From contig NZ_CP062501.1 of the NCBI RefSeq assembly GCF_014879975.1, forward strand, positions 806,001 through 870,000: 64,000 nucleotides of DNA, given 5' to 3'. Source of the DNA: Vibrio bathopelagicus (GTDB lineage Bacteria; Pseudomonadota; Gammaproteobacteria; Enterobacterales; Vibrionaceae). The translations under genes were made by a program, and so were the position numbers. Positions within the stretch are counted from its first letter, which is position 1. Each line of letters begins with the position of its first letter. This document shows positions 1-64,000 of the stretch, in pieces. The notes under the pieces were generated by a model. It made no database searches, was not told the origin of the DNA, and was given only the letters and a program-made list of their open reading frames with translations.

Positions 1-666
1 ATGGTTTGCTGTTGAAACAAACGATACGCCAGTGCGAGTTACGCCTTTATCGCTGCCCAATAACCACAGGCCTTGGCCTAGGTGAGTCGGTGTTTTTGTT
101 ACTAGGTCAGCAACGAACGCGTTGTCAGTGCAACCTGTATTCTTAAGAAGGCCACCCGCAACTGCCGACATTTGAACCATGTCGCTTGCAGGGAATAGCA
201 GTTGAACCAAAGAAGCATCTAAGTCAGCTTCAAGCTGAACTTCGCCGTTAAGTAGGGCGATGATTTCGTCTTCTGATTTTGCTTGCTTTAATTTCTCTTC
301 AACACCGTCTGCCGCTAGCACTTTCGTTAGCTGCTTAAGGATGCCCAAGTGCTCGTCAGATTTCGCTGCAATACCAATTGCAACGTAAACACGGTTGCCA
401 TCTGCCCAATCAATACCTTCAGGGAAGTGGTGTACCGCTACGCCTGTCTTTTTTACTAGGTTGCGAGTGTCAGTCGTTCCGTGAGGAATCGCGATGCCGT
501 TACCTAGGAACGTAGAGTTCTGGTTTTCACGGTTCAGCATTCCTTCAACGTAGCCAGAGTCAACTAAGCCTTTCGCGGTTAGGTCGCCAGCAATGTTCTG
601 GATAGCTTTGAATTTGTCATCGGCCGTTTGACCAAGAGTGATGTCAGATTTTGATAATTTAAGCAT
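1..666 (-). CDS. fruB: FruB, fructose PTS IIA/FPr phosphotransfer protein, 3' end beyond window
   Basis: Partial gene read leftward off the window edge; the start codon is at 664-666. The visible 222 residues are the N-terminal EIIA-Fru domain of the diphosphoryl transfer protein that passes phosphate from the PTS to the fructose transporter FruA. It begins MLKLSKSDI and carries the phospho-accepting histidine at about residue 62 in an AIPHGTTD stretch. The middle and the FPr (HPr-like) domain would lie to the left, where fruK and fruA are expected. Regulation by Cra is likely because a perfect Cra-type palindrome lies about 105 bp upstream and cra itself is divergent. The domain is a confident assignment; the full-length architecture is inferred from the family. 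Confidence 0.9.
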   Translation of the reverse strand, partial: MLKLSKSDITLGQTADDKFKAIQNIAGDLTAKGLVDSGYVEGMLNRENQNSTFLGNGIAIPHGTTDTRNLVKKTGVAVHHFPEGIDWADGNRVYVAIGIAAKSDEHLGILKQLTKVLAADGVEEKLKQAKSEDEIIALLNGEVQLEADLDASLVQLLFPASDMVQMSAVAGGLLKNTGCTDNAFVADLVTKTPTHLGQGLWLLGSDKGVTRTGVSFVSTANH

Positions 667-770
667 GGTGCCTCTTTAGCGTATCGCTTGAGAATTTGTG
701 TATCGCTACGATTCAGCTTAGAGCAAGTGATAGTGAACTTTACTCGTTGCTTTGCTCTTTGTGCTACTTG

Positions 771-788
771 TGCTGAATCGGTTCAGCA
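771..788. promoter_or_regulatory. Cra (FruR) operator upstream of fruB
   Basis: TGCTGAATCGGTTCAGCA is an 18-bp near-perfect palindrome (7-bp arms TGCTGAA/TTCAGCA). It closely matches the Cra operator pattern GCTGAATCGATTCAGC known from enterobacteria. It lies between the divergent fruB and cra genes, on the fruB side. A half-site ending in GATTCAGC at about 709-717 is closer to the fruB start and may be a weaker second site. Confidence 0.75.
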
Positions 789-952
789 TTCAGTGTAAAA
801 AAATTCAGCAAAGCCGATTTTGATAATCAAAATAGTTTTGCTGCGTGTCGTTAGTTTGGTTTGTCTGCGATTCGTAAGTAACGAAAAGCCAATTAACGAC
901 AAATGACGCTCAATCCATTCAAAAGGATGATTGAAGTCACTTTTCAGATTTT

Positions 953-990
953 GCTGAATCCTTTCAGCTTTTATACTGAATCGATTCAGC
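953..990. promoter_or_regulatory. Two tandem Cra operators upstream of cra
   Basis: GCTGAATCCTTTCAGC (953-968) and CTGAATCGATTCAGC (976-990) are two Cra-type palindromes with centres about 22 bp apart, roughly two helical turns. They lie 72-109 bp before the cra start. Their position suggests autoregulation of cra and cooperative or looping repression together with the 771-788 site. Both are seen in the sequence; binding is inferred from the known consensus. Confidence 0.7.
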
Positions 991-1061
991 ATATAATTCA
1001 ACTAATCCAAGGATCAGAAGATTGGTTATATGATCCTACGCACAAAATACAGGTCACCCAT

Positions 1062-2066
1062 ATGACACTAGATGAGATTGCCAAACTAGCCGGTGTGTCG
1101 AAAACGACAGCCAGTTATGTGATTAATGGCAAGGCGCAGAAATACAGAATCAGTGAAAAGACTCAGCAGAAAGTCATGGCAGTAGTAGAAGAGTATAATT
1201 ACCGTCCAGACCATGCTGCTTCGTCGCTGCGTGCTGGTAATAGCCGTTCATTTGGTTTGATTATTCCTGATCTGGAAAACAGCAGTTACGCACGCTTGGC
1301 AAAATTGATAGAGCAGAACTCACGTAAAGTGGGCTATCAAATCCTGATTGGTTGCTCTGATGATGACGCCGAAACCGAACGTAAAGTAGCGGAAGCATTG
1401 GTGAGCCGTCGTATCGATGCCTTGCTGGTGGCGAGCTCAATGCCAGACGCCAACGAGTTTTACTTGAAGCTGCAAAACTCAGGTACACCCGTAATCGCGA
1501 TTGACCGTCCGTTAGACGATGAGCACTTTGCGTGTGTGATCAGTGAAGATTTCGAAGCTGCATTTGAGCTGACTCACTCGATCCTTGATGACAGCATTCA
1601 TAGTGTTGGTTTAATCGGCGCACTGCCTGATCTGAACATTTCACGTGAACGTCACCTGGGCTTTGAAGCAGCGAACAAAGCACATACTCAACAAACAGGG
1701 CTAACAGAAAACAAGCCGATGGTTGTGGGTTATGGTGAGCACTTTGACAGAGAATCAGGACGTGAGATTTTTGAGGATTGGATTGCCAAAGGCACGGTGC
1801 CCGATGCGATCGTCACTATGTCTTACACCTTGTTAGAAGGTGTACTGGATGTAATGGTCGAAAAGCCTGAACTGATCAAGCAAGTAAAACTGGCAACCTT
1901 TGGTGATAACCGCTTACTGGATTTCTTACCCTTTAAAGTCCACTCGCTACCACAGCAATTCGAAGTCATTGCCGATAGTGCGTTTGCACTTGCTTTGAAC
2001 GCATCAGCTAAACGCTATCAAGCTGGCATTGAGTTAGTGCCAAGAAGCTTAGTAAAACGAGGCTAA
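1062..2066 (+). CDS. cra: Cra/FruR, LacI-family catabolite repressor-activator
   Basis: LacI/GalR regulator of 334 residues, the same length as E. coli FruR. The N-terminal helix-turn-helix is MTLDEIAKLAGVSKTTASYV, followed by the hinge (residues 45-60) and a periplasmic-binding-like effector domain containing LIIPDLENSSY, all close to FruR. The frame is open back to 903, but the family N-terminus begins exactly at the ATG at 1062, with an AGGT Shine-Dalgarno-like stretch at 1051. It is expected to release DNA when fructose-1-phosphate (or fructose-1,6-bisphosphate) binds. The divergent fruB partner and three operators support the role in fru control. Confidence 0.93.
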   Translation: MTLDEIAKLAGVSKTTASYVINGKAQKYRISEKTQQKVMAVVEEYNYRPDHAASSLRAGNSRSFGLIIPDLENSSYARLAKLIEQNSRKVGYQILIGCSDDDAETERKVAEALVSRRIDALLVASSMPDANEFYLKLQNSGTPVIAIDRPLDDEHFACVISEDFEAAFELTHSILDDSIHSVGLIGALPDLNISRERHLGFEAANKAHTQQTGLTENKPMVVGYGEHFDRESGREIFEDWIAKGTVPDAIVTMSYTLLEGVLDVMVEKPELIKQVKLATFGDNRLLDFLPFKVHSLPQQFEVIADSAFALALNASAKRYQAGIELVPRSLVKRG

Positions 2067-2183
2067 ACGCGGTTAGCTTGATCTCCGAGATTAACTAGAG
2101 CTTCGAGGTTAGCTGCTAGAGCTTCAAGTTGAGTATGAGCCCTGTGGTTAGTTTGAACTTAAGGTTTAGGTAGAACTTTTGGT

Positions 2184-3974
2184 CTAGTTAGAATTAAGCA
2201 ATAAGCCAAACTCTACAATGGCAACAATGCCGAGCAACAAGGCCAACACTTTCCAAAACTGGATTGGGTTTCGGTTTATCAAAGGTTGCTTGGCTTTGCT
2301 TTTCACCAAGCTTTGGTTCGGTGTGTAAAGGTCTGCCACAAAATCCCCCAACACTTGATGACGTTCGCTTGGCGATTCCGCACAGGCTTTTTGTAACACC
2401 AAATCTACCCAACTTGGTAAGTCAGACCGCTTTTGTGTGATGGGTTGATATTCCCATCGATGGTGACGAGATTGATTAAGCGATTGTGCCGTCATCTCAG
2501 AGTAGGGCAATGTACTCGTTAGCATCTCATAGCCGATCACTGCGATAGAGAACAAATCTGAACTTGTGGTCGCCGTATTGTGCTTGATGGTTTCTGGTGC
2601 AATATAATTGACCGCGCCTAATGGTGTGTCGTCCTTGTCTGTGAGCTCTCCCTCCTCAAGGCCCCTCACTAACACCGCACCAAGGTCGATGATTTTTATC
2701 TCACCATCACGTTGAATCATGATGTTCTCGGGCTTTAAGTCTCGGTGCACCATGTCTGCGCGTTGTAATACTCGAATGCCTTGCGTGATTTTTTCTAAGA
2801 TTTCGCGCACTTCATTGAGTGACGGCTTTGGATTATCGTACATCCATTGTCTTAGCGTGATGCCTTCGACCCATTCGCAGATTTGATATAAGAATTGCGA
2901 GTGCTCTGGCGTTGGGTAAACCTTCATGATTTTCTTGTTGTGCAGTAATAGCCCCGCCCATTGTTCATTAAAGAACGCTCGGAGTTGCGAAGGACTATCG
3001 TGATATTGAACAGAAGGGACTTTCAACACGAACTCAGTTTGTGTCTCTTTTTGGATTACACGATACACATGGCTTCTAGTGCCTGCATACAACACCTCAA
3101 GTACCATAAAGTTGTCGATACTTTGCCCGAGTTTTAAAGCGGGTGGTATGGCACGCTTAGCCAGTTTTTCATGGAATTCAATGAGCGAAGGCTTAGGTAG
3201 GTGGTTAACTTGCACAATCAAGCAGCTTACGTTGTCTGAACTATTGTGACTTAAAGCGGTATTACAGATCGTTTGTGCAGCGTGTTCGAAATCAACGCCG
3301 GGTTTGTCGATATGTTCCTTGAACGTGTTGGGAGAAACAAACTCGTGTACGCCATCAGATGTCAGGATAAAGCAGTCGTTTTTCTTGATGGGAAGTGTTT
3401 GATAGTCAACGTTGAGTTGGTTGTCCATACCTAAGGCGCGTGTAAGGTAATGCTTCTGACCCATATTCTTGCGGGTATGGTCGCGGGTCAGTTGGCGCAA
3501 TTCCCCATTTCTTAATAAGTAGATACGGCTGTCACCTACATGGAATAAATGCGCGGTGTTTGATTTTAATATCACGCTGCTGAAAGTCGAAACTAGAGCG
3601 TTGTGGTTAACTTGTTGCGTGGAATGAATATTAGAAACAGAGGTATTGAAGAGCCAAGAGTTGAGTGACTTTAAGACTTTCTGAGCTGAGCGCTGAATGC
3701 TCCAACTTTGTGGCGTTGCGTAATAGTCGTCGATAAACTGCATCACGCTGGTGTGGCTGGCTTTCTGGCCGTGTTCACTGCAACTCGCGCCGTCTGCTAT
3801 GCAGGCGACACTGCCTTTCAACTCTTGCTCCGTGCGAGTTTTAGGGTGTTTTACAATGATGGCGTCTTGGTTTTCATCACGAATGCCTTTATTCGAATAA
3901 CCACCAAACTTGAGCGTTAACTGGTTATTAGATTCTGGCGTGATGACTTGCCCTTGGTTGAATGAAATTGTCAT
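2184..3974 (-). CDS. Membrane-anchored PP2C-type phosphatase / Ser-Thr kinase fusion of the nitrate-assimilation locus
   Basis: 596-residue bifunctional signalling protein. Residues about 20-250 are a PP2C-type phosphatase domain: DENQD near the N-terminus, IADGAS, LTSDGVHEF and NSSDNVSC carry the usual metal-binding aspartates. Residues about 275-545 are a Hanks-type kinase with a catalytic lysine in FVLKVPS, MVHRDLKPENIM near residue 408, DLG in place of DFG, and APE. A single hydrophobic helix (about 573-594) ends the protein, so it is probably tail-anchored with both domains in the cytoplasm. The frame extends to 4091 with a lipoprotein-like stretch, but the ATG at 3974 follows AAGAAGAAGAG and starts the phosphatase domain correctly. 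It is last in the nirB-nirD-transporter operon. A kinase in this position is also found in the Pseudomonas nas cluster; the target is unknown. Confidence 0.85.
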   Translation of the reverse strand: MTISFNQGQVITPESNNQLTLKFGGYSNKGIRDENQDAIIVKHPKTRTEQELKGSVACIADGASCSEHGQKASHTSVMQFIDDYYATPQSWSIQRSAQKVLKSLNSWLFNTSVSNIHSTQQVNHNALVSTFSSVILKSNTAHLFHVGDSRIYLLRNGELRQLTRDHTRKNMGQKHYLTRALGMDNQLNVDYQTLPIKKNDCFILTSDGVHEFVSPNTFKEHIDKPGVDFEHAAQTICNTALSHNSSDNVSCLIVQVNHLPKPSLIEFHEKLAKRAIPPALKLGQSIDNFMVLEVLYAGTRSHVYRVIQKETQTEFVLKVPSVQYHDSPSQLRAFFNEQWAGLLLHNKKIMKVYPTPEHSQFLYQICEWVEGITLRQWMYDNPKPSLNEVREILEKITQGIRVLQRADMVHRDLKPENIMIQRDGEIKIIDLGAVLVRGLEEGELTDKDDTPLGAVNYIAPETIKHNTATTSSDLFSIAVIGYEMLTSTLPYSEMTAQSLNQSRHHRWEYQPITQKRSDLPSWVDLVLQKACAESPSERHQVLGDFVADLYTPNQSLVKSKAKQPLINRNPIQFWKVLALLLGIVAIVEFGLLLNSN

Positions 3975-4142
3975 AACTGCTCTTCTTCTTAATTGGTTTT
4001 CTCTCACGTCCTTGAGAGAACATCCTAGGAAGAACAAAAGCCCTAGTGAACCTAGAGCCTTTGAACGCAGTACCAAAGTGGTGAAACACACCTTAGTACC
4101 ACTCCCGATTCAATAATTCAGTGTTTCATGTTAGTGCTGGGA

Positions 4143-5612
4143 CTAACTCGAAACATTGATCAGCGTGACACTGCCATCGTCGTTTACCTCAGCAATTTGC
4201 CCGTTTGGTTCTTCCATAAAGAACAGAGTCACAAAGCCAAGTACCGCTGTCGCAGCAATCACTAAGAAGAATGTTTGATAGCTCACGAATGACAATACGG
4301 TAAGGTAAACCACCGCGCCAACGTTACCGTAAGCGCCAGTCATACCTGCGATTTGGCCTGTCATACGACGTTTAATCAGTGGCACTGTTGCAAACACCGC
4401 ACCTTCACCCGCTTGTACGAAGAATGAACATGCCATTGCCGCAACAACCGCTAACCATACTGGCCATGTGCTCTCTACCTGACCCATTGCGAAGTAACCT
4501 ACAGCTAAACCTGCCGTTAGAATCAGTAGCGTTGGTTTACGTCCGAATTTGTCTGAGATCCAACCGCCACCTGGGCGAGACATGAGGTTCATGAAGGCAT
4601 AAGCCGACGCGACCATACCCGCAAGAACTGGCGTTAATTCAAACGTCTCCGAAAAGAATAGCGGTAACATAGAAACGACGGCGAGTTCTGAACCAAAGGT
4701 TGCGAAATACAACACGTTTAACACTGCGACTTGCTTGAATTTATATTGGTGAATTTCAGGCACTTCTTCTTTAAATACGTTCTTGTTTACTTTCCAAACT
4801 TGCGAAACTTCGTAAACATACAGTGCAGCTAAACTTGCATATACAGCGTAAACCGCCATGTCAGACAGCATGCCAATACCTGATGGAGACAGTTTCCAAG
4901 CAAGCAGAGCCAGTGCCGCGTACATTGGGATCTTCATAATAAGTAGGAAGAAAAAGTCACCCTTTGATGTCACTTCCATCGCTGTTACTTGAGCAGGCTT
5001 GAAGTAGGTAGAACCTTTTGGTGTGTCGGATACGTTTTTGTAGAACACCACTGAGAACAGTAGGCTCATTACACCCGTGATACCGACCGCATAACGCCAG
5101 CCGTCTTCACCACCAAACGCTAGGGCTAGAGTTGGAAGTGTAAACGCCGCTGCTGCAGAGCCGAAGTTACCCCAGCCGCCGTAAATACCTTCTGCCGTAC
5201 CCAGTTCATTGTGTGGGAACCACTCAGACACAAGACGAATACCGACAACGAAGCCTGCACCGATGAAACCTAATAGGAAGCGTGCAATCGCCGCTTGAAT
5301 GAAAGAGTCTGCCATAGCAAACATAAAACAAGGGATTGAACAGACAGCGAGTAGCGAAGAGTAGACTAATCTTGGGCCGTACCTGTCGGTCAACATACCA
5401 ATTGCGACACGCGCCGGAATGGTTAATGCAACGTTGAGAATCAGGAGTGTTTTGATCTCTTCAGTAGAAAGACCCAGTGATGTTTTCACCATTTGCAGTA
5501 GTGGGGCAAAGTTGAACCACACAACAAAGGTGATAAAAAAGGCCATCCAACTTAGGTGTAAGGTTTTCATCTTACCCGTAAATGAAAGCAGCGAAAATTT
5601 TGTGTTATCCAT
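4143..5612 (-). CDS. NarK/NasA-family nitrate/nitrite MFS transporter
   Basis: 489-residue, 12-helix major facilitator protein. It contains both nitrate-signature stretches, GGWGNFGSAAAAF (about residue 145) and GAYGNVGAVVYL (about residue 430), that line the substrate path in NarK/NrtP proteins. The inner loop TDRYGPRLVYS is the MFS motif A. It probably brings nitrate into the cytoplasm for NasA and may also move nitrite. It sits 140 bp after nirD and ahead of the phosphatase/kinase gene, in the same leftward operon. The family is certain; the choice between nitrate/proton symport and nitrate/nitrite exchange cannot be made from the sequence. Confidence 0.9.
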   Translation of the reverse strand: MDNTKFSLLSFTGKMKTLHLSWMAFFITFVVWFNFAPLLQMVKTSLGLSTEEIKTLLILNVALTIPARVAIGMLTDRYGPRLVYSSLLAVCSIPCFMFAMADSFIQAAIARFLLGFIGAGFVVGIRLVSEWFPHNELGTAEGIYGGWGNFGSAAAAFTLPTLALAFGGEDGWRYAVGITGVMSLLFSVVFYKNVSDTPKGSTYFKPAQVTAMEVTSKGDFFFLLIMKIPMYAALALLAWKLSPSGIGMLSDMAVYAVYASLAALYVYEVSQVWKVNKNVFKEEVPEIHQYKFKQVAVLNVLYFATFGSELAVVSMLPLFFSETFELTPVLAGMVASAYAFMNLMSRPGGGWISDKFGRKPTLLILTAGLAVGYFAMGQVESTWPVWLAVVAAMACSFFVQAGEGAVFATVPLIKRRMTGQIAGMTGAYGNVGAVVYLTVLSFVSYQTFFLVIAATAVLGFVTLFFMEEPNGQIAEVNDDGSVTLINVSS

Positions 5613-5753
5613 GGTTTAAATCCTTTAAATCTGGAAATTACCCGGTTTTAGCATCTGCGTTACTTCCGAAATTCGAACGCATTAATGTGGCTAAAACCTA
5701 TGCCGAAATTGCTTACGCCTATAAAGCGTTTGCATGATGATGTCGGCGTTTAG

Positions 5754-6098
5754 TTAACTAGCGATAGCAAGCGGCGCGAGAACTTGAACTTGTTCTCCTA
5801 GCTTGCGAACTTCAAATTTCACGAGCTTGAGCTCGGGTTGTTCAAGACATTCGCCAGTCTCTAAGTGGTAATGCTGCTTGTATAAGGGCGAGGCCACGTA
5901 AGGCTCTCCGCTTAGTGAGCCAATAATACCACGTGACATCACGTTCGCCTTGCCGATAGGGTCGAAATTAGAGAGCCCATAAAGCGTATCGCTGCGTTTG
6001 CAGTAAAAAATAGCCACTTGGTTGTCGTCTACTTTTGCGCAGATCCCCCCGTTTGGAGTTAGGTCGCGTGTGCTGCATACGGTTGTCCAATTTTCCAT
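5754..6098 (-). CDS. nirD: NirD, small subunit of NADH-nitrite reductase
   Basis: 114-residue Rieske-fold protein, the usual NirD length. It aligns with the NirD pattern (WTTVCSTRDLTPNGGICAKV at the start, IGSLSGEPYVASPLYKQHY in the second half) and lacks the paired Cys-His ligands of true Rieske proteins, as is normal for NirD. It lies about 140 bp downstream of nirB on the same strand. With NirB it forms the cytoplasmic siroheme nitrite reductase that makes ammonium. Confidence 0.93.
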   Translation of the reverse strand: MENWTTVCSTRDLTPNGGICAKVDDNQVAIFYCKRSDTLYGLSNFDPIGKANVMSRGIIGSLSGEPYVASPLYKQHYHLETGECLEQPELKLVKFEVRKLGEQVQVLAPLAIAS

Positions 6099-6238
6099 GA
6101 CTTTCTCCTGATCTAAATATAAAACTAATCATTAATTTAATTAGGGTGATAGCCGGCAGCAGTTTTCTTGGGCTGCGCCACTGCCGACTATCGATATTGG
6201 GTTTCGTTGTTACTGATTCACTCACACGTCCATGAGGC

Positions 6239-8821
6239 TTACGAAACTTCCGTGACTTCGATTTGGTCTGCTTTAGTTAACTTTTCATCGCGTTTTGCAT
6301 TCGAAGAATCACTCAAACTCGGCTTAGGAAAACGTTGCTCTCGCTCTTTGATGAATGACAGGCTAGTGTCCATTTCTTCACTGTTGATGTAGTGCTGGAA
6401 TCGCTTCATCTTTTCTGGGTTTTCAATGGTGGTTTTCCATTCACACTGGTATTTCTCGATGTTGAGTGCGATGTCCGCTTCGAGTTCTTCAGCAACATTT
6501 AGCTTGTCTTCAATCACGACTTGCTTGAGGTATTCAATGCCGCCTTCAAGGTTCTCCATCCATACCGATGTTCGTTGTAGGCGGTCTGCGGTACGTGTGT
6601 AGAACATCAAAACGCGGTCGATGTATTGAAGCAGTGTGGTTTCGTCCAAATCAGTGGCGAATAGGTCTGCATGGCGAGGGCGCATACCGCCGTTACCACA
6701 GATGTAGAGGTTCCAACCTTTGTCTGTTGCGATAACACCAATGTCTTTCGATTGCGCTTCTGCACATTCACGAGTACAGCCAGATACCGCAAACTTGATC
6801 TTGTGTGGCGAGCGTAAGCCCTTGTAGCGGTTCTCAAGTCGAATCGCTAAGCCAACACTGTCGTCGACACCGTATCGACACCAAGTGCTACCAACACACG
6901 ATTTCACAGTACGAACCGATTTGCCGTAGGCGTGGCCAGTTTCAAAACCTGCATCGATCAGCTTTTTCCAGATGATAGGCAGTTCGTTAAGCTGCGCGCC
7001 AAACAAGTCGACACGTTGACCGCCTGTGATTTTGGTATAAAGGTCGAACTCTTTAGCGACTTCACCAAGCACGATTAGCTTATCTGGTGTGATTTCACCG
7101 CCAGCAATACGTGGTACCACAGAGTAGGTGCCATCTTTTTGCATGTTACCGAGGTAGATGTCGTTGGTGTCTTGCAGTTCGATATGTTGATCTTCGAGGA
7201 TGTAATCGTTCCAGTAAGAAGCCAAAATTGAACCGACTGCTGGCTTACATACGGTACAACCTAGTCCGTTTCCGTGAGAATCTAACAGCTCATCAAAGGT
7301 CTTAATTTTGTTGACGCGGATGATGTCAGTGAGCTCTTGGCGAGAATAAGCAAAGTGCTCACAAATGTCGTTAGAGACTTCAACACCTAGGTTACTTAGC
7401 TCACTATCCAGAACCTGTTTAGCAAGAGCAGAACAACCGCCACAACCTGTTGAGGCATTGGTGGTTTCTTTCAGTGCTGCCATGGTGGTGCAACCAGCAG
7501 ATACCGCGTCTTTAATGTCGCCTTTGGTCACATCAAAACATGAACAAATCACAGCGCTGTCTGGCAGAGCTTCAACACCCATTGCTGAGCCTGAATCATC
7601 CGCCAAGTTAGGTAAAATCAGTACCGATGGGTTCTCTGGCAGTGGCATATCGTTTTGCTTGATTTGCAGTAGCGAGCCATAGGCTTCTGCGTCACCAACC
7701 AATACTGCACCGACAATCTTTGTACCGTCAGCTGAGATGATCAGGCGCTTATAAACTTGTTCGATTTCATCGTTATAGGTATACGACTGAGCGCCTTCCG
7801 TCTTGCCGTGTACTTCACCAATACTGGCCACATCGACACCAAGCAGTTTGAGTTTGGTGCTCATGTCTGCGCCAGTGAATTCAGACTCGTCAGTGCCGTC
7901 AGAGACAATATGCGAAGCCGCGATTTTTGCCATGGAATAACCAGGCGCCACTAAGCCGAAGATCTTGTTGTCCCAAAGCGCACATTCACCAATGGCGTAG
8001 ACGTTATCGATGTTGGTCTGACAGTGATTGTTGATGACAATACCGCCACGTTCGCCAATCTCGACATCAGAGCTTCTTGCTAGCTCATCTTGAGGGCGAA
8101 TACCGGCAGAGAATACGATCATATCGGTTTCTAGATGGGTGCCATCCGCGAAGTTCATGCGGTAGCGAGAGGTTTCGCCTGCAACTATTTCAGATGTGGC
8201 TTTCTCAGTATGAACTTGCACACCAAGGTCTTCAATTTTTCTGCGCAGTAGGGCACCGCCACCGTCATCTAATTGAACGGCCATTAGGCGAGGAGCGAAT
8301 TCAACCACATGGGTTTCTAAGCCAAGGTTTCTGACTGCGTTTGCGGCTTCTAAGCCAAGCAGACCCCCACCAATGACCACGCCTGATTTACTGCTCTTGC
8401 TTGAAAGCTCGATGGCGTCTAAGTCTTCGATAGTACGATAAACGTGACAGTGTTCTTGGTCGTTACCGGGAATAGGAGGAACAAAAGGGAAAGAGCCCGT
8501 CGCCAAGATTAGCTTGTCGTAACTTTCAACATGACCACTCTCAGTGATGACTTGTTGATTGGCTGTGTCTAGCTTGGCGACCTTCTGGTTCAACAAGTAG
8601 TTCACGCCGTTGCTTTGGTAATACTCTTCACTGGTTAATGACAAGTCATCAGCGGTTTTACCATTAAAGTAAGCGGTTAGCTGAACACGGTCGTACGCTA
8701 GCCTTGGCTCTTCGCTAAAAGTAATTACATCAAACTCATCACTCTCTGATTGCAGGATGTTGTCGATAAATTTGTGTCCAACCATGCCGTTACCAACAAC
8801 GACGATTTTCTTCTTGCTCAT
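6239..8821 (-). CDS. nirB: NirB, large subunit of NADH-dependent assimilatory nitrite reductase
   Basis: 860 residues with the full NirB architecture. The order is an FAD/NADH oxidoreductase region (GNGMVGHKF at about 10, NAD-binding GGGLLGLEAAN at about 152), a BFD-like [2Fe-2S] region with cysteines near 426, 428, 460 and 463, a second Cys pair CTVCKPAV near 520, and the ferredoxin-like siroheme/[4Fe-4S] part with CVGSTWC (about 641-647) and CTRECAEA (about 681-685). It reduces nitrite to ammonium with NADH in the cytoplasm. It is the first gene of the leftward operon, divergent from nasA, so both steps from nitrate to ammonium are encoded side by side. The C-terminal tail after about residue 815 is charged and variable. 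Confidence 0.95.
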   Translation of the reverse strand: MSKKKIVVVGNGMVGHKFIDNILQSESDEFDVITFSEEPRLAYDRVQLTAYFNGKTADDLSLTSEEYYQSNGVNYLLNQKVAKLDTANQQVITESGHVESYDKLILATGSFPFVPPIPGNDQEHCHVYRTIEDLDAIELSSKSSKSGVVIGGGLLGLEAANAVRNLGLETHVVEFAPRLMAVQLDDGGGALLRRKIEDLGVQVHTEKATSEIVAGETSRYRMNFADGTHLETDMIVFSAGIRPQDELARSSDVEIGERGGIVINNHCQTNIDNVYAIGECALWDNKIFGLVAPGYSMAKIAASHIVSDGTDESEFTGADMSTKLKLLGVDVASIGEVHGKTEGAQSYTYNDEIEQVYKRLIISADGTKIVGAVLVGDAEAYGSLLQIKQNDMPLPENPSVLILPNLADDSGSAMGVEALPDSAVICSCFDVTKGDIKDAVSAGCTTMAALKETTNASTGCGGCSALAKQVLDSELSNLGVEVSNDICEHFAYSRQELTDIIRVNKIKTFDELLDSHGNGLGCTVCKPAVGSILASYWNDYILEDQHIELQDTNDIYLGNMQKDGTYSVVPRIAGGEITPDKLIVLGEVAKEFDLYTKITGGQRVDLFGAQLNELPIIWKKLIDAGFETGHAYGKSVRTVKSCVGSTWCRYGVDDSVGLAIRLENRYKGLRSPHKIKFAVSGCTRECAEAQSKDIGVIATDKGWNLYICGNGGMRPRHADLFATDLDETTLLQYIDRVLMFYTRTADRLQRTSVWMENLEGGIEYLKQVVIEDKLNVAEELEADIALNIEKYQCEWKTTIENPEKMKRFQHYINSEEMDTSLSFIKEREQRFPKPSLSDSSNAKRDEKLTKADQIEVTEVS

Positions 8822-9308
8822 AATCCATTCCTTATTCTCGGCTTCACCATTACTAGCATCTAATTTCTAGTCGTTAGCAGGTGAATACCGGGTTGAGATT
8901 CCACTCAATTCATAATCACCAAGAAAAACAAAAATGTTTTTTCTAAGTCTTGGTTTTTAGTTGAGCAAGGAGGATGCCAGATTGTGGTCTGCTCATTTAA
9001 ATAAAAATTAATACAGAAAATTCAAAAGCTTAAAAATCCACAGCGGTACGCACTTACCACTAAAGTGGTAAGTTGGTTTTTTGTTAGACTGGCATAAATG
9101 AGCGTTTGTGGTGCAACTTTCTACAAGATGGTGCAAAAATTAAGTTTCCATTTTTATTAAGTTCTTCTGGATTCATTGTCGATATTTATTTGTTTATTAA
9201 GTTGTTGTTTTGTATGGTTAATTTTTCAAGTTCAACAATTAGTGTTAAGTGGCGTGTTATTTGCTTGGTTCAAGTTATTACAATTATGGATAATTGAGCG
9301 AGAAACGG
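8822..9308. promoter_or_regulatory. Divergent nirB/nasA regulatory region
   Basis: 487 bp without a convincing gene, AT-rich and placed between two divergent nitrate-assimilation units. It holds the NarP-type palindrome listed separately and a direct repeat TGGTGCAA at 9109-9116 and 9129-9136 (20-bp period) on the nasA side. Short open frames here (for example 9106-9297) have no Shine-Dalgarno sequence or recognisable product. Promoter elements could not be assigned with confidence. Confidence 0.6.
9055..9070. promoter_or_regulatory. NarP/NarL-type 7-2-7 heptamer palindrome
   Basis: TACCACT-AA-AGTGGTA is a perfect inverted repeat of two heptamers with a 2-bp centre, extended to CTTACCAC on the outside. 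The 7-2-7 layout and the heptamer TACCACT fit the NarL/NarP pattern TACYYMT except for A at position 5. It is almost midway between nirB and nasA (about 235 and 240 bp away), so it could serve both. It could also form an RNA hairpin followed by a T-rich run, which is a weaker explanation. Confidence 0.55.
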
Positions 9309-11891
9309 ATGACCGATTCAAACAGCGGCTGGATAAAATCGACCTGTGCTTATTGCGGTGTAGGGTGTGGAATAGAAGCGAGACCGACATCGCTAGGAAA
9401 ACTAGAAGTACGTGGTGATAAAGACCACCCGTCAAATTACGGAAAGCTATGTACTAAAGGGGTTGCGCTTGGCGACACCGTCACGCCTTTAGGTCGTCTT
9501 ACACAACCAGCTCATCTTCAGAATGACCAAAAACAAGAGCTGGATTGGAACAGTGCAACTCAGTTAGTCGCAGACAAATTCAATCAAACGATCGAAGAAT
9601 TTGGAGCCGATTCCGTCGCGTTTTATGTTTCTGGTCAGCTGCTTACTGAAGACTATTATGTTGCCAATAAACTGATGAAAGGCTTCATCGGTAGCGGCAA
9701 TATCGACAGTAATTCTCGCCTTTGTATGGCTTCAACTGTGGTTGGGCATAAGCGTGCATTTGGTGCAGACACAGTACCGGTTTGCTATGAAGATCTCGAG
9801 CAAGCAGAAGTGGTCGTCATCACTGGCTCAAATCTCGCTTGGTGTCATCCTGTTCTCTTTCAGCGCTTACGTGCTGCCAAACAAGCCAACTCAGACATGA
9901 AAGTGATCGTCATTGACCCGCGCTACACCGACACCTGTGAAATTGCTGATATACACTTGGCATTGGAGTCAGGCTCAGACGTGGCGCTGTTCAATGGTTT
10001 GCTAGCCTACTTAGATGACAACGACAAGCTCGACTCAGACTACATCGAAAAACACACCCAAGGTTTTACTGAAGCGATACGAACCGCTACAGATTATCGC
10101 TATACCGAATCAGGTTGGGGCAAAAAAAGCGTTCCTGAACTGACAGGGCTTAGCGAGCAACAACTCGAACAGTTCTATCATTTGTTCGCATCTAAAGAGA
10201 AAGTACTTACCATCTACTCTCAAGGCGTAAACCAATCCACACAAGGGTGTGACAAGGTAAACGCCATTATTAACTGTCATTTAGCGACCGGGAAAATAGG
10301 TAAGCCGGGCATGGGGCCATTCTCTGTCACAGGCCAACCAAACGCGATGGGTGGGCGTGAAGTAGGCGGCTTAGCCAATACTTTAGCGGCGCACTTTGAA
10401 TTTGGTGATCCACAATCACACCAAACCGTGAGCGAATTTTGGCAGACCGACAGCTTAGCCACTCATGCAGGGTTGAAAGCGATCGACCTGTTTGATGCCA
10501 TGAATGAGGGCAAGATAAAAGCCGTGTGGATTATGGCAACCAACCCAGTCGTGAGTTTGCCTGACAGTGAGAAAATCAAAACCGCGTTAGAGAAATGCCC
10601 GTTTGTGGTGGTGTCTGACTGCATTGCCGATACGGAAACCACACGTTTGGCTGATGTGGTGCTACCCGCGCAGGGTTGGAGTGAAAAGTCCGGCACTGTG
10701 ACTAACTCTGAGCGTCGAATCTCACGTCAGCGCCGTATATTACCAAGCCCTGGAGAAGCCAAACCGGATTGGTGGATCTTAAAAGAAGTCGCGCAGAAAA
10801 TGGGATTCAAAGAGCAGTTTGACTTCCGCCACGAAGGTGAGATCTTCAAAGAGTATTGCGAGATGACAGCTCTCGGCAATGAAACGGGCAAAGCGCGTGA
10901 TTTGTGCTTAATTGGATTAACCACACTGGACGAAAAAGGCTATGGCGAGCTGACTCCACAGCAGTGGCCGGTACTTGAATATCAACCAGAGATCATTGAA
11001 CAGCGCATGTTTACCAATGGCGAGTTCTTTACCGAATCTGGCAAGGCGCAGTTTATTGCAGTTGAACACGATAAGCCTATCGCTGATACCAGTGTCGAAT
11101 TTCCGCTAATCATGAACACAGGGCGAATCCGAGATCAATGGCACACCATGAGCCGAACTGGCTTGGCTGCTGGCTTAGGTGAGCACACACCGGAACCTTT
11201 TGTAGCCATGCACCCAGATACGGTCGCTGCACTTGGCTTAGAAGAGTTCGGCTTAGATGAATTTGGTTTAGATGCCTTCAACCACGCGACTATAAACCCA
11301 GTGGTGAAAGTGCGCAGCGCACAAGGCGAATGCCAAGCGCGCTTAGTGGTGACCAAAGAGATGCGCCGTGAACAGGTGTTTATGCCTATTCATTGGAATG
11401 CTCCGACCGCCAAAGATAGCAAGCCGTGTGACTTGATCTTGCCTCATACGGATGCAGCCTCTGGTCAGCCAGAATTCAAACACACACCTGTTGTGGTAGA
11501 GCCGTGTGGCTATCGTAGTGAAGCCGCGTTGGTCAGCGACAAAGTGATGGATTGCAGCGGCTTTGACTATTGGGTTCGCCAAAGAGTGGAGGGCGGTTTT
11601 CTGTATCGTATATCCTCATCTAAGAACCCAATGGAGTTGGTGATTCAGCTTGCTAACACCCTTGATGCCTTGCCAGAACCTAACGTGGAGGCAATAAAAT
11701 CACTCCATTACCACGGCAATAAATCGTTCAAGAATTATGGCTCTGCCAAGCTGGATCAATTTGGTGTGAAGCAAGCGTTCGTAGTGAACAGTAAGCTCGA
11801 CCATGAAAGCATAGATTGGCTGGTGGCATGCCTAACCCGAGAAGCCGATGAAGAGTTCGAAGCCGAGTTTTTGAGTACATTGGCGAAGTAG
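9309..11891 (+). CDS. nasA: NasA, cytoplasmic assimilatory nitrate reductase catalytic subunit
   Basis: 860-residue molybdopterin oxidoreductase close in length to Klebsiella NasA. The N-terminal [4Fe-4S] ligands are C13, C16, C20 and C48 (CAYCGVGC...KLCTKG). Molybdenum is probably held by C139 in SRLCMAST. The molybdopterin-dinucleotide domain follows (ITGSNLAWCHP, then IMATNPVVSLPDS) and the MopB C-terminal domain (FPLIMNTGRIRDQWHTMSR). There is no Tat or Sec signal, so it acts in the cytoplasm. A TTG 15 bp upstream is in frame, but the ATG at 9309 gives the expected start. No NasC/NasB electron donor gene lies beside it, so its reductant source is not shown here. It reduces nitrate to nitrite for NirBD. 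Confidence 0.93.
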   Translation: MTDSNSGWIKSTCAYCGVGCGIEARPTSLGKLEVRGDKDHPSNYGKLCTKGVALGDTVTPLGRLTQPAHLQNDQKQELDWNSATQLVADKFNQTIEEFGADSVAFYVSGQLLTEDYYVANKLMKGFIGSGNIDSNSRLCMASTVVGHKRAFGADTVPVCYEDLEQAEVVVITGSNLAWCHPVLFQRLRAAKQANSDMKVIVIDPRYTDTCEIADIHLALESGSDVALFNGLLAYLDDNDKLDSDYIEKHTQGFTEAIRTATDYRYTESGWGKKSVPELTGLSEQQLEQFYHLFASKEKVLTIYSQGVNQSTQGCDKVNAIINCHLATGKIGKPGMGPFSVTGQPNAMGGREVGGLANTLAAHFEFGDPQSHQTVSEFWQTDSLATHAGLKAIDLFDAMNEGKIKAVWIMATNPVVSLPDSEKIKTALEKCPFVVVSDCIADTETTRLADVVLPAQGWSEKSGTVTNSERRISRQRRILPSPGEAKPDWWILKEVAQKMGFKEQFDFRHEGEIFKEYCEMTALGNETGKARDLCLIGLTTLDEKGYGELTPQQWPVLEYQPEIIEQRMFTNGEFFTESGKAQFIAVEHDKPIADTSVEFPLIMNTGRIRDQWHTMSRTGLAAGLGEHTPEPFVAMHPDTVAALGLEEFGLDEFGLDAFNHATINPVVKVRSAQGECQARLVVTKEMRREQVFMPIHWNAPTAKDSKPCDLILPHTDAASGQPEFKHTPVVVEPCGYRSEAALVSDKVMDCSGFDYWVRQRVEGGFLYRISSSKNPMELVIQLANTLDALPEPNVEAIKSLHYHGNKSFKNYGSAKLDQFGVKQAFVVNSKLDHESIDWLVACLTREADEEFEAEFLSTLAK

Positions 11892-11927
11892 CTGACTACC
11901 CCTAACCTGTTCATACTTAAAGTTAAG

Positions 11928-11958
11928 CGCCGACAATTACGTCGGCGTTTTTGTTTTT
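11928..11958 (+). terminator. Rho-independent terminator of nasA
   Basis: CGCCGAC (11928-11934) pairs with GTCGGCG (11941-11947) across a 6-base loop and is followed by TTTTTGTTTTT. It lies 37 bp after the nasA stop codon. Confidence 0.9.
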
Positions 11959-12051
11959 AAGTATGCAATACCGATTGATTAAATAACAAGTTTCACATAT
12001 CATTTTACGAATTGGTATGGTGTTCCATAATTTCTAGGTAGAGGTAAATTG

Positions 12052-12648
12052 ATGTCTAAATTGGCCATTTCTAAATTCTTTGAACAAAAACTGGAGGCTC
12101 CGCTTCACAACACCGTGTGGTCTTGGGGAAGTGAGAACGCCAAAGGGATTTACCTACGCGCATGGAACCGCACAAAAATCGGCGATAAGTTCGATATTGC
12201 CAACAGTGGTATGGAAACAGACAATGATGGAAGAACTCGAGCGGGTGGCGTAGAGCGTGCAAAACACGTTAAAGCCATTGCCCAAGGGAAGCCTGGCTAC
12301 ATTGTTGCCATTGACGGAGAGGTTGATGATGAAGGTAAGTCGCATATTAAAGATTATAACGACAAAGCCGTATTTCGCATTTTATCGCTAACAGTGAACG
12401 AGCAAGGCAAAACGCTAGCCGAAGTCGACTACGACAACCCGATACTCATTGAAGCGATTGGCGAAGAGACCGACGTAGCCGCGATTATGGAAAGCCTTGA
12501 AGATAAACCCAAAGCCCTTACCACATTAGCCAAGGCTGAAAAGCTCGGTTGGCAAATAACAGGCATGAACGATCATGGCGTAACCATTCTACTCAAAGGC
12601 AAGAAAACCGGCCTTATCTCATACACTGGCGAATTCAGCGCTGCTTAG
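12052..12648 (+). CDS. Uncharacterised 198-residue protein
   Basis: Not recognised. A soluble, mixed alpha/beta-looking protein without a signal peptide or membrane helix. The N-terminal third is rich in tryptophan and basic residues (VWSWGSENAKGIYLRAWNRT, residues about 23-42), followed by AKHVKAIAQGKPGY, then an acidic middle and a C-terminal GVTILLKGKKTGLISYTGEF. The ATG at 12052 follows GAGGT at a good distance; a TTG three bases earlier is also in frame. A 38-residue zinc-ribbon gene starts 8 bp after its stop codon, so the two are probably co-transcribed and may act together. Nucleic-acid contact is only a guess from the composition and the neighbour. Confidence 0.7.
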   Translation: MSKLAISKFFEQKLEAPLHNTVWSWGSENAKGIYLRAWNRTKIGDKFDIANSGMETDNDGRTRAGGVERAKHVKAIAQGKPGYIVAIDGEVDDEGKSHIKDYNDKAVFRILSLTVNEQGKTLAEVDYDNPILIEAIGEETDVAAIMESLEDKPKALTTLAKAEKLGWQITGMNDHGVTILLKGKKTGLISYTGEFSAA

Positions 12649-12656
12649 GAGTGACT

Positions 12657-12773
12657 ATGTATAACCAAGGCGACCTGTGCCCACACTGCGGCTTAATCAT
12701 CATGCTACCCACAGATCTAGAACCAAAATGCCTAGGTTGCGGCGAAGAAATTAACGAACAAGATGACGACTAA
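12657..12773 (+). CDS. Tiny zinc-ribbon protein, 38 residues
   Basis: A 38-residue protein with two CxxC knuckles: CPHC at residues 8-11 and CLGC at 25-28, spaced as in a rubredoxin-like zinc ribbon, with an acidic tail EEINEQDDD. TAGGAGTGACT places AGGAG 5-6 bp before the ATG. It begins 8 bp after the previous stop codon. The knuckle motif and the clean ribosome binding site argue for a real gene despite its size. Function unknown; most likely a metal-binding partner of the upstream protein. Confidence 0.7.
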   Translation: MYNQGDLCPHCGLIIMLPTDLEPKCLGCGEEINEQDDD

Positions 12774-12894
12774 CTCACACATTGAGCCACTTTCTACATT
12801 TTGCGGAGAATATATGGAATTTTTCTGCTTTTCGTCATGTTTGATAAAGAAGCAAGCTGGTAAGGTGCTGTTATTAAATGGGTTATTAGACAGA

Positions 12895-12974
12895 GCCTGA
12901 ACGGTTTAGATTACTAGACAGAATTGTTTCAGGGACAAAATGCAGAATTACTCTGTCTAATATAGCTGTTAGGC
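12895..12974 (+). repeat. Degenerate integron attC-like site at the left end of a gene cassette
   Basis: The right-hand core GTTAGGC (12968-12974) fits the GTTRRRY crossover consensus exactly. Its left partner GCCTGAAC (12895-12902) is the complement with one inserted base. Between them TAGACAG (12915-12921) and CTGTCTA (12953-12959) form the inner inverted repeat, so the strand folds as attC sites do. A further TTAGACAGAG at 12886-12895 also pairs with CTCTGTCTAA at 12951-12960. Recombination would cut after the G at 12968, just 47 bp before the cassette start codon. It is weaker than the site at 14126 because of the inserted base. Confidence 0.5.
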
Positions 12975-13015
12975 GCCTGAGTTTGTCACAAGATCGTGAA
13001 AAAGGATAAGATAAA

Positions 13016-14131
13016 ATGGATTCGTATGTTTGGAATGTCTCTGATTCGCCTTATAAGTCAGAATTTCTTAATGAAACAATAGAATTTGGTAGTGAAAATC
13101 CTGTTTTTCTTATTGATCAATTGGGAGGCAAGAGACCAGCATTATTTAACTCGGAGTTTTTAACAAAAGGGAAAATAGATATATCTATGTACCCTTCATC
13201 GTTGCTTGACTCCAATGTATTGGATCTTCTCGATAGGTTTGTTCACAAAGGAAAAGCTACGGACGGGTTTAGAGAGTTTCTTAAGTTTTTAGTTCAGAAA
13301 GGCTGGGACTCTAGTGCGATGTTTTACTATTTAGAACACTTCTCGAAGTCATCGTTAGAAGACTTTAGAAAGAACGCAGTACGAAGAACAGAATCATTAC
13401 TCAAAATACATTCAATGGATGAGCCTCACTTCCTTCAAACTGGAGAAGTAATTCCTAACGAAGAAGCTGTTCGATACTATACGAGTAACTTGGGAGTTAG
13501 TGATCTCTATGAAGTAGCAGAGAAGCGGGTAGACAGCTTTATTAATAGTTATAGTAAATCTAATCTAACATCAATGATTGAAGCTACGGAGATAGCTTTG
13601 ATCAAAATGGTTCTGATCCGAAAGTCTGAAATGAAGAACTCTTCTCCAGTAGAGCAATATAATGAATTTATCCGCTTTTTAAAGCAAGACTTGGGTATTA
13701 TGCTTGCTAGAGAGGCTCACCTTGCTCTTCATTATTTCTGTGATAATGCTGGTCGATTGTTAGGTATACAATCCAACACCCCAAAAGAAAAGGCTATTTC
13801 AATAATTAAGTCTACCGCATGGGATATTTATTTACTCAGAATGCCGGAGGTATTGTTTTCTGAATCTTGTCATGATGTATGTATTGCATATGTTTCAACA
13901 CAAGAAAAGCAACTTCAGGCATTGGCACGGCTATTCACGATAGAACAGATAGAAAGTTTTGATAGTGCTAACATAATGCCAGTCGTTAGCTTCAGCATGG
14001 TAGGTATTCCGCGGTCAATTCAAACAGAAATAAAAGATGAATTGTTGCCAGCCAATAATAGCCTAAAGAAGGTTGTTCCACTAGGGCTTAATCAAGCACT
14101 ATTTAAGCAACTGGAACTTTTTTGCGCCTAA
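13016..14131 (+). CDS. Integron-cassette protein of unknown function, 371 residues
   Basis: Not recognised. A soluble protein without a signal peptide or clear membrane helix. The first 130 residues contain DQLGGKRPALFNSEFLTKGK and DISMYPSSLLDSNVLDLLDR; the middle is strongly helical; the last third has STAWDIYLLRMPEVLF and DVCIAYVSTQEKQLQALARL, which alternate hydrophobic and acidic residues. The start follows AAAAGGATAAG. The stop codon lies inside the left core of the following attC site (14126-14132), a hallmark of integron gene cassettes. The gene is clearly more AT-rich than the core genes on either side, as expected for an acquired cassette. Many cassettes of this type carry defence or stress functions, but nothing here identifies one. 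Confidence 0.8.
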   Translation: MDSYVWNVSDSPYKSEFLNETIEFGSENPVFLIDQLGGKRPALFNSEFLTKGKIDISMYPSSLLDSNVLDLLDRFVHKGKATDGFREFLKFLVQKGWDSSAMFYYLEHFSKSSLEDFRKNAVRRTESLLKIHSMDEPHFLQTGEVIPNEEAVRYYTSNLGVSDLYEVAEKRVDSFINSYSKSNLTSMIEATEIALIKMVLIRKSEMKNSSPVEQYNEFIRFLKQDLGIMLAREAHLALHYFCDNAGRLLGIQSNTPKEKAISIIKSTAWDIYLLRMPEVLFSESCHDVCIAYVSTQEKQLQALARLFTIEQIESFDSANIMPVVSFSMVGIPRSIQTEIKDELLPANNSLKKVVPLGLNQALFKQLELFCA

Positions 14132-14253
14132 CAAAGCGTTTAAGACAGATTCCCAACGCTCGGCATTTTCAGTTTGGGTCAGCTTTAGTGTTTAAGGTGC
14201 AATGGTTTAAGTTAGGTGGTTAGCGTTGCTCACTACTTAACGCGGCGTTATGT
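14126..14253 (+). repeat. VCR-like integron attC site, 128 bp, complete
   Basis: The left core GCCTAAC (14126-14132) continues into TAACAAAGCGTTTAAG. The right core GCGGCGTTATG ends at GTTATGT (14247-14253). The inner arms are CAACGC (14154-14159) and GCGTTG (14223-14228), and GCGTTTAAG pairs with CTTAACGC. Length, arm order and the central spacer match the Vibrio cholerae repeat class. It is the recombination site of the cassette carrying the 371-residue protein and overlaps its stop codon. Confidence 0.85.
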
Positions 14254-14276
14254 ATAAAAAGAGGCAATAAAGCCTC
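14254..14276 (-). terminator. Terminator of the cassette lipoprotein gene
   Basis: On the minus strand GAGGC (14272-14276) pairs with GCCTC (14261-14265) across a 6-base loop and is followed by TTTTTATAC. It lies directly between the lipoprotein stop codon and the attC site. Confidence 0.65.
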
Positions 14277-14282
14277 CTATAG

Positions 14283-14570
14283 CTAGTAAGATGAGCTTTG
14301 AGATAGCTGATACATAGTTTGCGCGTAGTTATTTCCATCACGTATGTAAGCTTGGCACTCTCCCTGAGATATGTCCTCTCGTTCTTGTATTGTGTTTATC
14401 AGTTCGTATGCATCATGGTTTCTACTATAGAAAAGTAAGAAGCCAACATTTTTACAGAGAACACTACTTGGCTGACCTGAGCTATTACTGGCAGTATAGG
14501 GATTTGCCGGAGAACCAGCGCATGCCGTCAGTAGAAAGCTAAGTGGAATTAGAGCAACTATCTTTTTCAT
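14283..14570 (-). CDS. Small lipoprotein, 95 residues, in an integron island
   Basis: Starts MKKIVALIPLSFLLTACAGS, a type II signal peptide with the lipobox LTAC and the lipidated cysteine at residue 17. The mature 78 residues contain two further cysteines (C39 in SSVLCKN and C73 in QGECQAY) that could form a disulfide, then a Tyr/Gln/Ser-rich end. It is read opposite to the cassette before it, lies between a full attC and a truncated attC, and has its own terminator. Function unknown. The short length, the clear lipobox and the flanking sites support a real gene. Confidence 0.7.
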   Translation of the reverse strand: MKKIVALIPLSFLLTACAGSPANPYTASNSSGQPSSVLCKNVGFLLFYSRNHDAYELINTIQEREDISQGECQAYIRDGNNYAQTMYQLSQSSSY

Positions 14571-14861
14571 TATTTAATCTTAAAGAGTATTTAAATCGAG
14601 CCGAGAGTTTAGGTGGAGTCAGGCAACAAATGACATAGACTTGTCAATGAAGTTTGGCATTCAGTTTCCATTCAGTTTTTTGGCGAAAATTCATACATAA
14701 CAAGACTGTTCGAGTGTGGTGCTTGGAGTTCTATCTGACGTTCGTACTTGTTATCGCTCTCTCAATAGAGGAGCCAGCGTTTAAACGAACTGCTACATAG
14801 AAAGCTTTAGTTGCAGCTAAAGCTTGGGTCTCACATTACCCTATTGGAGTGCTTATTATCC
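14571..14861. other. Non-coding part of the integron island
   Basis: About 290 bp without a supported gene. It should hold the promoter of the leftward lipoprotein gene. ATAACAAG (14697-14704) and CTTGTTAT (14747-14754) form an 8-bp inverted repeat 42 bp apart whose size resembles the inner part of an attC site, but proper GTTRRRY cores are missing. AGCTTTAG and CTAAAGCT near 14801-14823 form another hairpin without a T-run. Confidence 0.4.
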
Positions 14862-14960
14862 ATACAAAGCATTTAAGAGTGATTCCCAACGCTTGGCATT
14901 CTTCATTCCACAGTTGGGTTTTGTGTTTCTAGGGCAACGGTTTCTGGTTCGGTGTTAGTA
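14862..14960 (+). repeat. Truncated attC remnant
   Basis: ATACAAAGCATTTAAGAG and GATTCCCAACGCTTGGCATT (14862-14900) copy the left half of the complete attC at 14126 with few changes. GGCAACGGTTTCTGGTTCGG (14933-14952) matches its later spacer, but the right-hand arms and the GTTRRRY core are absent and the left TAAC core has decayed to ATAC. The site is therefore probably inactive and marks the right end of the old cassette array, 54 bp before the merR-like gene. Confidence 0.65.
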
Positions 14961-15013
14961 TTATTTACCTAAAATAAAGTGTTCGCTTATTCGGCTACTA
15001 AGGAAGTAATACA

Positions 15014-15370
15014 ATGAACATGAAGGCGTTTTCTAGCTTGGTGGGTTTGTCGGCTCATACGCTTAGGTACTATGAAAAAATCGGCTTGCTTAAAAATGTT
15101 CAGCGCAACAGCAGTGGGCACCGAGTGTATGCCGAGAAAGACGTAAAGTGGATTGAGTTTGTGATTCGCTTAAAAGAAACGGCCATGCCACTCGAAGAGA
15201 TATTGGAATACGCTCGGCTAAGGGAGCTGGGCAGCAGAACGGTACTTGAACGCCAAGCCTTGCTAGAACAGCACCAACAGAGTTTAAAAGCGCACATTGC
15301 GCAGCAGCAATCCCACCTTTCCGCTCTGGAAGATAAAATTGACCTGTATAAAGATGGAAAAGTGCGTTGA
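15014..15370 (+). CDS. MerR-family regulator, AdhR/NmlR-like
   Basis: 118 residues. The winged helix-turn-helix is at the N-terminus (FSSLVGLSAHTLRYYEKIGL, residues 6-25, then SSGHRVYAEKDVKWIEFV), followed by a long dimerisation helix ending KIDLYKDGKVR, as in Bacillus AdhR and related NmlR-type proteins that answer to reactive aldehydes. It has no cysteine at all, so the thiol sensing proposed for some relatives cannot occur here. The gene ends at the edge of a promoter with a 19-bp spacer that drives the next gene, which is the usual MerR target arrangement. Inducer unknown. Confidence 0.88.
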   Translation: MNMKAFSSLVGLSAHTLRYYEKIGLLKNVQRNSSGHRVYAEKDVKWIEFVIRLKETAMPLEEILEYARLRELGSRTVLERQALLEQHQQSLKAHIAQQQSHLSALEDKIDLYKDGKVR

Positions 15371-15397
15371 CTTAGAGTGAACTCTAACTTGTATGCT
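15367..15397 (+). promoter_or_regulatory. MerR-type promoter with 19-bp spacer and operator
   Basis: The -35 TTGACT (15367-15372) and -10 TATGCT (15392-15397) are 19 bp apart, the stretched spacing that MerR regulators correct. The spacer holds the dyad TAGAGTGAACTCTA (15373-15386), nearly the CTTAGAGTTAACTCTAAG operator known for AdhR/NmlR-type regulators. The -35 overlaps the merR stop codon. It faces the carboxymuconolactone decarboxylase-family gene. Confidence 0.8.
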
Positions 15398-15428
15398 GTG
15401 CTCCTATTGAATACATAGGAGTAACATA

Positions 15429-15818
15429 ATGGAAACGTCACGTTTTGAGAAAGGACTAGAGCTGCTTAAACAGATTGATGGTGAAGCAGGGCAAAATGTT
15501 ATTGATAGCCTACAAGATATCAGCCCCGATTTAGCCAAGTACACCATCGAGTATCCTTTTGGTGATATCTATGCGCGAAAAGGCTTGGATTTGAAATCTC
15601 GCGAGATCGCGACGGTGGCAGCGTTAACGGCATTAGGCAACTGCGCCCCACAACTTAAAGTGCATTTGAATGCGGCGCTTAATGTGGGTTGCAGTGAAGA
15701 AGAGATCAAAGAGGTGATCATTCAGATGTCTGGTTACGCTGGCTTTCCTGCTGCGTTGAATGGGATGTTCGCATTCAAAGAAGTGCTCGCTGAACGAGTG
15801 GCATATCACAACAGTTAA
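15429..15818 (+). CDS. Carboxymuconolactone decarboxylase-family protein
   Basis: 129-residue all-helical CMD/AhpD-like protein. The conserved core is DLKSREIATVAALTALGNC (about 54-72) followed by LKVHLNAALNVGCSEEEIKEVI (about 76-97), which matches the CMD signature with the HxxxAxxxG pattern. It lacks an AhpD-type CxxC pair, so peroxidase activity of that kind is unlikely. The RBS is AGGAGTAAC before the ATG. A MerR-type promoter controls it, so it probably takes part in a stress or detoxification response. The exact reaction is unknown. Confidence 0.85.
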   Translation: METSRFEKGLELLKQIDGEAGQNVIDSLQDISPDLAKYTIEYPFGDIYARKGLDLKSREIATVAALTALGNCAPQLKVHLNAALNVGCSEEEIKEVIIQMSGYAGFPAALNGMFAFKEVLAERVAYHNS

Positions 15819-15828
15819 TTCGATGTCT

Positions 15829-15867
15829 AACACTTGGCACTTTATGCCAGTGTTGGGCTTGTTGTTT
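15829..15867 (+). terminator. Terminator after the CMD-family gene
   Basis: AACACTTGGCA (15829-15839) pairs with TGCCAGTGTT (15845-15854) with one bulged T, followed by GGGCTTGTTGTTTTA. It is just after the stop codon of the CMD-family gene. Confidence 0.7.
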
Positions 15868-15887
15868 TATTGAAAGCAAACCAAACA

Positions 15888-15907
15888 GGGCGCCAATAAT
15901 GGCGCCC
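15888..15907 (-). terminator. Terminator of the DoxX-like gene (possibly bidirectional)
   Basis: GGGCGCCA-ATAA-TGGCGCCC is a perfect 8-bp stem with a 4-base loop, 6 bp beyond the stop codon of the leftward DoxX-like gene. On the minus strand a T-rich run (TGTTTGGTTTG) follows. Confidence 0.75.
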
Positions 15908-15913
15908 TTTGTG

Positions 15914-16312
15914 TTAGTTGGAAACGCTATAAGTGTCGTAGTCGCGTAGTAAGAATAGTGCGACACAAGCTGCAAGCATTGGCCAAGAGGCAAAGAATAG
16001 TAGGTTGTTGAACGGGTCCATGTACTTAGCGAAAGAGGCGAAGGTGGACCCTGCATGCAAAACTAAAACCGTGCCGTAGGTGTACTTCTTCCATATACCC
16101 ACAACGAATGCGCCTAAAAAGCCGAGCTGCGCGACACCCAGCGCCATCATCGCGTTGTCCGAGATGTCGATGCCATAAAAACCAGACAGTACTTTTGTCG
16201 CGTGTTCTGGCACCAGAATTTTATCCAATCCCCAGAACAAGAAGACGATAAAAATGCCGACTCTCAGCAGTAATAGGCTTGTCGCCAGTTTGGTTTGAAG
16301 TGTCTTTTCCAT
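15914..16312 (-). CDS. DoxX-like four-helix membrane protein
   Basis: 132 residues with four hydrophobic segments at about 12-32, 52-72, 77-95 and 102-122. It resembles the DoxX/DoxD-like small membrane family (LRVGIFIVFLFWGLDKILVP near the N-terminus). The frame is open to 16330, but the ATG at 16312 follows AAGGAATATC and is preferred. The role is not known; relatives are linked to quinone or redox processes in the inner membrane. A short decayed copy of its 3' end lies at 19214. Confidence 0.75.
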   Translation of the reverse strand: MEKTLQTKLATSLLLLRVGIFIVFLFWGLDKILVPEHATKVLSGFYGIDISDNAMMALGVAQLGFLGAFVVGIWKKYTYGTVLVLHAGSTFASFAKYMDPFNNLLFFASWPMLAACVALFLLRDYDTYSVSN

Positions 16313-16498
16313 GATATTCCTTTTATGCACTTAAGATACGATGACGTTAAATATTCATCAAAGGAGACCTATGGCTTTTGTGTTTTCTTTCGCGGCTTTT
16401 CAGTGACTTATGTAACAAGGAATGTCTGGTTAATCTTTGTTTATATAATATGTCGTTTTTTTTGATGTGGTATCATTCACGCAGTTAATTGTTAATGG

Positions 16499-16987
16499 AT
16501 GTATAACGTGAAAAAATACCTACTATTATCGCTTTCGGTTTTAATTTTGGCTGGTTGTGGAGCCCCTCGTTACACAGGGAGCGCGATTCCAGAACCTACG
16601 ACTGAAGTGGATGTTGTGATTGTTAAAGACGCTGAAACACGTGAAGGGTTTTTAAATACCATGGAAACATGGCTGCAAGATAACGATTATACCTACACCG
16701 TCGTACCAGATAAGTCGCAGCACGATCTTGATAAGCTAACATTGGAGTATGAAGGCCATTGGGGCTGGGACTTAGCGTTGTTCTTAAAGCAAGCGGAGAT
16801 CAATGCTTATCAGAACGGGCAAAGAGTCGGTGAAGTCGAGTTTAAAGTTCCATATACGGCGAACCCGAACAAGTTCGGTAATGCAACTAAGCGTATTGGT
16901 TTCATGATGGATACGGTATTTGGTAAGAAAACCGCTGAAGAAGCGACGAAAGCGGCCAATTCATCAAATTCAAAAGCGACGAACTAG
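16499..16987 (+). CDS. Lipoprotein resembling the Sbal_3080 family
   Basis: 162 residues. Type II signal peptide KKYLLLSLSVLILAGCGA with the lipid-attachment cysteine at residue 20. The mature protein has an N-terminal PRYTGSAIPEPTTEVDVVIV, a WLQDNDYTY stretch and a WGWDLALFLKQAEINAY segment, as in small Shewanella/Vibrio lipoproteins annotated as Sbal_3080. An in-frame GTG at 16508 is preceded by GGATG at a better distance than anything before the ATG and would remove three residues; it may be the true start. Function unknown, probably outer-membrane or periplasmic. Confidence 0.75.
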   Translation: MYNVKKYLLLSLSVLILAGCGAPRYTGSAIPEPTTEVDVVIVKDAETREGFLNTMETWLQDNDYTYTVVPDKSQHDLDKLTLEYEGHWGWDLALFLKQAEINAYQNGQRVGEVEFKVPYTANPNKFGNATKRIGFMMDTVFGKKTAEEATKAANSSNSKATN

Positions 16988-17050
16988 TCTAATTGGTGTA
17001 CTAGTTCATCCCTTTATTCACTTTCTATTTCTCTTTAAGCTTAGTTCGAA

Positions 17051-17090
17051 GAGACGAAGAGACGAAGAGACGAAGAGACGAAGAGACGAA
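17051..17090 (+). repeat. Tandem octamer array, five copies of GAGACGAA
   Basis: Five perfect head-to-tail copies of the 8-mer GAGACGAA, preceded by a partial copy TTCGAA. It lies in the intergenic region 63 bp after the lipoprotein stop codon, and no reading frame of interest uses it. Such arrays change copy number by slippage and could serve as a strain marker. Confidence 0.95.
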
Positions 17091-17091
17091 A

Positions 17092-17128
17092 ATGTGAAGC
17101 CGTCGCTTTTACCGTTACGGCTTCACAT
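17092..17128. repeat. Long intergenic hairpin next to the octamer array
   Basis: ATGTGAAGCCGT (17092-17103) and ACGGCTTCACAT (17117-17128) are perfect 12-bp arms around a 13-base loop. There is no T-run on either strand, so a standard terminator is unlikely. It may still end or stabilise transcripts from the lipoprotein gene. Confidence 0.6.
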
Positions 17129-17211
17129 CGTTCAGATTAATTAAAGCTCTTGTCTGAGGTGATACCTTACTAACCTCGCTTGGTATTCAGGCCTGGTATC
17201 AATAAACTTCG

Positions 17212-18060
17212 TTAGCTTTGCTTCTTTTCATTTCGAGCCAGCCAGATGAGCGGCAGTATGATCATCGCAGTGCCAATCGCCATTGCAATATCAGGCATTT
17301 CACCAAACCAGACCAACCCAACTCCCACCGCTCCGAGTAAGCCGCTGTATTCAGCACTGGCGATTTTATTGCTTTCTGCCGATCGGTAAGTGACTACACA
17401 TATCGCCGCGTAGATGAGGATAAAGCCGCTTGACCCTGCAGCAGTGATAAGTGGTGACCAATCCCATTCACGGCCTTCCCAAATGGCGAGTCCAAGTGAT
17501 GCCGGAACTCCTGCTAAATTGGTTAACAACAACGTTTGTGCCACGGTTTGGTGCTTCGGAAGTTTGCGAATTAACAAGTTATTACTGGCAATAGTTAACG
17601 CCACGATAAGCGCTGCAATGGCCGCCCAATCGATCTGTGTTGGACGAATGATGACCAGAACGCCCATGAAGCCGAATATTCCAGCAGCAATAGAGTAGCG
17701 ACTGAGTTGTTCTTTGAAAAATACCAAGGCTAAAGGCAGCATCATCAAAGGTGCGGCGTAGAAAATCGCGTTGGCGGTGGCCAATGGCATGGCATTGATG
17801 GCAAACACCATAAAAATTGCGCCCAGCAACCAGATATGCGCACGCAGAGCATGCCATTTCAGCCCGTCGGTGAAGCTCTTTTTACTCACACCAATACAAA
17901 AAGGCAGAAGGATCAACACGGCAGTTAGCTGTCTGAAGAAGACAAATTGAAACACAGCAGTGTCTTCACCCAAGGTTTTAATTAAGGCATCAGAGAAAAC
18001 CGCAATTAGATTGCCGACAATGAGTAAACTCATTGCCATTCCAACAGACATTGTAGGCAT
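17212..18060 (-). CDS. EamA/DMT-family inner-membrane exporter
   Basis: 282 residues with ten predicted membrane helices in two EamA repeats of five helices each. The second half begins near IIRPTQIDWAAI. The DMT feature of a kinked first helix, VGNLIAVFSDALIKTL, is visible. The frame is open to 18087, but AGGAGC lies 7 bp before the ATG at 18060. It is divergent from a LysR regulator that probably controls it. The substrate cannot be told; relatives export amino acids or metabolites. Confidence 0.85.
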   Translation of the reverse strand: MPTMSVGMAMSLLIVGNLIAVFSDALIKTLGEDTAVFQFVFFRQLTAVLILLPFCIGVSKKSFTDGLKWHALRAHIWLLGAIFMVFAINAMPLATANAIFYAAPLMMLPLALVFFKEQLSRYSIAAGIFGFMGVLVIIRPTQIDWAAIAALIVALTIASNNLLIRKLPKHQTVAQTLLLTNLAGVPASLGLAIWEGREWDWSPLITAAGSSGFILIYAAICVVTYRSAESNKIASAEYSGLLGAVGVGLVWFGEMPDIAMAIGTAMIILPLIWLARNEKKQS

Positions 18061-18198
18061 GAAGAAGCTCCTATCATTGACTGACACGTGTTCAGTGTGA
18101 GTTAAAAGAAAATGAAGAAATGTGATGGCGTAATCTTAATGCATAAAATCGTTTCATATATAATGATAAAAATTCACTTAGTATGAGCTGAGCTAATA

Positions 18199-19098
18199 AT
18201 GAAATTACCCCCTTTGAGATCAATACAATGTTTCGAATCGGTCGCTCGTTTAAATAGCTTTTCTCAGGCGGCTATCGCGCTTCATGTTACTCAAAGTGCG
18301 GTGAGTCATCAGGTTCGCTTGCTAGAGGAATACTTAGGTGAAACTTTGTTTGTGCGTCAGGGAAGGCGTTTATCGCTCACCCCGATAGGAGAGCGTTACT
18401 ACGAAGATGTGTCTCATTCATTGCAGAATATCGCTCAAGCCAGCTACCAAATCCGCGAAGGTGACAGTGGGAAAATTCGGATTGCAATGTACAGTTCTTT
18501 GGCGGTGAAATGGTTGGTGCCTAGGCTCGAAAACTTACGCCAACAGCATCCAGAAATCGATTTAACGTTAAGTATGGTAGCTGATGAGCCTGAGTTCTCG
18601 GATCAAGTAGCCGACTGCTTTATTACTGCCTACCCGCCAAAGAAAAACTACGTTAGTGACTTCCTATACAAAGAGCAGCTCTATCCGTTCTGTAGCCAAA
18701 AGGTGTGGCAGAGAATCGAAGATAAACCTTTGCCAGAGGCACTATGGGATCAGCAGTTACTTTCAGTAAGTTCAATCTTCAAGGACGGCGGTGAAGCGAA
18801 AGACTGGATTCAGTGGTGTGAACGTGGTGGTTTCAGCTTGCCAAAGGATGTGAAAATTAGCCAGTTCAGCCACATGGTACTGGCGGCCGAGGCCGTGAAA
18901 TATCATCAAGGTATCGCATTCCTGAACGATTACTTTCTTAACGACCAAGATCTTCAACAAAACTTGGTTCGTATCCCAATGCACGATTTGCCGACTGGCG
19001 ACAATATGTACTTTGTCTACAAAAAGTCGAGAGCTAAGCAGTTTGAAATCAAAACTTTAGGCCATTGGCTCAAACAGCAATGTTTTGATTATGAGTAA
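18199..19098 (+). CDS. LysR-family regulator, GcvA-like
   Basis: 299 residues. The N-terminal winged helix PPLRSIQCFESVARLNSFSQ then ALHVTQSAVSHQVRLLEEYL is the GcvA-type LysR DNA-binding domain (residues 4-62). The effector-binding domain starts at about residue 90. It is divergent from the EamA exporter with about 140 bp between their starts, so it probably controls that gene and itself. The start is the ATG that opens the conserved domain. The inducer is unknown. Confidence 0.88.
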   Translation: MKLPPLRSIQCFESVARLNSFSQAAIALHVTQSAVSHQVRLLEEYLGETLFVRQGRRLSLTPIGERYYEDVSHSLQNIAQASYQIREGDSGKIRIAMYSSLAVKWLVPRLENLRQQHPEIDLTLSMVADEPEFSDQVADCFITAYPPKKNYVSDFLYKEQLYPFCSQKVWQRIEDKPLPEALWDQQLLSVSSIFKDGGEAKDWIQWCERGGFSLPKDVKISQFSHMVLAAEAVKYHQGIAFLNDYFLNDQDLQQNLVRIPMHDLPTGDNMYFVYKKSRAKQFEIKTLGHWLKQQCFDYE

Positions 19099-19150
19099 AC
19101 AGTGAAGTGTAGCGTTGAAGAAAACCAGCTCACTTTATTAGAGATTAGAG

Positions 19151-19186
19151 ATGCGTGTTATTTAGATAACACGCATTTTGTATTTT
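19151..19186 (+). terminator. Rho-independent terminator of the LysR gene
   Basis: ATGCGTGTTA (19151-19160) pairs with TAACACGCAT (19167-19176) across a 6-base loop, followed by TTTGTATTTT. It lies about 50 bp after the stop codon. Confidence 0.88.
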
Positions 19187-19213
19187 AGGGGCGTGAACAA
19201 CGCGCTTATACTC

Positions 19214-19275
19214 GTTGGAAACGCTGTGAGCGTCGTAACTCAAAGTAAAAAGAGTGTAACGCAGGCTGCCATCAA
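19214..19275 (-). pseudogene. Decayed 3' fragment of a DoxX-like gene
   Basis: GTTGGAAACGCT followed by GTGAGCGTCGTA copies the 3' end of the DoxX-like gene at 15917 onward, with scattered changes and a one-base deletion. On the minus strand it would encode LMAACVTLFLL and then, after the frame change, SYDAHSVSN, against LAACVALFLLRDYDTYSVSN in the intact gene. Only about 60 bp remain, between the LysR terminator and the EAL gene. It is read as a paralogue lost by deletion, not as a working gene. Confidence 0.55.
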
Positions 19276-19296
19276 TGAACCTGCTTACACTTATTT

Positions 19297-20898
19297 CTAT
19301 TCTGGTATTGAGGTGGATAAGATTTGATCGCTATGGTTCGTGGTCATGTGCTGCTGTCTGAGTAAGCTGATCGTCAGGTTTATCGGCATTGGCTTATAAA
19401 AATAGAAGCCTTGGATATAGTCCACGCCCAGTTTAGATAAGATGTTCACTTGGGATTCGTACTCAACCCCTTCAACGATTACCTGCATGCCTAGGGTACG
19501 TGACAACTGAAGCATTGATTCGAGTAAAGGGATACCAAGGCTCGATTCGTCCGAAATGTTTTTCACAAAAACGCGATCGATTTTGAGAATGCTGAACGGG
19601 AACTGTCTTACAAAGTCTAATCCCGCATAGCCAGTACCAAAGTCATCAATCGCGACTCTCACGCCTAAGTTAGCGAGCTTGGTTAAGTTGTTTTTGATTT
19701 TGACCATATCCGCATCAGAACACTCACCATCCTCAGTGACTTCAAAAACCACCTGTTTGAGAATATCTGGGTTCTTCTTATAGATGCTAATGACTTTGTT
19801 GGCGAAGTTACTGTTGGAGACAACGTTTCGGCTGATATTGACGCTAATGTATTTTGACTCAAACACCTCGCGGTGATTCTTCATCGTGTACAACACTTCA
19901 CGCAGCACAAAGTAGGTCAGGTCTTCAATCAACCCCAGGCTTTCTGCCAGAGGAATGAAGATGGCAGGGGACACATTGCCTTCAATTGGGTCGTTCCACC
20001 TGAGCAGCGACTCACAGCCTACGATTTCCGTTGTGTTTCGGTTGACGATAGGTTGCATGTGAACATGTAGATGTTTGTTTTTGAGTGCGCTAGACAGCGA
20101 GTACTCTAAGCTACGTTGGCTCTGTTTTTTATGTTTGATAGAAAGGAGAATAATGGTGGTAATTCCTGCCATCAAAAAGCCAAACCACAAATAACTTAAC
20201 ATGAAGTTCAAATAATACTGGTACCCAATGTATGACGTGATGGTGAGTGGGTAGATGTTCGATTGTATTCGCACTTTGGCGATGGATGGGCCGATATCAG
20301 ATGGGTGGATATCTCTTTTGATCACCTCAACTTTGGCCTGAATTCCATGGTTGTTAAGGTTCGTCTCGACTGTGTCATAGATGAAATGTGGTGGAATCAT
20401 CAGGCTAACTCCCGCATCGTCCTTATTCGAGAACATAAGCATGATGGATTGCACTTGAGTGATCGCTGAATTTGAATACGACAAGGTTGTTAAGTTAGGG
20501 TCGTCATTGAGTCTTTGTCTGATGGTGCTGTACAGGCGAAACGATACGTCGCCATCGGTAGTCGAGCAGTAAAAACGGTCGTCTTTATTGAATACCGCCG
20601 CTTCTTTTACCCAATCGGCATCAAAAACAGTTTGGCGGAGCTGCCTAACCATTGAGTCGCAAGTGTGGCTCGGTGTGATGCCTGATAAAAAAAGGTCAAA
20701 CCTTGATTGGATGCTCTCAAGCCTTGTTTCGACGAGTCTCGATGTGTCTTCGGTTAAATTCTGGTAATGAGACGGTGTAAAAGGGATAAGCAATGCCATA
20801 GAAAAAAAGAAAGAAATGGCAAAGTAGAACGAAGTCTTGGCAAAATGTTGGTACTTGATATCCATAGTTGGAGAAGCGTTACCGATTTGGGTGAGCAT
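19297..20898 (-). CDS. CSS-motif / EAL c-di-GMP phosphodiesterase
   Basis: 533 residues. Helix 1 (about 24-43), a periplasmic CSS-type sensor domain (about 44-230) with cysteines in HTCDSMV and RFYCSTTDG, helix 2 (about 230-252), then a cytoplasmic EAL domain (about 270-520). The EAL catalytic residues are present: CESLLRW (about 295, Ala to Ser in the motif), SVNISR, FEVTED, DDFGTGYAG (about 414), KIDRVF (about 437) and VEGVEYE (about 475). It should therefore hydrolyse c-di-GMP, controlled in such proteins by periplasmic redox state of the cysteines. A second in-frame ATG at 20865 is possible; neither start has a good Shine-Dalgarno sequence. It is a single gene without a GGDEF partner nearby. 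Confidence 0.9.
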   Translation of the reverse strand: MLTQIGNASPTMDIKYQHFAKTSFYFAISFFFSMALLIPFTPSHYQNLTEDTSRLVETRLESIQSRFDLFLSGITPSHTCDSMVRQLRQTVFDADWVKEAAVFNKDDRFYCSTTDGDVSFRLYSTIRQRLNDDPNLTTLSYSNSAITQVQSIMLMFSNKDDAGVSLMIPPHFIYDTVETNLNNHGIQAKVEVIKRDIHPSDIGPSIAKVRIQSNIYPLTITSYIGYQYYLNFMLSYLWFGFLMAGITTIILLSIKHKKQSQRSLEYSLSSALKNKHLHVHMQPIVNRNTTEIVGCESLLRWNDPIEGNVSPAIFIPLAESLGLIEDLTYFVLREVLYTMKNHREVFESKYISVNISRNVVSNSNFANKVISIYKKNPDILKQVVFEVTEDGECSDADMVKIKNNLTKLANLGVRVAIDDFGTGYAGLDFVRQFPFSILKIDRVFVKNISDESSLGIPLLESMLQLSRTLGMQVIVEGVEYESQVNILSKLGVDYIQGFYFYKPMPINLTISLLRQQHMTTNHSDQILSTSIPE

Positions 20899-21162
20899 TC
20901 GAGTTAATTTATAAATTTAACGATAGCGATGCAAGGCAATGCATAAATAGTGTGAATGTGCGCACGTGTTATTGATTGAAATAGAGTGTTTTATCGTCTT
21001 ACTATAAAAATCAGAACGTTAGATATGCTTCCAAGGTTGAGAACGTCGTTTTTTTGTTCAGCACTTTTGCGTTTTTTGATGAAGCGGATTGTTGCCGGTT
21101 TTTTATCATCAAATTGAGATCTGTAATTTTTGAAATAATGCGAGTGGGTGGATTTGAGCGTA

Positions 21163-21825
21163 ATGATAAAAAATATGATTTGGATGTTGGTGCGTGTGTT
21201 CATCGCGTTTTTGATGATAGGTCCTACCTACGCGATCTTTATCTTGTCTAATTCCGCAACACCTCGTCTTTTTGAGACCAAACCAGAAGTGTTAGCTTGG
21301 CTTTCGTGCTTCCTTCTTGTGATTGGTTATGTACTGATCAGGTTTTCTAAAACGAGGTATGTGGGAAAATTACTATCGCTTGGTGTATTGGGGGCGGTAG
21401 TGTTAATCATGTATGTCGATGAGCGTTATCGGATTTTTGAAGTCAGTGTTCACGCATGGAGCTTATTTTTAGCCGCTCTGTATTTGATTATGCTTTTGTA
21501 TTTCATTTTCCCGGTTAAGCAACTTAACCCGCTACTGAGTTTAGTACCTGTCGCCGGCGTGTCGTGGTTTTTAGTTTGGGCCTTAGTAAGCCCAATAAAT
21601 GTAACGTATGAGTTGATTAGCAATAAAACAACAATTTCAATAGCGAACTATCAAAAGGTAATCGACTTGCTACCTGAGTTGTACCTAGATGGTTTCCAGT
21701 CAGGTTTGTTTTCCATGCTTCTTGTTCTGTGGTTATATGCTTTCGTCATCTTGTGTCATAACCCTAAACGCAGTTATCAACAATTGGCGTCTCATGTCGT
21801 TAAGATTCGCAACGCTTGGCATTAA
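21163..21825 (+). CDS. Uncharacterised inner-membrane protein, six or seven helices
   Basis: 220 residues, mostly membrane: hydrophobic segments at about 4-26, 42-60, 68-86, 92-118, 125-145 and 188-208. A loop of about 40 residues with NVTYELISNKTTISIANYQK lies before the last helix. No known family is recognised. A GTG at 21148 is in frame, but the ATG at 21163 leaves a natural start before helix 1. An LprI-like gene follows 39 bp later and may be co-transcribed. Function unknown. Confidence 0.65.
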   Translation: MIKNMIWMLVRVFIAFLMIGPTYAIFILSNSATPRLFETKPEVLAWLSCFLLVIGYVLIRFSKTRYVGKLLSLGVLGAVVLIMYVDERYRIFEVSVHAWSLFLAALYLIMLLYFIFPVKQLNPLLSLVPVAGVSWFLVWALVSPINVTYELISNKTTISIANYQKVIDLLPELYLDGFQSGLFSMLLVLWLYAFVILCHNPKRSYQQLASHVVKIRNAWH

Positions 21826-21864
21826 TAGGGCGCATACACGTGCTTTTGAATTAGGGGAACAATA

Positions 21865-22308
21865 ATGAAAAAGGTTTTAACGGTCGTGTTATTAACGTGT
21901 TTATCTTTGCTAGCATCAGCATCAGCATCAGCATCCGATGATGCTATCGATTGTGAGAATGCGATGAATACCATAGAGATCAATCAATGTGCGTCGATCG
22001 AGTTGGAAACTGCACAAGTGGAACTTGATCAATACCTTGAAGCGAGCTTTGAACACAATGCATATGATGCGGAGCTAGTCAGTTCAATTAGGGTGGCTCA
22101 AGACAGTTGGCAAGCTTACATGACAGCACATTGTGACTCGGTGTATACCCAATGGCGTGATGGCTCCATTCGAGGGGTTATGGCGCTGTCTTGCAAGACG
22201 AAGTTAACCAAACAACGTACACATGAGGTGTGGGGGAACTTCTTAACTTACATGGATAGTACACCGCCAGTTTTGCCAGAACCAAAGCTTAATAGAAGCC
22301 AGTATTAG
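21865..22308 (+). CDS. Periplasmic LprI/DUF1311-like protein
   Basis: 147 residues. Sec signal peptide MKKVLTVVLLTCLSLLASAS, then a DUF1311/LprI-type domain with four cysteines (C30, C42, C90 and C108 or nearby) and the family pattern DCENAMNTIEINQCASIELE followed by QDSWQAYMTAHCDSVY. Relatives include lysozyme inhibitors, but most members have no proven role. The RBS AGGGGAAC is well placed. The signal-peptide end is coded by four AGCATC hexamers in a row. It may be co-transcribed with the membrane protein upstream. Confidence 0.8.
   Translation: MKKVLTVVLLTCLSLLASASASASDDAIDCENAMNTIEINQCASIELETAQVELDQYLEASFEHNAYDAELVSSIRVAQDSWQAYMTAHCDSVYTQWRDGSIRGVMALSCKTKLTKQRTHEVWGNFLTYMDSTPPVLPEPKLNRSQY
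21912..21935 (+). repeat. Four AGCATC hexamers inside the LprI-like signal peptide
   Basis: Four perfect in-frame hexamer copies code for alternating Ala-Ser at the end of the signal peptide. Copy changes would lengthen or shorten the cleavage region by two residues without a frameshift. Confidence 0.9.
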
Positions 22309-22453
22309 AAAAGAATTAGAAGGCAATAGAATAGATGAATCTCAATGCAGACTAGAGTGTGCGCTTGCTTCAACCATTGGGCTTCGAATAAGAAAGCGAT
22401 AGGGGATTGTCTTACTCTGTCGCGCATAAGTGTTACCGAGTAAGGATTCGATT

Positions 22454-23245
22454 TTGAATAATGTCAGCGTCACTCTCGTTCAGCTTAAAGTTGAATACAA
22501 AAACAAACAAAAGAACGTCGCTTTAGTCACTGAGCTTTTAGAAGCCGAGGCGTCAGTCGGTGATATCACTTTGCTTCCAGAACTGTTCTCTACTGGATAT
22601 ATTTTTAACGATGCCGCAGAAATTCATGAACTGAGCGAAGACTTTAACAACAGCTCTACCATTGATTCGTTAACCCTGCTCGCTGAGAGATATCAAACTT
22701 TGATTGTTGCAGGTGTTGCCGAGAAAGATGAAGGTGAGTATTACAACAGTGTCGTTGTTGTTGATGCTTCTGGCTTACGCCACAAGTATCGAAAAATCAG
22801 CCAAACGAAATTCGATAAACAGTATTTCTCGAGAGGGGATGAACTACTGACATTCGACTATAAAGGTTTGAAGTTTGGTGTCGCGATTTGCTTCGATATT
22901 TGGTTCCCAGAGATCATGAGAGCGTATCGGTCGGTAGATGTTATCCTTCATCCTGCGAACTTTGGTGGTCATCATAGCTTCGCTGTCGCTCAAGCTAGGG
23001 CTTTGGAGGAAGGGTGCCATATCGTGACTTGCAACCGTGTAGGGCAAGATGTGGTTGATGCCTTTACCGCGACGTATTGTGGCGGTAGCAGAACCTACTC
23101 ACCAAAGGGAGACTTGGTGCTTCAATGTTCGGATAAACAGTCGGTTGAAACAGTGAGCATTCAAGACCTGTCTCTTGCTCCTCAATATAACGGCGTTGAT
23201 GTGTTAGACGAAATAGAGCAGATAACGTCTGTGTTGAGTCGTTAG
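22454..23245 (+). CDS. Nitrilase-superfamily (carbon-nitrogen hydrolase) enzyme
   Basis: 263 residues. The Glu-Lys-Cys catalytic triad is visible: Glu in LLPELFSTGY (about residue 43), Lys in RHKYRKISQTKF (about 114) and Cys in VAICFDIWFPEIM (about 147). It is cytoplasmic and probably cleaves an amide such as an omega-amidase or N-carbamoyl substrate; the exact substrate is unknown. The frame opens with a GTG at 22430, but AAGGA lies 7 bp before a TTG at 22454, which puts the family N-terminus in place. A strong terminator follows. It is a single-gene transcription unit. Confidence 0.85.
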   Translation: MNNVSVTLVQLKVEYKNKQKNVALVTELLEAEASVGDITLLPELFSTGYIFNDAAEIHELSEDFNNSSTIDSLTLLAERYQTLIVAGVAEKDEGEYYNSVVVVDASGLRHKYRKISQTKFDKQYFSRGDELLTFDYKGLKFGVAICFDIWFPEIMRAYRSVDVILHPANFGGHHSFAVAQARALEEGCHIVTCNRVGQDVVDAFTATYCGGSRTYSPKGDLVLQCSDKQSVETVSIQDLSLAPQYNGVDVLDEIEQITSVLSR

Positions 23246-23261
23246 AATGGCGTAGGATCGA

Positions 23262-23300
23262 AAAGGGGCAAGGTTAGATAACCTTGCCCCTTTGTTGTTT
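23262..23300. terminator. Strong terminator between the nitrilase gene and rbsR
   Basis: AAAGGGGCAAGGTTA (23262-23276) and TAACCTTGCCCCTTT (23279-23293) are perfect 15-bp arms, followed by TTGTTGTTTT on the plus strand and preceded by an A-run. It can stop both the rightward nitrilase transcript and the leftward rbs transcript. Confidence 0.92.
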
Positions 23301-23332
23301 TAGTCTACTGCTTTGGTCTGTTGGAAAGAGCG

Positions 23333-24334
23333 TTATATTGCTTTTACGCTGCTTCGTTCAACTAACGTTGGTTCCAGTTCAACAACCTGCGGATACGCAT
23401 CAGGTGTTTTGAGCCGGTTTAATAGAGTATCTACAGCAGCTTTGCCCAAACGATGTTTTGGTTGGTGGACTGTGCTTAGCGCAGGGGTCATGTACTTTGA
23501 CAAATGAATGTCATCGTAGCCAATGATAGAAAGATCGTTTGGAATCGATGTGCCATCTTGCGCAGCAGCGTGAATCACACCCATGGCCATCATGTCATTA
23601 CTCACAAACAGTGCCGATGGCATTTCACCACGAGCTTTTAGTGCTTGGTAGGAGTCAAAACCGCCATCACACTCGAAGTTTGATTCAACAATCCACTTAG
23701 GGTTTATTTCTAGTTTTGCTTCTTCCATTGCTTGCTTGAAGCCTAAGTAACGGGAAGATGCTTGATTTCGGTGAAGTGGGCCCGTGATACAACCAATGTT
23801 CGAGTGACCATTATCGATCAAGTGTTTGGTTGCCATGTAGCCGCCTTGATGCGAGTTATCTTGGATCTTGTCGCTGGCGAACAACATTGGGCCCCAGTCC
23901 ATAACAACGATAGGTAATTCTGGGTAGCGTTCAAATACATCAATGTGCTCGCCTTCAAGGGTTGAACACATCAGCATTAAGCCATCGACACGCTTTTGAA
24001 GCAAAGTATCGATAGATGATTTCATGCGCTCGCTGTCGCCTTCGGTGTTACATAAGATGAGGTTGTAGCCTTTCTCATAACAACGACGTTCAACACCTTT
24101 CACCACTTCGCCAAAGAATGGGTTAGTAGATGTAGTAACCAGCATACCCAAGGTTTTGGTTTGCTTCATTTTCAAGCTACGAGCTAATGCAGAAGGCGCA
24201 TAGTTGAGTTCTTTAGCCGCACTGTTAACACGCTCAGCTATCTCTTCACTGACAAAACGTGACTTGTTGATCACATGGCTAACGGTTGAAGTTGAAACCT
24301 TTGCGAGCCGAGCGACGTCTTTCATTGTTGCCAT
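23333..24334 (-). CDS. rbsR: RbsR, LacI-family ribose repressor
   Basis: 333 residues, the usual RbsR length. Helix-turn-helix MATMKDVARLAKVSTSTVSH, hinge, then a ribose-binding-protein-like effector domain with TSTNPFFGEVVKGVE and VIGYDDIHLSKYMTPAL. It is the last gene of rbsDACBKR, as in other vibrios and E. coli. It should bind the two identical ATCGAAACGTTTCGAT palindromes before rbsD and be released by ribose. It is about 95 bp after rbsK, room for some independent expression. Confidence 0.92.
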   Translation of the reverse strand: MATMKDVARLAKVSTSTVSHVINKSRFVSEEIAERVNSAAKELNYAPSALARSLKMKQTKTLGMLVTTSTNPFFGEVVKGVERRCYEKGYNLILCNTEGDSERMKSSIDTLLQKRVDGLMLMCSTLEGEHIDVFERYPELPIVVMDWGPMLFASDKIQDNSHQGGYMATKHLIDNGHSNIGCITGPLHRNQASSRYLGFKQAMEEAKLEINPKWIVESNFECDGGFDSYQALKARGEMPSALFVSNDMMAMGVIHAAAQDGTSIPNDLSIIGYDDIHLSKYMTPALSTVHQPKHRLGKAAVDTLLNRLKTPDAYPQVVELEPTLVERSSVKAI

Positions 24335-24429
24335 AAAAAATCCTTGTGGGAGTAACTTGCCACGTTGCGCGATATTCTGCCTGAAAACAGGGGCTTATGC
24401 TTACTTATTTATAGTTTGAAAGCTAACGA

Positions 24430-25392
24430 CTAAGCCGATAAACGTTCTGCTAAAAACGCATCGGTTTCAGAGCGACTTGGAATCGATGTTTGAGCACCAA
24501 AGCGAGTCACAGAAATTGCAGCGGCGGCATGAGCAAACTTAATCGCGCGCTCTAATGGCATGTCTTCAAGCAAACCGGTTACCAACGCACCGTTGAAAGT
24601 GTCACCGGCTGCGGTGGTGTCCGTTGCTTCAACGCGGAATCCTGCAATTAACTCGCCTTTACCGCCTTCATTGCCTTGACCTTCTTTATTACGTTGACCG
24701 CCATGACTTACCCAAACGCCTTTAGCGCCAAGTGTGATCATTACAGTCTCAATACCTTTTGCGTGCAGAGCCAATGCCGCAGTGTGAGCCGATTCATTGT
24801 CTGTCACGGTAATGCCAGTCAGAACTTCCGCTTCGGTTTCGTTTGGCGTAATCACATCAACACACGCTAATAGGCTATCCGATAGTGGGCGAGCAGGGGC
24901 TGGGTTCAGAATAACTTGAGTACCACTTTCTTTCGCTACTTTTGCTGCGTATTCAATGCCTTCAATCGGAGTTTCAAGTTGAGTTAGCAGGTATTTAGCA
25001 CTACGAATCTTCTCTAGGTGCGGTTCAATTTGGGCACAAGTCAGCTTGTTGTTGGCTTCAGCAGAAAGACAAATACTGTTTTCACCTGTGGCTGATACTT
25101 GGATCATTGCGATACCAGTTGGAGTGTTCTCTGCAACGATAACACCATCGATATTGATGCCATCTTTGGCGAAGTCTTGACGGATGTTGATGCCAAATGG
25201 GTCGTCACCGACACAAGCGATAAAGCCGATATCTGCGTTTAATCGCGCAGCAGCCACTGCTTGGTTTGCGCCTTTGCCGCCAGGGATGACCTGATAGTTA
25301 CCGCCAATCAAGGTTTCACCCGGACGAGGGAACGAAGGAACTTGCAGTACGTGGTCAGCGTTAACGCTACCTAAAACAATCAGTTGAGTCAT
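24430..25392 (-). CDS. rbsK: RbsK, ribokinase
   Basis: 320 residues, PfkB-family sugar kinase. N-terminal MTQLIVLGSVNADHVL, the PfkB signature 1 (GGNYQVIPGGKGANQAVAAA, about 35-54), and signature 2 with the catalytic Asp (DTTAAGDTFNGALVTGL). It phosphorylates ribose to ribose-5-phosphate. The frame is open to 25443, but the ATG at 25392 follows AAGG and starts the domain. A Gly/Glu/Lys-rich insert (QRNKEGQGNEGGKGE, about residue 245) is longer than in E. coli RbsK. Confidence 0.94.
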   Translation of the reverse strand: MTQLIVLGSVNADHVLQVPSFPRPGETLIGGNYQVIPGGKGANQAVAAARLNADIGFIACVGDDPFGINIRQDFAKDGINIDGVIVAENTPTGIAMIQVSATGENSICLSAEANNKLTCAQIEPHLEKIRSAKYLLTQLETPIEGIEYAAKVAKESGTQVILNPAPARPLSDSLLACVDVITPNETEAEVLTGITVTDNESAHTAALALHAKGIETVMITLGAKGVWVSHGGQRNKEGQGNEGGKGELIAGFRVEATDTTAAGDTFNGALVTGLLEDMPLERAIKFAHAAAAISVTRFGAQTSIPSRSETDAFLAERLSA

Positions 25393-25553
25393 GATACGAG
25401 CCTTATGATATATCGTATTTGAAAATGCATGGGTCTTTCTCATTACGTTAATTCACATTACGTTGATTGCTCGCCTCGCTAGGCGGCGTATGAGAAACAG
25501 CGATGCACTGTCGCGTTTTTGAGTTAATGAACTAATGAGTTAATCAGTTAATG

Positions 25554-25578
25554 AGCAGGGAGAAGGGGACTCCCTGCT
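25554..25578 (-). terminator. Hairpin between rbsB and rbsK (attenuator or RNA stabiliser)
   Basis: AGCAGGGA (25554-25561) pairs with TCCCTGCT (25571-25578), 40 bp after the rbsB stop codon in the direction of transcription. No T-run follows on the minus strand, so it more likely slows decay of the upstream binding-protein message than ends it. Three AGTTAATGA/AGTTAATCA repeats lie beside it (25522-25553). Confidence 0.45.
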
Positions 25579-25617
25579 TAATTAGATTCCAGCGCTAAAC
25601 TGAGTGACTAAACAGAG

Positions 25618-26496
25618 TTACTTAGCGACAATTTTTAGAGGTACTGGTACGTACTCGTCTACTGTTTCGCCTTTCAGTACTTTGTCTGCCATCTCGATAC
25701 CTAGAGAACCGATTAGGTCAGGCTGTTGTGCAACGGTTGCGCCTAGTAGACCACGGTTAACAGCAGCGATGCCATCTTCAGTGCCGTCAAAGCCAACGAT
25801 CATTACGTCTTTACCTGAAGCTTGAACTGCGCGAAGAGCACCTAGTGCCATTTCATCGTTCTGAGCAAATACCGCTTGCACGTCTGGGTTCGCAGCAAGT
25901 AAGTTTTCCATTACGTTTAGACCTTTAGTACGGTCGAAATCCGCAGGTTGGCTTGCTAGAAGCTCAAGGTCACTGCCGTTTACCGCGTTCATGAAGCCTT
26001 CACCACGCTCACGAGCAGCTGAAGTACCTGCGATACCTTCAAGTTGAATAACTTTCGCTTTTTCGCCTACTTTTTCCATGATGTAGTGCCCCGCCATTTC
26101 ACCACCGATTACGTTATCAGAAGCAATGTGGCTCACTACGTCACCACGGCTTGCACCACGGTCTAGTGTTAGTACTGGAATGTCTGAGCGATTCGCAATG
26201 CGAATAGCGTTAGACACAGCGTCTGAATCCGTTGGGTTAATCAGGATTGCTTTAACACCACGAATGGTTAGATCTTCAATGTTCGAAAGCTCTTTGCTTG
26301 GGTCGTTTTGAGAATCAAGAACGATAAGCTTGTAGCCTAGCTCTTCAGCTTTCGCTTCTGCGCCATCTTTCATAGTTACAAAGAATGGGTTGTTCAATGT
26401 AGACAGAACGATCGCCATAGTATCTTGCGCCTGTGCAGACACAGATACCGTTGTAGAAAGAAGAGCAGCAGAAATAAGAGTCGCTAATTTTTTCAT
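25618..26496 (-). CDS. rbsB: RbsB, periplasmic ribose-binding protein
   Basis: 292 residues. Signal peptide [20 protein letters not shown] ending AQA, then [24 protein letters not shown] as in E. coli Rbs[21 protein letters not shown] and [20 protein letters not shown], which hold the sugar-contact residues. It delivers ribose to RbsAC. It follows rbsC by 137 bp and has its own RBS (AAGGACTTACACC before the ATG), as expected for the most highly needed component. Confidence 0.95.
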
Positions 26497-26633
26497 GGTG
26501 TAAGTCCTTTGTGTAGGGTGAGCTAGGAGGTGAGTCCTAGCTCGTTGTTACATTATTTATAGATTTAATGTTCGTTATTTATAGATGCTTTTTTTTGAAA
26601 AAGCAGGGTGTTGCATTGACTCAAACTAGAGTC

Positions 26634-27620
26634 TTATTTGTTTTTGTTGTCGACCAATACCGCCAGAAGAATAACCACTGCTTTTGCAATCATCTGGTAG
26701 TAAGAAGATACGTCTAATAGGTTTAGGGCGTTGTTTAGGAAGCCGATAATCAATGCACCAATCAATGTGCCCATGATACGACCACGACCGCCGGCCAAGC
26801 TTGTGCCGCCAAGTACAACTGCGGCGATGGCGTCTAGCTCATAGCCCATACCTGCGGTTGGTTGAGCTGATGACAAGCGAGATGCCACGATGATGCCAGC
26901 AACGGCAGCTAACAGACCACAGATTGCGTAAACGCCGATTTTCACTTTGTCTACGTCGATGCCTGATAGGCGAGTTGCTGATTCGTTGCCACCAAGAGCG
27001 TATACGTAGCGACCAAAGCGTGTGTGGTTAAGTAGGTACCATACTGCTGCGAATACTACGACCATGATCCATACTGGAACTGGGATGCCCATTGCATAGC
27101 CTGTACCGAACCAAGCGAATGCGTCTGCTGTCTCTGTGAAGCCAGTTGAGATAGGACGACCATCGGTGTAAACCATGGTTACGCCGCGTAGTAGCGTCAT
27201 GGTCACAAGCGTTGCGATGAAGGCTTGAACCTTACCCTTGGCAATAATTACACCACTGATAGCACCTAATGCAGCACCTGCTACTAGAGCCGTTGGAACA
27301 GCTATCATCACTGGGATTTCCATGCCAATCATGCTGGCTGCGAACGCGCCACAAAGTGCAAGTACAGAACCAACACTCAAGTCGATACCCGCGGTTAAGA
27401 TAACCAGCGTCATACCCACAGCGATAATTGCGTTAACCGAGGTTTGGCGCAGAATGTTCAGGATGTTATCGACAGTAAAAAAGTTTGGGTTTAAGAAAGA
27501 AACGACAACAATCAGGAAGATCAAAGCAATCAATGACTTTTGATCAATCAGCCACTCTTTGCTGATTAACGGTTTTTTCTTTGGAGCTTCAGTTGTTTTG
27601 CTCATGGTTTTAGTACTCAT
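26634..27620 (-). CDS. rbsC: RbsC, ribose ABC permease
   Basis: 328-residue inner-membrane protein of the BPD_transp_2 family, with about ten hydrophobic segments. It holds [23 protein letters not shown], split here by the family's first long helix pair, and [25 protein letters not shown] near the C-terminus, both signatures of the sugar permease family. The N-terminus has a hydrophilic extension of about 25 residues. Its start overlaps the rbsA stop codon by 4 bp, showing coupled translation. Confidence 0.94.
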
Positions 27621-29122
27621 GCTGCGTCCTCGTTGATCTTTTTACCGACCGCACACGCCAGTAATAATTCTTGGTTTGCTTCTTTAGCATCAAATTCACC
27701 GCTCACACGGCCTTCATGCATCACCATGATGCGGTCACTCATTCCTAACACTTCTGGCATTTCAGATGAGACCAAAATAATGCTCATGCCGTCAGCTTTG
27801 AATTTATTAATGAGTTGGTAAATCTCTTTCTTAGCACCGACATCGACACCACGCGTTGGCTCGTCGAGAATCAGTACTTTTGGTTTGGTCATCAATCCCT
27901 TAGCGATAGCCACTTTCTGTTGGTTACCACCAGAAAGATTGCCAATGATTTGTTCGCGAGTCGGGGTTTTGATGTTGAACAGCTTGATGAAATCGTCAAC
28001 CGCCATCACTTCATCTTTATGTTGGATTTGCCCGCTTTTAGTCAGTAGATCAAGCGAACATAAAGACATGTTTTCTTTCACCGAAAGCCCGAGAACTAAG
28101 CCATCGCCTTTACGATCTTCAGAGATGTAAGCAATGCCATTGGCCAAGCCATCTTTGGGACTTACAGGATTGATGGTTTTGTTTTCTAAGTTGATAACGC
28201 CGCGCTCACTTGGAAGGGCACCGTAAATCACTTTCATCAGTTCAGTACGACCTGCACCCATTAGGCCAGATACACCCAAGATTTCACCGCGCTTTAGAGT
28301 AAAGCTCACATCGTGAACACCAGAACCCGTTAGGCCAATTACTTCAAGGCAGGTTTCACCGTGGCTCTGTCCGATACGTGGATATTGCTCGTCTAGCTTA
28401 CGGCCAACCATCATCTCAATTAGGCCATCTTCGTCGGTGTCTTTTACTTCACATTGGCCAATGAACTTACCGTCACGAAGTACCGTGATGTCATCACAAA
28501 TCTCAAAGATCTCTTTCAAGCGGTGAGAGATGTAAACAATGCCACAGTCTTCAGAACGTAGCTCGTTAATCACCTTAAATAGCGATTCAGTTTCAGTATC
28601 GGTTAGTGCATCAGTCGGCTCATCCATGATGATGACCTTAGATTCAAACGATAGGGCTTTCGCGATCTCTACCATTTGTTGCTCACCAAGGCTTAACTGA
28701 CCTAAAAGTGTTTTCGAACTGTGTTTTACATTAAGACGTTTAAGTAGCTTGTCCGCTTCTTGGTACATCTCATTCCACAAGATGCGACCCATAGTCCCTG
28801 TAATTTCACGACCTAAGAAGATGTTCTCGGCGATGGTTAGCTCTGGAATTAGGTTCAATTCTTGGTGAATGATACTAATGCCGGCTTGTTGTGAATCACG
28901 AGGTCCTTTAAATGCCGCAGGTTTACCTTGGTAGGCAATAGTGCCGCCATCCAAGTGGTAAATGCCGGTGAGCACTTTCATGAGCGTCGATTTACCTGCA
29001 CCGTTTTCACCCATTAACGCCATTACGCGTCCTGGGTAAACGTTGAGGCTCGCCTTATCTAGTGCTTTCACACCAGGGAAGGCTTTCTCAATTGAGCTAA
29101 GTTCTAAAATGGCTTGAGTCAT
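27617..29122 (-). CDS. rbsA: RbsA, ribose ABC ATPase with two nucleotide-binding domains
   Basis: 501 residues with two ABC domains. The first has Walker [10 protein letters not shown] (about 38-46), signature [15 protein letters not shown] and Walker [12 protein letters not shown]; the second has a degenerate Walker [11 protein letters not shown] (about 288), signature [15 protein letters not shown] and Walker [13 protein letters not shown]. This one-good-one-degenerate arrangement is normal for the sugar CUT2 family. It powers ribose import with RbsC and RbsB. Confidence 0.95.
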
Positions 29123-29231
29123 GTCGGTTCCTTTACTCGGGGCCAGTTGTATTTGGTTGTGCCTGTGTTTAGTTCAGTGCTAATGATGACACTGACTGTC
29201 GTTACGCTTAGGTTCAAACGCTGAGCTTGAG

Positions 29232-29651
29232 TTAAAACGTTACGCCAGCTTGGAAAATAACATTTGCGTATGGCGTGCATTCACCGGTGCGAATCACTGC
29301 GCGGCTTTCATGCGTGCGTTGCTTAAACTCTTCATGAGTGATGTAAGTAATCGAAAGCGATTTGCCACAACGTACTTCTTCTGTCTTGATTAAATCAATC
29401 AGTGCTGCGTGATGTTCTGGGCTTACTTTCGCAAACTCTTCTGCAATCACAACGCCTTCAATTTGAGATTCATCTAACATGGTTTTTACTGTTTGTTGAA
29501 AGCTAGGTACACCATGAGTCAGTGCAAGATCAATGCGAGTTACGTGGTCTGGAATCGGTAAGCCCGCGTCACAAATCGTGATTTCATCTGTATGGCCAAG
29601 AGTCGCCACCAAGTAAGAGAGTTCAGAATTAATTAGAGTACTTTTTTTCAT
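29232..29651 (-). CDS. rbsD: RbsD, D-ribose pyranase
   Basis: 139 residues, the same length as E. coli RbsD. Starts MKKSTLINSELSYLVATLGH with the catalytic His in GHTDEI and CDAGLPIPDHVTRIDLAL. It converts beta-pyranose to beta-furanose ribose for RbsK. The frame is open to 29756, but the ATG at 29651 starts the conserved sequence; the longer version would run into the operator. First gene of the ribose operon. Confidence 0.94.
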   Translation of the reverse strand: MKKSTLINSELSYLVATLGHTDEITICDAGLPIPDHVTRIDLALTHGVPSFQQTVKTMLDESQIEGVVIAEEFAKVSPEHHAALIDLIKTEEVRCGKSLSITYITHEEFKQRTHESRAVIRTGECTPYANVIFQAGVTF

Positions 29652-29708
29652 ATCACGACCTATCGAAAAATAACGTTTAATGGGTTGAGAACAACTCAAG
29701 AAAAAGCC

Positions 29709-29724
29709 ATCGAAACGTTTCGAT
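29709..29724. promoter_or_regulatory. RbsR operator, proximal copy
   Basis: ATCGAAACGTTTCGAT, a perfect 16-bp palindrome of the LacI-family type with the central CG, 58 bp before the rbsD start. An identical copy lies 78 bp further upstream. Confidence 0.8.
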
Positions 29725-29773
29725 AGTGATAATAGTGTCTGATTTATCATTTGCACGTTTGATTGTTTTATAG

Positions 29774-29789
29774 TGTGATAATGATCATC
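29774..29789. promoter_or_regulatory. Possible CRP site before rbs operon
   Basis: TGTGA-TAATGA-TCATC matches the left half of the CRP pattern TGTGAN6TCACA fully and three of five positions on the right. It touches the distal RbsR operator, so activator and repressor would compete. Weak by itself; the location suits catabolite control of ribose use. Confidence 0.35.
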
Positions 29790-29802
29790 GAAACGTTTCG
29801 AT
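29787..29802. promoter_or_regulatory. RbsR operator, distal copy
   Basis: Second perfect copy of ATCGAAACGTTTCGAT. The centre-to-centre distance to the proximal copy is 78 bp, close to seven and a half helical turns. Two identical operators suggest looping or repression at two promoters. Confidence 0.75.
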
Positions 29803-29852
29803 GGGGTGTTTTTTGGTGATCTCAGTCAACGCCATTGATTGCATAAATTCGA

Positions 29853-30167
29853 CTACATGGGTTCAATTGATAGCACATAGCCAAACTTACTGATGGTTAT
29901 TATCTGGACATTTGGTGTTCTCAATCGCACGAAGACATTGCGAAGGTTATAGACGACGTTTGCAAGGGCATGAGGTGACGAGAGCTGCCCGCCCCAACAC
30001 ACATCAACAATATGCTCTCTTGAAATAGGCCTTCCCACATTTTCTATCAGCAAGCAGAGCAGTGCTAATAGGTGAGGGCGTAAGATGATTTTATTTCCAT
30101 GTTGATTGGTAATCGTTCGAGAGTCGATATCAATGATTAAGTCGTTGAAGTCTATTGTGTGGTTCAT
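29853..30167 (-). CDS. Stand-alone winged-helix DNA-binding protein (OmpR/ToxR type)
   Basis: 104 residues consisting only of a PhoB/OmpR/ToxR-type winged helix. The pattern IIDIDSRTITNQHGNKIILRP (split by the first strands), HLLALLCLLIENVGRPISRE (about 32-51) and VVYNLRNVFVRL for the recognition helix, then a GYVLSIEP wing. There is no receiver domain and no membrane helix, so unlike ToxR or CadC it is a free cytoplasmic regulator. It sits beyond the ribose promoter and is read the same way as rbsD; a role in ribose control is not shown. No clear Shine-Dalgarno sequence precedes the start. Confidence 0.7.
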   Translation of the reverse strand: MNHTIDFNDLIIDIDSRTITNQHGNKIILRPHLLALLCLLIENVGRPISREHIVDVCWGGQLSSPHALANVVYNLRNVFVRLRTPNVQIITISKFGYVLSIEPM

Positions 30168-30506
30168 CGTGTTGTTGTTCGTCTTATTTTGGAATGGTGG
30201 AGGTTGAAACTAGCAGGGCAACGATCAATACGAAGTCGTTAACTCAGGGAGACAGTTACCAAAGCGCGCGGATTATGCAAAATAACGTTGCTCTTGAAAG
30301 TAAGCCTACGTAAGTCCTATGGGGAAAATCTTAAGAGTGGGATGGTTTAATATAGAAATGGGGCGTGGTTGGCTCAACTCGTTTAGCTGAAAGTAGAAAG
30401 TAGAAAGCCGCAGTTTTTAACTGCGGTTTTTTTATATCTGTGACAACTTGCGTTTTATATCGAAAGCGAGCGATATGTTTGATTGAAGCGAACCGTAATC
30501 AGGCAG
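30168..30506. other. Intergenic region holding a T-tailed hairpin
   Basis: 339 bp without a supported protein gene, between two leftward genes. It contains the promoter side of the winged-helix gene and the 3' side of the endonuclease-family gene. The strongest element is the hairpin at 30408, which has its T-run on the plus strand although no rightward gene is present; a rightward small RNA is one explanation. Confidence 0.5.
30408..30433 (+). terminator. Rho-independent terminator in an otherwise leftward region
   Basis: CCGCAGTT (30408-30415) pairs with AACTGCGG (30419-30426) across a 3-base loop, followed by seven T on the plus strand. On the minus strand it is followed by CTTTCTACTTTCTACTT, so it may work for the leftward endonuclease-family gene as well. 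Confidence 0.8.
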
Positions 30507-31550
30507 TTAAGCTTCGCGAATATGAGCGGTGACAGCAACGATGGCATGGTCCGTACTGAATTGATCGTGGTCGAAGCTTGGATTAATCAGGTGATGGTCT
30601 AACACTGTGTAGCTAGAGATCTCCATTAGGCTTGAAGAGTTCTGACAATCGAACTCGTTCGACATCAAAATATAGTCCAGTACAGACCCTGAAGCGCCGT
30701 AATAATGGGTTGGTTTACGCTGCTCAAGCAAGTCCTCTTCATGCAGTTGATGGTAAAGATCCCAACTGTCTTTTAAGCGAAAGTGGGACAGCCAATGCTT
30801 GCTGTTTTCGTCTCTGTTGATTGAGTAACTCAACAGCCCTTTAAATTCATCATTAAACAGAGGCTTATTAAAGTCACCCATCAATACGACTGGTTGATCA
30901 GTCTGATGGCGTTGATTGGTGATGTATTGATGCAGCATCTGAGCTTCTAGACCGCGTTGGGCACTTGATAGCCAAGAGCCAAGTTGTTCTTGGTGGAAGC
31001 GAATGAGCGTGTCACTTTGTGGTTTTTTACCTTGCTGTGCGTTGTCCGCATCGACAGATTCGGCCTTTGGCTCTGTCGGACGTTGTGATTTGAAGTGCAC
31101 GACATAACAGTCGCTTGAACCTAAATGGGGTAACGTAATCGTTGCGTGAACAGGCGTTCTGTTGAATGAGAATTTGTCGCCAAGGTTGAATGCTGTCAGT
31201 AACTTCGTATCTGGCGTAACAGGTTGTACGTTTTCAATCGGGTAACGGGAAGCAATACCCACAACCGGTGAGGTGTATAGGTAATCACCTTCAACATGTG
31301 CGCTATCGACCACAGCAAAATGAGGGTAACCAAGTTCATTCATCAATTGCTCTAAAGATTGCGGGCTAAATATCTCTTGGAAGCCAATCACATCACAATC
31401 TAATGAACGAATCGCTTCAGCCATCCAATGTTGCTTCTTTTGCCATTCTTCGAAGCTGTAGATGTTCTCAAAATCATAATAAGCATTCGGTGGCTCGAGA
31501 TAGTTCAAAAGATTGAACGTTGCGAATGTTATTTGGTTTGGTTTGTTCAA
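30507..31550 (-). CDS. Endonuclease/exonuclease/phosphatase-family protein
   Basis: 347 residues with the EEP (DNase I-like) fold motifs: ATFNLLNYLEP at the N-terminus, CDVIGFQEIFSPQSLEQL (catalytic Glu, about 58), VVLMGDFNKPLFNDE (Asp and Asn, about 225), YILMSNEFD and STDHAIVAV (Asp-His, near the end). There is no signal peptide, so it is cytoplasmic, and it could act on nucleic acid, an inositol phosphate or a phospholipid; the substrate is not decided by the sequence. It is a single leftward gene. Confidence 0.85.
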   Translation of the reverse strand: MNKPNQITFATFNLLNYLEPPNAYYDFENIYSFEEWQKKQHWMAEAIRSLDCDVIGFQEIFSPQSLEQLMNELGYPHFAVVDSAHVEGDYLYTSPVVGIASRYPIENVQPVTPDTKLLTAFNLGDKFSFNRTPVHATITLPHLGSSDCYVVHFKSQRPTEPKAESVDADNAQQGKKPQSDTLIRFHQEQLGSWLSSAQRGLEAQMLHQYITNQRHQTDQPVVLMGDFNKPLFNDEFKGLLSYSINRDENSKHWLSHFRLKDSWDLYHQLHEEDLLEQRKPTHYYGASGSVLDYILMSNEFDCQNSSSLMEISSYTVLDHHLINPSFDHDQFSTDHAIVAVTAHIREA

Positions 31551-31593
31551 GGTTGAATCCTATTGAAATCACTCCTTTAAGGATATCTAAATT

Positions 31594-31695
31594 ATGGATA
31601 CATTGTTCGGCTTTAATCAGTTATTTTTACTTGGTCTAGCTTGGGTTCTTCTCTTTCTGTTTAGATTTTCTTCACTCGCTGCACCTAAGGTGTAA
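31594..31695 (+). CDS. Possible small membrane protein, 33 residues
   Basis: A 33-residue open frame starting MDTLFGFNQLFLLGLAW with one strongly hydrophobic helix (about 10-23) and ending SSLAAPKV. AAGGA lies about 10 bp before the ATG. It is between the divergent endonuclease-family gene and the beta-lactamase and may be co-transcribed with the latter, whose start is 50 bp on. Too short to be certain. Confidence 0.35.
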   Translation: MDTLFGFNQLFLLGLAWVLLFLFRFSSLAAPKV

Positions 31696-31744
31696 CGTTT
31701 ATCTTTTATCTACGATTAATTAATCGTTTATTCATGGCTGCAAA

Positions 31745-32608
31745 ATGAAAAAACACACATCTCTCGCTCTTATGGTGGTTAGCTTACTAGCCTCTACATC
31801 ATCATTCAGTCACACCCTAGACTCTCAATCTATTCAAGGTATTGAATCGCGAGTTTCGGCTCGTATCGGTGTTGCGGTTTACGATACGGCAGCGAAACAG
31901 ACATGGAGCTATAAGGGAGACGAGCGCTTCCCGATGATGAGCACTTTTAAAACATTGGCTTGTGCCAACCTTCTTTATGATCATGAAAATGAAGGGTTAG
32001 ATTTAGAATCAAAGGTAAGCATTAAGTCTGAGGATCTGATTGTTTGGTCTCCAGTGACTAAAGCATTGGTAGACAAAGACATCTCGCTTAAAGATGCGTG
32101 TACTGCAACTATGGAAATGAGCGATAACACAGCCGCTAATGTGGTTCTAAGTGGTATTGGCGGCTTTAATGGTTTAACAGAGTTCTTGCGCTTAATTGGA
32201 GATAGTAAAACGCGTATTGACCATATCGAGCCGGATTTGAATCATGCTCGACCGGGTGATGAACGAGATACCACAACACCGAATAGTATGGTGAAGACGT
32301 TAAATCAATTGGTGTATGGGAATACATTATCCGAAGAGTCGAAAGCCCAGTTAAAGACATGGATGATGGATAACAAAGTATCCGATGGCATGATTCGTTC
32401 AATTCTGCCTGACGGTTGGCGTATTGCAGATAGGTCAGGGGCGGGTGCTCATGGTTCACGTGCCATTACTGCGATCGTTTGGAGTGAAACTCAGGCTCCA
32501 TTGATCATCAGTATTTTCCTTACGGAAACCAAGTTAACCATTCCAGAGCGTGACGCAGTGATTAACGAAATCGGGCAACTTATCTTCGATGAGTACCGCG
32601 TTCAATAG
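31745..32608 (+). CDS. bla: Class A beta-lactamase, carbenicillinase (CARB/PSE) type
   Basis: 287 residues. Signal peptide MKKHTSLALMVVSLLASTSS. Active-site motifs: S66-T-F-K69, S126-D-N128, E162-P-D-L-N and R230-S-G232, equal to Ambler 70-73, 130-132, 166 and 234-236. Arg instead of Lys in the KTG position (RSGAG) is the mark of the CARB/PSE carbenicillinases, which are intrinsic in several vibrios. C73 and C119 can form the usual class A disulfide. It acts in the periplasm on penicillins. No mobile element lies next to it, so it looks chromosomal and resident here. No regulator is adjacent. Confidence 0.92.
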   Translation: MKKHTSLALMVVSLLASTSSFSHTLDSQSIQGIESRVSARIGVAVYDTAAKQTWSYKGDERFPMMSTFKTLACANLLYDHENEGLDLESKVSIKSEDLIVWSPVTKALVDKDISLKDACTATMEMSDNTAANVVLSGIGGFNGLTEFLRLIGDSKTRIDHIEPDLNHARPGDERDTTTPNSMVKTLNQLVYGNTLSEESKAQLKTWMMDNKVSDGMIRSILPDGWRIADRSGAGAHGSRAITAIVWSETQAPLIISIFLTETKLTIPERDAVINEIGQLIFDEYRVQ

Positions 32609-32625
32609 TCCGTCTGAACACAATC

Positions 32626-32675
32626 GCACGTTAGTTAGAGGCTGACTCTTGGACGCTAGCGTGCTTATTTATTTT
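32626..32675 (+). terminator. Terminator of the beta-lactamase gene
   Basis: GCACGTTAG (32626-32634) pairs with CTAGCGTGC (32656-32664) with one wobble pair and an inner AGAG/CTCT stem, followed by TTATTTATTTT. It lies about 17 bp after the stop codon. Confidence 0.7.
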
Positions 32676-32842
32676 GAGTAGACGCGAGTAATTGTAAATA
32701 AACCGTAAGAGATAGAGTGCTGATGGTTTTATTAGTTATTACATGATGTTAGATTTGAACCTATACTTGATTTTACGGCATGTATTCAAAGCCGATTAAT
32801 CAACTTGAATATAGAATTCATGACATTTGAAGGGAGAGTCAA

Positions 32843-34738
32843 ATGGGAACAGTTTTTCGACGCAAAGCCTCGCAACGCACTCAGTTTTTCAGGTTTAACT
32901 TGAAGTCATGTGCAATCATGTTGCCGCTTATTGCTTTACAACCCTCCGTTACTTACGCTTCTGATACCCAATCAACTCCTGCTGTCACCGTTATTGAAAC
33001 CACACAACTGGTTGGTTTTGGTGAAGCAAAATATCCAGCCGACTTCACTCACTTTGATTACGTTAATCCTGATGCGCCAAAGCAGGGCAAAGTGACTTAT
33101 GGCAGCATCGGTACTTACGATAGCTTTAATCGATTCGGTTCTCGCGGCGTTGCTGCAAGTTATACCGGAGAGATTTACGATACCTTGATGTTCTCTCCGA
33201 GCGACGAGATTGATGCGTATTATCCATTGATCGCTTCAAAGGTTCGCTACGCCAGTGATTTCACTTGGATGGAAATCGATATCAACCCAAAAGCTAGATT
33301 CAATGATGGCGAGCCTATTACGGCTCATGATGTGGCATTTACCTTTAATAAGTTTTCAACAGAGGGTGTGCCTCAGTACCGTGTGTATTACAAAGAAATT
33401 AAGTCAGTAACCGCAGTTTCTGATTTAGTGGTTCGCATTGAGATGGATAAACCAAACCGCGAGAAGTTGTTTAGCTTTGCCCAAAGTACCCGTGTATTAC
33501 CAGAGCATTATTGGAAAGACAGAAAACTGTCGGAGCCTCTAAGTGAGCCGCCTGTGGGAAGTGGCCCATATAAGATCATCAGTTACAAATCTGGGCAAAG
33601 TGTCACTTACGGCCTTGATGAAAACTATTGGGCTGCAGACCTGCCAGTTAATGTTGGGCGCAATAACTTCAAGCAAGTGCAATACGATTACTATCGTGAT
33701 GACACGGTAATGCTGGAAGCCTTCAAAGCTGGGGAGTTTGATCTTCGAACTGAGAACTCGGCTAAGTTTTGGGCCAACTCTTACACGGGCGCGAACTTCG
33801 ACAAAGGCTACATCATTAAAGAAGAAATAAACCATGAGAAGCCTGAAACGACTCAAGGTTTTGTCTTCAACATTCAATCTCCGGTGTTCTCCGATCCTAA
33901 AGTTCGTGAAGCGTTAACTTACGCGATGGATTTTGAGTGGATGAACAAGAACATGTTCTACGGTCAGTACAAACGTACTCGTAGTTACTTCCAAAACACC
34001 GACTATGAAGCGAAAGGCTTGCCAAGTGAAGCTGAAGTTGAGTTGTTGTCTCAGTACAAAGATCAAATCCCGCCGAGAGTCTTTACTGAAGAATTCCAAC
34101 CATCAGTGACCGATGGTAGTGGACGTATTCGCAGCCAGATGCGTACTGCGTTCAAACTGCTGAAAGAAGCGGGTTGGGTATTGAAAGACAAAGTAATGAC
34201 CAACGAAAAGACTGGTAAGCCGATGTCCTTCGAGTTGTTGATTTACAGTCCGACCACGGAACGAATTGCAACGCCAGTTCAAAAGAATCTGAAGCGTATG
34301 GGTATTGAGATGAAGATCCGTACCATCGATACCACTCAGTACATCAAGCGCTTGCGCGATCGTGATTTCGACATGGTTTCGTCGTCATTTTCCGCAAACC
34401 CTTATCCTAGCCCGAACTTAATGATCGTTTGGAACTCTAACTACATTGATTCTACTTACAATACGGCAGGTGTGATGGATCCTGTGGTTGATGCGTTAAC
34501 AGAAGAAATCGCACGTAACCAACAGAACCCTGAAAAGCTACTTACGCTAGGTCGCTCTCTTGATCGTGTGTTGCAGTGGAATTTCTACAATATCCCGCAA
34601 TGGCACGTTGGCGAATACCGCGTAGCGATGTGGGACAAGTTTGAGCGTCCGGATGTATTGCCTAAATACGATTTAGGCATCGATACATGGTGGATTTCAG
34701 AAGAGAAGGCGGCTTTGCTTCCTGAAAAACGTCGCTAG
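32843..34738 (+). CDS. yejA: YejA-like periplasmic peptide-binding protein
   Basis: 631 residues, SBP_bac_5 family (cluster C). A long signal peptide with a hydrophobic stretch AIMLPLIALQPSVTYA (about 29-45) follows a basic N-terminus of 28 residues. Mature sequence GFGEAKYPADFTHFDYVNPD and PKQGKVTYGSIGTYDSFNRF is close to E. coli YejA. The RBS is GAAGGGAGAG. First gene of yejABEF; 12 bp separate it from yejB. The E. coli system imports the antibiotic microcin C and supports resistance to antimicrobial peptides; natural peptide substrates are likely. Confidence 0.92.
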   Translation: MGTVFRRKASQRTQFFRFNLKSCAIMLPLIALQPSVTYASDTQSTPAVTVIETTQLVGFGEAKYPADFTHFDYVNPDAPKQGKVTYGSIGTYDSFNRFGSRGVAASYTGEIYDTLMFSPSDEIDAYYPLIASKVRYASDFTWMEIDINPKARFNDGEPITAHDVAFTFNKFSTEGVPQYRVYYKEIKSVTAVSDLVVRIEMDKPNREKLFSFAQSTRVLPEHYWKDRKLSEPLSEPPVGSGPYKIISYKSGQSVTYGLDENYWAADLPVNVGRNNFKQVQYDYYRDDTVMLEAFKAGEFDLRTENSAKFWANSYTGANFDKGYIIKEEINHEKPETTQGFVFNIQSPVFSDPKVREALTYAMDFEWMNKNMFYGQYKRTRSYFQNTDYEAKGLPSEAEVELLSQYKDQIPPRVFTEEFQPSVTDGSGRIRSQMRTAFKLLKEAGWVLKDKVMTNEKTGKPMSFELLIYSPTTERIATPVQKNLKRMGIEMKIRTIDTTQYIKRLRDRDFDMVSSSFSANPYPSPNLMIVWNSNYIDSTYNTAGVMDPVVDALTEEIARNQQNPEKLLTLGRSLDRVLQWNFYNIPQWHVGEYRVAMWDKFERPDVLPKYDLGIDTWWISEEKAALLPEKRR

Positions 34739-34750
34739 GAGTTAGTTAGC

Positions 34751-35839
34751 ATGGCCGCGTATATATTTCGACGTTTACTGTTGGTGATCCCCACGCTGTG
34801 GGCGATCATCACCATCAACTTTTTCATTATTCAGATCGCGCCAGGTGGTCCGGTAGAGCAAGCCGTGGCTCAGCTAGAAGGGCACAACTCCGGCATTATG
34901 GAGCGCTTTTCCGGTGGTGGACAAGAAGTTGATTTAAGCGAAAGTGACCAAGCATCTGCAAGTGGCTATAAAGGCTCTCGCGGGCTTGATCCGGAAGTGG
35001 TTGAAGAGATCAAAAAACAGTTTGGTTTTGATAAGCCGATTCACGTTCGCTACTTCGATATGTTGAAAAATTACGCGACCTTTAACTTTGGTGAAAGCCT
35101 GTTTAAGGGCGGCAACGTGATTGATTTAATCATCGAGCGTTTACCCGTCTCCATTTCCTTAGGGTTGTGGAGTACCTTAATCATCTACGTGATTTCGATA
35201 CCTCTAGGTATTATGAAGGCAATACATCACGGCTCTCGCTTTGATATTTGGTCGAGCGCGGTGGTGATTGTCGGCTATGCGGTACCGGGCTTCTTGTTTG
35301 CGATTATTCTGATTATCTTGTTTGCAAGCGGTAACTATTTCAGTTGGTTCCCATTGCGTGGTCTGGTGTCGAGTAACTTCGACCAGCTTAACTGGTATCA
35401 GCAAATTGGCGACTACTTCTGGCACTTAGCTTTGCCTATTTTCGCTATGGTCATCGGCGGCTTTGCAACGCTCAGCATGCTAACCAAAAACTCCTTCCTT
35501 GATGAAATTAACAAGCAATATGTGGTTACTGCGCGAGCGAAAGGTTTGGACGAGAGCAGTATTCTCTACAAGCACGTTTTCCGTAACGCGATGTTGATCA
35601 TTATTGCCGGTTTCCCGAGCGCATTTATTAGTATTTTCTTCACGGGTTCTATGTTGATTGAAGTGATGTTTTCGCTCGAAGGTATTGGTTTGCTTGGCTT
35701 TGAGTCGACCATTCAGCGAGATTACCCCGTGGTGTTCAGTTCTCTCTATATCATGACCTTGCTTGGCTTGGTGCTGAGCATTATCTCCGACCTGACTTAT
35801 ACCTGGGTTGATCCTCGAATTGATTTTGAAGCGCGTTAA
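34751..35839 (+). CDS. yejB: YejB-like peptide ABC permease
   Basis: 362-residue inner-membrane permease with six helices, DppB/OppB type. N-terminal [20 protein letters not shown], a cytoplasmic/periplasmic loop of about 90 residues after helix 1, and the EAA loop [19 protein letters not shown] (about 255-275) that contacts the ATPase. It is second in the operon and 31 bp before yejE. Confidence 0.94.
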
Positions 35840-35870
35840 TGGCGAACGAATAACAAGGTATTGATAAAAG

Positions 35871-36893
35871 ATGTTTAACAACCCTTTAGCTGAAGCTCGT
35901 TGGTTACGTTTTAAAGCAAACAAGCGTGGTTTTATCTCCCTTTGGATATTTACCATCTTGTTTGGATTGAGCCTGTTCGCTGAGATCATCGCTAACGATA
36001 AACCACTCTTGGTTTCTTATGATAATCAGTGGTTTGTGCCCGTTATCAATGAGTACGCCGAAACGGAGTTTGGTGGAGAATTTGAAACCGAAGCAGACTA
36101 CAAAGACCCATATGTTATCGAACTCATTGAAGACAGTGGATACATCGTGTGGCCAATCATTCCGTTTAGCTACGACACCATAAACTTTGATATTTCAGGT
36201 GCTGTGCCTTCGGAGCCTGATTCAGTGAACTGGCTCGGAACCGATGATAAAGGGCGAGACGTATTGGCTCGTATCATTTATGGGTTCCGTATCTCCGTTC
36301 TATTTGGTTTTATTTTGACGATTGTATCGAGTGTCGTCGGCGTTGTAGTCGGTGCGACACAAGGTTATTACGGTGGCTGGGTCGATCTGTTCGGGCAGCG
36401 TTTTATTGAAGTCTGGTCTGGAATGCCGACTCTGTTTTTACTGATTATCCTATCTAGTTTTATTGAGCCTAATTTCTGGTGGTTGCTCGGGATTATGGTG
36501 CTGTTCAGTTGGATGAGCCTTGTTGGTATTGTGAGAGCAGAGTTCTTACGTTGCCGAAATTTTGATTATGTACGTGCCGCGCAAGCGATGGGCGTTGATG
36601 ACAAACGCATTATGCTTCGTCACATGTTACCTAACGCGATGGTTGCATCGTTAACCATGATGCCGTTTATCCTTTCAGGCTCGGTCACCACGTTAACTTC
36701 GTTAGATTTCTTAGGCTTTGGTCTTCCTGCGGGTTCGCCTTCATTGGGGGAGCTGCTGGCGCAAGGTAAAGCTAACTTACAAGCGCCTTGGCTTGGCATT
36801 TCTGCTTTCGTTGTACTTTCACTGATGCTTACGTTACTTGTCTTCGTTGGTGAAGCTGTACGTGATGCCTTCGACCCACATCAACAGAAGTAA
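35871..36893 (+). CDS. yejE: YejE-like peptide ABC permease
   Basis: 340 residues, DppC/OppC type. Helix 1 at about 24-44, then a long periplasmic loop with WPIIPFSYDTINFD, and LGTDDKGRDVLARIIYGFRI, typical of YejE. The EAA loop is RAAQAMGVDDKRIMLRHMLPNAM (spanning about 231-253). Partner of YejB, 9 bp before yejF. Confidence 0.94.
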   Translation: MFNNPLAEARWLRFKANKRGFISLWIFTILFGLSLFAEIIANDKPLLVSYDNQWFVPVINEYAETEFGGEFETEADYKDPYVIELIEDSGYIVWPIIPFSYDTINFDISGAVPSEPDSVNWLGTDDKGRDVLARIIYGFRISVLFGFILTIVSSVVGVVVGATQGYYGGWVDLFGQRFIEVWSGMPTLFLLIILSSFIEPNFWWLLGIMVLFSWMSLVGIVRAEFLRCRNFDYVRAAQAMGVDDKRIMLRHMLPNAMVASLTMMPFILSGSVTTLTSLDFLGFGLPAGSPSLGELLAQGKANLQAPWLGISAFVVLSLMLTLLVFVGEAVRDAFDPHQQK

Positions 36894-36902
36894 GGATAGG
36901 TT

Positions 36903-38516
36903 ATGACTTCAAATACAGTTCCTGCTTCTCCGGTTTTGACGATAGACAAACTGTCTGTCGGTTTCGGGCGGAAAAACTCAATCGAACAAGTGACGCAAGA
37001 TGTCTCTTTAGAAATATACAAAGGTGAGACATTAGCGCTGGTGGGCGAGAGTGGTTCAGGCAAATCGGTTACCGCTAATTCAGTGTTAAAACTGCTGCCT
37101 AAAGGCTCGTCACACTACTTAAACGGTAAGATCAATTTCTCTGGCACTGATATTCTGAGTTGTTCTGAAAGACAGTTGCGTGGGATTCGTGGCGGGCGTA
37201 TTGGCATGATCTTCCAAGAGCCCATGGTGTCGCTTAATCCGCTTCATCGAGTCGGAAAACAGCTTGTTGAAACCCTAGCTATTCACCGAGGTATGAGAAC
37301 CAATAAAGCTCAAGCCTTGGCTATTGAATGGCTTTCTAAGGTTGGTATTCGTCACCCGGAACAAAAGATCTCAGCTTACCCTCATGAGTTGTCTGGCGGT
37401 GAACGTCAGCGCGTGATGATCGCGATGGCTCTCATCAATGAACCCGAGCTGCTTATTGCTGATGAGCCGACCACAGCATTGGATGTATCGGTACAAGCGC
37501 AGATCCTCGACCTTCTAAAAGACTTGCAGCAAGAGCTGGGTATGGCGATGCTTTTCATCACTCATGACTTGAGTATCGTTCGTAAGATTGCCGACAGAGT
37601 CGCGGTAATGAAAGATGGTCGTTTGATTGAAAGTAACGATTGCCAAACATTGTTCAACGCACCAACTCACCCTTACACTCAAAAGCTCATTAACTCTGAT
37701 CCTAAAGGCTTACCTGTTCCTGTATCACCAGATAGCAAGCCTCTACTCGATGTGGATCAACTTCGAGTTTGGTTCCCGATCACGGGCGGCTTGTTCAAGC
37801 GTACGATTTCGCACGTCAAAGCCGTTACCGATATGGAGTTTACCTTGAGAAAGGGACATTCAATCGGTTTAGTTGGCGAAAGTGGCTCAGGTAAATCGAC
37901 AACTGGCATGGCGATACTTAAGCTGGTGGATAGCGAAGGGTCGATTACCTACGCAAACGAACAAATTCAGGGCTTAAACCGCCAACAGATGCTACCGTTT
38001 CGAAGCCGTATGCAAGTTGTATTTCAAGATCCGTTTTCTGCGCTGAACCCAAGAATGTCAGTCGCTCAGGTGATTGGTGAGGGCTTGCTAGTGCATCAAC
38101 AATTGGATGAGAATGAACTCGACCAACGCATCTGTGAAGTAATGAAAGAGGTCGACCTCGATCCTGAGACTCGCCATCGTTATCCGAACGAGTTTTCTGG
38201 CGGTCAAAGGCAACGTATTGCTATTGCTCGTGCTTTGATTCTTAAGCCAGAGTTTATCTTGTTAGATGAACCTACGTCCTCACTAGACAGAACCGTTCAA
38301 GCTCAAGTACTGGATTTGCTGAAGTCACTTCAAGAAAAGTACGGTCTGACTTATCTGTTTATTAGCCATGATTTGAATGTCGTGAAATCCTTGTGTCACT
38401 ACACCATAGTGATGAAAGCCGGTGAGGTGGTTGAGAAGGGGGATACTGAGACTTTGTTTAGTGAACCCAAGCATGAATATACGCAGCAGTTAGTTTCGCT
38501 ATCTAACATAAGCTGA
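36903..38516 (+). CDS. yejF: YejF-like peptide ABC ATPase, two domains
   Basis: 537 residues with two full ABC domains. Domain 1: Walker [11 protein letters not shown] (about 43), signature [15 protein letters not shown], Walker [13 protein letters not shown]. Domain 2: Walker [12 protein letters not shown] (about 325), signature [15 protein letters not shown], Walker [13 protein letters not shown]. The fused form is typical of YejF, whereas the related importer at 45.8-51.4 kb has two separate ATPase genes. A strong terminator follows. Confidence 0.94.
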
Positions 38517-38545
38517 CTTAATTCAAGATTTTTACGATGCCGAAC

Positions 38546-38582
38546 AAAAAAAGAACGATATTTAACGTATCGTTCTTTTTTT
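38546..38582 (+). terminator. Terminator of the yejABEF operon
   Basis: AAAAAAAGAACGATA (38546-38560) pairs with TATCGTTCTTTTTTT (38568-38582) across a 7-base loop. It is symmetrical in A/T runs, so it may also end the leftward ABC operon that finishes at 38630. Confidence 0.92.
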
Positions 38583-38629
38583 GATTTTAGTTATTGATGA
38601 AGGCTAAGCATTGCATCAAAACATCTAAC

Positions 38630-39727
38630 TTAGCGCATCAGTACATTACGAGTGAATTGCTTCTTCAGGTAAGCACTGTATTCAGAGTTAAACGGTTCTG
38701 TTGAGTTGTTTCGCATATCTTGCGAGATCAGCGCCTTAGAAGAGTCGGCATCTGGGTGTTGTGGTGCCGTGCCAAACTCTGCGTTCAAGGCTGTTTGTGT
38801 CTCTGCTGACGTTAACCAGTTGATAAATACCAGTGATGCCGCTTGATGCTGGCTGTTTTTCGCTACAGTGACGAAGTTACCGCCGCCAGACATACCAAAT
38901 TCAGGGATATAGAACTTAATGCGATCTGTGATTGCGCCGCGTTTTTGTAAACCGGCTAAGTGATCTTCCCATGCTGGTGCCAGTGTTATTTCACCGTCAT
39001 TAATACGCGTTAGGCTATCTGCGTTGGATGCTGTGATAAGCATGTCTTCTTCGTTAGCTTCAAACCAATCCCAAGTTTGAGCCCATGACTTCACGACTTT
39101 TTTATCTAGTTTGTTGGTCATATCAAAATCACCCGACACATGACGGATGCTGGATTCGATAAAACGCTGACCCGCGCCGCCACCGTTAGGATCATTGACA
39201 CCAAATGCCATAGGATTGCCTTTGATGTAGCTTTCCATCTCTTCGAATGTTTGGGGTAGGTCAGATTCGCTAATACGGCTAGGGTCGTAAGCTAGCCCCG
39301 TTTGGTTACCCCAGAACGTTACGCCATAGCCTTTAGAGTTAATCCCTTCGGCTGACTGGTTCAGTTTGGCCATTTCTGGAAGTTTATCCAAGCTTAACAG
39401 CGTGTTTTCTAATTTGAACGTGTTCAATGCTGTTGGACCAAGCGCTACGACATCCATAGAGCCTTTGTCGCGGCGGCTTTCAGCCTGCAATTTATTGCGG
39501 TTGCCATCGTGAGTACCTTCTGGGATACGAACCTTGATGCCAGTTTCTGCTTCAAAGCTTTTGACGAACTTTCTCCAACCAGGTTGTAGGTACCAAACAG
39601 AGAAAGTCACTGAGCCTTCTTCCTTTGCCTGAGCTTCAATTTCATCCCACGTCATTGTATTTACATCGTATGCAAAACTAGAAAATGCTGTGGTGCTAAG
39701 TAGTGCTGCTAGTAGAGTTTTTTTCAT
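38630..39727 (-). CDS. Periplasmic substrate-binding protein of an ABC importer (GDPD locus)
   Basis: 365 residues. Signal peptide MKKTLLAALLSTTAFSSFAY, mature start DVNTMTWDEIEAQAKEEGSV, then an SBP_bac_1/PotD-ThiB-like fold with VWYLQPGWRKFVKSFEAETG and a Gly-rich NDPNGGGAGQRFIESS segment that may hold the ligand. It is the last gene of a leftward operon ATPase-permease-permease-binding protein. The divergent glycerophosphodiesterase and a 2H-phosphoesterase-like gene suggest a phosphodiester or polyol-phosphate ligand; this is inference. Iron(III) or polyamine binding is the usual annotation for the fold and cannot be excluded. Confidence 0.8.
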   Translation of the reverse strand: MKKTLLAALLSTTAFSSFAYDVNTMTWDEIEAQAKEEGSVTFSVWYLQPGWRKFVKSFEAETGIKVRIPEGTHDGNRNKLQAESRRDKGSMDVVALGPTALNTFKLENTLLSLDKLPEMAKLNQSAEGINSKGYGVTFWGNQTGLAYDPSRISESDLPQTFEEMESYIKGNPMAFGVNDPNGGGAGQRFIESSIRHVSGDFDMTNKLDKKVVKSWAQTWDWFEANEEDMLITASNADSLTRINDGEITLAPAWEDHLAGLQKRGAITDRIKFYIPEFGMSGGGNFVTVAKNSQHQAASLVFINWLTSAETQTALNAEFGTAPQHPDADSSKALISQDMRNNSTEPFNSEYSAYLKKQFTRNVLMR

Positions 39728-39742
39728 TGTATCCTCACGAAA

Positions 39743-40588
39743 TTAAGCTTTACCCGTCGATTGAGACAAGTAGTTTCCTTTCAATAAACGTTCAATTAGT
39801 AACATTAGTAGTACATTTGGAATGACCAGAATCAGTGATACAACGGCAGCATCAGGTCTGATAAATGAGTAACCCAAAAATGAATATAAGATGGTTGGAA
39901 CGGTAATAAAGTCAGGTGCGCCCAGTACGTAAGACATGTTGAACTCCTCAATACTGATCACCAAACAAAAGATTGATGATGCAAGCAGGCTTGGTTTAAG
40001 CATAGGCAAGAATGCGTGCTTAAAGGTACCAAACTTACCCGCGCCCATATCAGCACAAGCATCGATCAAGTCTTGTGGGATGGCTTTAAATCCGGCAGAC
40101 AAAATACGGATTGCGTAGGGCAGTGCGAGCACCGTGTGTGCAATGACAATGTTGACGTATGGGTCGGTTAATCCAAGCTCTAATAGCATTGCACTAAAAA
40201 ATACCGCCAAGATCATTGATGGCATAACCATAGGGAGCAGAGAGACCATCTCGGCCAGTTTTTTACCACGAAATTCCATGCGTCCAAACGCGTACGCGGT
40301 CGGCATCGCAAGAGTGATGGTTAAAATAGCAACGGCAGGAGCAACAGAGTAACTGTTACGTAGGGCTTCTGGTAGAGAAGTGGTTTCCCATACTTCTATC
40401 CAGCGTCCGAACGACAACACTTGCGGAAGCAGGTCGGGATAACTCCAAGGGTGGTTAGGATCAACCAATGACCAAATGATCGCCATTGCGAAAGGGACAC
40501 CAAGCCAAACTAGATTCACAAGAACGAAGAAACTAACAGAAATCAACATGACCCATTGGGTGTTAGTTAGGTTGCGAAGGCGCTTCAT
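39743..40588 (-). CDS. ABC permease (PotC/UgpE-like) of the GDPD locus
   Basis: 281 residues with six helices, BPD_transp_1 family. Helix 1 is at about 14-37, and the EAA loop is DACADMGAGKFGTFKHAFLP (about 176-195). It overlaps the stop of the preceding permease gene by one base, and the binding-protein gene follows 15 bp later. It pairs with the permease at 40588-41454. Confidence 0.88.
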   Translation of the reverse strand: MKRLRNLTNTQWVMLISVSFFVLVNLVWLGVPFAMAIIWSLVDPNHPWSYPDLLPQVLSFGRWIEVWETTSLPEALRNSYSVAPAVAILTITLAMPTAYAFGRMEFRGKKLAEMVSLLPMVMPSMILAVFFSAMLLELGLTDPYVNIVIAHTVLALPYAIRILSAGFKAIPQDLIDACADMGAGKFGTFKHAFLPMLKPSLLASSIFCLVISIEEFNMSYVLGAPDFITVPTILYSFLGYSFIRPDAAVVSLILVIPNVLLMLLIERLLKGNYLSQSTGKA

Positions 40589-41454
40589 TATGATTTCTCC
40601 ATATCTACAACAACGCTTTTACGTGTAACAAATGGCTGAGTAAGTAAAGTCAGAACAACGGCAGACAAGCCGGCAAGCAGCATGATAACCATGGCAATGA
40701 CAGCGGAGTTTTCCCATTCGTAATATTGAGTTGCTGTGATGTTCATCAGCATCGCTAAAGAGTAACTGCTACGTGAGCCAGCGACAGATGCAAATGAGAA
40801 ATCACCCAGTGCACCAATGAAAATTAGAATAGAAGAAGCCTGTAACGCAGGGATAGTTAACGGAAGAATAACCTGACTGAATCTTGCCCAGCGCGTAGCG
40901 CCTAAATCTAAAGCTGCATCCATTAAGTCTCCACGAATGCCAGCAATAGCACCGCTGATTAGAATCAAAGCGAAAGGTAAGTTTTTCCAAATTTGTAGGA
41001 CGACAATGCTCCAACCAAATTTATCGTTGGAAAGACGCAAAGGCTTATCAATGATACCAAGTGCTAATAGAGATTCATTAAAAATGCCGTGGTAAGCGAT
41101 GACGTTCATCATTAGGAAAGCGGCCACTAGCCCTGGTACAAACATAGGAGCACGCAATACTCCGATGATGGCCGGTTTACCTGGAATGGGCTTTTGTAAC
41201 CAAAGCGCAATTGGGTAGGCTAGTGTGACGGCTCCAATAGTACCGAGTAACGAGGTACGCAGAGAATACGCGACAGAACGCCATAAAATTGGATCGCTAA
41301 GAGTTGTCTGCCAGTATTCTAGTGTTCCGTTGGTTTCTCCCATGACACTAAAGAGTCCAAAGCTTTGCGCGATGACTACGTACAAAGCACTTCCCATGAG
41401 TAAGGCGATAGTGCCAACCCCAGGAATGAGCAGTAAATAGGGTTTTATGTTCAT
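40588..41454 (-). CDS. ABC permease (PotB/UgpA-like) of the GDPD locus
   Basis: 288 residues, six helices, BPD_transp_1 family. Starts MNIKPYLLLIPGVGTIALLM. EAA loop DAALDLGATRWARFSQVILP at about 189-208. It overlaps the ATPase gene stop by 4 bp, a sign of coupled translation. Confidence 0.88.
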   Translation of the reverse strand: MNIKPYLLLIPGVGTIALLMGSALYVVIAQSFGLFSVMGETNGTLEYWQTTLSDPILWRSVAYSLRTSLLGTIGAVTLAYPIALWLQKPIPGKPAIIGVLRAPMFVPGLVAAFLMMNVIAYHGIFNESLLALGIIDKPLRLSNDKFGWSIVVLQIWKNLPFALILISGAIAGIRGDLMDAALDLGATRWARFSQVILPLTIPALQASSILIFIGALGDFSFASVAGSRSSYSLAMLMNITATQYYEWENSAVIAMVIMLLAGLSAVVLTLLTQPFVTRKSVVVDMEKS

Positions 41455-42521
41455 CTATTCACTCCCTCTAAGAAGCGCATGCCAAATTCAGGCAGTTTTA
41501 CATGAATGATTTCACCTTGTTCAGCAGAGACTCTTCCGCCTAATTGAAGTCGAATTTTTTGCTTTGTGTCTGTGCCAACAAAGCCGAATACATCTAAGTT
41601 ATTGCCTTGGAAGGCCGATGATTCAACCGTGACCTCAAAGCTGTTAGCTTCGCCTTGTTTACAAAGTTGAGCGTCTTCAGGGCGCCAACATACGAAAATT
41701 TCTTGTGTTTGTGGCTGTTCGTCAGACTCAACGAGAAATTCACCCATGTTACAACTGACACGGTATTGGTTCGCTTGTTGAGTTGGTTCGACATACGCTT
41801 GGTGGATATTAGCGGCGCCAATAAAGTCGGCTACAAAACGGCTAACTGGGCGGTAATAAATATCTTCAGGTGTGCCGATTTGTTCAATGTTACCGCCATT
41901 TAGCACCACAATTCTGTCACTCATTGCCAAGGCTTCAGCTTGATCATGAGTAACATATATAGAGGTTAATTGGTGCTGACGTTGCAGTTCTTTGATTTCA
42001 AAACGAACGCCTTCACGCATTTTCGCATCGAGGTTTGATAGAGGCTCATCGAATAAAATGATATCAGGGCGAGTTACCATCGCACGGGCTAGGGCTACAC
42101 GTTGTTGTTGACCGCCAGAAAGTTGTGATGGCAATTTGTCTTTGTGATCAACTAAACCAACCTGAGACAAAATTTCCGCTAACCGACGTTTTTGTTCATT
42201 TTTATCGATTTTCTGTTGAACCATACCAAAGCAAATATTGTGAGAAACACTTAAATGCGGGAATAAAGCATACGACTGAAAACACATCGCTGTTTCACGC
42301 TTTTCTGGTGGAATTTGGTTTACCACGCGCTCGTTCATCAGAATTTCACCTGATGTAGGCGTTTGAAATCCACCGATCATTTTCAGCAATGTTGTTTTGC
42401 CACAACCACTTGGCCCAAGCAGAGTGACAAACTCGCCTTGTTCTACAGAGAATGAGATCTCTTTAGATGCGTAAAAGTCACCATAAGTTTTCGTCACAGA
42501 ACGAAGTTCCAAAATTGCCAT
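41451..42521 (-). CDS. ABC ATPase (PotA/UgpC/FbpC-like) of the GDPD locus
   Basis: 356 residues. ABC domain with Walker A GPSGCGKTT (about 36-44), Q-loop MCFQSYALFPHL, signature LSGGQQQRVALARAM (about 134), Walker B IILFDEPLSNLD and H-loop YVTHDQAEAL; then a C-terminal TOBE-type regulatory domain (about 245-350) with CWRPEDAQLC. First gene of the leftward operon. It is divergent from the glycerophosphodiesterase gene with about 240 bp of shared control region. Confidence 0.9.
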   Translation of the reverse strand: MAILELRSVTKTYGDFYASKEISFSVEQGEFVTLLGPSGCGKTTLLKMIGGFQTPTSGEILMNERVVNQIPPEKRETAMCFQSYALFPHLSVSHNICFGMVQQKIDKNEQKRRLAEILSQVGLVDHKDKLPSQLSGGQQQRVALARAMVTRPDIILFDEPLSNLDAKMREGVRFEIKELQRQHQLTSIYVTHDQAEALAMSDRIVVLNGGNIEQIGTPEDIYYRPVSRFVADFIGAANIHQAYVEPTQQANQYRVSCNMGEFLVESDEQPQTQEIFVCWRPEDAQLCKQGEANSFEVTVESSAFQGNNLDVFGFVGTDTKQKIRLQLGGRVSAEQGEIIHVKLPEFGMRFLEGVNR

Positions 42522-42694
42522 GATTAACCTTTTTTAAAAAGTTTAAATTTCGAGTTAGATTATTTACAGTTTATTTCAGTTTTATTAACGATCGATATTT
42601 TTCGCCCTGAAATCATTCGCTGATCACGGAAAGTTTAATAAATCATTGTTTTTAAAGGGTTCTATTTTTTAGGTTTGTGTCCGTATTTCTAGGT

Positions 42695-42724
42695 TGACAC
42701 AAAACCGAGTTGCTATGTATTCTG
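42695..42724 (+). promoter_or_regulatory. Sigma-70-type promoter of the GDPD gene
   Basis: TTGACA (42695-42700) and TATTCT (42719-42724) with an 18-bp spacer, 40 bp before the GDPD start codon. The -35 is a perfect match. The rest of the 42522-42763 region is AT-rich and should hold the leftward promoter of the ABC operon and the ROK-regulator operator, which I could not locate. Confidence 0.7.
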
Positions 42725-42763
42725 TATTAAGCTTTTTAAGGTAGTTTAATTGGTGGGGTGGCA

Positions 42764-43591
42764 ATGTTTACTTTTGATGTGGCAAAACAAGGGCGAATCC
42801 TGGTGAATAGTCATCGGGGGGATTGTATATCGTGTCCTGAAAATACCATGCCAGCATTTCTTAGTGCAGTTGAGCGTGGAACAACCTGTATCGAGATTGA
42901 TATTGCGATGACAGCTGATGAACACCTAGTCGTTATTCATGATCCAAGTGTTGATAGAACTTCAAATGGTACTGGTTATGTTGAACAAATGACGTTGGCT
43001 GAACTAAAAGCTTTAGATTTTGGCGGTTGGTTTCACTCGTCATTTGAAAACACGCCAACCTCCACATTTAGTGAAGTACTTGAGTGGGCGGTTAAACATC
43101 AGCTTGGGTTGATTGTTGAGGCCAAGCAGAGACGTAACCACCATCGATTTGCTGAGCAGTTCACTGCTTTGGTAGAACAAACTCCTAACGCTCTTACACA
43201 TATCCAATTACTGGGTTTTGACCACACCTTAGTCAACCTTGTGAAACAAAGTTTGCCAAATATTCAATTACAAGTGGTAACGCTTGCGCGCTATCAAAAT
43301 CAAATAAACGCAGTGCTGGAATCGAATGCGTCTGCAGTTTGTGTTGAATACCCATATACGACTCAAGCGGTGTTGGAAGAGTACAAAAAATCAGGTTTGA
43401 CTACGCGTTTGTATTTACCGAATAAAGATAAAAATATGAAGCCGACTCAGTGGTTTAACCAATATTATGGTTACGATGTACATAGCGAGATTATTCAATG
43501 GTTGAGGCTTGGTCTCATTGATATGATTAGCCATGACGATATCGATATGTTGAAAGAATTAGTACAAGAGGCCGGTATGGAAGCGATTTAA
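42764..43591 (+). CDS. Glycerophosphodiester phosphodiesterase, UgpQ-like
   Basis: 275 residues, GDPD family TIM barrel. Motifs: NSHRGDCISCPENTMPAF (catalytic His-Arg-Glu, about 16-33), CIEIDIAMTADEHLVVIHDP (Glu, Asp and His, about 44-63), VDRTSNGTGYV and VEAKQRRNHH. No signal peptide, so it acts in the cytoplasm, after import, as UgpQ does. It would split glycerophosphodiesters into glycerol-3-phosphate and an alcohol. The ATG at 42764 follows GGTGGGGTGG; a GTG 6 bp upstream is also in frame. First gene of a GDPD-ROK-2H-phosphoesterase unit opposite to an ABC importer. Confidence 0.9.
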   Translation: MFTFDVAKQGRILVNSHRGDCISCPENTMPAFLSAVERGTTCIEIDIAMTADEHLVVIHDPSVDRTSNGTGYVEQMTLAELKALDFGGWFHSSFENTPTSTFSEVLEWAVKHQLGLIVEAKQRRNHHRFAEQFTALVEQTPNALTHIQLLGFDHTLVNLVKQSLPNIQLQVVTLARYQNQINAVLESNASAVCVEYPYTTQAVLEEYKKSGLTTRLYLPNKDKNMKPTQWFNQYYGYDVHSEIIQWLRLGLIDMISHDDIDMLKELVQEAGMEAI

Positions 43592-43661
43592 TCGCGTACA
43601 TTTCCTAGAGCTAAAAGTAAAACTAAAACCATTAGAAACATTAAATAGAGAAGCACCGAAC

Positions 43662-44786
43662 ATGTTAACTCCGATAAAACCATTACAACTAGAATTAACA
43701 CCAGGGCAGAAAAAACTACTGGCGGTTTGTCGTGAACATCGCTCGGTGCCGCGCGCCAAAATAGTAGAGCAAACAGGTTTGCGCAGCGGTTCTGTTACCA
43801 GTATTTCGAAAGAACTTCTGGCAATGAATATGATTAAAGAAGGGCCTCGTGAAAAAGTTGGGCGAGGTCAACCGATCATCCCATTACAGCTTAATCCGTA
43901 TGCAGCGTTTTCATTTGGTATCGCTTTTCATATTCATCGAATAGAAGTCGCATTAGCGAACTTTTGTGGGGAAGTGATCGACACTGAAATTATGGATTAC
44001 GCAGAAGACTCTCCAATTTCAGAAGTGCTATCGAGCATCAAGCAGAAAATAGACTCGTTGGTAGACAAACATAAAATTCAGAATGCGCGCATTTTGGGTA
44101 TCGGTGTGTCTATGCCGGGTCCGTCTGAAGGCGATGGCAAATCCATTCGTACCATTATTCAAATGGAACATTGGCGCAATGAGGATTTAGCCGTCATTTT
44201 TGGAGAAGTCTTCGAATGGCCAGTTTGGATTGATAATGACTGTAATGTAGCAGCCGTTGGTGAGTTTTATTCTGGACGTTGGCCTGAAGTCAAAAACATG
44301 GTGCTGTTCGAATTGGGTCATGGTGTCGGTGGAGGTGTGATCATCAATCGCAAGCTTTATCGTGGTAGTCGCCATAATGCGGGTGAAATCGGCACTTATT
44401 TCAACCTTTTAGGTGAAGAGAACAAACCAACAATTCGTGGGTTGCTCGAACAGTTGGCAGAGTCTGGGCTCGAAATCGACGGACCAGAAGCGATTCCGGG
44501 GTTAGATAACCTTGTGGTAGCGGAATGGGTCCGTTTTGCTGCTATCCAGCTCAAACCTATGTTGGTTCTTACTTTGGGTTGGTTTGATCCTGACTGCGTG
44601 ATCATTGGTGGCTCTTGTCCTCAGCATATTAGCCAAGCGCTTATTGAAGAAATGGCATTAGAGAAGAGCTGGGTGGAGTTTGAGCGTTCTTATCCTATGG
44701 CTCAGTTCTCGCCTTCAAAAATTGGACCGTCGCTAAATACCTATGGGGCATGTATGTTCCCAGTATTTCGCACGCTAGGTATTTAA
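43662..44786 (+). CDS. ROK-family transcriptional regulator
   Basis: 374 residues. N-terminal winged helix RSVPRAKIVEQTGLRSGSVT (about 27-46) followed by KELLAMNMIKEGP, then a ROK domain with ISMPGPS-type GVSMPGPSEG, the sugar-kinase-like DNDCNVAAVGE and GHGVGGGVIINRKLYRGSRH. The CxCGxxGC zinc site of canonical ROK proteins is replaced by GEIGTYFNLLGEEN, so zinc binding at that place is unlikely. It lies 70 bp after the GDPD gene and probably controls the importer and GDPD operons in response to a sugar-like or polyol-phosphate ligand. Confidence 0.88.
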   Translation: MLTPIKPLQLELTPGQKKLLAVCREHRSVPRAKIVEQTGLRSGSVTSISKELLAMNMIKEGPREKVGRGQPIIPLQLNPYAAFSFGIAFHIHRIEVALANFCGEVIDTEIMDYAEDSPISEVLSSIKQKIDSLVDKHKIQNARILGIGVSMPGPSEGDGKSIRTIIQMEHWRNEDLAVIFGEVFEWPVWIDNDCNVAAVGEFYSGRWPEVKNMVLFELGHGVGGGVIINRKLYRGSRHNAGEIGTYFNLLGEENKPTIRGLLEQLAESGLEIDGPEAIPGLDNLVVAEWVRFAAIQLKPMLVLTLGWFDPDCVIIGGSCPQHISQALIEEMALEKSWVEFERSYPMAQFSPSKIGPSLNTYGACMFPVFRTLGI

Positions 44787-44807
44787 TATAAACATCGGAT
44801 AATTATT

Positions 44808-45482
44808 ATGAAGTATGCACCAAGTGTGGGTGTAAAATTCCATGAAGATGGAAGTGTTAGAACATTCCCTGGTAACACGTTTATTTGTCATTTAGATCAA
44901 TCACTTCCTTTGATTGATGAATTGCGTTGGGCGCAAGATCAGCTAAAAGAAATGAGTTGTGGCAACAAGTTCTCATTCTTGCCAATTTCAAGCATGCACA
45001 TGACGGTATTTGAAGGTGTGTGCGACCAGATTCGAGATCCAAAAAAGTGGACGTCTAAACTGAGCCTAGATTCTGAATTGTCGGCTATTACAGATTTGTT
45101 TGCCACTGAAGCTAGCCAAATTGGTGCACAAGGCGGTTTCGAAATGGAATTCGACTATGTATACAATTGCCCCATTGGTGGTAGTGCGCTTCGAATAAAA
45201 CCAGCTAATGAGCAGTCGCGCCTTGCATTGAAACGATGCCGTGAGTTACTTAAAGTTGCGACTGGAATCAACATGCCTGACTTTGATGACTATCATTTTC
45301 ATATCACTTTGAGCTACCGCGTTATAGAGTTGGAAGAGCAAGATAAGGTTGAATTACAAGAGACCACGAAGCGTATAGGTGAGCGCATAGCTCAGTCGTT
45401 TGGTTCTTTGACGCATGGTCCTGTGGAGTTTTGTACTTTCCAAGATATGTTCAAGTTTATTCCTGTTATCAAACTATCGTAG
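44808..45482 (+). CDS. DUF1868-type 2H-phosphoesterase-like protein
   Basis: 224 residues. Two H-x-T motifs, SSMHMTVFEG (His about 63) and YHFHITLSYR (His about 164), are spaced like the paired HxT/S motifs of the 2H phosphoesterase (LigT/2'-5' RNA ligase-like) superfamily. The N-terminal GVKFHEDGSVRTFPGNTFIC is typical of DUF1868 proteins. Such enzymes open cyclic phosphodiesters. It is the last gene, 21 bp after the ROK gene. Together with GDPD it may process imported cyclic or linear phosphodiesters; the substrate is unknown. Confidence 0.75.
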   Translation: MKYAPSVGVKFHEDGSVRTFPGNTFICHLDQSLPLIDELRWAQDQLKEMSCGNKFSFLPISSMHMTVFEGVCDQIRDPKKWTSKLSLDSELSAITDLFATEASQIGAQGGFEMEFDYVYNCPIGGSALRIKPANEQSRLALKRCRELLKVATGINMPDFDDYHFHITLSYRVIELEEQDKVELQETTKRIGERIAQSFGSLTHGPVEFCTFQDMFKFIPVIKLS

Positions 45483-45522
45483 TTTTAGGTTTAAAAAATC
45501 TCTAAGATCTTTATCTGATTTG

Positions 45523-45560
45523 AGCTCATGCGTCGTTGGTACGGCGCATGAGCTTTTTTA
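45523..45560 (+). terminator. Terminator of the GDPD-ROK-DUF1868 operon
   Basis: AGCTCATGCG (45523-45532) pairs with CGCATGAGCT (45545-45554) and is followed by TTTTTATTTT. Confidence 0.92.
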
Positions 45561-45768
45561 TTTTCTACAGTTTATATTTGTAATTGATATGTAACCTAAT
45601 AATTACCCTTAAATTATTTTCAATCTAACCTATTGATTGTATTGAGCTTATCATTCGTATCTTGTTGTCTAATTGTAAGCTAATGTAGGTAAATGTAACC
45701 ATTTGACTACTTTATTTTATTGATTAAATTGATGAAATATTGCTTTAAATGGAATTTGGCTAGTTAGA
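45561..45768 (+). promoter_or_regulatory. Control region of the peptide-importer operon
   Basis: 208 bp, very AT-rich, between the terminator at 45523 and the first permease gene. It contains the TGTA direct repeats listed separately and another TGTA pair at 45579 and 45590 (11-bp spacing). A precise -10/-35 pair was not assigned. Confidence 0.6.
45674..45697 (+). promoter_or_regulatory. Three TGTA half-sites with exact 10-bp period (RstA-box-like)
   Basis: TGTA occurs at 45674-45677, 45684-45687 and 45694-45697, on the same face of the helix. TGTAGGTAAATGTA (45684-45697) matches the reverse complement of the E. coli RstA box (TGTAACNANATGTA) at all but two fixed positions. The array lies 72-95 bp before the importer operon. 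An RstA-like response regulator is encoded 11 kb downstream. The repeat is seen directly; its owner is inferred. Confidence 0.5.
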
Positions 45769-46794
45769 ATGATTGCATATTTATTGAAACGTTTTGTTTT
45801 AGTTGTACCTACGTTTCTTGGTATTACGATTTTGATATTCGCGATTACGCGTTTTGTCCCTGGAGGCCCTGTTGAGAGGATGCTGGCTAATATGCAGCCT
45901 CAAGGGGATGGTGGTGGCGCGTCTAGTCTCGTTGGCCAAAATTCAGCTCTGTCTGAAGACCAGTTGGCTGATCTTAATAAATTCTATGGGTTAGATAAGC
46001 CAGTTACTGAAGCGTACATTGAGTGGCTGATTCGTTTGGTTCATTTTGACCTAGGGGAATCGACTCGCTACTACGAACCTGTCAGTGACATGATTTTTGA
46101 GCGCCTACATGTCTCCGTTATGTATGGCGGTGTGACCTTTTTCATTAGTTATTTCATCTCAATCCCGCTTGGCTACTTTAAGGCCATGAAGCATGGCAGC
46201 GTTTTTGATTCCGCCTCATCAATCATGATTTTTGTCGGTTATGCCTTGCCAGGATATGTCGTAGGTGTACTCCTCATTACGTTTTTCAGTTATCACTTGG
46301 AGTGGTTTCCAATGGGCGGCTTTGTTGATGATGACTTCGATGATCTCAATACGTTTACTGAGCAAATTTCCGATATTTTGTGGCATGCCGTCTTACCTTT
46401 GCTGTGCTATTTGATTGGGGATTTCGCAACACTGACTATGACAATGAAAAACAATCTGATGGAAAACTTATCATCGGATTACATTCGTACTGCGATAGCT
46501 AAAGGTTTGCCTTTCAGAGAAGCGATTCGTAAACACGCGCTACGCAACAGTCTAATTCCAATCGCCAGTCACTTTGGTAATTCTCTTCTTTTCTTCATGA
46601 CGGGCTCTTTCTTAATTGAGGTCATTTTTGATATCAACGGTATAGGTCTACTTGGTTATGAATCCATTGTAGAAAGAGACTACCCAGTGGTTATGGGTAT
46701 TGTTGCAATCAACGCTTGTATCTTACTGCTTGGCAATATCTTGTCAGATGTCTGCGTTGCATTGGTAGACCCTAGAGTGAAGTTTGGAGCTTGA
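45769..46794 (+). CDS. Peptide ABC permease 1, YejB/DppB-like
   Basis: 341 residues with six helices, BPD_transp_1 family. N-terminal MIAYLLKRFVLVVPTFLGIT, a large loop with a Gly-rich stretch QPQGDGGGASS (about 43-53), and the EAA loop AIAKGLPFREAIRKHALRNS (about 243-262). It is clearly related to the YejB at 34751 but diverged. First gene of a five-gene operon permease-permease-binding protein-ATPase-ATPase. Its stop codon overlaps the start of the next gene. Confidence 0.9.
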   Translation: MIAYLLKRFVLVVPTFLGITILIFAITRFVPGGPVERMLANMQPQGDGGGASSLVGQNSALSEDQLADLNKFYGLDKPVTEAYIEWLIRLVHFDLGESTRYYEPVSDMIFERLHVSVMYGGVTFFISYFISIPLGYFKAMKHGSVFDSASSIMIFVGYALPGYVVGVLLITFFSYHLEWFPMGGFVDDDFDDLNTFTEQISDILWHAVLPLLCYLIGDFATLTMTMKNNLMENLSSDYIRTAIAKGLPFREAIRKHALRNSLIPIASHFGNSLLFFMTGSFLIEVIFDINGIGLLGYESIVERDYPVVMGIVAINACILLLGNILSDVCVALVDPRVKFGA

Positions 46795-47840
46795 TGATGA
46801 TTAAATTAAATCCGTTAACGCTAAAACAGATCAAGCGGTTCAAACAAATAAAGCGTGGATATTGGTCGCTCATCATTTTATCTGTGATGTTGTTGTTGTC
46901 TCTGTTTGCTGAAGTGTTGATTAACAGTAAGGCTTTAGTGGTTCGTTATCAGGGGGAATATTACTTTCCGATCCTCTCCGATGTTTACTCTGGTAAAACA
47001 TTTGGTTTGGAATCGTCAGGAGAAGCAAACTATCGACTACTTCAATTAGCGCTTCAAGATAAAAACAATGGTGACTTTGCGATTTTACCCGTGGTGCCTT
47101 GGAATCCGTACGAACAAGATTTTTCTGGCGAATACCCACCGCATGCTCCGAGTGCTTACTCAAAGCACTATTTAGGCACGGACGTAATTGGTAGGGACAT
47201 TTTAGCTCGACTGGTTTATGGGTTTAGAACAGCAATGGGATTTGCCCTGATAACTATGGTCATTGCATACAGTATTGGTGTAACGGTGGGGTGTGCGATG
47301 GGTTTCTTTGGTGGCAAGTTTGACTTAATTGTTCAGAGAGTCATTGAGACTTGGTCGATGGTTCCATTCCTCTACGTGATTATGATTTTAGTCTCGATAG
47401 CACAGCCAACTTTCATACTATTCGTGTTGATCAATGTGACCTTCGGATGGATGGGCATTACTTGGTATATGCGAACGATGACGTACAGAGAATCGGCTCG
47501 AGAGTATGTGCTAGCAGCGAAGGCTTTGGGGGCATCAACAGCAAGAATCCTCTTTCATCATATTTTGCCTAATACCATGGTAATGATCGTTACTTTGGCT
47601 CCTTTTACTATTGCAGCAAATATCACCGCACTCACAGCTCTGGACTATTTAGGTCTGGGTCTCATTCCGCCGACTCCTAGTTGGGGGGAGCTTCTTCAGC
47701 AAGGTAAATCAAACCTCGACTCCCCATGGATTGTTGGTTCTGTTGTGACGGCAATTGTCGGTGTTTTGGTCATGGTGACTTTCATTGGTGAAGCAATCAG
47801 AACGGCCTTTGATCCCAAAAAATACACAGTTTATAGATAA
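46794..47840 (+). CDS. Peptide ABC permease 2, YejE/DppC-like
   Basis: 348 residues. Helix 1 at about 20-40, long periplasmic loop with LPVVPWNPYEQDFSGEYPPH, then GTDVIGRDILARLVYGFRTA as in YejE. EAA loop AAKALGASTARILFHHILPN (about 238-257). ATG codons occur at 46794 and 46797; GGAG at 46786 suits both, the second slightly better. The stop of the upstream gene shares one base with the first ATG. Confidence 0.9.
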   Translation: MMIKLNPLTLKQIKRFKQIKRGYWSLIILSVMLLLSLFAEVLINSKALVVRYQGEYYFPILSDVYSGKTFGLESSGEANYRLLQLALQDKNNGDFAILPVVPWNPYEQDFSGEYPPHAPSAYSKHYLGTDVIGRDILARLVYGFRTAMGFALITMVIAYSIGVTVGCAMGFFGGKFDLIVQRVIETWSMVPFLYVIMILVSIAQPTFILFVLINVTFGWMGITWYMRTMTYRESAREYVLAAKALGASTARILFHHILPNTMVMIVTLAPFTIAANITALTALDYLGLGLIPPTPSWGELLQQGKSNLDSPWIVGSVVTAIVGVLVMVTFIGEAIRTAFDPKKYTVYR

Positions 47841-47856
47841 GCACTAGGAAGTGATG

Positions 47857-49680
47857 ATGTACAAATATGGACTATTCGCTTTGTTGTTGAGTTTTCTAGC
47901 TCAAGCACAGCAAACACCAGACAACTTGGAATGGCATAGCAATTGGAATGAGCCCGTTTTTGCTTCTGAAGAGGCTAAGCGTGGCGGCACTTTGCGTAGC
48001 TTTATGGCTAGTTTCCCACAAACGTTACGTTCAGTAGGGCCTGATGCGAATTCTGGTATTCGTTTCTATTTAATGGATGGCACGCCTAAATTGGCACAGC
48101 GACATCCAAATACCAATAATTGGATTCCGCAGCTGGCGAATGAATGGGCATTTGGAGACGATCACAAGACGGTCTATTTCAAATTGAACCCTGATGCAAA
48201 GTGGTCGGATGGATTGGCGGTAACTGCTGATGATTATTTGTTTATGCTTACTTATTATCGATCGAGAGACATTATCGACCCTTGGTATAACGATTTTTTC
48301 CGTAACAGTATCGAGACAGTGAAAAAGTTCGATGACTACACCATCAGTATCACAATGGCAGAGCCAAAAAGTAATGATGAGTTGATGGCGCTTATCAATA
48401 TGCCAAGCCATGGCGTGCAGCCACGACCACAACATCATTTTGTTGGCATCAATGATGAGAACAACGACGGAATGGATGACAACTTTGTACGCAAATACAA
48501 TTTTAAGTCAGAGCCAACAACGTCACCTTATTACATCTCGAAAGTAAACAAGGGCCGTAGTATCACGTTTTCTCATGTTGGCGCGAACTGGTGGGGTTAC
48601 GGGAACAAATATTATAAGAATCGTTTTAACGTCGAGAAGCTTCGTATCAAGGTGATTCGTGATAGTGATATAGCTCGCAAGCACTTTGAAAAAGGTAAGT
48701 TAGACACATTCGCTATGATTCAGCCTCAACTATGGCATGAGAAAAGTAATTCAGAACCGTTTAGTAACGGATTTATCCAGAAGTTTTGGGGGTTTAACCA
48801 ACGACCACAAGGCGCTGGTGGATTATGGATTAATACTTCAATGCCATTGCTAAATAATATCAATATTCGAAAAGGCATTACGTACGCGACTGATTTCGAC
48901 GGCATGATCAAAAATGTATTAAGGGGTGACTATTCTCGAAAGCCTCACGCTATGGGGTTCGGACATGGTAAATACGATTTAGAAGGTGTAGAGCCACCAC
49001 CGTTTAGACCTGAACTTGCTATCGGTTATTTTGAATCTGCAGGTTTCGATAACATCGGTCCTGATGGTATCCGCATGAATGATAAAGGTGTCCGCCTGAG
49101 TTTCAAGATTACCTATGGCTACAATATCTGGACATCAAGGATTGCCTATCTAAAAGAGCAAGCGAAGCTAGCGGGTCTAGAGCTAGACCTGAATCTTGTT
49201 GATGGCTCCGCTGCCTTCAAATTTATTCTAGAGAAGAAGCATCAACTCGCTTTCCTCAATATGGGAGGAGGGGAGATTCCAGCATACAAAGAATACTTTC
49301 ATTCAACCAATGCAAATCGTCCTCAAACCAACAGCCATACCAACTTCAGTTCACCCGAGCTGGACGAAGAGATCGATGCGTTCATTTCGGAGTTTGATGT
49401 AGAAAGAAAGCAGCAGCTATCTCAGAGTATTCAAAGAAAAATAAAGGATGCTTACGTGATTGTGCCTGGCTATATGGTGCCTTATACGCGAGATGCTCAT
49501 TGGCGTTGGGTCAAGTTCCCTGCGACTCCGATGACGAAGAAGACTGGTGCGATGTTTAATATCTTGGATACCAGTAACTTTTGGATAGATACCGACGTTA
49601 AAAAAGAGACTCAATTGGCTTACAAAGAAGGCAAAGCGTACCCGCCAATCACTATTATTGATGATCGTTATAAGCTCTAA
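47857..49680 (+). CDS. Periplasmic peptide-binding protein, YejA-like, second system
   Basis: 607 residues, SBP_bac_5 family. Signal peptide MYKYGLFALLLSFLAQAQ, then WHSNWNEPVFASEEAKRGGT and LNPDAKWSDGLAVTADDYLF, the conserved start of the oligopeptide-binding fold. Compared with YejA at 32843 it is shorter and differs widely, so it may bind another peptide class. Of the in-frame GTG (47851) and ATGs (47854, 47857), the last has the best spacing to AGGAA. It lies just upstream of two ATPase genes and, further on, a large surface protease that could release its ligands. Confidence 0.9.
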   Translation: MYKYGLFALLLSFLAQAQQTPDNLEWHSNWNEPVFASEEAKRGGTLRSFMASFPQTLRSVGPDANSGIRFYLMDGTPKLAQRHPNTNNWIPQLANEWAFGDDHKTVYFKLNPDAKWSDGLAVTADDYLFMLTYYRSRDIIDPWYNDFFRNSIETVKKFDDYTISITMAEPKSNDELMALINMPSHGVQPRPQHHFVGINDENNDGMDDNFVRKYNFKSEPTTSPYYISKVNKGRSITFSHVGANWWGYGNKYYKNRFNVEKLRIKVIRDSDIARKHFEKGKLDTFAMIQPQLWHEKSNSEPFSNGFIQKFWGFNQRPQGAGGLWINTSMPLLNNINIRKGITYATDFDGMIKNVLRGDYSRKPHAMGFGHGKYDLEGVEPPPFRPELAIGYFESAGFDNIGPDGIRMNDKGVRLSFKITYGYNIWTSRIAYLKEQAKLAGLELDLNLVDGSAAFKFILEKKHQLAFLNMGGGEIPAYKEYFHSTNANRPQTNSHTNFSSPELDEEIDAFISEFDVERKQQLSQSIQRKIKDAYVIVPGYMVPYTRDAHWRWVKFPATPMTKKTGAMFNILDTSNFWIDTDVKKETQLAYKEGKAYPPITIIDDRYKL

Positions 49681-49693
49681 GGACGAATGATTA

Positions 49694-50563
49694 ATGAATC
49701 AAAATGTTGTACTAAAAGTTCGTGATCTAGAAGCTGAATTCAGTACTGATGACGGCATCGTCAAAATACTAAAAGGTGTGTCATTTGATGTGAAATCAGG
49801 ACAAACCTTAGGTTTAGTCGGGGAGTCCGGAAGTGGAAAGAGCGTAACTTCAATGTCGATTATGGGGTTACTTCCGAAGCCTTATGGAAAGGTCACGGCT
49901 GGGCAGATAATTTATCGCGATACGGACCTTACAGACGTGCCTGAACACGAGATGCACAAGATGCGTGGCAATCGTATTTCAATTATTTTTCAAGACCCTA
50001 TGACTGCCTTAAACCCCGTCCAGACAATTGGGAAGCAAATTGTTGAGGTTCTTGACTTGCACCATAGCCAGATGTCTAAGTCTGAAAAGGTCGCATATGC
50101 GGTAGGTTTGCTTGAAAAAGTAGAAATTCCTATGCCAAAGCTGCGCTTCAAAGAGTATCCACATAGTTTATCGGGTGGAATGCGACAAAGGGTAATGATT
50201 GCTATAGCACTTGCGTGTAAACCTGACATTTTAATATGTGATGAACCTACGACAGCATTAGATGTGACGGTTCAAGCATCAATTTTAGAACTGATCAGAG
50301 AGCTTCAAAACGAGACTGGGATGGCGGTTATCTTTATCACCCATGATTTAGGTGTGGTTGCGGAGATCTGCGATGAGGTTGCTGTGATGTATGACGGACG
50401 TATTGTTGAACATGCAGAGATTTTCGAACTTTTTGATCACCCACAGCACCCGTATACCAAAAGGTTATTGAGTTTAATCCCTGACCTTAACGTTAAGCCA
50501 AAGCAAACCATTCAAATTAATCCAATTGATTTGAATGAATTCCCAGAATACAAGGGGAGTTGA
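49694..50563 (+). CDS. Peptide ABC ATPase, DppD-like
   Basis: 289 residues. Walker [11 protein letters not shown] (about 38-47), Q-loop IIFQDPMTALNP, signature LSGGMRQRVMIAIAL, Walker [15 protein letters not shown]-loop FITHDLGVV, and a C-terminal HPYTKRLLSLIPDL segment typical of the oligopeptide family, although the usual cysteine cluster near that place is missing. Its stop codon lies 3 bp before the start of the DppF-like gene. Confidence 0.92.
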   Translation: MNQNVVLKVRDLEAEFSTDDGIVKILKGVSFDVKSGQTLGLVGESGSGKSVTSMSIMGLLPKPYGKVTAGQIIYRDTDLTDVPEHEMHKMRGNRISIIFQDPMTALNPVQTIGKQIVEVLDLHHSQMSKSEKVAYAVGLLEKVEIPMPKLRFKEYPHSLSGGMRQRVMIAIALACKPDILICDEPTTALDVTVQASILELIRELQNETGMAVIFITHDLGVVAEICDEVAVMYDGRIVEHAEIFELFDHPQHPYTKRLLSLIPDLNVKPKQTIQINPIDLNEFPEYKGS

Positions 50564-50565
50564 GT

Positions 50566-51399
50566 ATGTCAGAAGTCATTAGAATCGAAGGACTGGAACA
50601 GCACTTTTTATCAGGTAAAAGTCTGTTTAAGAAAGGCTATGTCATTAAGGCTGTCGATGGTGTTTCATTTTCAGTGAAGCAAGGTGAAACATTGGGGTTG
50701 GTCGGTGAGTCTGGCTGTGGAAAAAGCACTCTTGGCAGAACATTACTCAAACTTTATGAGCCGTCGGCAGGAAAAATATTTTTTGAAGGCGAAGATATTA
50801 CCCGTTACAGCCCAAAAAAAATGCGTCCACTTCGTAGAGAAATGCAGATTGTATTTCAGGACCCTCTTGAGTCACTGAACCAGAGGCACACAGTAGGAGG
50901 GATACTCGAAGAGCCTTATGTAATTCATGGTATTGGCTCGAAAAAAGAGCGAAAAGCATGGGTTTTAGAACTATTAGATAAGATTGGATTACCTCACTCT
51001 TCTACAAACCGTTACCCGCACGAGTTCTCTGGGGGACAAAGACAGCGAATTGGAATTGCTAGGGCAATTGCTTTAAAGCCGAAGTTACTTATTTGTGATG
51101 AATCCGTGTCAGCATTGGATGTATCTGTACAGGCTCAGATATTAAATCTGTTGTTGAAAATACAAAAAGAGATGAATCTATCAATAATTTTTATTTCACA
51201 CGATTTGTCAGTGGTGAAACATATTTCAGATAATGTAGTCGTTATGAAACAAGGAAAGATTATTGAGTTTGGAACTGTAGATGATGTTTATAATAATCCA
51301 AAAGAAGAATATACAAAATCGTTATTATCGTCGATTCCAATAACACATCCATCTCAAAGGAAGAAAATAAAAACAACGAGGTTAGCTAAACAGGCTTAA
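50566..51399 (+). CDS. Peptide ABC ATPase, DppF-like
   Basis: 277 residues. Walker A GESGCGKSTLG (about 49-59), Q-loop IVFQDPLESLNQ, signature [15 protein letters not shown], Walker B LLICDESVSALDV (Ser for Pro after the catalytic Glu, as in many DppF/OppF), H-loop FISHDLSVV. The ATG at 50566 follows AAGGGGAG; a TTG at 50560 is also in frame. Last gene of the importer operon. The C-terminus ends in a basic tail SQRKKIKTTRLAKQA. Confidence 0.92.
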   Translation: MSEVIRIEGLEQHFLSGKSLFKKGYVIKAVDGVSFSVKQGETLGLVGESGCGKSTLGRTLLKLYEPSAGKIFFEGEDITRYSPKKMRPLRREMQIVFQDPLESLNQRHTVGGILEEPYVIHGIGSKKERKAWVLELLDKIGLPHSSTNRYPHEFSGGQRQRIGIARAIALKPKLLICDESVSALDVSVQAQILNLLLKIQKEMNLSIIFISHDLSVVKHISDNVVVMKQGKIIEFGTVDDVYNNPKEEYTKSLLSSIPITHPSQRKKIKTTRLAKQA

Positions 51400-51454
51400 A
51401 ACTGGAAAAAGAAAATGTAGATATAATACGGAAGTGTAATACAAGAAGGAAAAT

Positions 51455-52294
51455 ATGAATAAACTACTTATGTTGCCAGCGTTTATGCTGGTGGCGCCTT
51501 CGCTCGCCCTAGCAAATAATTTGCAAGATGAGTGGGAGTCTAAAAATAATGAAAATCCTTGGTCTGGATATATTAGTGCTGATTACTCTCGAAATGGATA
51601 CGAAGACAGTGCGTCTTTAGCAAACCGTTCTGCTTCTGCAACAGGAGTAGTTCGATACTCGTTTTCGGACAAATCTCGACTCCAAGTTGTGGCGTCAGGT
51701 TATCACTTATATGACGGTGATGAGTATGGGACAAGAGGACAGTTCTGGAACGATACATCCATTTCATGGGGGCGTAATGGGTTATTTAAGCCAACTGATG
51801 GTTCATCACTCAGTGGTGAAGTACGAATCATCTTGCCGACATCTAAATGGTCAAGGAGGAATGATTTAACGTTAGGCACAAGAGCAAAGCTTAGGTGGAG
51901 CGCCCCATTCGACAATTTGATTGAAGGGCTTTCATTAAGTAACACATTATTGCTTAGGAAAAACTTTCACGAATATAAAACAGCTGGTGGAAATCAACTT
52001 ATTGAGTATCAATTAAGTAGCCAATTTTCTCTTGATTATGTTTTTGCAGAAGACTTTTATTTCAACATTTTCTTAATGCCTAGACAGTCATGGGATTATA
52101 ACGGAGACACGTTTGATCCAACCTTATTACATGGTGAAGAAGTAGGTTACCAAATAACTAATAGTGTCTCTATTTCCGCTGGTTTAACTAATGGGATTAG
52201 TTATTACAACCCAGAAAGAGGCTCAAACCCTCTTAATGATTTAGTTGATTTGAAGAAAACAACTTATTACGCAGTACTTAACTACCAATTCTAA
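51455..52294 (+). CDS. Outer-membrane beta-barrel protein, probable porin
   Basis: 279 residues. Signal peptide MNKLLMLPAFMLVAPSLALA, then alternating polar/hydrophobic strands with many aromatic residues, ending YYAVLNYQF, the C-terminal Phe signal for outer-membrane insertion. The size would suit a 10-14-strand barrel. No named family is recognised; a KdgM- or OmpG-like monomeric channel is possible. It sits between the peptide importer and the lipoprotein protease, so it may let protease products cross the outer membrane. A TATAAT-like -10 is visible near 51423, so it may have its own promoter. Confidence 0.75.
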   Translation: MNKLLMLPAFMLVAPSLALANNLQDEWESKNNENPWSGYISADYSRNGYEDSASLANRSASATGVVRYSFSDKSRLQVVASGYHLYDGDEYGTRGQFWNDTSISWGRNGLFKPTDGSSLSGEVRIILPTSKWSRRNDLTLGTRAKLRWSAPFDNLIEGLSLSNTLLLRKNFHEYKTAGGNQLIEYQLSSQFSLDYVFAEDFYFNIFLMPRQSWDYNGDTFDPTLLHGEEVGYQITNSVSISAGLTNGISYYNPERGSNPLNDLVDLKKTTYYAVLNYQF

Positions 52295-52366
52295 TATTGC
52301 TCCGTTCGCATTGAATTCGGATAGTTGAAATAAGAAATGTAATATAATTATAAATATAGGTAAATT

Positions 52367-55300
52367 ATGTTTAAACACGCAATTATCGCAGCAAGTATTA
52401 CTGCAATACTCAGTGGGTGTGGGGCCGAAGATCGTGCCTATGACACTTATGAAAAACCAACCGAAGAGATTGCAGTCCAATCTTTAGATACTGAATCTCT
52501 TTGGATGTATATGCCGTCAACTGGCGAAGCTCCTCGCTACGCAATGACTCAGCGCGGTTTTTTCCAAGGTGATCCGAAATTAGTAACGCTTCGTTTTGAT
52601 GAAACTAATGGTATTTATGTCGAAGAAGTTGATCGCGATAAAGTGAATTCGACGGATGACAGTCGCTGGGATACAGAGATAAACCGCGCCCCTGTTCTTA
52701 AAATCCCTGGCGAATTCCGCCAGTATCGCTGTGCTGAAAACGGCTATGGTGAATGTACAAACAAAGAAGAAATTAACTCTGATGAAGACGTGTCTTGGAG
52801 CCAAGCCACACACTTTGTGCCCAAATATGAAGAGATTAAATCACTATCTCAAGACACCATCAGAGCTTGGTACACCTCAAGTAATGTTACGGAGTCTGCA
52901 GAACCACGTTTGATTTCTTATGAATACGATCCTGAGGGCGGGGTGATTAACGTTGAAGTTGAGCGAACCTTTACTGCTGAAGCGGAAGATCAATATCAGT
53001 TTGGTGGAGAGCTTAAAGACTTATCATTTAAAACACGTTTTTTCTATTCTCTAGTTAAGCTCGATAAGTTAACAACTAAAGATTATGAACCTGTCTATTA
53101 TCAAGGGCAAGACAGCGCGTACTTTGGTTTCTTTAACGACAGTAAAGAGGTTAAAACCCACACTGGCGAAAGTAACGTGCAAGGCTCTCGTTTCTCTTAT
53201 ATCAACCGATTTAACCCAAATCTAGACTCGATAGACTACTACTTGAGTGATAGTTACTTCGATGATGGTAACGAAGCGTACTTACAGCTTACTATTGATA
53301 CCATGGACGAGGTAAATCAGTCTTTAGAAGGAACTGGTGTACCACGCATAAACATTGTCAATAGTGACAAGAAAGCGGGTGTGCAGACCGGTGATCTACG
53401 CTACAACGTGTTTAATCTCATTACCGATCCTGTCGATAATGGTCTGCTTGGTTACGGTCCATCTGCTACTAACCCATTAACGGGTGAAATTATTCATGCA
53501 CACGTTAACCAATACCTAGGTGTTATTCGCTCAGCAAGTCGCCATACATGGAATGATCTTGCCAAGCGCTATAATCGCCAAGAAATAGCTAAAGTTGAGC
53601 CTGTTGTTGAAGCAGCGAAAAGCAATGCTTCGCAATTGAATACAGAGCCAACTGAGATTGATTTATTCAACAAGATGATGGAGCAAGATCAAGGGCCTGC
53701 GGTCGATGTTCCCGTGTTGAGTGAACGTGAAATTGATCTAGTGAGCAAAGATAAGCTAGCCAGTTCGCTTCCTAAAGCCGATTTGGACTTTAAGTTTGAC
53801 ACCTCTAATCAAGATCTCGCATTGCAGTCGTTCTACAAACGCCAAGACATGTTGAAACGGTTCTCTGAGCAGAACGTATATAGCGTCGATGCGATGTGGT
53901 TGAGTACTCAATCAAAGGGGTTGGTTAAAGGTCTAGATTATGCTCAAGGTGGTTTCTTTTCCGACGCTGAACAAAATAAAATCAAGGTATGGGAAGAGCT
54001 GACGATTGATCAGCAAAAGCTAGCAAGCCAAGCGATTTCCAAGCACATGTTCAAGTCAACATTGATACACGAACTCGGGCATAACCTTGGGCTACGTCAT
54101 AATTTTATGGGTTCAACAGATGAGAGCCACTTCTATACAGCATCTGAATTGGCGCAGAGCAAAATTGGGCATCTTGATAAGCCTGCGGCCTACAGCTCCA
54201 TCATGGATTATGGCGCATCAATATTTGATGAGCTCTTGACGTTCGGTAAGTACGATAAAGCAGCTTTACGCTTTGCTTATGCTCGTCAGGTCGAAACAAA
54301 TGAGCTCGTCGTTAACACCAATAACAAAGGCGAAAGTATCGCTGAGCTTGACGCTACTGGAGCACAAAAGCACAAACTTTATTCACTGGCTGAGTATGAC
54401 CGTCAACTGACTAATGACTATAAAGCTTATCCAACGGGAGTTATTGCTCACCTTAGAGCTAACGTTGGTCAAGGTGGTATCCCCGATTCATTAGTTAGTT
54501 ACCGTTATTGTACGGATGAGCACACGACCACTAATTTGCTATGCGATCGTTTCGATGAAGGTACGAGCCTTCAAGAAGTCACTGAGTTTAGAATTCAGCG
54601 ATACAAAGATAGCTACGAAACTGTTAACCAGAGAAATGGGCGTGAGCGTTTTGAACAGTTTCACCAATATAGTTATTTCCTATATCGAATGGGAGAGTTC
54701 CAAAAAATCCGCGATATCGTCGAAAATGTCGGTGAAATTGATTTCATGTTTGCTCGTTATTTAGGCGCAAATACGACGAATAACAAGGGACAAGTTTTTG
54801 AAGAAATAGCCGGAAACAACTGCGTGGACTTTAGAGGTAACGCAATTCCATTAGAAAATTTGTCTGCGGGTGTTCGCCCAATTTGTGATACCTACAACGC
54901 AGCGAACTTGGCAGCAGACTTCTTCTTAGACGTGCTAACAGCACCAGATAAAGTGTGTGAGTTAGAAGAATTGAGTGGCGTTGTTGGAGTCCCTAACCGC
55001 TATCGTTTCGCTAAGCTGTCTGATCTTTGGTTAACTTACCAAGGTGGCATGTCACAGAATCGAGATGTACCAACCAGCTGTTTTGATGAAGAATTAGTTC
55101 AAATGCTTGCAAGCCAAGCGAACGAAATTGTCATTCGTTCTGAAACTCGTGATGGAAAAGTATGGGCTAGTTTAAAAGCGAACAACCCTTATCAAACATC
55201 TTCTTCTTCTGTGGATTTATTGGGTGTGTGGCCTGATAAGTTGTTAGCCGCGCAGATGTTAGTTAGACGTGATACGCCATTTAAATCAACCGAGAACTCG

Positions 55301-56314
55301 AGTTTGGCTTTGGTTGATATGTCAGACAAAATTAGTCATTTATATACTTATCTATCGGATTTAACGGGTAGAGCTGAAGCTCGTCAGGCTATTTTTGTCA
55401 ACGGAAATGGGGACTACACTGAAACGGTTCTGAAATATAAGCAAGATATTACCGAAACGATTGAAGCGACCCCTTCCTATTTGTGGCCAATGAAACGTTA
55501 TTTCTCGATGGGAGGAAACGAAGCGTTTGTTTATTGGACTGAAGGGGCTCAACAAGATACTAAAGTTCCGTATTTCGGTACGCTTCTGAAGAACTTAAAC
55601 AAATACAATCGAGCAAATGAGTATGGTTTGAGTGACTCTGTATCTGGGTTTAGCGACTCTATCCACATCAACTATGCGAATAGTAGTTTTGCTGACAAAG
55701 ATGGGATAAATTTTACTTGGAAAGGGACAAACTATTCATTGAGTTCACGTAACACGTTGGCAAATGCTTTAGCTTCACGCGCTTTGTATAAAGAAGATCA
55801 AAAAGCACGAGTCGATAAATTGAATGGTTTGCCATATCGAGTTCGTAATGCACTTTCTGTGTTTAAGAATACTCGAGATCGTAACGAGGCACGTATTATC
55901 GCTGTCGGTGATAAGCAGGCTCTTGTCGCTCTTCGAGATACTACAGGATTCGCGCGTTGGACTATGTTTGATAACCAATTTGAAGAATATGACGAAGATG
56001 GTGAGAAATGTTTACGATTTAAAGTAGACGGTGAATCCACTGAAGATCATATGAAACGTAAGTGTAACCCTCAGTCAAGCTTGCAAACAGTACAGAATAG
56101 TTCGATTGGTAAATTTGAAGATGAAGAGCACGACCGTATATTCGATTTGGCGCAAATCTTTGGTAACCAGATAGCGGATAACAACACCAGTTCGACGAAT
56201 GCTGCTCATAAAGAAGTGTATAACTACGACCCTGAAGAGTTGAGGTTATGGAGCTCGAATGAATACGCAAACTATCGCCGAGCATTTGAACAGTTCCCTG
56301 TTTATGATGACTAA
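52367..56314 (+). CDS. Giant lipoprotein zinc metalloprotease (metzincin)
   Basis: 1315 residues. Type II signal MFKHAIIAASITAILSGCGA with the lipid cysteine at residue 18, so it is membrane-anchored on the periplasmic or outer face. The zinc site HELGHNLGLRH (His568, His572, His578, Glu569) and the Met-turn SIMDYGA (Met613) identify a metzincin. The flanking FMGSTDESHFYTASE and LGLRHNF resemble the DUF4953/DUF5117-type zinc-dependent metalloproteases of marine bacteria. The first 500 residues and the last 600 have no recognised domain. A strong terminator follows. The neighbours, a porin, a peptide ABC importer and a two-component system, suggest that it cuts extracellular or envelope peptides. 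Confidence 0.85.
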   Translation: MFKHAIIAASITAILSGCGAEDRAYDTYEKPTEEIAVQSLDTESLWMYMPSTGEAPRYAMTQRGFFQGDPKLVTLRFDETNGIYVEEVDRDKVNSTDDSRWDTEINRAPVLKIPGEFRQYRCAENGYGECTNKEEINSDEDVSWSQATHFVPKYEEIKSLSQDTIRAWYTSSNVTESAEPRLISYEYDPEGGVINVEVERTFTAEAEDQYQFGGELKDLSFKTRFFYSLVKLDKLTTKDYEPVYYQGQDSAYFGFFNDSKEVKTHTGESNVQGSRFSYINRFNPNLDSIDYYLSDSYFDDGNEAYLQLTIDTMDEVNQSLEGTGVPRINIVNSDKKAGVQTGDLRYNVFNLITDPVDNGLLGYGPSATNPLTGEIIHAHVNQYLGVIRSASRHTWNDLAKRYNRQEIAKVEPVVEAAKSNASQLNTEPTEIDLFNKMMEQDQGPAVDVPVLSEREIDLVSKDKLASSLPKADLDFKFDTSNQDLALQSFYKRQDMLKRFSEQNVYSVDAMWLSTQSKGLVKGLDYAQGGFFSDAEQNKIKVWEELTIDQQKLASQAISKHMFKSTLIHELGHNLGLRHNFMGSTDESHFYTASELAQSKIGHLDKPAAYSSIMDYGASIFDELLTFGKYDKAALRFAYARQVETNELVVNTNNKGESIAELDATGAQKHKLYSLAEYDRQLTNDYKAYPTGVIAHLRANVGQGGIPDSLVSYRYCTDEHTTTNLLCDRFDEGTSLQEVTEFRIQRYKDSYETVNQRNGRERFEQFHQYSYFLYRMGEFQKIRDIVENVGEIDFMFARYLGANTTNNKGQVFEEIAGNNCVDFRGNAIPLENLSAGVRPICDTYNAANLAADFFLDVLTAPDKVCELEELSGVVGVPNRYRFAKLSDLWLTYQGGMSQNRDVPTSCFDEELVQMLASQANEIVIRSETRDGKVWASLKANNPYQTSSSSVDLLGVWPDKLLAAQMLVRRDTPFKSTENSSLALVDMSDKISHLYTYLSDLTGRAEARQAIFVNGNGDYTETVLKYKQDITETIEATPSYLWPMKRYFSMGGNEAFVYWTEGAQQDTKVPYFGTLLKNLNKYNRANEYGLSDSVSGFSDSIHINYANSSFADKDGINFTWKGTNYSLSSRNTLANALASRALYKEDQKARVDKLNGLPYRVRNALSVFKNTRDRNEARIIAVGDKQALVALRDTTGFARWTMFDNQFEEYDEDGEKCLRFKVDGESTEDHMKRKCNPQSSLQTVQNSSIGKFEDEEHDRIFDLAQIFGNQIADNNTSSTNAAHKEVYNYDPEELRLWSSNEYANYRRAFEQFPVYDD

Positions 56315-56344
56315 ACAGAAAGTGCTTGGATAACTCATAAATTG

Positions 56345-56379
56345 AACCGGCTTCCTTACTTAAGGCGGCCGGTTTTTTT
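56345..56379 (+). terminator. Terminator of the metalloprotease gene
   Basis: AACCGGC (56345-56351) pairs with GCCGGTT (56368-56374) with an inner CCTTA/TAAGG helix, followed by a T-run. It lies 30 bp after the stop codon, so the two-component genes beyond must have their own promoter. Confidence 0.88.
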
Positions 56380-56550
56380 GAGTATAAAATTAAGAGCTTT
56401 TGGTCTATTTTTAGCTGCATTGTCTTTTATTTATATGTTATATAGATGTTTTTGTTATTTTTATAAATAGAAGCTATGTAATAAGAATGTGCTGAATTTC
56501 GAAATAAAGAGGCGGTTCGCAAGGTAGCAAAGGAATGGTGAGAAGGATTT

Positions 56551-57258
56551 ATGACCAACCCGAAACTAGTGATCGTAGAAGACGATCCTATCTTAAGAGA
56601 GATGTTACAGGAGTACTTTGAAAGCCAATCTTTTGAAGTGGTCACTATTTCTGATGGGGCATCAGCATGTGAACAAATTCTATCGATTCAGCCTGATATT
56701 GTCCTGCTTGACCTCATGCTTCCAGAAGTTGATGGGCTGACCATTTGTAGGCAAGTAAGGAGTAAATTTAATGGAAAAATACTCATTCTAACGGCTAGTG
56801 ATGATGATTTTGATCATGTTGCCGCTCTAGAAACGGGGGCCGATGATTTTATTAGCAAGCCTGTTCGTCAACGAGTCTTACTTGCGAGAGTACGGATGCT
56901 TTTACGTCGTGCGCCGGAAAGTTCAATAAGCTCTGAGGTGAGCAGTAGAAACGAGTTGGTTTTTGGTAAATTGAGTTTAAATCGTACTACCAAAGGTTGT
57001 AGACATGCTGGTCACGATGTATCCATAGCTGAAAGCGAATTTGAACTACTCTGGTTGCTGGCTTCTTCTCCTGAGCAAGTGCTTTCACGTAACTTCCTTA
57101 CTCAAGAGTTGAGAGGTGTCGATTACGATGGCATTGATCGTTTTATCGACAATAAAATCGTAATTTTACGCAAAAAACTCAACGACATAACCGTCCCTCC
57201 TAAAAAGATCATCACCGTAAGAGGTAAAGGCTACTTGTTCGTACCTGAACGCTGGTAA
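56551..57258 (+). CDS. OmpR-family response regulator, RstA-like
   Basis: 235 residues. Receiver domain with the acidic pair E10-D11-D12, phosphorylated D54 in LLDLMLPEVDG, T81 and K103; then a winged helix (about 135-232) with DVSIAESEFELLWLLASSPE and LRGVDYDGIDRFIDNKIVIL, where the RstA-type LRGxxYDG pattern is visible, ending TVRGKGYLFVPERW. The RBS is GAGAAGGATTT. It lies 236 bp after the protease gene and 18 bp before the kinase gene, and probably controls the neighbouring protease and importer genes. A TGTA-repeat box before the importer supports this. Confidence 0.92.
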   Translation: MTNPKLVIVEDDPILREMLQEYFESQSFEVVTISDGASACEQILSIQPDIVLLDLMLPEVDGLTICRQVRSKFNGKILILTASDDDFDHVAALETGADDFISKPVRQRVLLARVRMLLRRAPESSISSEVSSRNELVFGKLSLNRTTKGCRHAGHDVSIAESEFELLWLLASSPEQVLSRNFLTQELRGVDYDGIDRFIDNKIVILRKKLNDITVPPKKIITVRGKGYLFVPERW

Positions 57259-57276
57259 CGGTAGCTGAATAATTAA

Positions 57277-58566
57277 ATGCGACGTATCTATTTTGAATAC
57301 TTAGCGGGACTTACCGTTATCTTCTTAGTGAGTATATATTCTTATGCTTTTATCGTTTACAAGTTAAGCACCGACTACGAATACATACTACGAGATCATC
57401 AAGCTGAAGCTTATCAAGAGCTGATTGATGTGGTTTACCGCGAAAAAGGTTTGCTTGAAACGCAGAAACTTTTAAAACGTTACGCGGATAAGACTCGGCA
57501 GAACCTGCGAATCATACCTTTTGATAACGCGCCTGAATTAGTGCGGAAAGCCTTTCAGCAACAAGGCCGAAATGTTTACTACCATGACGAATACTTCCTT
57601 TGGTTAAGGTTGGTTGGAAGTGATGAGTTATATGAGTTATCTAAGAACAAAGATTCTTATCTGAGGAAGCAAATCAAGTTTGAAAACCGGCTTATTTGGG
57701 TTTTTGCCATAACTGGTTTTGCGTTTAGTGGCCTGTTTTTAGTTTGGAGAATAAAGCGCCGACTAAACAATCTTGAAATGGCGACAGTGGCTTTTTCTCA
57801 TGGTGATTTATTAGAGCGGGCATCTGAGAAGAACAGCATAAAATTGGGGACGTTGAACCGCAGCTTTAATGTCATGGCAGACAAGATAAGAGATTTAATC
57901 AATAGTAATAAGTCTTTGACTAACGCGGTAGCACATGAGCTAAGAACCCCAATATTTCGGATTCAGTGGCAGGCAGAGTTGTTGAGTGATTTAGCGCCGA
58001 CCGAGCAGCAGTCTAAGGCTATAGCTCGTATTCTTGCGGATACTGAAGAAATGGAAGACATGGTTGATGAGCTACTATATTACGCTCGCTTAGAAAGGGG
58101 AGGCTTTGAATTACTTAAGCAACCTATTGACGCCAATGAATGGTTAAACGAGCGTTTTAGTATCTGGGAGAAAGAGACAACACTCGACCTCATCAAGGTT
58201 CCATTAAAAGTCCCTGCATCTTTCCATGTTGATCTAAAATTATTCAATAGGGCGGTGGATAACATCGTGAGGAATGCTTTCAAGTTTGCTGACACCAAGA
58301 TAGTGATTGAGCTGTGGTATACCGACAATGAATTTGTTATTGAAGTTCATGACGATGGTAAAGGAGTTGAAGCTGAGCATTGGCCATATTTATTTGATCC
58401 TTTTTATAGTGCTAATGCCGCGAGAAACAAGGGGAAAACGGGGCATGGCTTAGGGCTGGCAATCGTCAAACAAGTCTGTGACCGTCACCAAGCACATGTC
58501 ACTGTTGGTGAAAGTTACTTGGATGGTGCGTGTTTTGCCTTGTCGTTTCCTCGGCTCGAGCTATAA
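57277..58566 (+). CDS. Sensor histidine kinase, RstB-like
   Basis: 429 residues. Helix 1 at about 8-30, a short periplasmic sensor of about 115 residues (ending near the YELSKNKDSYLRKQI stretch), helix 2 at about 144-162, HAMP (about 163-215), HisKA with H220 in NAVAHELRTPIFRIQW, and HATPase_c with DNIVRNAFKFAD (N box), VHDDGKGVEAEHW, and GHGLGLAIVKQV. The small sensor is like that of RstB. It probably senses an envelope or extracellular signal linked to the protease/importer neighbours. Cognate partner of the upstream regulator. Confidence 0.92.
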   Translation: MRRIYFEYLAGLTVIFLVSIYSYAFIVYKLSTDYEYILRDHQAEAYQELIDVVYREKGLLETQKLLKRYADKTRQNLRIIPFDNAPELVRKAFQQQGRNVYYHDEYFLWLRLVGSDELYELSKNKDSYLRKQIKFENRLIWVFAITGFAFSGLFLVWRIKRRLNNLEMATVAFSHGDLLERASEKNSIKLGTLNRSFNVMADKIRDLINSNKSLTNAVAHELRTPIFRIQWQAELLSDLAPTEQQSKAIARILADTEEMEDMVDELLYYARLERGGFELLKQPIDANEWLNERFSIWEKETTLDLIKVPLKVPASFHVDLKLFNRAVDNIVRNAFKFADTKIVIELWYTDNEFVIEVHDDGKGVEAEHWPYLFDPFYSANAARNKGKTGHGLGLAIVKQVCDRHQAHVTVGESYLDGACFALSFPRLEL

Positions 58567-58645
58567 ATTCAACATGGTCATTTAGTTGTTTTAAGATTAC
58601 ACTGCGCCCAATATTCCAGAAGTACATATTTAGGTAGAGGTCACC

Positions 58646-59179
58646 ATGGACCAAGAACATTACGAAGACGCTGACTACGAAGGCCAAGAGCTTGGAGAAG
58701 AAGGCGAAGAGATTGAGATTGAAGCAATTGGTATTGATGTTTCTAGTCAGCCAATCGAACTCTACAAAGTGTTTAAAATTGCTAACCTAGTGAGTGGTGG
58801 CGGTGAAGCTAAACACATCATTTCTGAAGGTTATGTGGCGGTAAATGGTGAATTAGAAACTCGTAAACGTCGTAAAATGTACGATGGCGACTTCTTTGAA
58901 TTCAACCAAGAGTACTATGTAGTGGTGTGCGATCAGCCAGTGCAAGAAGAATCAGAAAAGCCGAAAAAGAAAGAAGCGTCTAAAAAAGACAACAAGGCGA
59001 AGAAAGGTCAGTCTAAAAAGGATTCTAAGAAAAGCACTGCAGAAATGTTGAGTGCGAAAGCTGAACCAAAGAAAGAGAAAAAAGAGAAGAAGAAAGAAAA
59101 CAAACCGAAAAAGAAAGCGGACACGCCTAAGCCACAACGTGACGACAAAAGCGGCCGTAATTCGATTGAATTCTTCTAG
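58646..59179 (+). CDS. S4-domain RNA-binding protein with lysine-rich tail
   Basis: 177 residues. A very acidic N-terminus (about 1-30), an S4 RNA-binding domain of the YbcJ type (about 37-95: ELYKVFKIANLVSGGGEAKH, then SEGYVAVNGELETRKRRKMY), and a disordered tail of about 75 residues that is almost half lysine (KKKEASKKDNKAKK and similar). The bipolar charge, acidic start and basic end, is unusual against the short E. coli YbcJ. Likely ribosome- or RNA-associated. The RBS is AGGTAGAGGT. Single gene with a strong terminator. Confidence 0.85.
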   Translation: MDQEHYEDADYEGQELGEEGEEIEIEAIGIDVSSQPIELYKVFKIANLVSGGGEAKHIISEGYVAVNGELETRKRRKMYDGDFFEFNQEYYVVVCDQPVQEESEKPKKKEASKKDNKAKKGQSKKDSKKSTAEMLSAKAEPKKEKKEKKKENKPKKKADTPKPQRDDKSGRNSIEFF

Positions 59180-59264
59180 ACTAAAGCTCTAAACTGCTGC
59201 TCTAAAACTATTCTTTTAAAACTTAAGCTAGGTTAAACTTCGGTTTTGCGTTAAGCAGAGATCA

Positions 59265-59294
59265 AAAGGCTCACTATTTAGTGAGCCTTTTTTG
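59265..59294. terminator. Terminator between the S4 gene and the LysR gene
   Basis: AAAAGGCTCACT (59265-59276) pairs with AGTGAGCCTTTT (59281-59292), followed by more T. A/T runs on both sides allow bidirectional use by the convergent LysR gene. Confidence 0.92.
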
Positions 59295-59316
59295 TTGGTA
59301 AGATTTAGCTTCTGGC

Positions 59317-60213
59317 CTAATTTTCTTTTTGATTAGCCACAAACTCGACAAACCTATCCCTGAGTGGGTTTTCACTCTCTCCATTCCATATCAACCCGAC
59401 AGGCCAAGTGGCGTGTTCGCCTTGCAATGCAATGAATTCCACATCGGTGTTGCTAATGAACTGTGCACTGCTCGGTACAATGGTGTTGCCAATATTCGCC
59501 GCCTCTAACGCCAGCAAGGTCCGAATATCGTCGGCTTCTTGCGTCTTTGATAAGTGGATTTTATTGGCAAGACAATATTGTTGAATCTGTCTGTCTAATC
59601 CGGGGCCACGGTGTTGAGCTAGCTTTAGATAAGGCCAATTTGATAGTTCAGATATTGCCTGACTTGGGTTATTAGAACTCAACTGGGGAGCTTGCTGGAG
59701 AAGATCTTTGTGTATCGCAATTACAAGGGAGTCATCGAAAAGCGTTAGGCTCTCTAAACCCAAGGAGTCGGGTATCCGATTGAAGCTGATATCGAGATCA
59801 TGGCTTAATAACTCATCCGTCTGCTGCTTAGAAGGTGTGTCATTTAAGGTGACATGAACGTCTGGATATTGCTGTTTATAAACCGCAATAAGCTTGGGCG
59901 CTTCATGATAAGTGGAAACACCAAACCCAATGTCTAAATGCCCCTGAGTTCCTTTTACTACCGAACCTGAGAGTTGCTCAAATGCTTGCATTGAATGAAC
60001 CAAACGTTGGGCTTCCGGCAGTAACGTTTTTCCTGCGTGCGTTAGCTCTGCGCCATTCCGACCTCGTGAAAACAGAGATGCCCCAATGTTGGATTCAAGT
60101 CGTTGAATCTTTTTAGTGAGTGCCGATTGAGTGATGTATAGCTGCTCTGACGCCAAACGGTAATTGCCCGATTTAGCCAACTGACAGAATGCTTTGAGTA
60201 GATCGAATTCCAT
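59317..60213 (-). CDS. LysR-family regulator next to a nitrilase-family gene
   Basis: 298 residues. Winged helix MEFDLLKAFCQLAKSGNYRL then SEQLYITQSALTKKIQRLES (residues 1-60), and an effector domain with IGFGVSTYHEAPKLIAVYK. It is divergent from the nitrilase-family gene with 106 bp between starts, the usual layout for a LysR regulator and its target. The ligand is unknown. Confidence 0.88.
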   Translation of the reverse strand: MEFDLLKAFCQLAKSGNYRLASEQLYITQSALTKKIQRLESNIGASLFSRGRNGAELTHAGKTLLPEAQRLVHSMQAFEQLSGSVVKGTQGHLDIGFGVSTYHEAPKLIAVYKQQYPDVHVTLNDTPSKQQTDELLSHDLDISFNRIPDSLGLESLTLFDDSLVIAIHKDLLQQAPQLSSNNPSQAISELSNWPYLKLAQHRGPGLDRQIQQYCLANKIHLSKTQEADDIRTLLALEAANIGNTIVPSSAQFISNTDVEFIALQGEHATWPVGLIWNGESENPLRDRFVEFVANQKEN

Positions 60214-60319
60214 TCCAAGTGCTCATTGAATTAAGAATATATTTCATTATATGGAATTGAATCGATTTTTTATACTGAGTTCATACCAAATCAGACAAAG
60301 CGGAATTTGAGGACGAATC

Positions 60320-61282
60320 ATGAAGAAAGACATTAAAGTAGCGTCGGTTCAATTCAACCACCACGCAGGTGACAAAGCGTATAACTTTTCGGTTATAGAG
60401 CAATATGTTCAACAGGCTGCGGACAGTGGCGTGGAGATCATCAGTTTTCCTGAGATGTGCATTACCGGTTATTGGCATGTGTCTACTTTATCGCGGGGTG
60501 ATATTGAAGCATTAGCTGAACCTGTACCGAGCGGTGAATCTACTCAAAAGCTCGTTTCGTTGGCAACTCAATTTGGCATGAGTGTTGGCGCAGGCTTGAT
60601 AGAGCAGGGCATGGATGGCGAACTATATAACACCTACGTATTTGCCATGCCAAATGGCGAGGTGCAGAAACATCGAAAACTGCACACCTTCGTTAGCCCA
60701 CACATGAGCAGCGGAGACCAATACACGGTGTTCGATACGCCGCATGGCTACAAAGTCGGTATCCTGATTTGTTGGGATAACAACTTGGTCGAGAACGTAC
60801 GAATCACCGCTTTGAAAGGGGCTGATATATTGATTGCACCACATCAGACGGGCGGTTGCCAATCACGCAGCCCGAATGCGATGAAGCGAATTGACCCGGA
60901 GCTATGGTTTAACCGAGATGAAAATCCAGATGCGATTCGTGCTGAAATGCAGGGTAAGAATGGCCGCGAGTGGTTAATGCGTTGGCTGCCTGCAAGAGCG
61001 CACGACAATGGTCTGTTTGTGGTATTTAGTAATGGTGTCGGCGTTGATATGGATGAAGTCAGAACAGGTAATGCGATGATCCTAAGCCCTTATGGTGAAA
61101 TCATCACTGAGACTGACAGCATAGATAACGACATGGTGATTGCAGAGTTGAAAGCGGAAGAGTTAGATATGTGTACAGGTAGGCGCTGGATCCGTGGCCG
61201 TAAGCCAGAGCTTTATCACTCACTTACACAGCCTCTTGGTCATGAACTTGATCCGCACCAAGCACGTTTTGCAGAGAAGTAA
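60320..61282 (+). CDS. Nitrilase-superfamily amidohydrolase
   Basis: 320 residues. Triad: Glu in ISFPEMCITGYW (about 44), Lys in VQKHRKLHTF (about 116), Cys in VGILICWDNNLVENV (about 150). An insert of about 40 residues between GGCQSRSPNAMKRID and MRWLPARAHDNG is longer than in plain amidases. The N-terminal MKKDIKVASVQFNHHAGDKA follows a GAGGACG ribosome binding site. It is cytoplasmic and probably an aliphatic amidase, N-carbamoyl amidohydrolase or nitrilase; the substrate is open. The divergent LysR gene is the likely regulator. Confidence 0.87.
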   Translation: MKKDIKVASVQFNHHAGDKAYNFSVIEQYVQQAADSGVEIISFPEMCITGYWHVSTLSRGDIEALAEPVPSGESTQKLVSLATQFGMSVGAGLIEQGMDGELYNTYVFAMPNGEVQKHRKLHTFVSPHMSSGDQYTVFDTPHGYKVGILICWDNNLVENVRITALKGADILIAPHQTGGCQSRSPNAMKRIDPELWFNRDENPDAIRAEMQGKNGREWLMRWLPARAHDNGLFVVFSNGVGVDMDEVRTGNAMILSPYGEIITETDSIDNDMVIAELKAEELDMCTGRRWIRGRKPELYHSLTQPLGHELDPHQARFAEK

Positions 61283-61347
61283 GTTATAAGGTGCTGGTGG
61301 ATAGGGTGAAAACAGGGAGGAGTTTGAGGCTTTAACATCTGATGTAT

Positions 61348-61380
61348 TCTACCCACTTAAATCATGTTTAAGTGGGTAGA
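61348..61380. terminator. Terminator between convergent nitrilase and atpC genes
   Basis: TCTACCCACTTAAA (61348-61361) and TTTAAGTGGGTAGA (61367-61380) form a perfect 14-bp stem with a 5-base loop. Neither side has a long T-run, but it is placed exactly where two converging transcripts end. Confidence 0.75.
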
Positions 61381-61412
61381 CTATTTATACATCAAGCATC
61401 TACGTTCTATTT

Positions 61413-61856
61413 TTAGTGGCGAGTGCGAGAAGACGTCAGCTCCGATGCACGAAGCTGAGCAACGGCTTTCGCCAGTTCAAGTTGAGCTTGTGCAAAGTTA
61501 ATGTCGACATTGCCCTTGTTGATATTCTCTAGGGCCGCATATTTTGCTTCTTCTGCGCGAGCGCGGTCAATGTCTTTACCATGCAAGGCCGTATCGGCTA
61601 ACACGGTTACCACATCCGGTTGAACTTCAAGCATGCCACCAGAGACATACAGCACTTGCCCCTCTGATTTAGGGTCTGTGACAAACACTGTCACGCCGGG
61701 CTTTATTTTACTGAGAAGTGGTGAGTGACCTGGGCGGATCCCCAGCTCACCGTCAGCGCCAGAAACGGCTAGGGCATAAGCCGGCCCTGAAAACAGCGTA
61801 CCTTCCGCACTTACGATATTAAGTTGAAATGTATTGTCTGTAACTCCGATAGCCAT
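61413..61856 (-). CDS. atpC: AtpC, ATP synthase F1 epsilon subunit
   Basis: 147 residues. N-terminal beta-barrel part with FQLNIVSAEGTLFSGPAYAL and ELGIRPGHSPLLSKIKPGV, then the two-helix C-terminal part (about 90-138) that inhibits ATPase activity. Slightly longer than the E. coli form. Last gene of the ATP synthase operon in the window, 15 bp after atpD. Confidence 0.94.
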   Translation of the reverse strand: MAIGVTDNTFQLNIVSAEGTLFSGPAYALAVSGADGELGIRPGHSPLLSKIKPGVTVFVTDPKSEGQVLYVSGGMLEVQPDVVTVLADTALHGKDIDRARAEEAKYAALENINKGNVDINFAQAQLELAKAVAQLRASELTSSRTRH

Positions 61857-61871
61857 GATGCACCAACCTTT

Positions 61872-64000
<2,129 letters not shown>

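Follow-up and report, generated by a model that had tools for sequence, protein, structure and literature searches.

The window, the whole 64,000-nucleotide stretch of DNA that was analysed, contains a run of nine open reading frames, all on the + strand, spanning positions 45769–58566. The preliminary description had listed nine genes in one direction here, and every one of them is open; the families it had named (permeases, binding protein, ATPases, metzincin and an RstAB-like pair) match Pfam or NCBIfam models. Chance reading frames are ruled out by the Pfam hits together with conservation in other genera and families. The two permeases, permB (45769..46794; BPD_transp_1, 5.9e-35) and permC (46791..47840; BPD_transp_1, 6.3e-29), find their best NCBIfam models in YejB and the microcin C (YejE-type) permease, respectively. 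They are followed by a family-5 periplasmic binding protein, SBP (47851..49680; SBP_bac_5, 2.7e-49), whose solved relatives include YejA (1e-11) and MbnE (1.7e-8), and by an OppD-like and an OppF/DppF-like ATPase, atpD (49694..50563) and atpF (50560..51399), each with ABC_tran and oligo_HPY matches. Next come an outer-membrane barrel protein, OMP (51455..52294), and a 1315-aa lipoprotein metzincin of the DUF4953 type, METZ (52367..56314). The last two genes encode an OmpR-family response regulator, RR (56551..57258; Response_reg and Trans_reg_C), and a sensor kinase, HK (57277..58566; HAMP, HisKA and HATPase_c). RstA and RstB are their best NCBIfam models, and the DNA-binding domain of RR resembles that of RstA (4nhj, 5.8e-21). 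A second RstB-like kinase in the genome is unlinked and shows 46% identity.

The nine genes probably form two transcription units, one from permB to METZ and the other containing the regulator and kinase. Intergenic gaps within the first range from -4 to 72 bp, and 236 bp separate METZ from the regulator. Upstream of permB, again on the + strand, are an intrinsic terminator of the preceding genes (45522..45555; a stem of 15 pairs and then a T-rich tail), a TGTA-N6-TGTA-N6-TGTAAC box (45674..45699) and a promoter-like TTGACT-16-TAAATT element for the permB-METZ operon (45703..45730; 9 of 12 consensus positions). Promoter-like sites are not commoner in this region than in shuffled sequences (27 vs 31.4); all 13 orthologous loci share the TTGACTAC of the element unchanged. 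The terminator after METZ (56345..56379, + strand) consists of an AACCGGC/GCCGGTT stem and a T-run, and in a 13-locus alignment judged by eye the stem is kept through paired changes in relatives. The automatic terminator scan allows loops of 3–8 nucleotides, and this hairpin, with its loop of 16, is therefore absent from its list.

METZ carries a lipobox (LSGC followed by G), the zinc motif HELGHNLGLRH and a Met-turn. It is a member of the DUF4953 Met-zincin family PF16313 (30.6 bits, gathering cut-off 24.2), which is matched by 35 of 35 METZ family members at E <= 0.01, and residues H568, E569, H572, H578 and M613 are invariant in all 35. The main set for comparison consists of 75 METZ ORFs in 71 loci, with fragments counted as separate ORFs; it takes in one locus from another family of the order (L083) and two plasmid-collection records (L111, L112). 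The pattern HExxHxxGxxH is present in all 75 of these and in 16 of 16 ORFs from other genera, and the Met-turn pattern in 72 and 16, respectively. Twelve main-set ORFs are missed by the lipobox pattern, nine because they read LYGC and three because they lack the N-terminus. The family consists of lipoproteins, mostly of 1150–1720 aa, and is common in some species: clustering at 90% identity puts 2416 member sequences into a single cluster that is named after V. parahaemolyticus. Database labels include 'EcxA zinc-binding domain' and 'zinc-dependent metalloprotease', and some entries are named 'MoxR-like ATPase', 'ATPase' or 'M66 family'. METZ narrowly exceeds the cut-off of Peptidase M66, PF10462, which we take to be the StcE/TagA type (21.1 bits vs 20.6), in a match confined to 47 of the profile's 306 positions, surrounding the zinc motif, and falls below that of TIGR03952, the BF0631-type metalloproteinase lipoproteins (19 bits vs 208.1). 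Its structure model is of moderate confidence (pLDDT 75), and a Foldseek search with the model, which omits the C-terminal 315 residues, returned nothing under E 0.001. METZ-family members are also encoded by V. tapetis. The accessible portion of a secretome study of that species reports no metalloprotease (PMC4234667), which fits either a cell-bound enzyme of this type or a silent one.

OMP is a protein of 279 aa. Its sequence and structure model bear out the C-terminal Phe noted previously, and the model is a barrel of 12 strands, counted with the listed elements 95–98 and 101–111 taken as one. The window protein has no Pfam match at E <= 1; among 29 OMPs at this threshold, one matches Phenol_MetA_deg and two match OMP_b-brl. 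A PDB search with a profile of the 29 sequences gave no match. As modelled, OMP would share the 12-strand barrel fold of the KdgM/NanC porins and the COG4313/FapF channels.

METZ and OMP occur in an identical set of 51 of 227 same-genus genomes. The two genes are usually adjacent, and the pair is present in other families of the order as well. OMP is the gene directly upstream for 56 of the 75 main-set METZ ORFs; among the 16 ORFs from other genera it is so for 13. The remaining 19 main-set ORFs comprise 11 that are of an OMP-importer-METZ type or second METZ copies, five that are cut, broken or interrupted, and three (L106, L109 and L110) with no OMP nearby. This near-inseparable pair is the tightest unit of the locus, and is smaller than the nine genes. 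The genome searches scored only candidates from a loose first pass (at most two for METZ and ten for OMP per genome), so absences in them are not absolute; weak partial METZ hits to proteins of ~860 aa were left out. A phage collection gave no match, a class-level draw of genomes matched in the window's own genome only (1 of 274), and a scan of genome contigs gave one locus, in V. crassostreae.

The importer is a frequent companion of this pair. A YejABEF-like set is found near METZ in 52 of the 71 main-set loci and is contiguous in 47, lying upstream, downstream or between OMP and METZ (the L082/L103–L105 type), or taking the form of a non-orthologous set (L065, L074 and also L187). The proposed link between importer and protease/barrel is supported in that it recurs in several gene orders. 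Among loci from other genera, just 3 of 16 have an importer near METZ. The stretches fetched for 19 of the 71 main-set loci lack the permeases (in one case the contig is cut, and another stretch has SBP and ATPases at its edge). So do those of 13 of the 16 loci from other genera, some of them cut by contig ends, and METZ therefore need not feed this ABC transporter. The importer type occurs without METZ in 44 of 176 genus genomes, and of 20 stretches fetched for related binding proteins, 7 pair a paralogous importer with a TonB-receptor-like gene and not with METZ. Peptidases of other families are also seen: an M42 aminopeptidase lies within the cluster in five loci, and an S8 subtilase adjoins METZ in two loci tested, both without OMP and importer.

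The RstAB-like pair is confined to a single lineage. An orthologue of HK (75–100% identity) is present in 13 of 227 genomes, with the next best match at 51% or lower, and these 13 are the genomes with the closest METZ. The importer absences and this restricted kinase rule out the nine genes as one conserved unit. What stands of the set as originally proposed is the OMP-METZ pair with its recurring importer; in most related genomes the two-component genes occur apart from the others, which is true neither of OMP and METZ nor, within the genus, of the importer.

The TGTA triple matches once in the window, where 0.01 matches are expected, and every one of the 13 loci with a linked regulator and kinase conserves the full box. 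All 13 lineage genomes carry it, 12 of them once and one (G000) twice, and the 300 bp ahead of permB lack it in all 39 other importer loci (stretch cut in two). The RstA box consensus is given as TACATNTNGTTACA in the accessible text of PMC4117788, and by resemblance the window box shares with it the tandem TGTA/TACA elements and 10-bp period. These features make the box a plausible binding site for RR upstream of the operon. In four related genomes the second METZ locus (L078, L088, L091 and L092) has a variant triple, in antisense orientation, upstream of OMP; in a whole-stretch scan these are the only other fetched METZ stretches with a TGTA triple.

Comparison of loci indicates, unexpectedly, that deeply divergent alleles of the mature METZ have been swapped for one another next to an importer, and often a barrel, that stays in place. 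In one pair of loci the importer is 92–98% and OMP 94% identical, and METZ is 34% identical. The divergence has sharp edges, one immediately after the lipobox and the other immediately beyond the stop codon. Across 25 loci METZ identity is 30–37% between alleles and 47–100% within them, and OMP is retained where subtypes S1, S3 and S4 replace one another (the importer tree was built from permB, permC and SBP). Since METZ is swapped while its surroundings stay, it probably sets which protein is attacked. It may, with about even chances in our judgement, be a serotype-like specificity cassette of at least four divergent alleles, swapped through recombination within the sequence that encodes the conserved signal peptide, which would re-target surface proteolysis and uptake to new prey proteins or let the protease escape recognition.

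The reading we favour, and to which we give roughly half of our belief, is that the locus serves regulated protein scavenging by surface proteolysis, barrel entry and ABC import, with METZ setting specificity. METZ would be lipid-anchored in the outer membrane and cut protein outside the cell or in the envelope. OMP, its dedicated partner, would admit the fragments to the periplasm and perhaps hold METZ, and SBP with the ABC importer would carry oligopeptides into the cell. In the lineage of the window the RstAB-like pair may switch on the permB-METZ operon through the tandem TGTA box, and METZ would be the exchangeable part that probably determines the target protein. The peptide-uptake reading first offered for these genes thus gains from the M42 aminopeptidase or S8 protease in the neighbourhood of relatives and from the putative regulator site upstream, and loses its nine-gene unit.

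Alternatively, OMP could be a biogenesis or docking partner that moves or holds the lipoprotein on the surface and is no nutrient pore, the importer being merely a frequent neighbour. We regard this as possible, with a little over a quarter of the likelihood. A docking OMP would need to tolerate very different clients, since the METZ subtypes are exchanged while it remains constant; the importer genes inserted between OMP and METZ, and the three METZ loci without OMP nearby, also argue against it. Defence against antimicrobial peptides of hosts or competitors is unlikely. Here METZ would cut the peptides, the Yej-like importer remove them and an RstAB/CarSR-like sensor detect them. DUF535 is linked to antimicrobial-peptide resistance, and the only second copy of the TGTA box in the window's genome is near a DUF535 gene. 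YejABEF is among the relatives of the importer, and CarSR of V. cholerae, in the accessible text of PMC9178039, is a sensor of alpha-defensin 5 that binds a potential RstA box. However, the regulator pair is confined to its one lineage, the DUF535-side box is found in 1 of the 13 genomes, and the clustered M42 aminopeptidase fits nutrition better. Least probable, and in our view improbable indeed, is an oligosaccharide or glycopeptide cargo with METZ acting on glycoproteins: some family-5 binding proteins bind sugars, the solved proteins matching SBP include one that binds chitin oligosaccharides, the best sequence match among them is labelled oligopeptide-binding (4jsd, 2o7i) and is presumably a Thermotoga sugar binder, OMP resembles sugar porins and METZ just passes the M66 cut-off, but no glycosidase model was found among the few neighbours scanned and relatives carry the M42 peptidase.

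Protein is a major source of nitrogen and carbon in the sea and in animal hosts, and as far as open-access searches show, the coupling of surface proteolysis to peptide uptake in Vibrio is poorly mapped. Searches of this literature for a DUF4953 metalloprotease, or for an M66 family metalloprotease in V. parahaemolyticus, found nothing; others (EcxA/zinc-binding, metzincin lipoprotein with importer, V. splendidus protease, allelic recombination, TonB/DUF3450) did not name the locus among the matches listed. The open-access papers searched describe no function for DUF4953 metzincin lipoproteins. The analysis connects the family with a near-obligate barrel, an importer that is often present, regulators of two alternative kinds and a predicted operator, all of them testable links. 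A METZ that is paired, often importer-adjacent and swapped suggests a tunable protein-scavenging device. If true, allele exchange would give the protease the role of a specificity module, as in antigen or receptor loci, which is unexpected for a presumed nutritional enzyme.

Several known systems resemble parts of the locus. The YejABEF peptide/microcin C importer belongs to the same permease and binding-protein superfamily and gives the best NCBIfam subfamily for both permeases, although permB and permC score below the curated cut-offs (271.7 vs 445 and 277 vs 439 bits). YejABEF has a single fused YejF, whereas the window has two separate ATPases (297.6 vs 834 bits for the YejF model), and unlike YejABEF the window importer is embedded with a protease and barrel. 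RstA and RstB are the best matches of RR and HK, with a similar DNA-binding domain and tandem promoter box, but both proteins are under the equivalog cut-offs (218.7 vs 330 and 218.2 vs 478 bits); the RstA box has two half-sites, the window box three, linked to one operon. METZ shares the Pfam family of other DUF4953 metzincins, and its own family is almost always accompanied by its own barrel. That barrel resembles the sugar porins KdgM, NanC and VhGalP; as for the FapF and COG4313 outer-membrane channels, even the 29-sequence profile gave no sequence match in the PDB. SusCD-type and other TonB-dependent loci combine surface hydrolysis, outer-membrane entry and an importer, as is proposed for the window locus. 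However, its nine genes include no TonB receptor, plug or SusD, and the barrel among them has 12 strands and no Pfam family.

The cluster at 45769–58566 (forward strand) comprises a YejABEF-like importer (permeases permB and permC, binding protein SBP, and ATPases atpD and atpF), a 12-strand outer-membrane barrel (OMP), the metzincin lipoprotein (METZ) and, 3' of METZ, an RstA-like response regulator (RR) with an RstB-like sensor kinase (HK). Gaps between genes from permB through METZ range from -4 to 72 bp, and the METZ–RR gap is 236 bp. A terminator scan places a strong terminator 5' of permB (45522–45555), and a hairpin with a T-run follows METZ (56345–56379). This hairpin is absent from the list of the automatic scan; judged by eye in 13 aligned loci, its stem is maintained via paired changes. 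Based on the gap sizes, the terminator before permB and the hairpin after METZ, permB–METZ is read as one operon and RR–HK as a separate unit.

Genome comparison indicates that OMP and METZ are one unit. METZ matched 52 of 227 same-genus genomes, one of which (G086) was dropped as a weak match to a different 862-aa protein. The OMP profile matched exactly the remaining 51 and none of the other 176; in both searches just a few first-look candidates were scored per genome. OMP lies immediately 5' of METZ for 56 of the 75 METZ ORFs in the main set of 71 fetched loci. The other 19 comprise one METZ on a cut contig (L037), one separated from OMP by a DDE transposase gene (L044), three with a broken gene (OMP split in L047 and L112, METZ in L064), 11 for which OMP precedes the importer or METZ is a second copy (L081, L082, L103–L105, L107, L108), and three METZ with no OMP nearby in the fetched stretch (L106, L109, L110). 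For L081, L107 and L108, the OMP from the profile search falls at or just past the stretch end. The transposase and the split genes are signs of disruption or decay, as are stop codons within SBP and HK of L046. At the order level, METZ matched 22 of 394 genomes (E <= 1e-10); in two, the match is a weak one to a ~860-aa protein. Of 16 other-genus loci, 13 have OMP directly 5' of METZ and one (L187) has it 3'; the remaining two are cut by a contig end. Named relatives of METZ include Ferrimonas, Aeromonas, Photobacterium, Aliivibrio and Grimontia. A class-level draw of 274 genomes gave one METZ match, the window's own genome.

The importer recurs near OMP–METZ but, judged from gene content, is optional. 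Both permeases are present in 52 of the 71 main-set stretches, and an importer gene adjoins OMP or METZ in 47. The 19 stretches without both permeases include the cut contig L037, and L083, which has SBP and the ATPases at its edge. Only three of the 16 other-genus loci have an importer (L177, L180, L187); in L177 and L180 it is 3–4 genes distant on the opposite strand. The order importer–OMP–METZ is found in the window and the majority of loci, OMP–METZ–importer in L059–L063 and OMP–importer–METZ in L082 and L103–L105. The importer 3' of METZ is non-orthologous in L065 and L074, and a distant one follows METZ–OMP in L187. The window's genome (5.67 Mb) has 14 SBP_bac_5 matches, and we estimate the chance of one in a random 20-kb stretch at ~5%. 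Because linkage recurs in different arrangements against this expectation, it is, on gene order, more than chance. SBP is found at E <= 1e-60 in 93 of the 227 genomes, namely 49 of 51 with METZ and 44 of 176 without.

A second peptide-type importer, made up of an SBP_bac_5 protein, two permeases and a single fused ATPase, lies upstream at 32843–38516, and seems nearer the canonical Yej arrangement. Its fused ATPase gene adjoins permB in nine of 12 relatives of the window's locus type (group A). In V. crassostreae (L043) a fused-ATPase ABC gene and permB are neighbours; in the window the two are separated by ~7 kb (38517–45500) containing an SBP_bac_8-type ABC importer, a ROK regulator, a 2H-phosphodiesterase-like gene and, by eye, a GDPD-like gene.

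Twenty stretches around SBP-related binding proteins were also examined. In seven (L133, L136–L138, L143, L146, L148) the importer adjoins a TonB-receptor-like gene, followed in six by a DUF3450-like gene. Domain tests, confined to two stretches, identified TonB receptor, DUF3450 and ExbB in L136 and the receptor in L133. Another seven (L129–L132, L142, L144, L145) have a lone binding protein near a gene read as pyrF, and the remaining six have an importer in neither setting. The lone proteins are full-length and ~67% identical to the window's SBP, with no adjoining permease or ATPase detected; their site is where other species have the complete importer–OMP–METZ cluster. Since the importer pairs with either OMP–METZ or a TonB receptor, the comparison suggests that both are routes through the outer membrane. 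The main rival, in which OMP docks or exports METZ, has to be taken seriously, since the occurrence of OMP follows that of METZ rather than that of the importer.

For the proposed mechanism, the sequences show the composition of the locus, the OMP–METZ pairing, the importer linkage, the box upstream of permB and the METZ exchange. Beyond these, METZ would be proteolytically active, transport would take place, and RR would be an activator rather than a repressor. METZ has glycine at lipoprotein position +2, which under the Lol rule predicts an outer-membrane location. Its neighbourhoods point to peptides as cargo, with a 356-aa M42 aminopeptidase within the cluster in five loci (Pfam E ~1e-109 in the two scanned) and, 3' of METZ in the two loci tested (L106, L109), an S8 subtilase whose start resembles a lipobox. 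Neither OMP nor the importer is found near the latter two. The closest solved relative of SBP by sequence is labelled oligopeptide-binding, but is presumably a sugar binder, which weighs against certainty about the cargo.

METZ itself appears to have been exchanged. Group A is sister to group B in the METZ tree and to group C in the importer tree; AU tests reject A+C for METZ (p-AU 2e-58) and A+B for the importer (p-AU 4e-70), in quick trees under a homogeneous model, with long-branch warnings and groups named after a first tree was seen. Among 25 group C loci there are four METZ subtypes, 30–37% identical between and 47–100% within, which require at least seven changes on the importer tree against a minimum of three. 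The OMPs of subtype S2 form a separate clade, and the others have OMPs in common. In the clearest pair, L078 and L088, identity is 98% (permB), 95% (permC), 96% (SBP), 94% (atpD), 92% (atpF) and 94% (OMP), versus 34% for METZ. Their DNA is 87% similar up to METZ nucleotide 79, just 3' of the lipobox; beyond this it is reduced to a 149-bp patch at 67% and a 65-bp patch at 78%, until similarity returns (91%) 86 bp after the stop codon. Independently, in another family, L177 and L180 are 88% identical in OMP and 36% in METZ, with a break at nucleotide 92 and, bar one 74-bp patch, similarity back 213 bp after the stop. Among 15 same-genus pairs, METZ identity is 33–34% in eight and 48–75% in seven. 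This pattern is read as replacement of METZ via recombination within the conserved stretch encoding the signal peptide; the sharp similarity edges make extreme in-place divergence a less likely alternative.

HK has orthologues (75–100% identity) in 13 of the 227 genomes, exactly those with METZ at 72–100%, and the next-best kinases are <= 51% identical. Among the METZ stretches, RR and HK orthologues are confined to L111 and the 12 loci of group A; other, distant two-component genes occur in L060, L079, L080, L100, L101 and L181. Upstream of permB, TGTA-N6-TGTA-N6-TGTAAC, immediately 5' of TTGACTAC, is kept in 13 of 13 aligned loci; sequence farther upstream has diverged. The box is present too in L111, another locus of the window's type. 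The TGTA triple occurs once in the window versus 0.01 expected. With the AC, it is found in all 13 genomes, as a single copy in 12 with no second copy, and twice in the window's genome. The second copy (G000:C1:2161498-2161523, L191) is ~0.1 kb 5' of where a DUF535 gene probably starts. None of 39 other importer loci has the box in the 300 bp before permB, a region that is cut in L081 and L107. Elsewhere in the whole METZ stretches the triple occurs only in L078, L088, L091 and L092, as a TGTA-N6-TGTA-N6-TGTA variant, antisense and upstream of OMP; these are second METZ loci of four genomes also carrying the RR–HK locus type. In 14 loci without RR–HK, from two families of the order (L055–L063, L065, L074, L083, L177, L180), an HTH_26 regulator of 256–271 aa flanks the unit, the domain having been tested in four. 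Recruitment of two unrelated regulators by one unit suggests that OMP–METZ needs dedicated control.

Among the papers listed by open-access searches, none was found to describe the OMP–METZ pair, its importer linkage, the regulator swap or METZ allele exchange. Taken singly, all components are of known kinds or close to one. RR is like RstA overall and within its DNA-binding domain, and the RstA box TACATNTNGTTACA has tandem TACA sites (PMC4117788), whose reverse complement gives TGTA at the same 10-bp period as the window's box.
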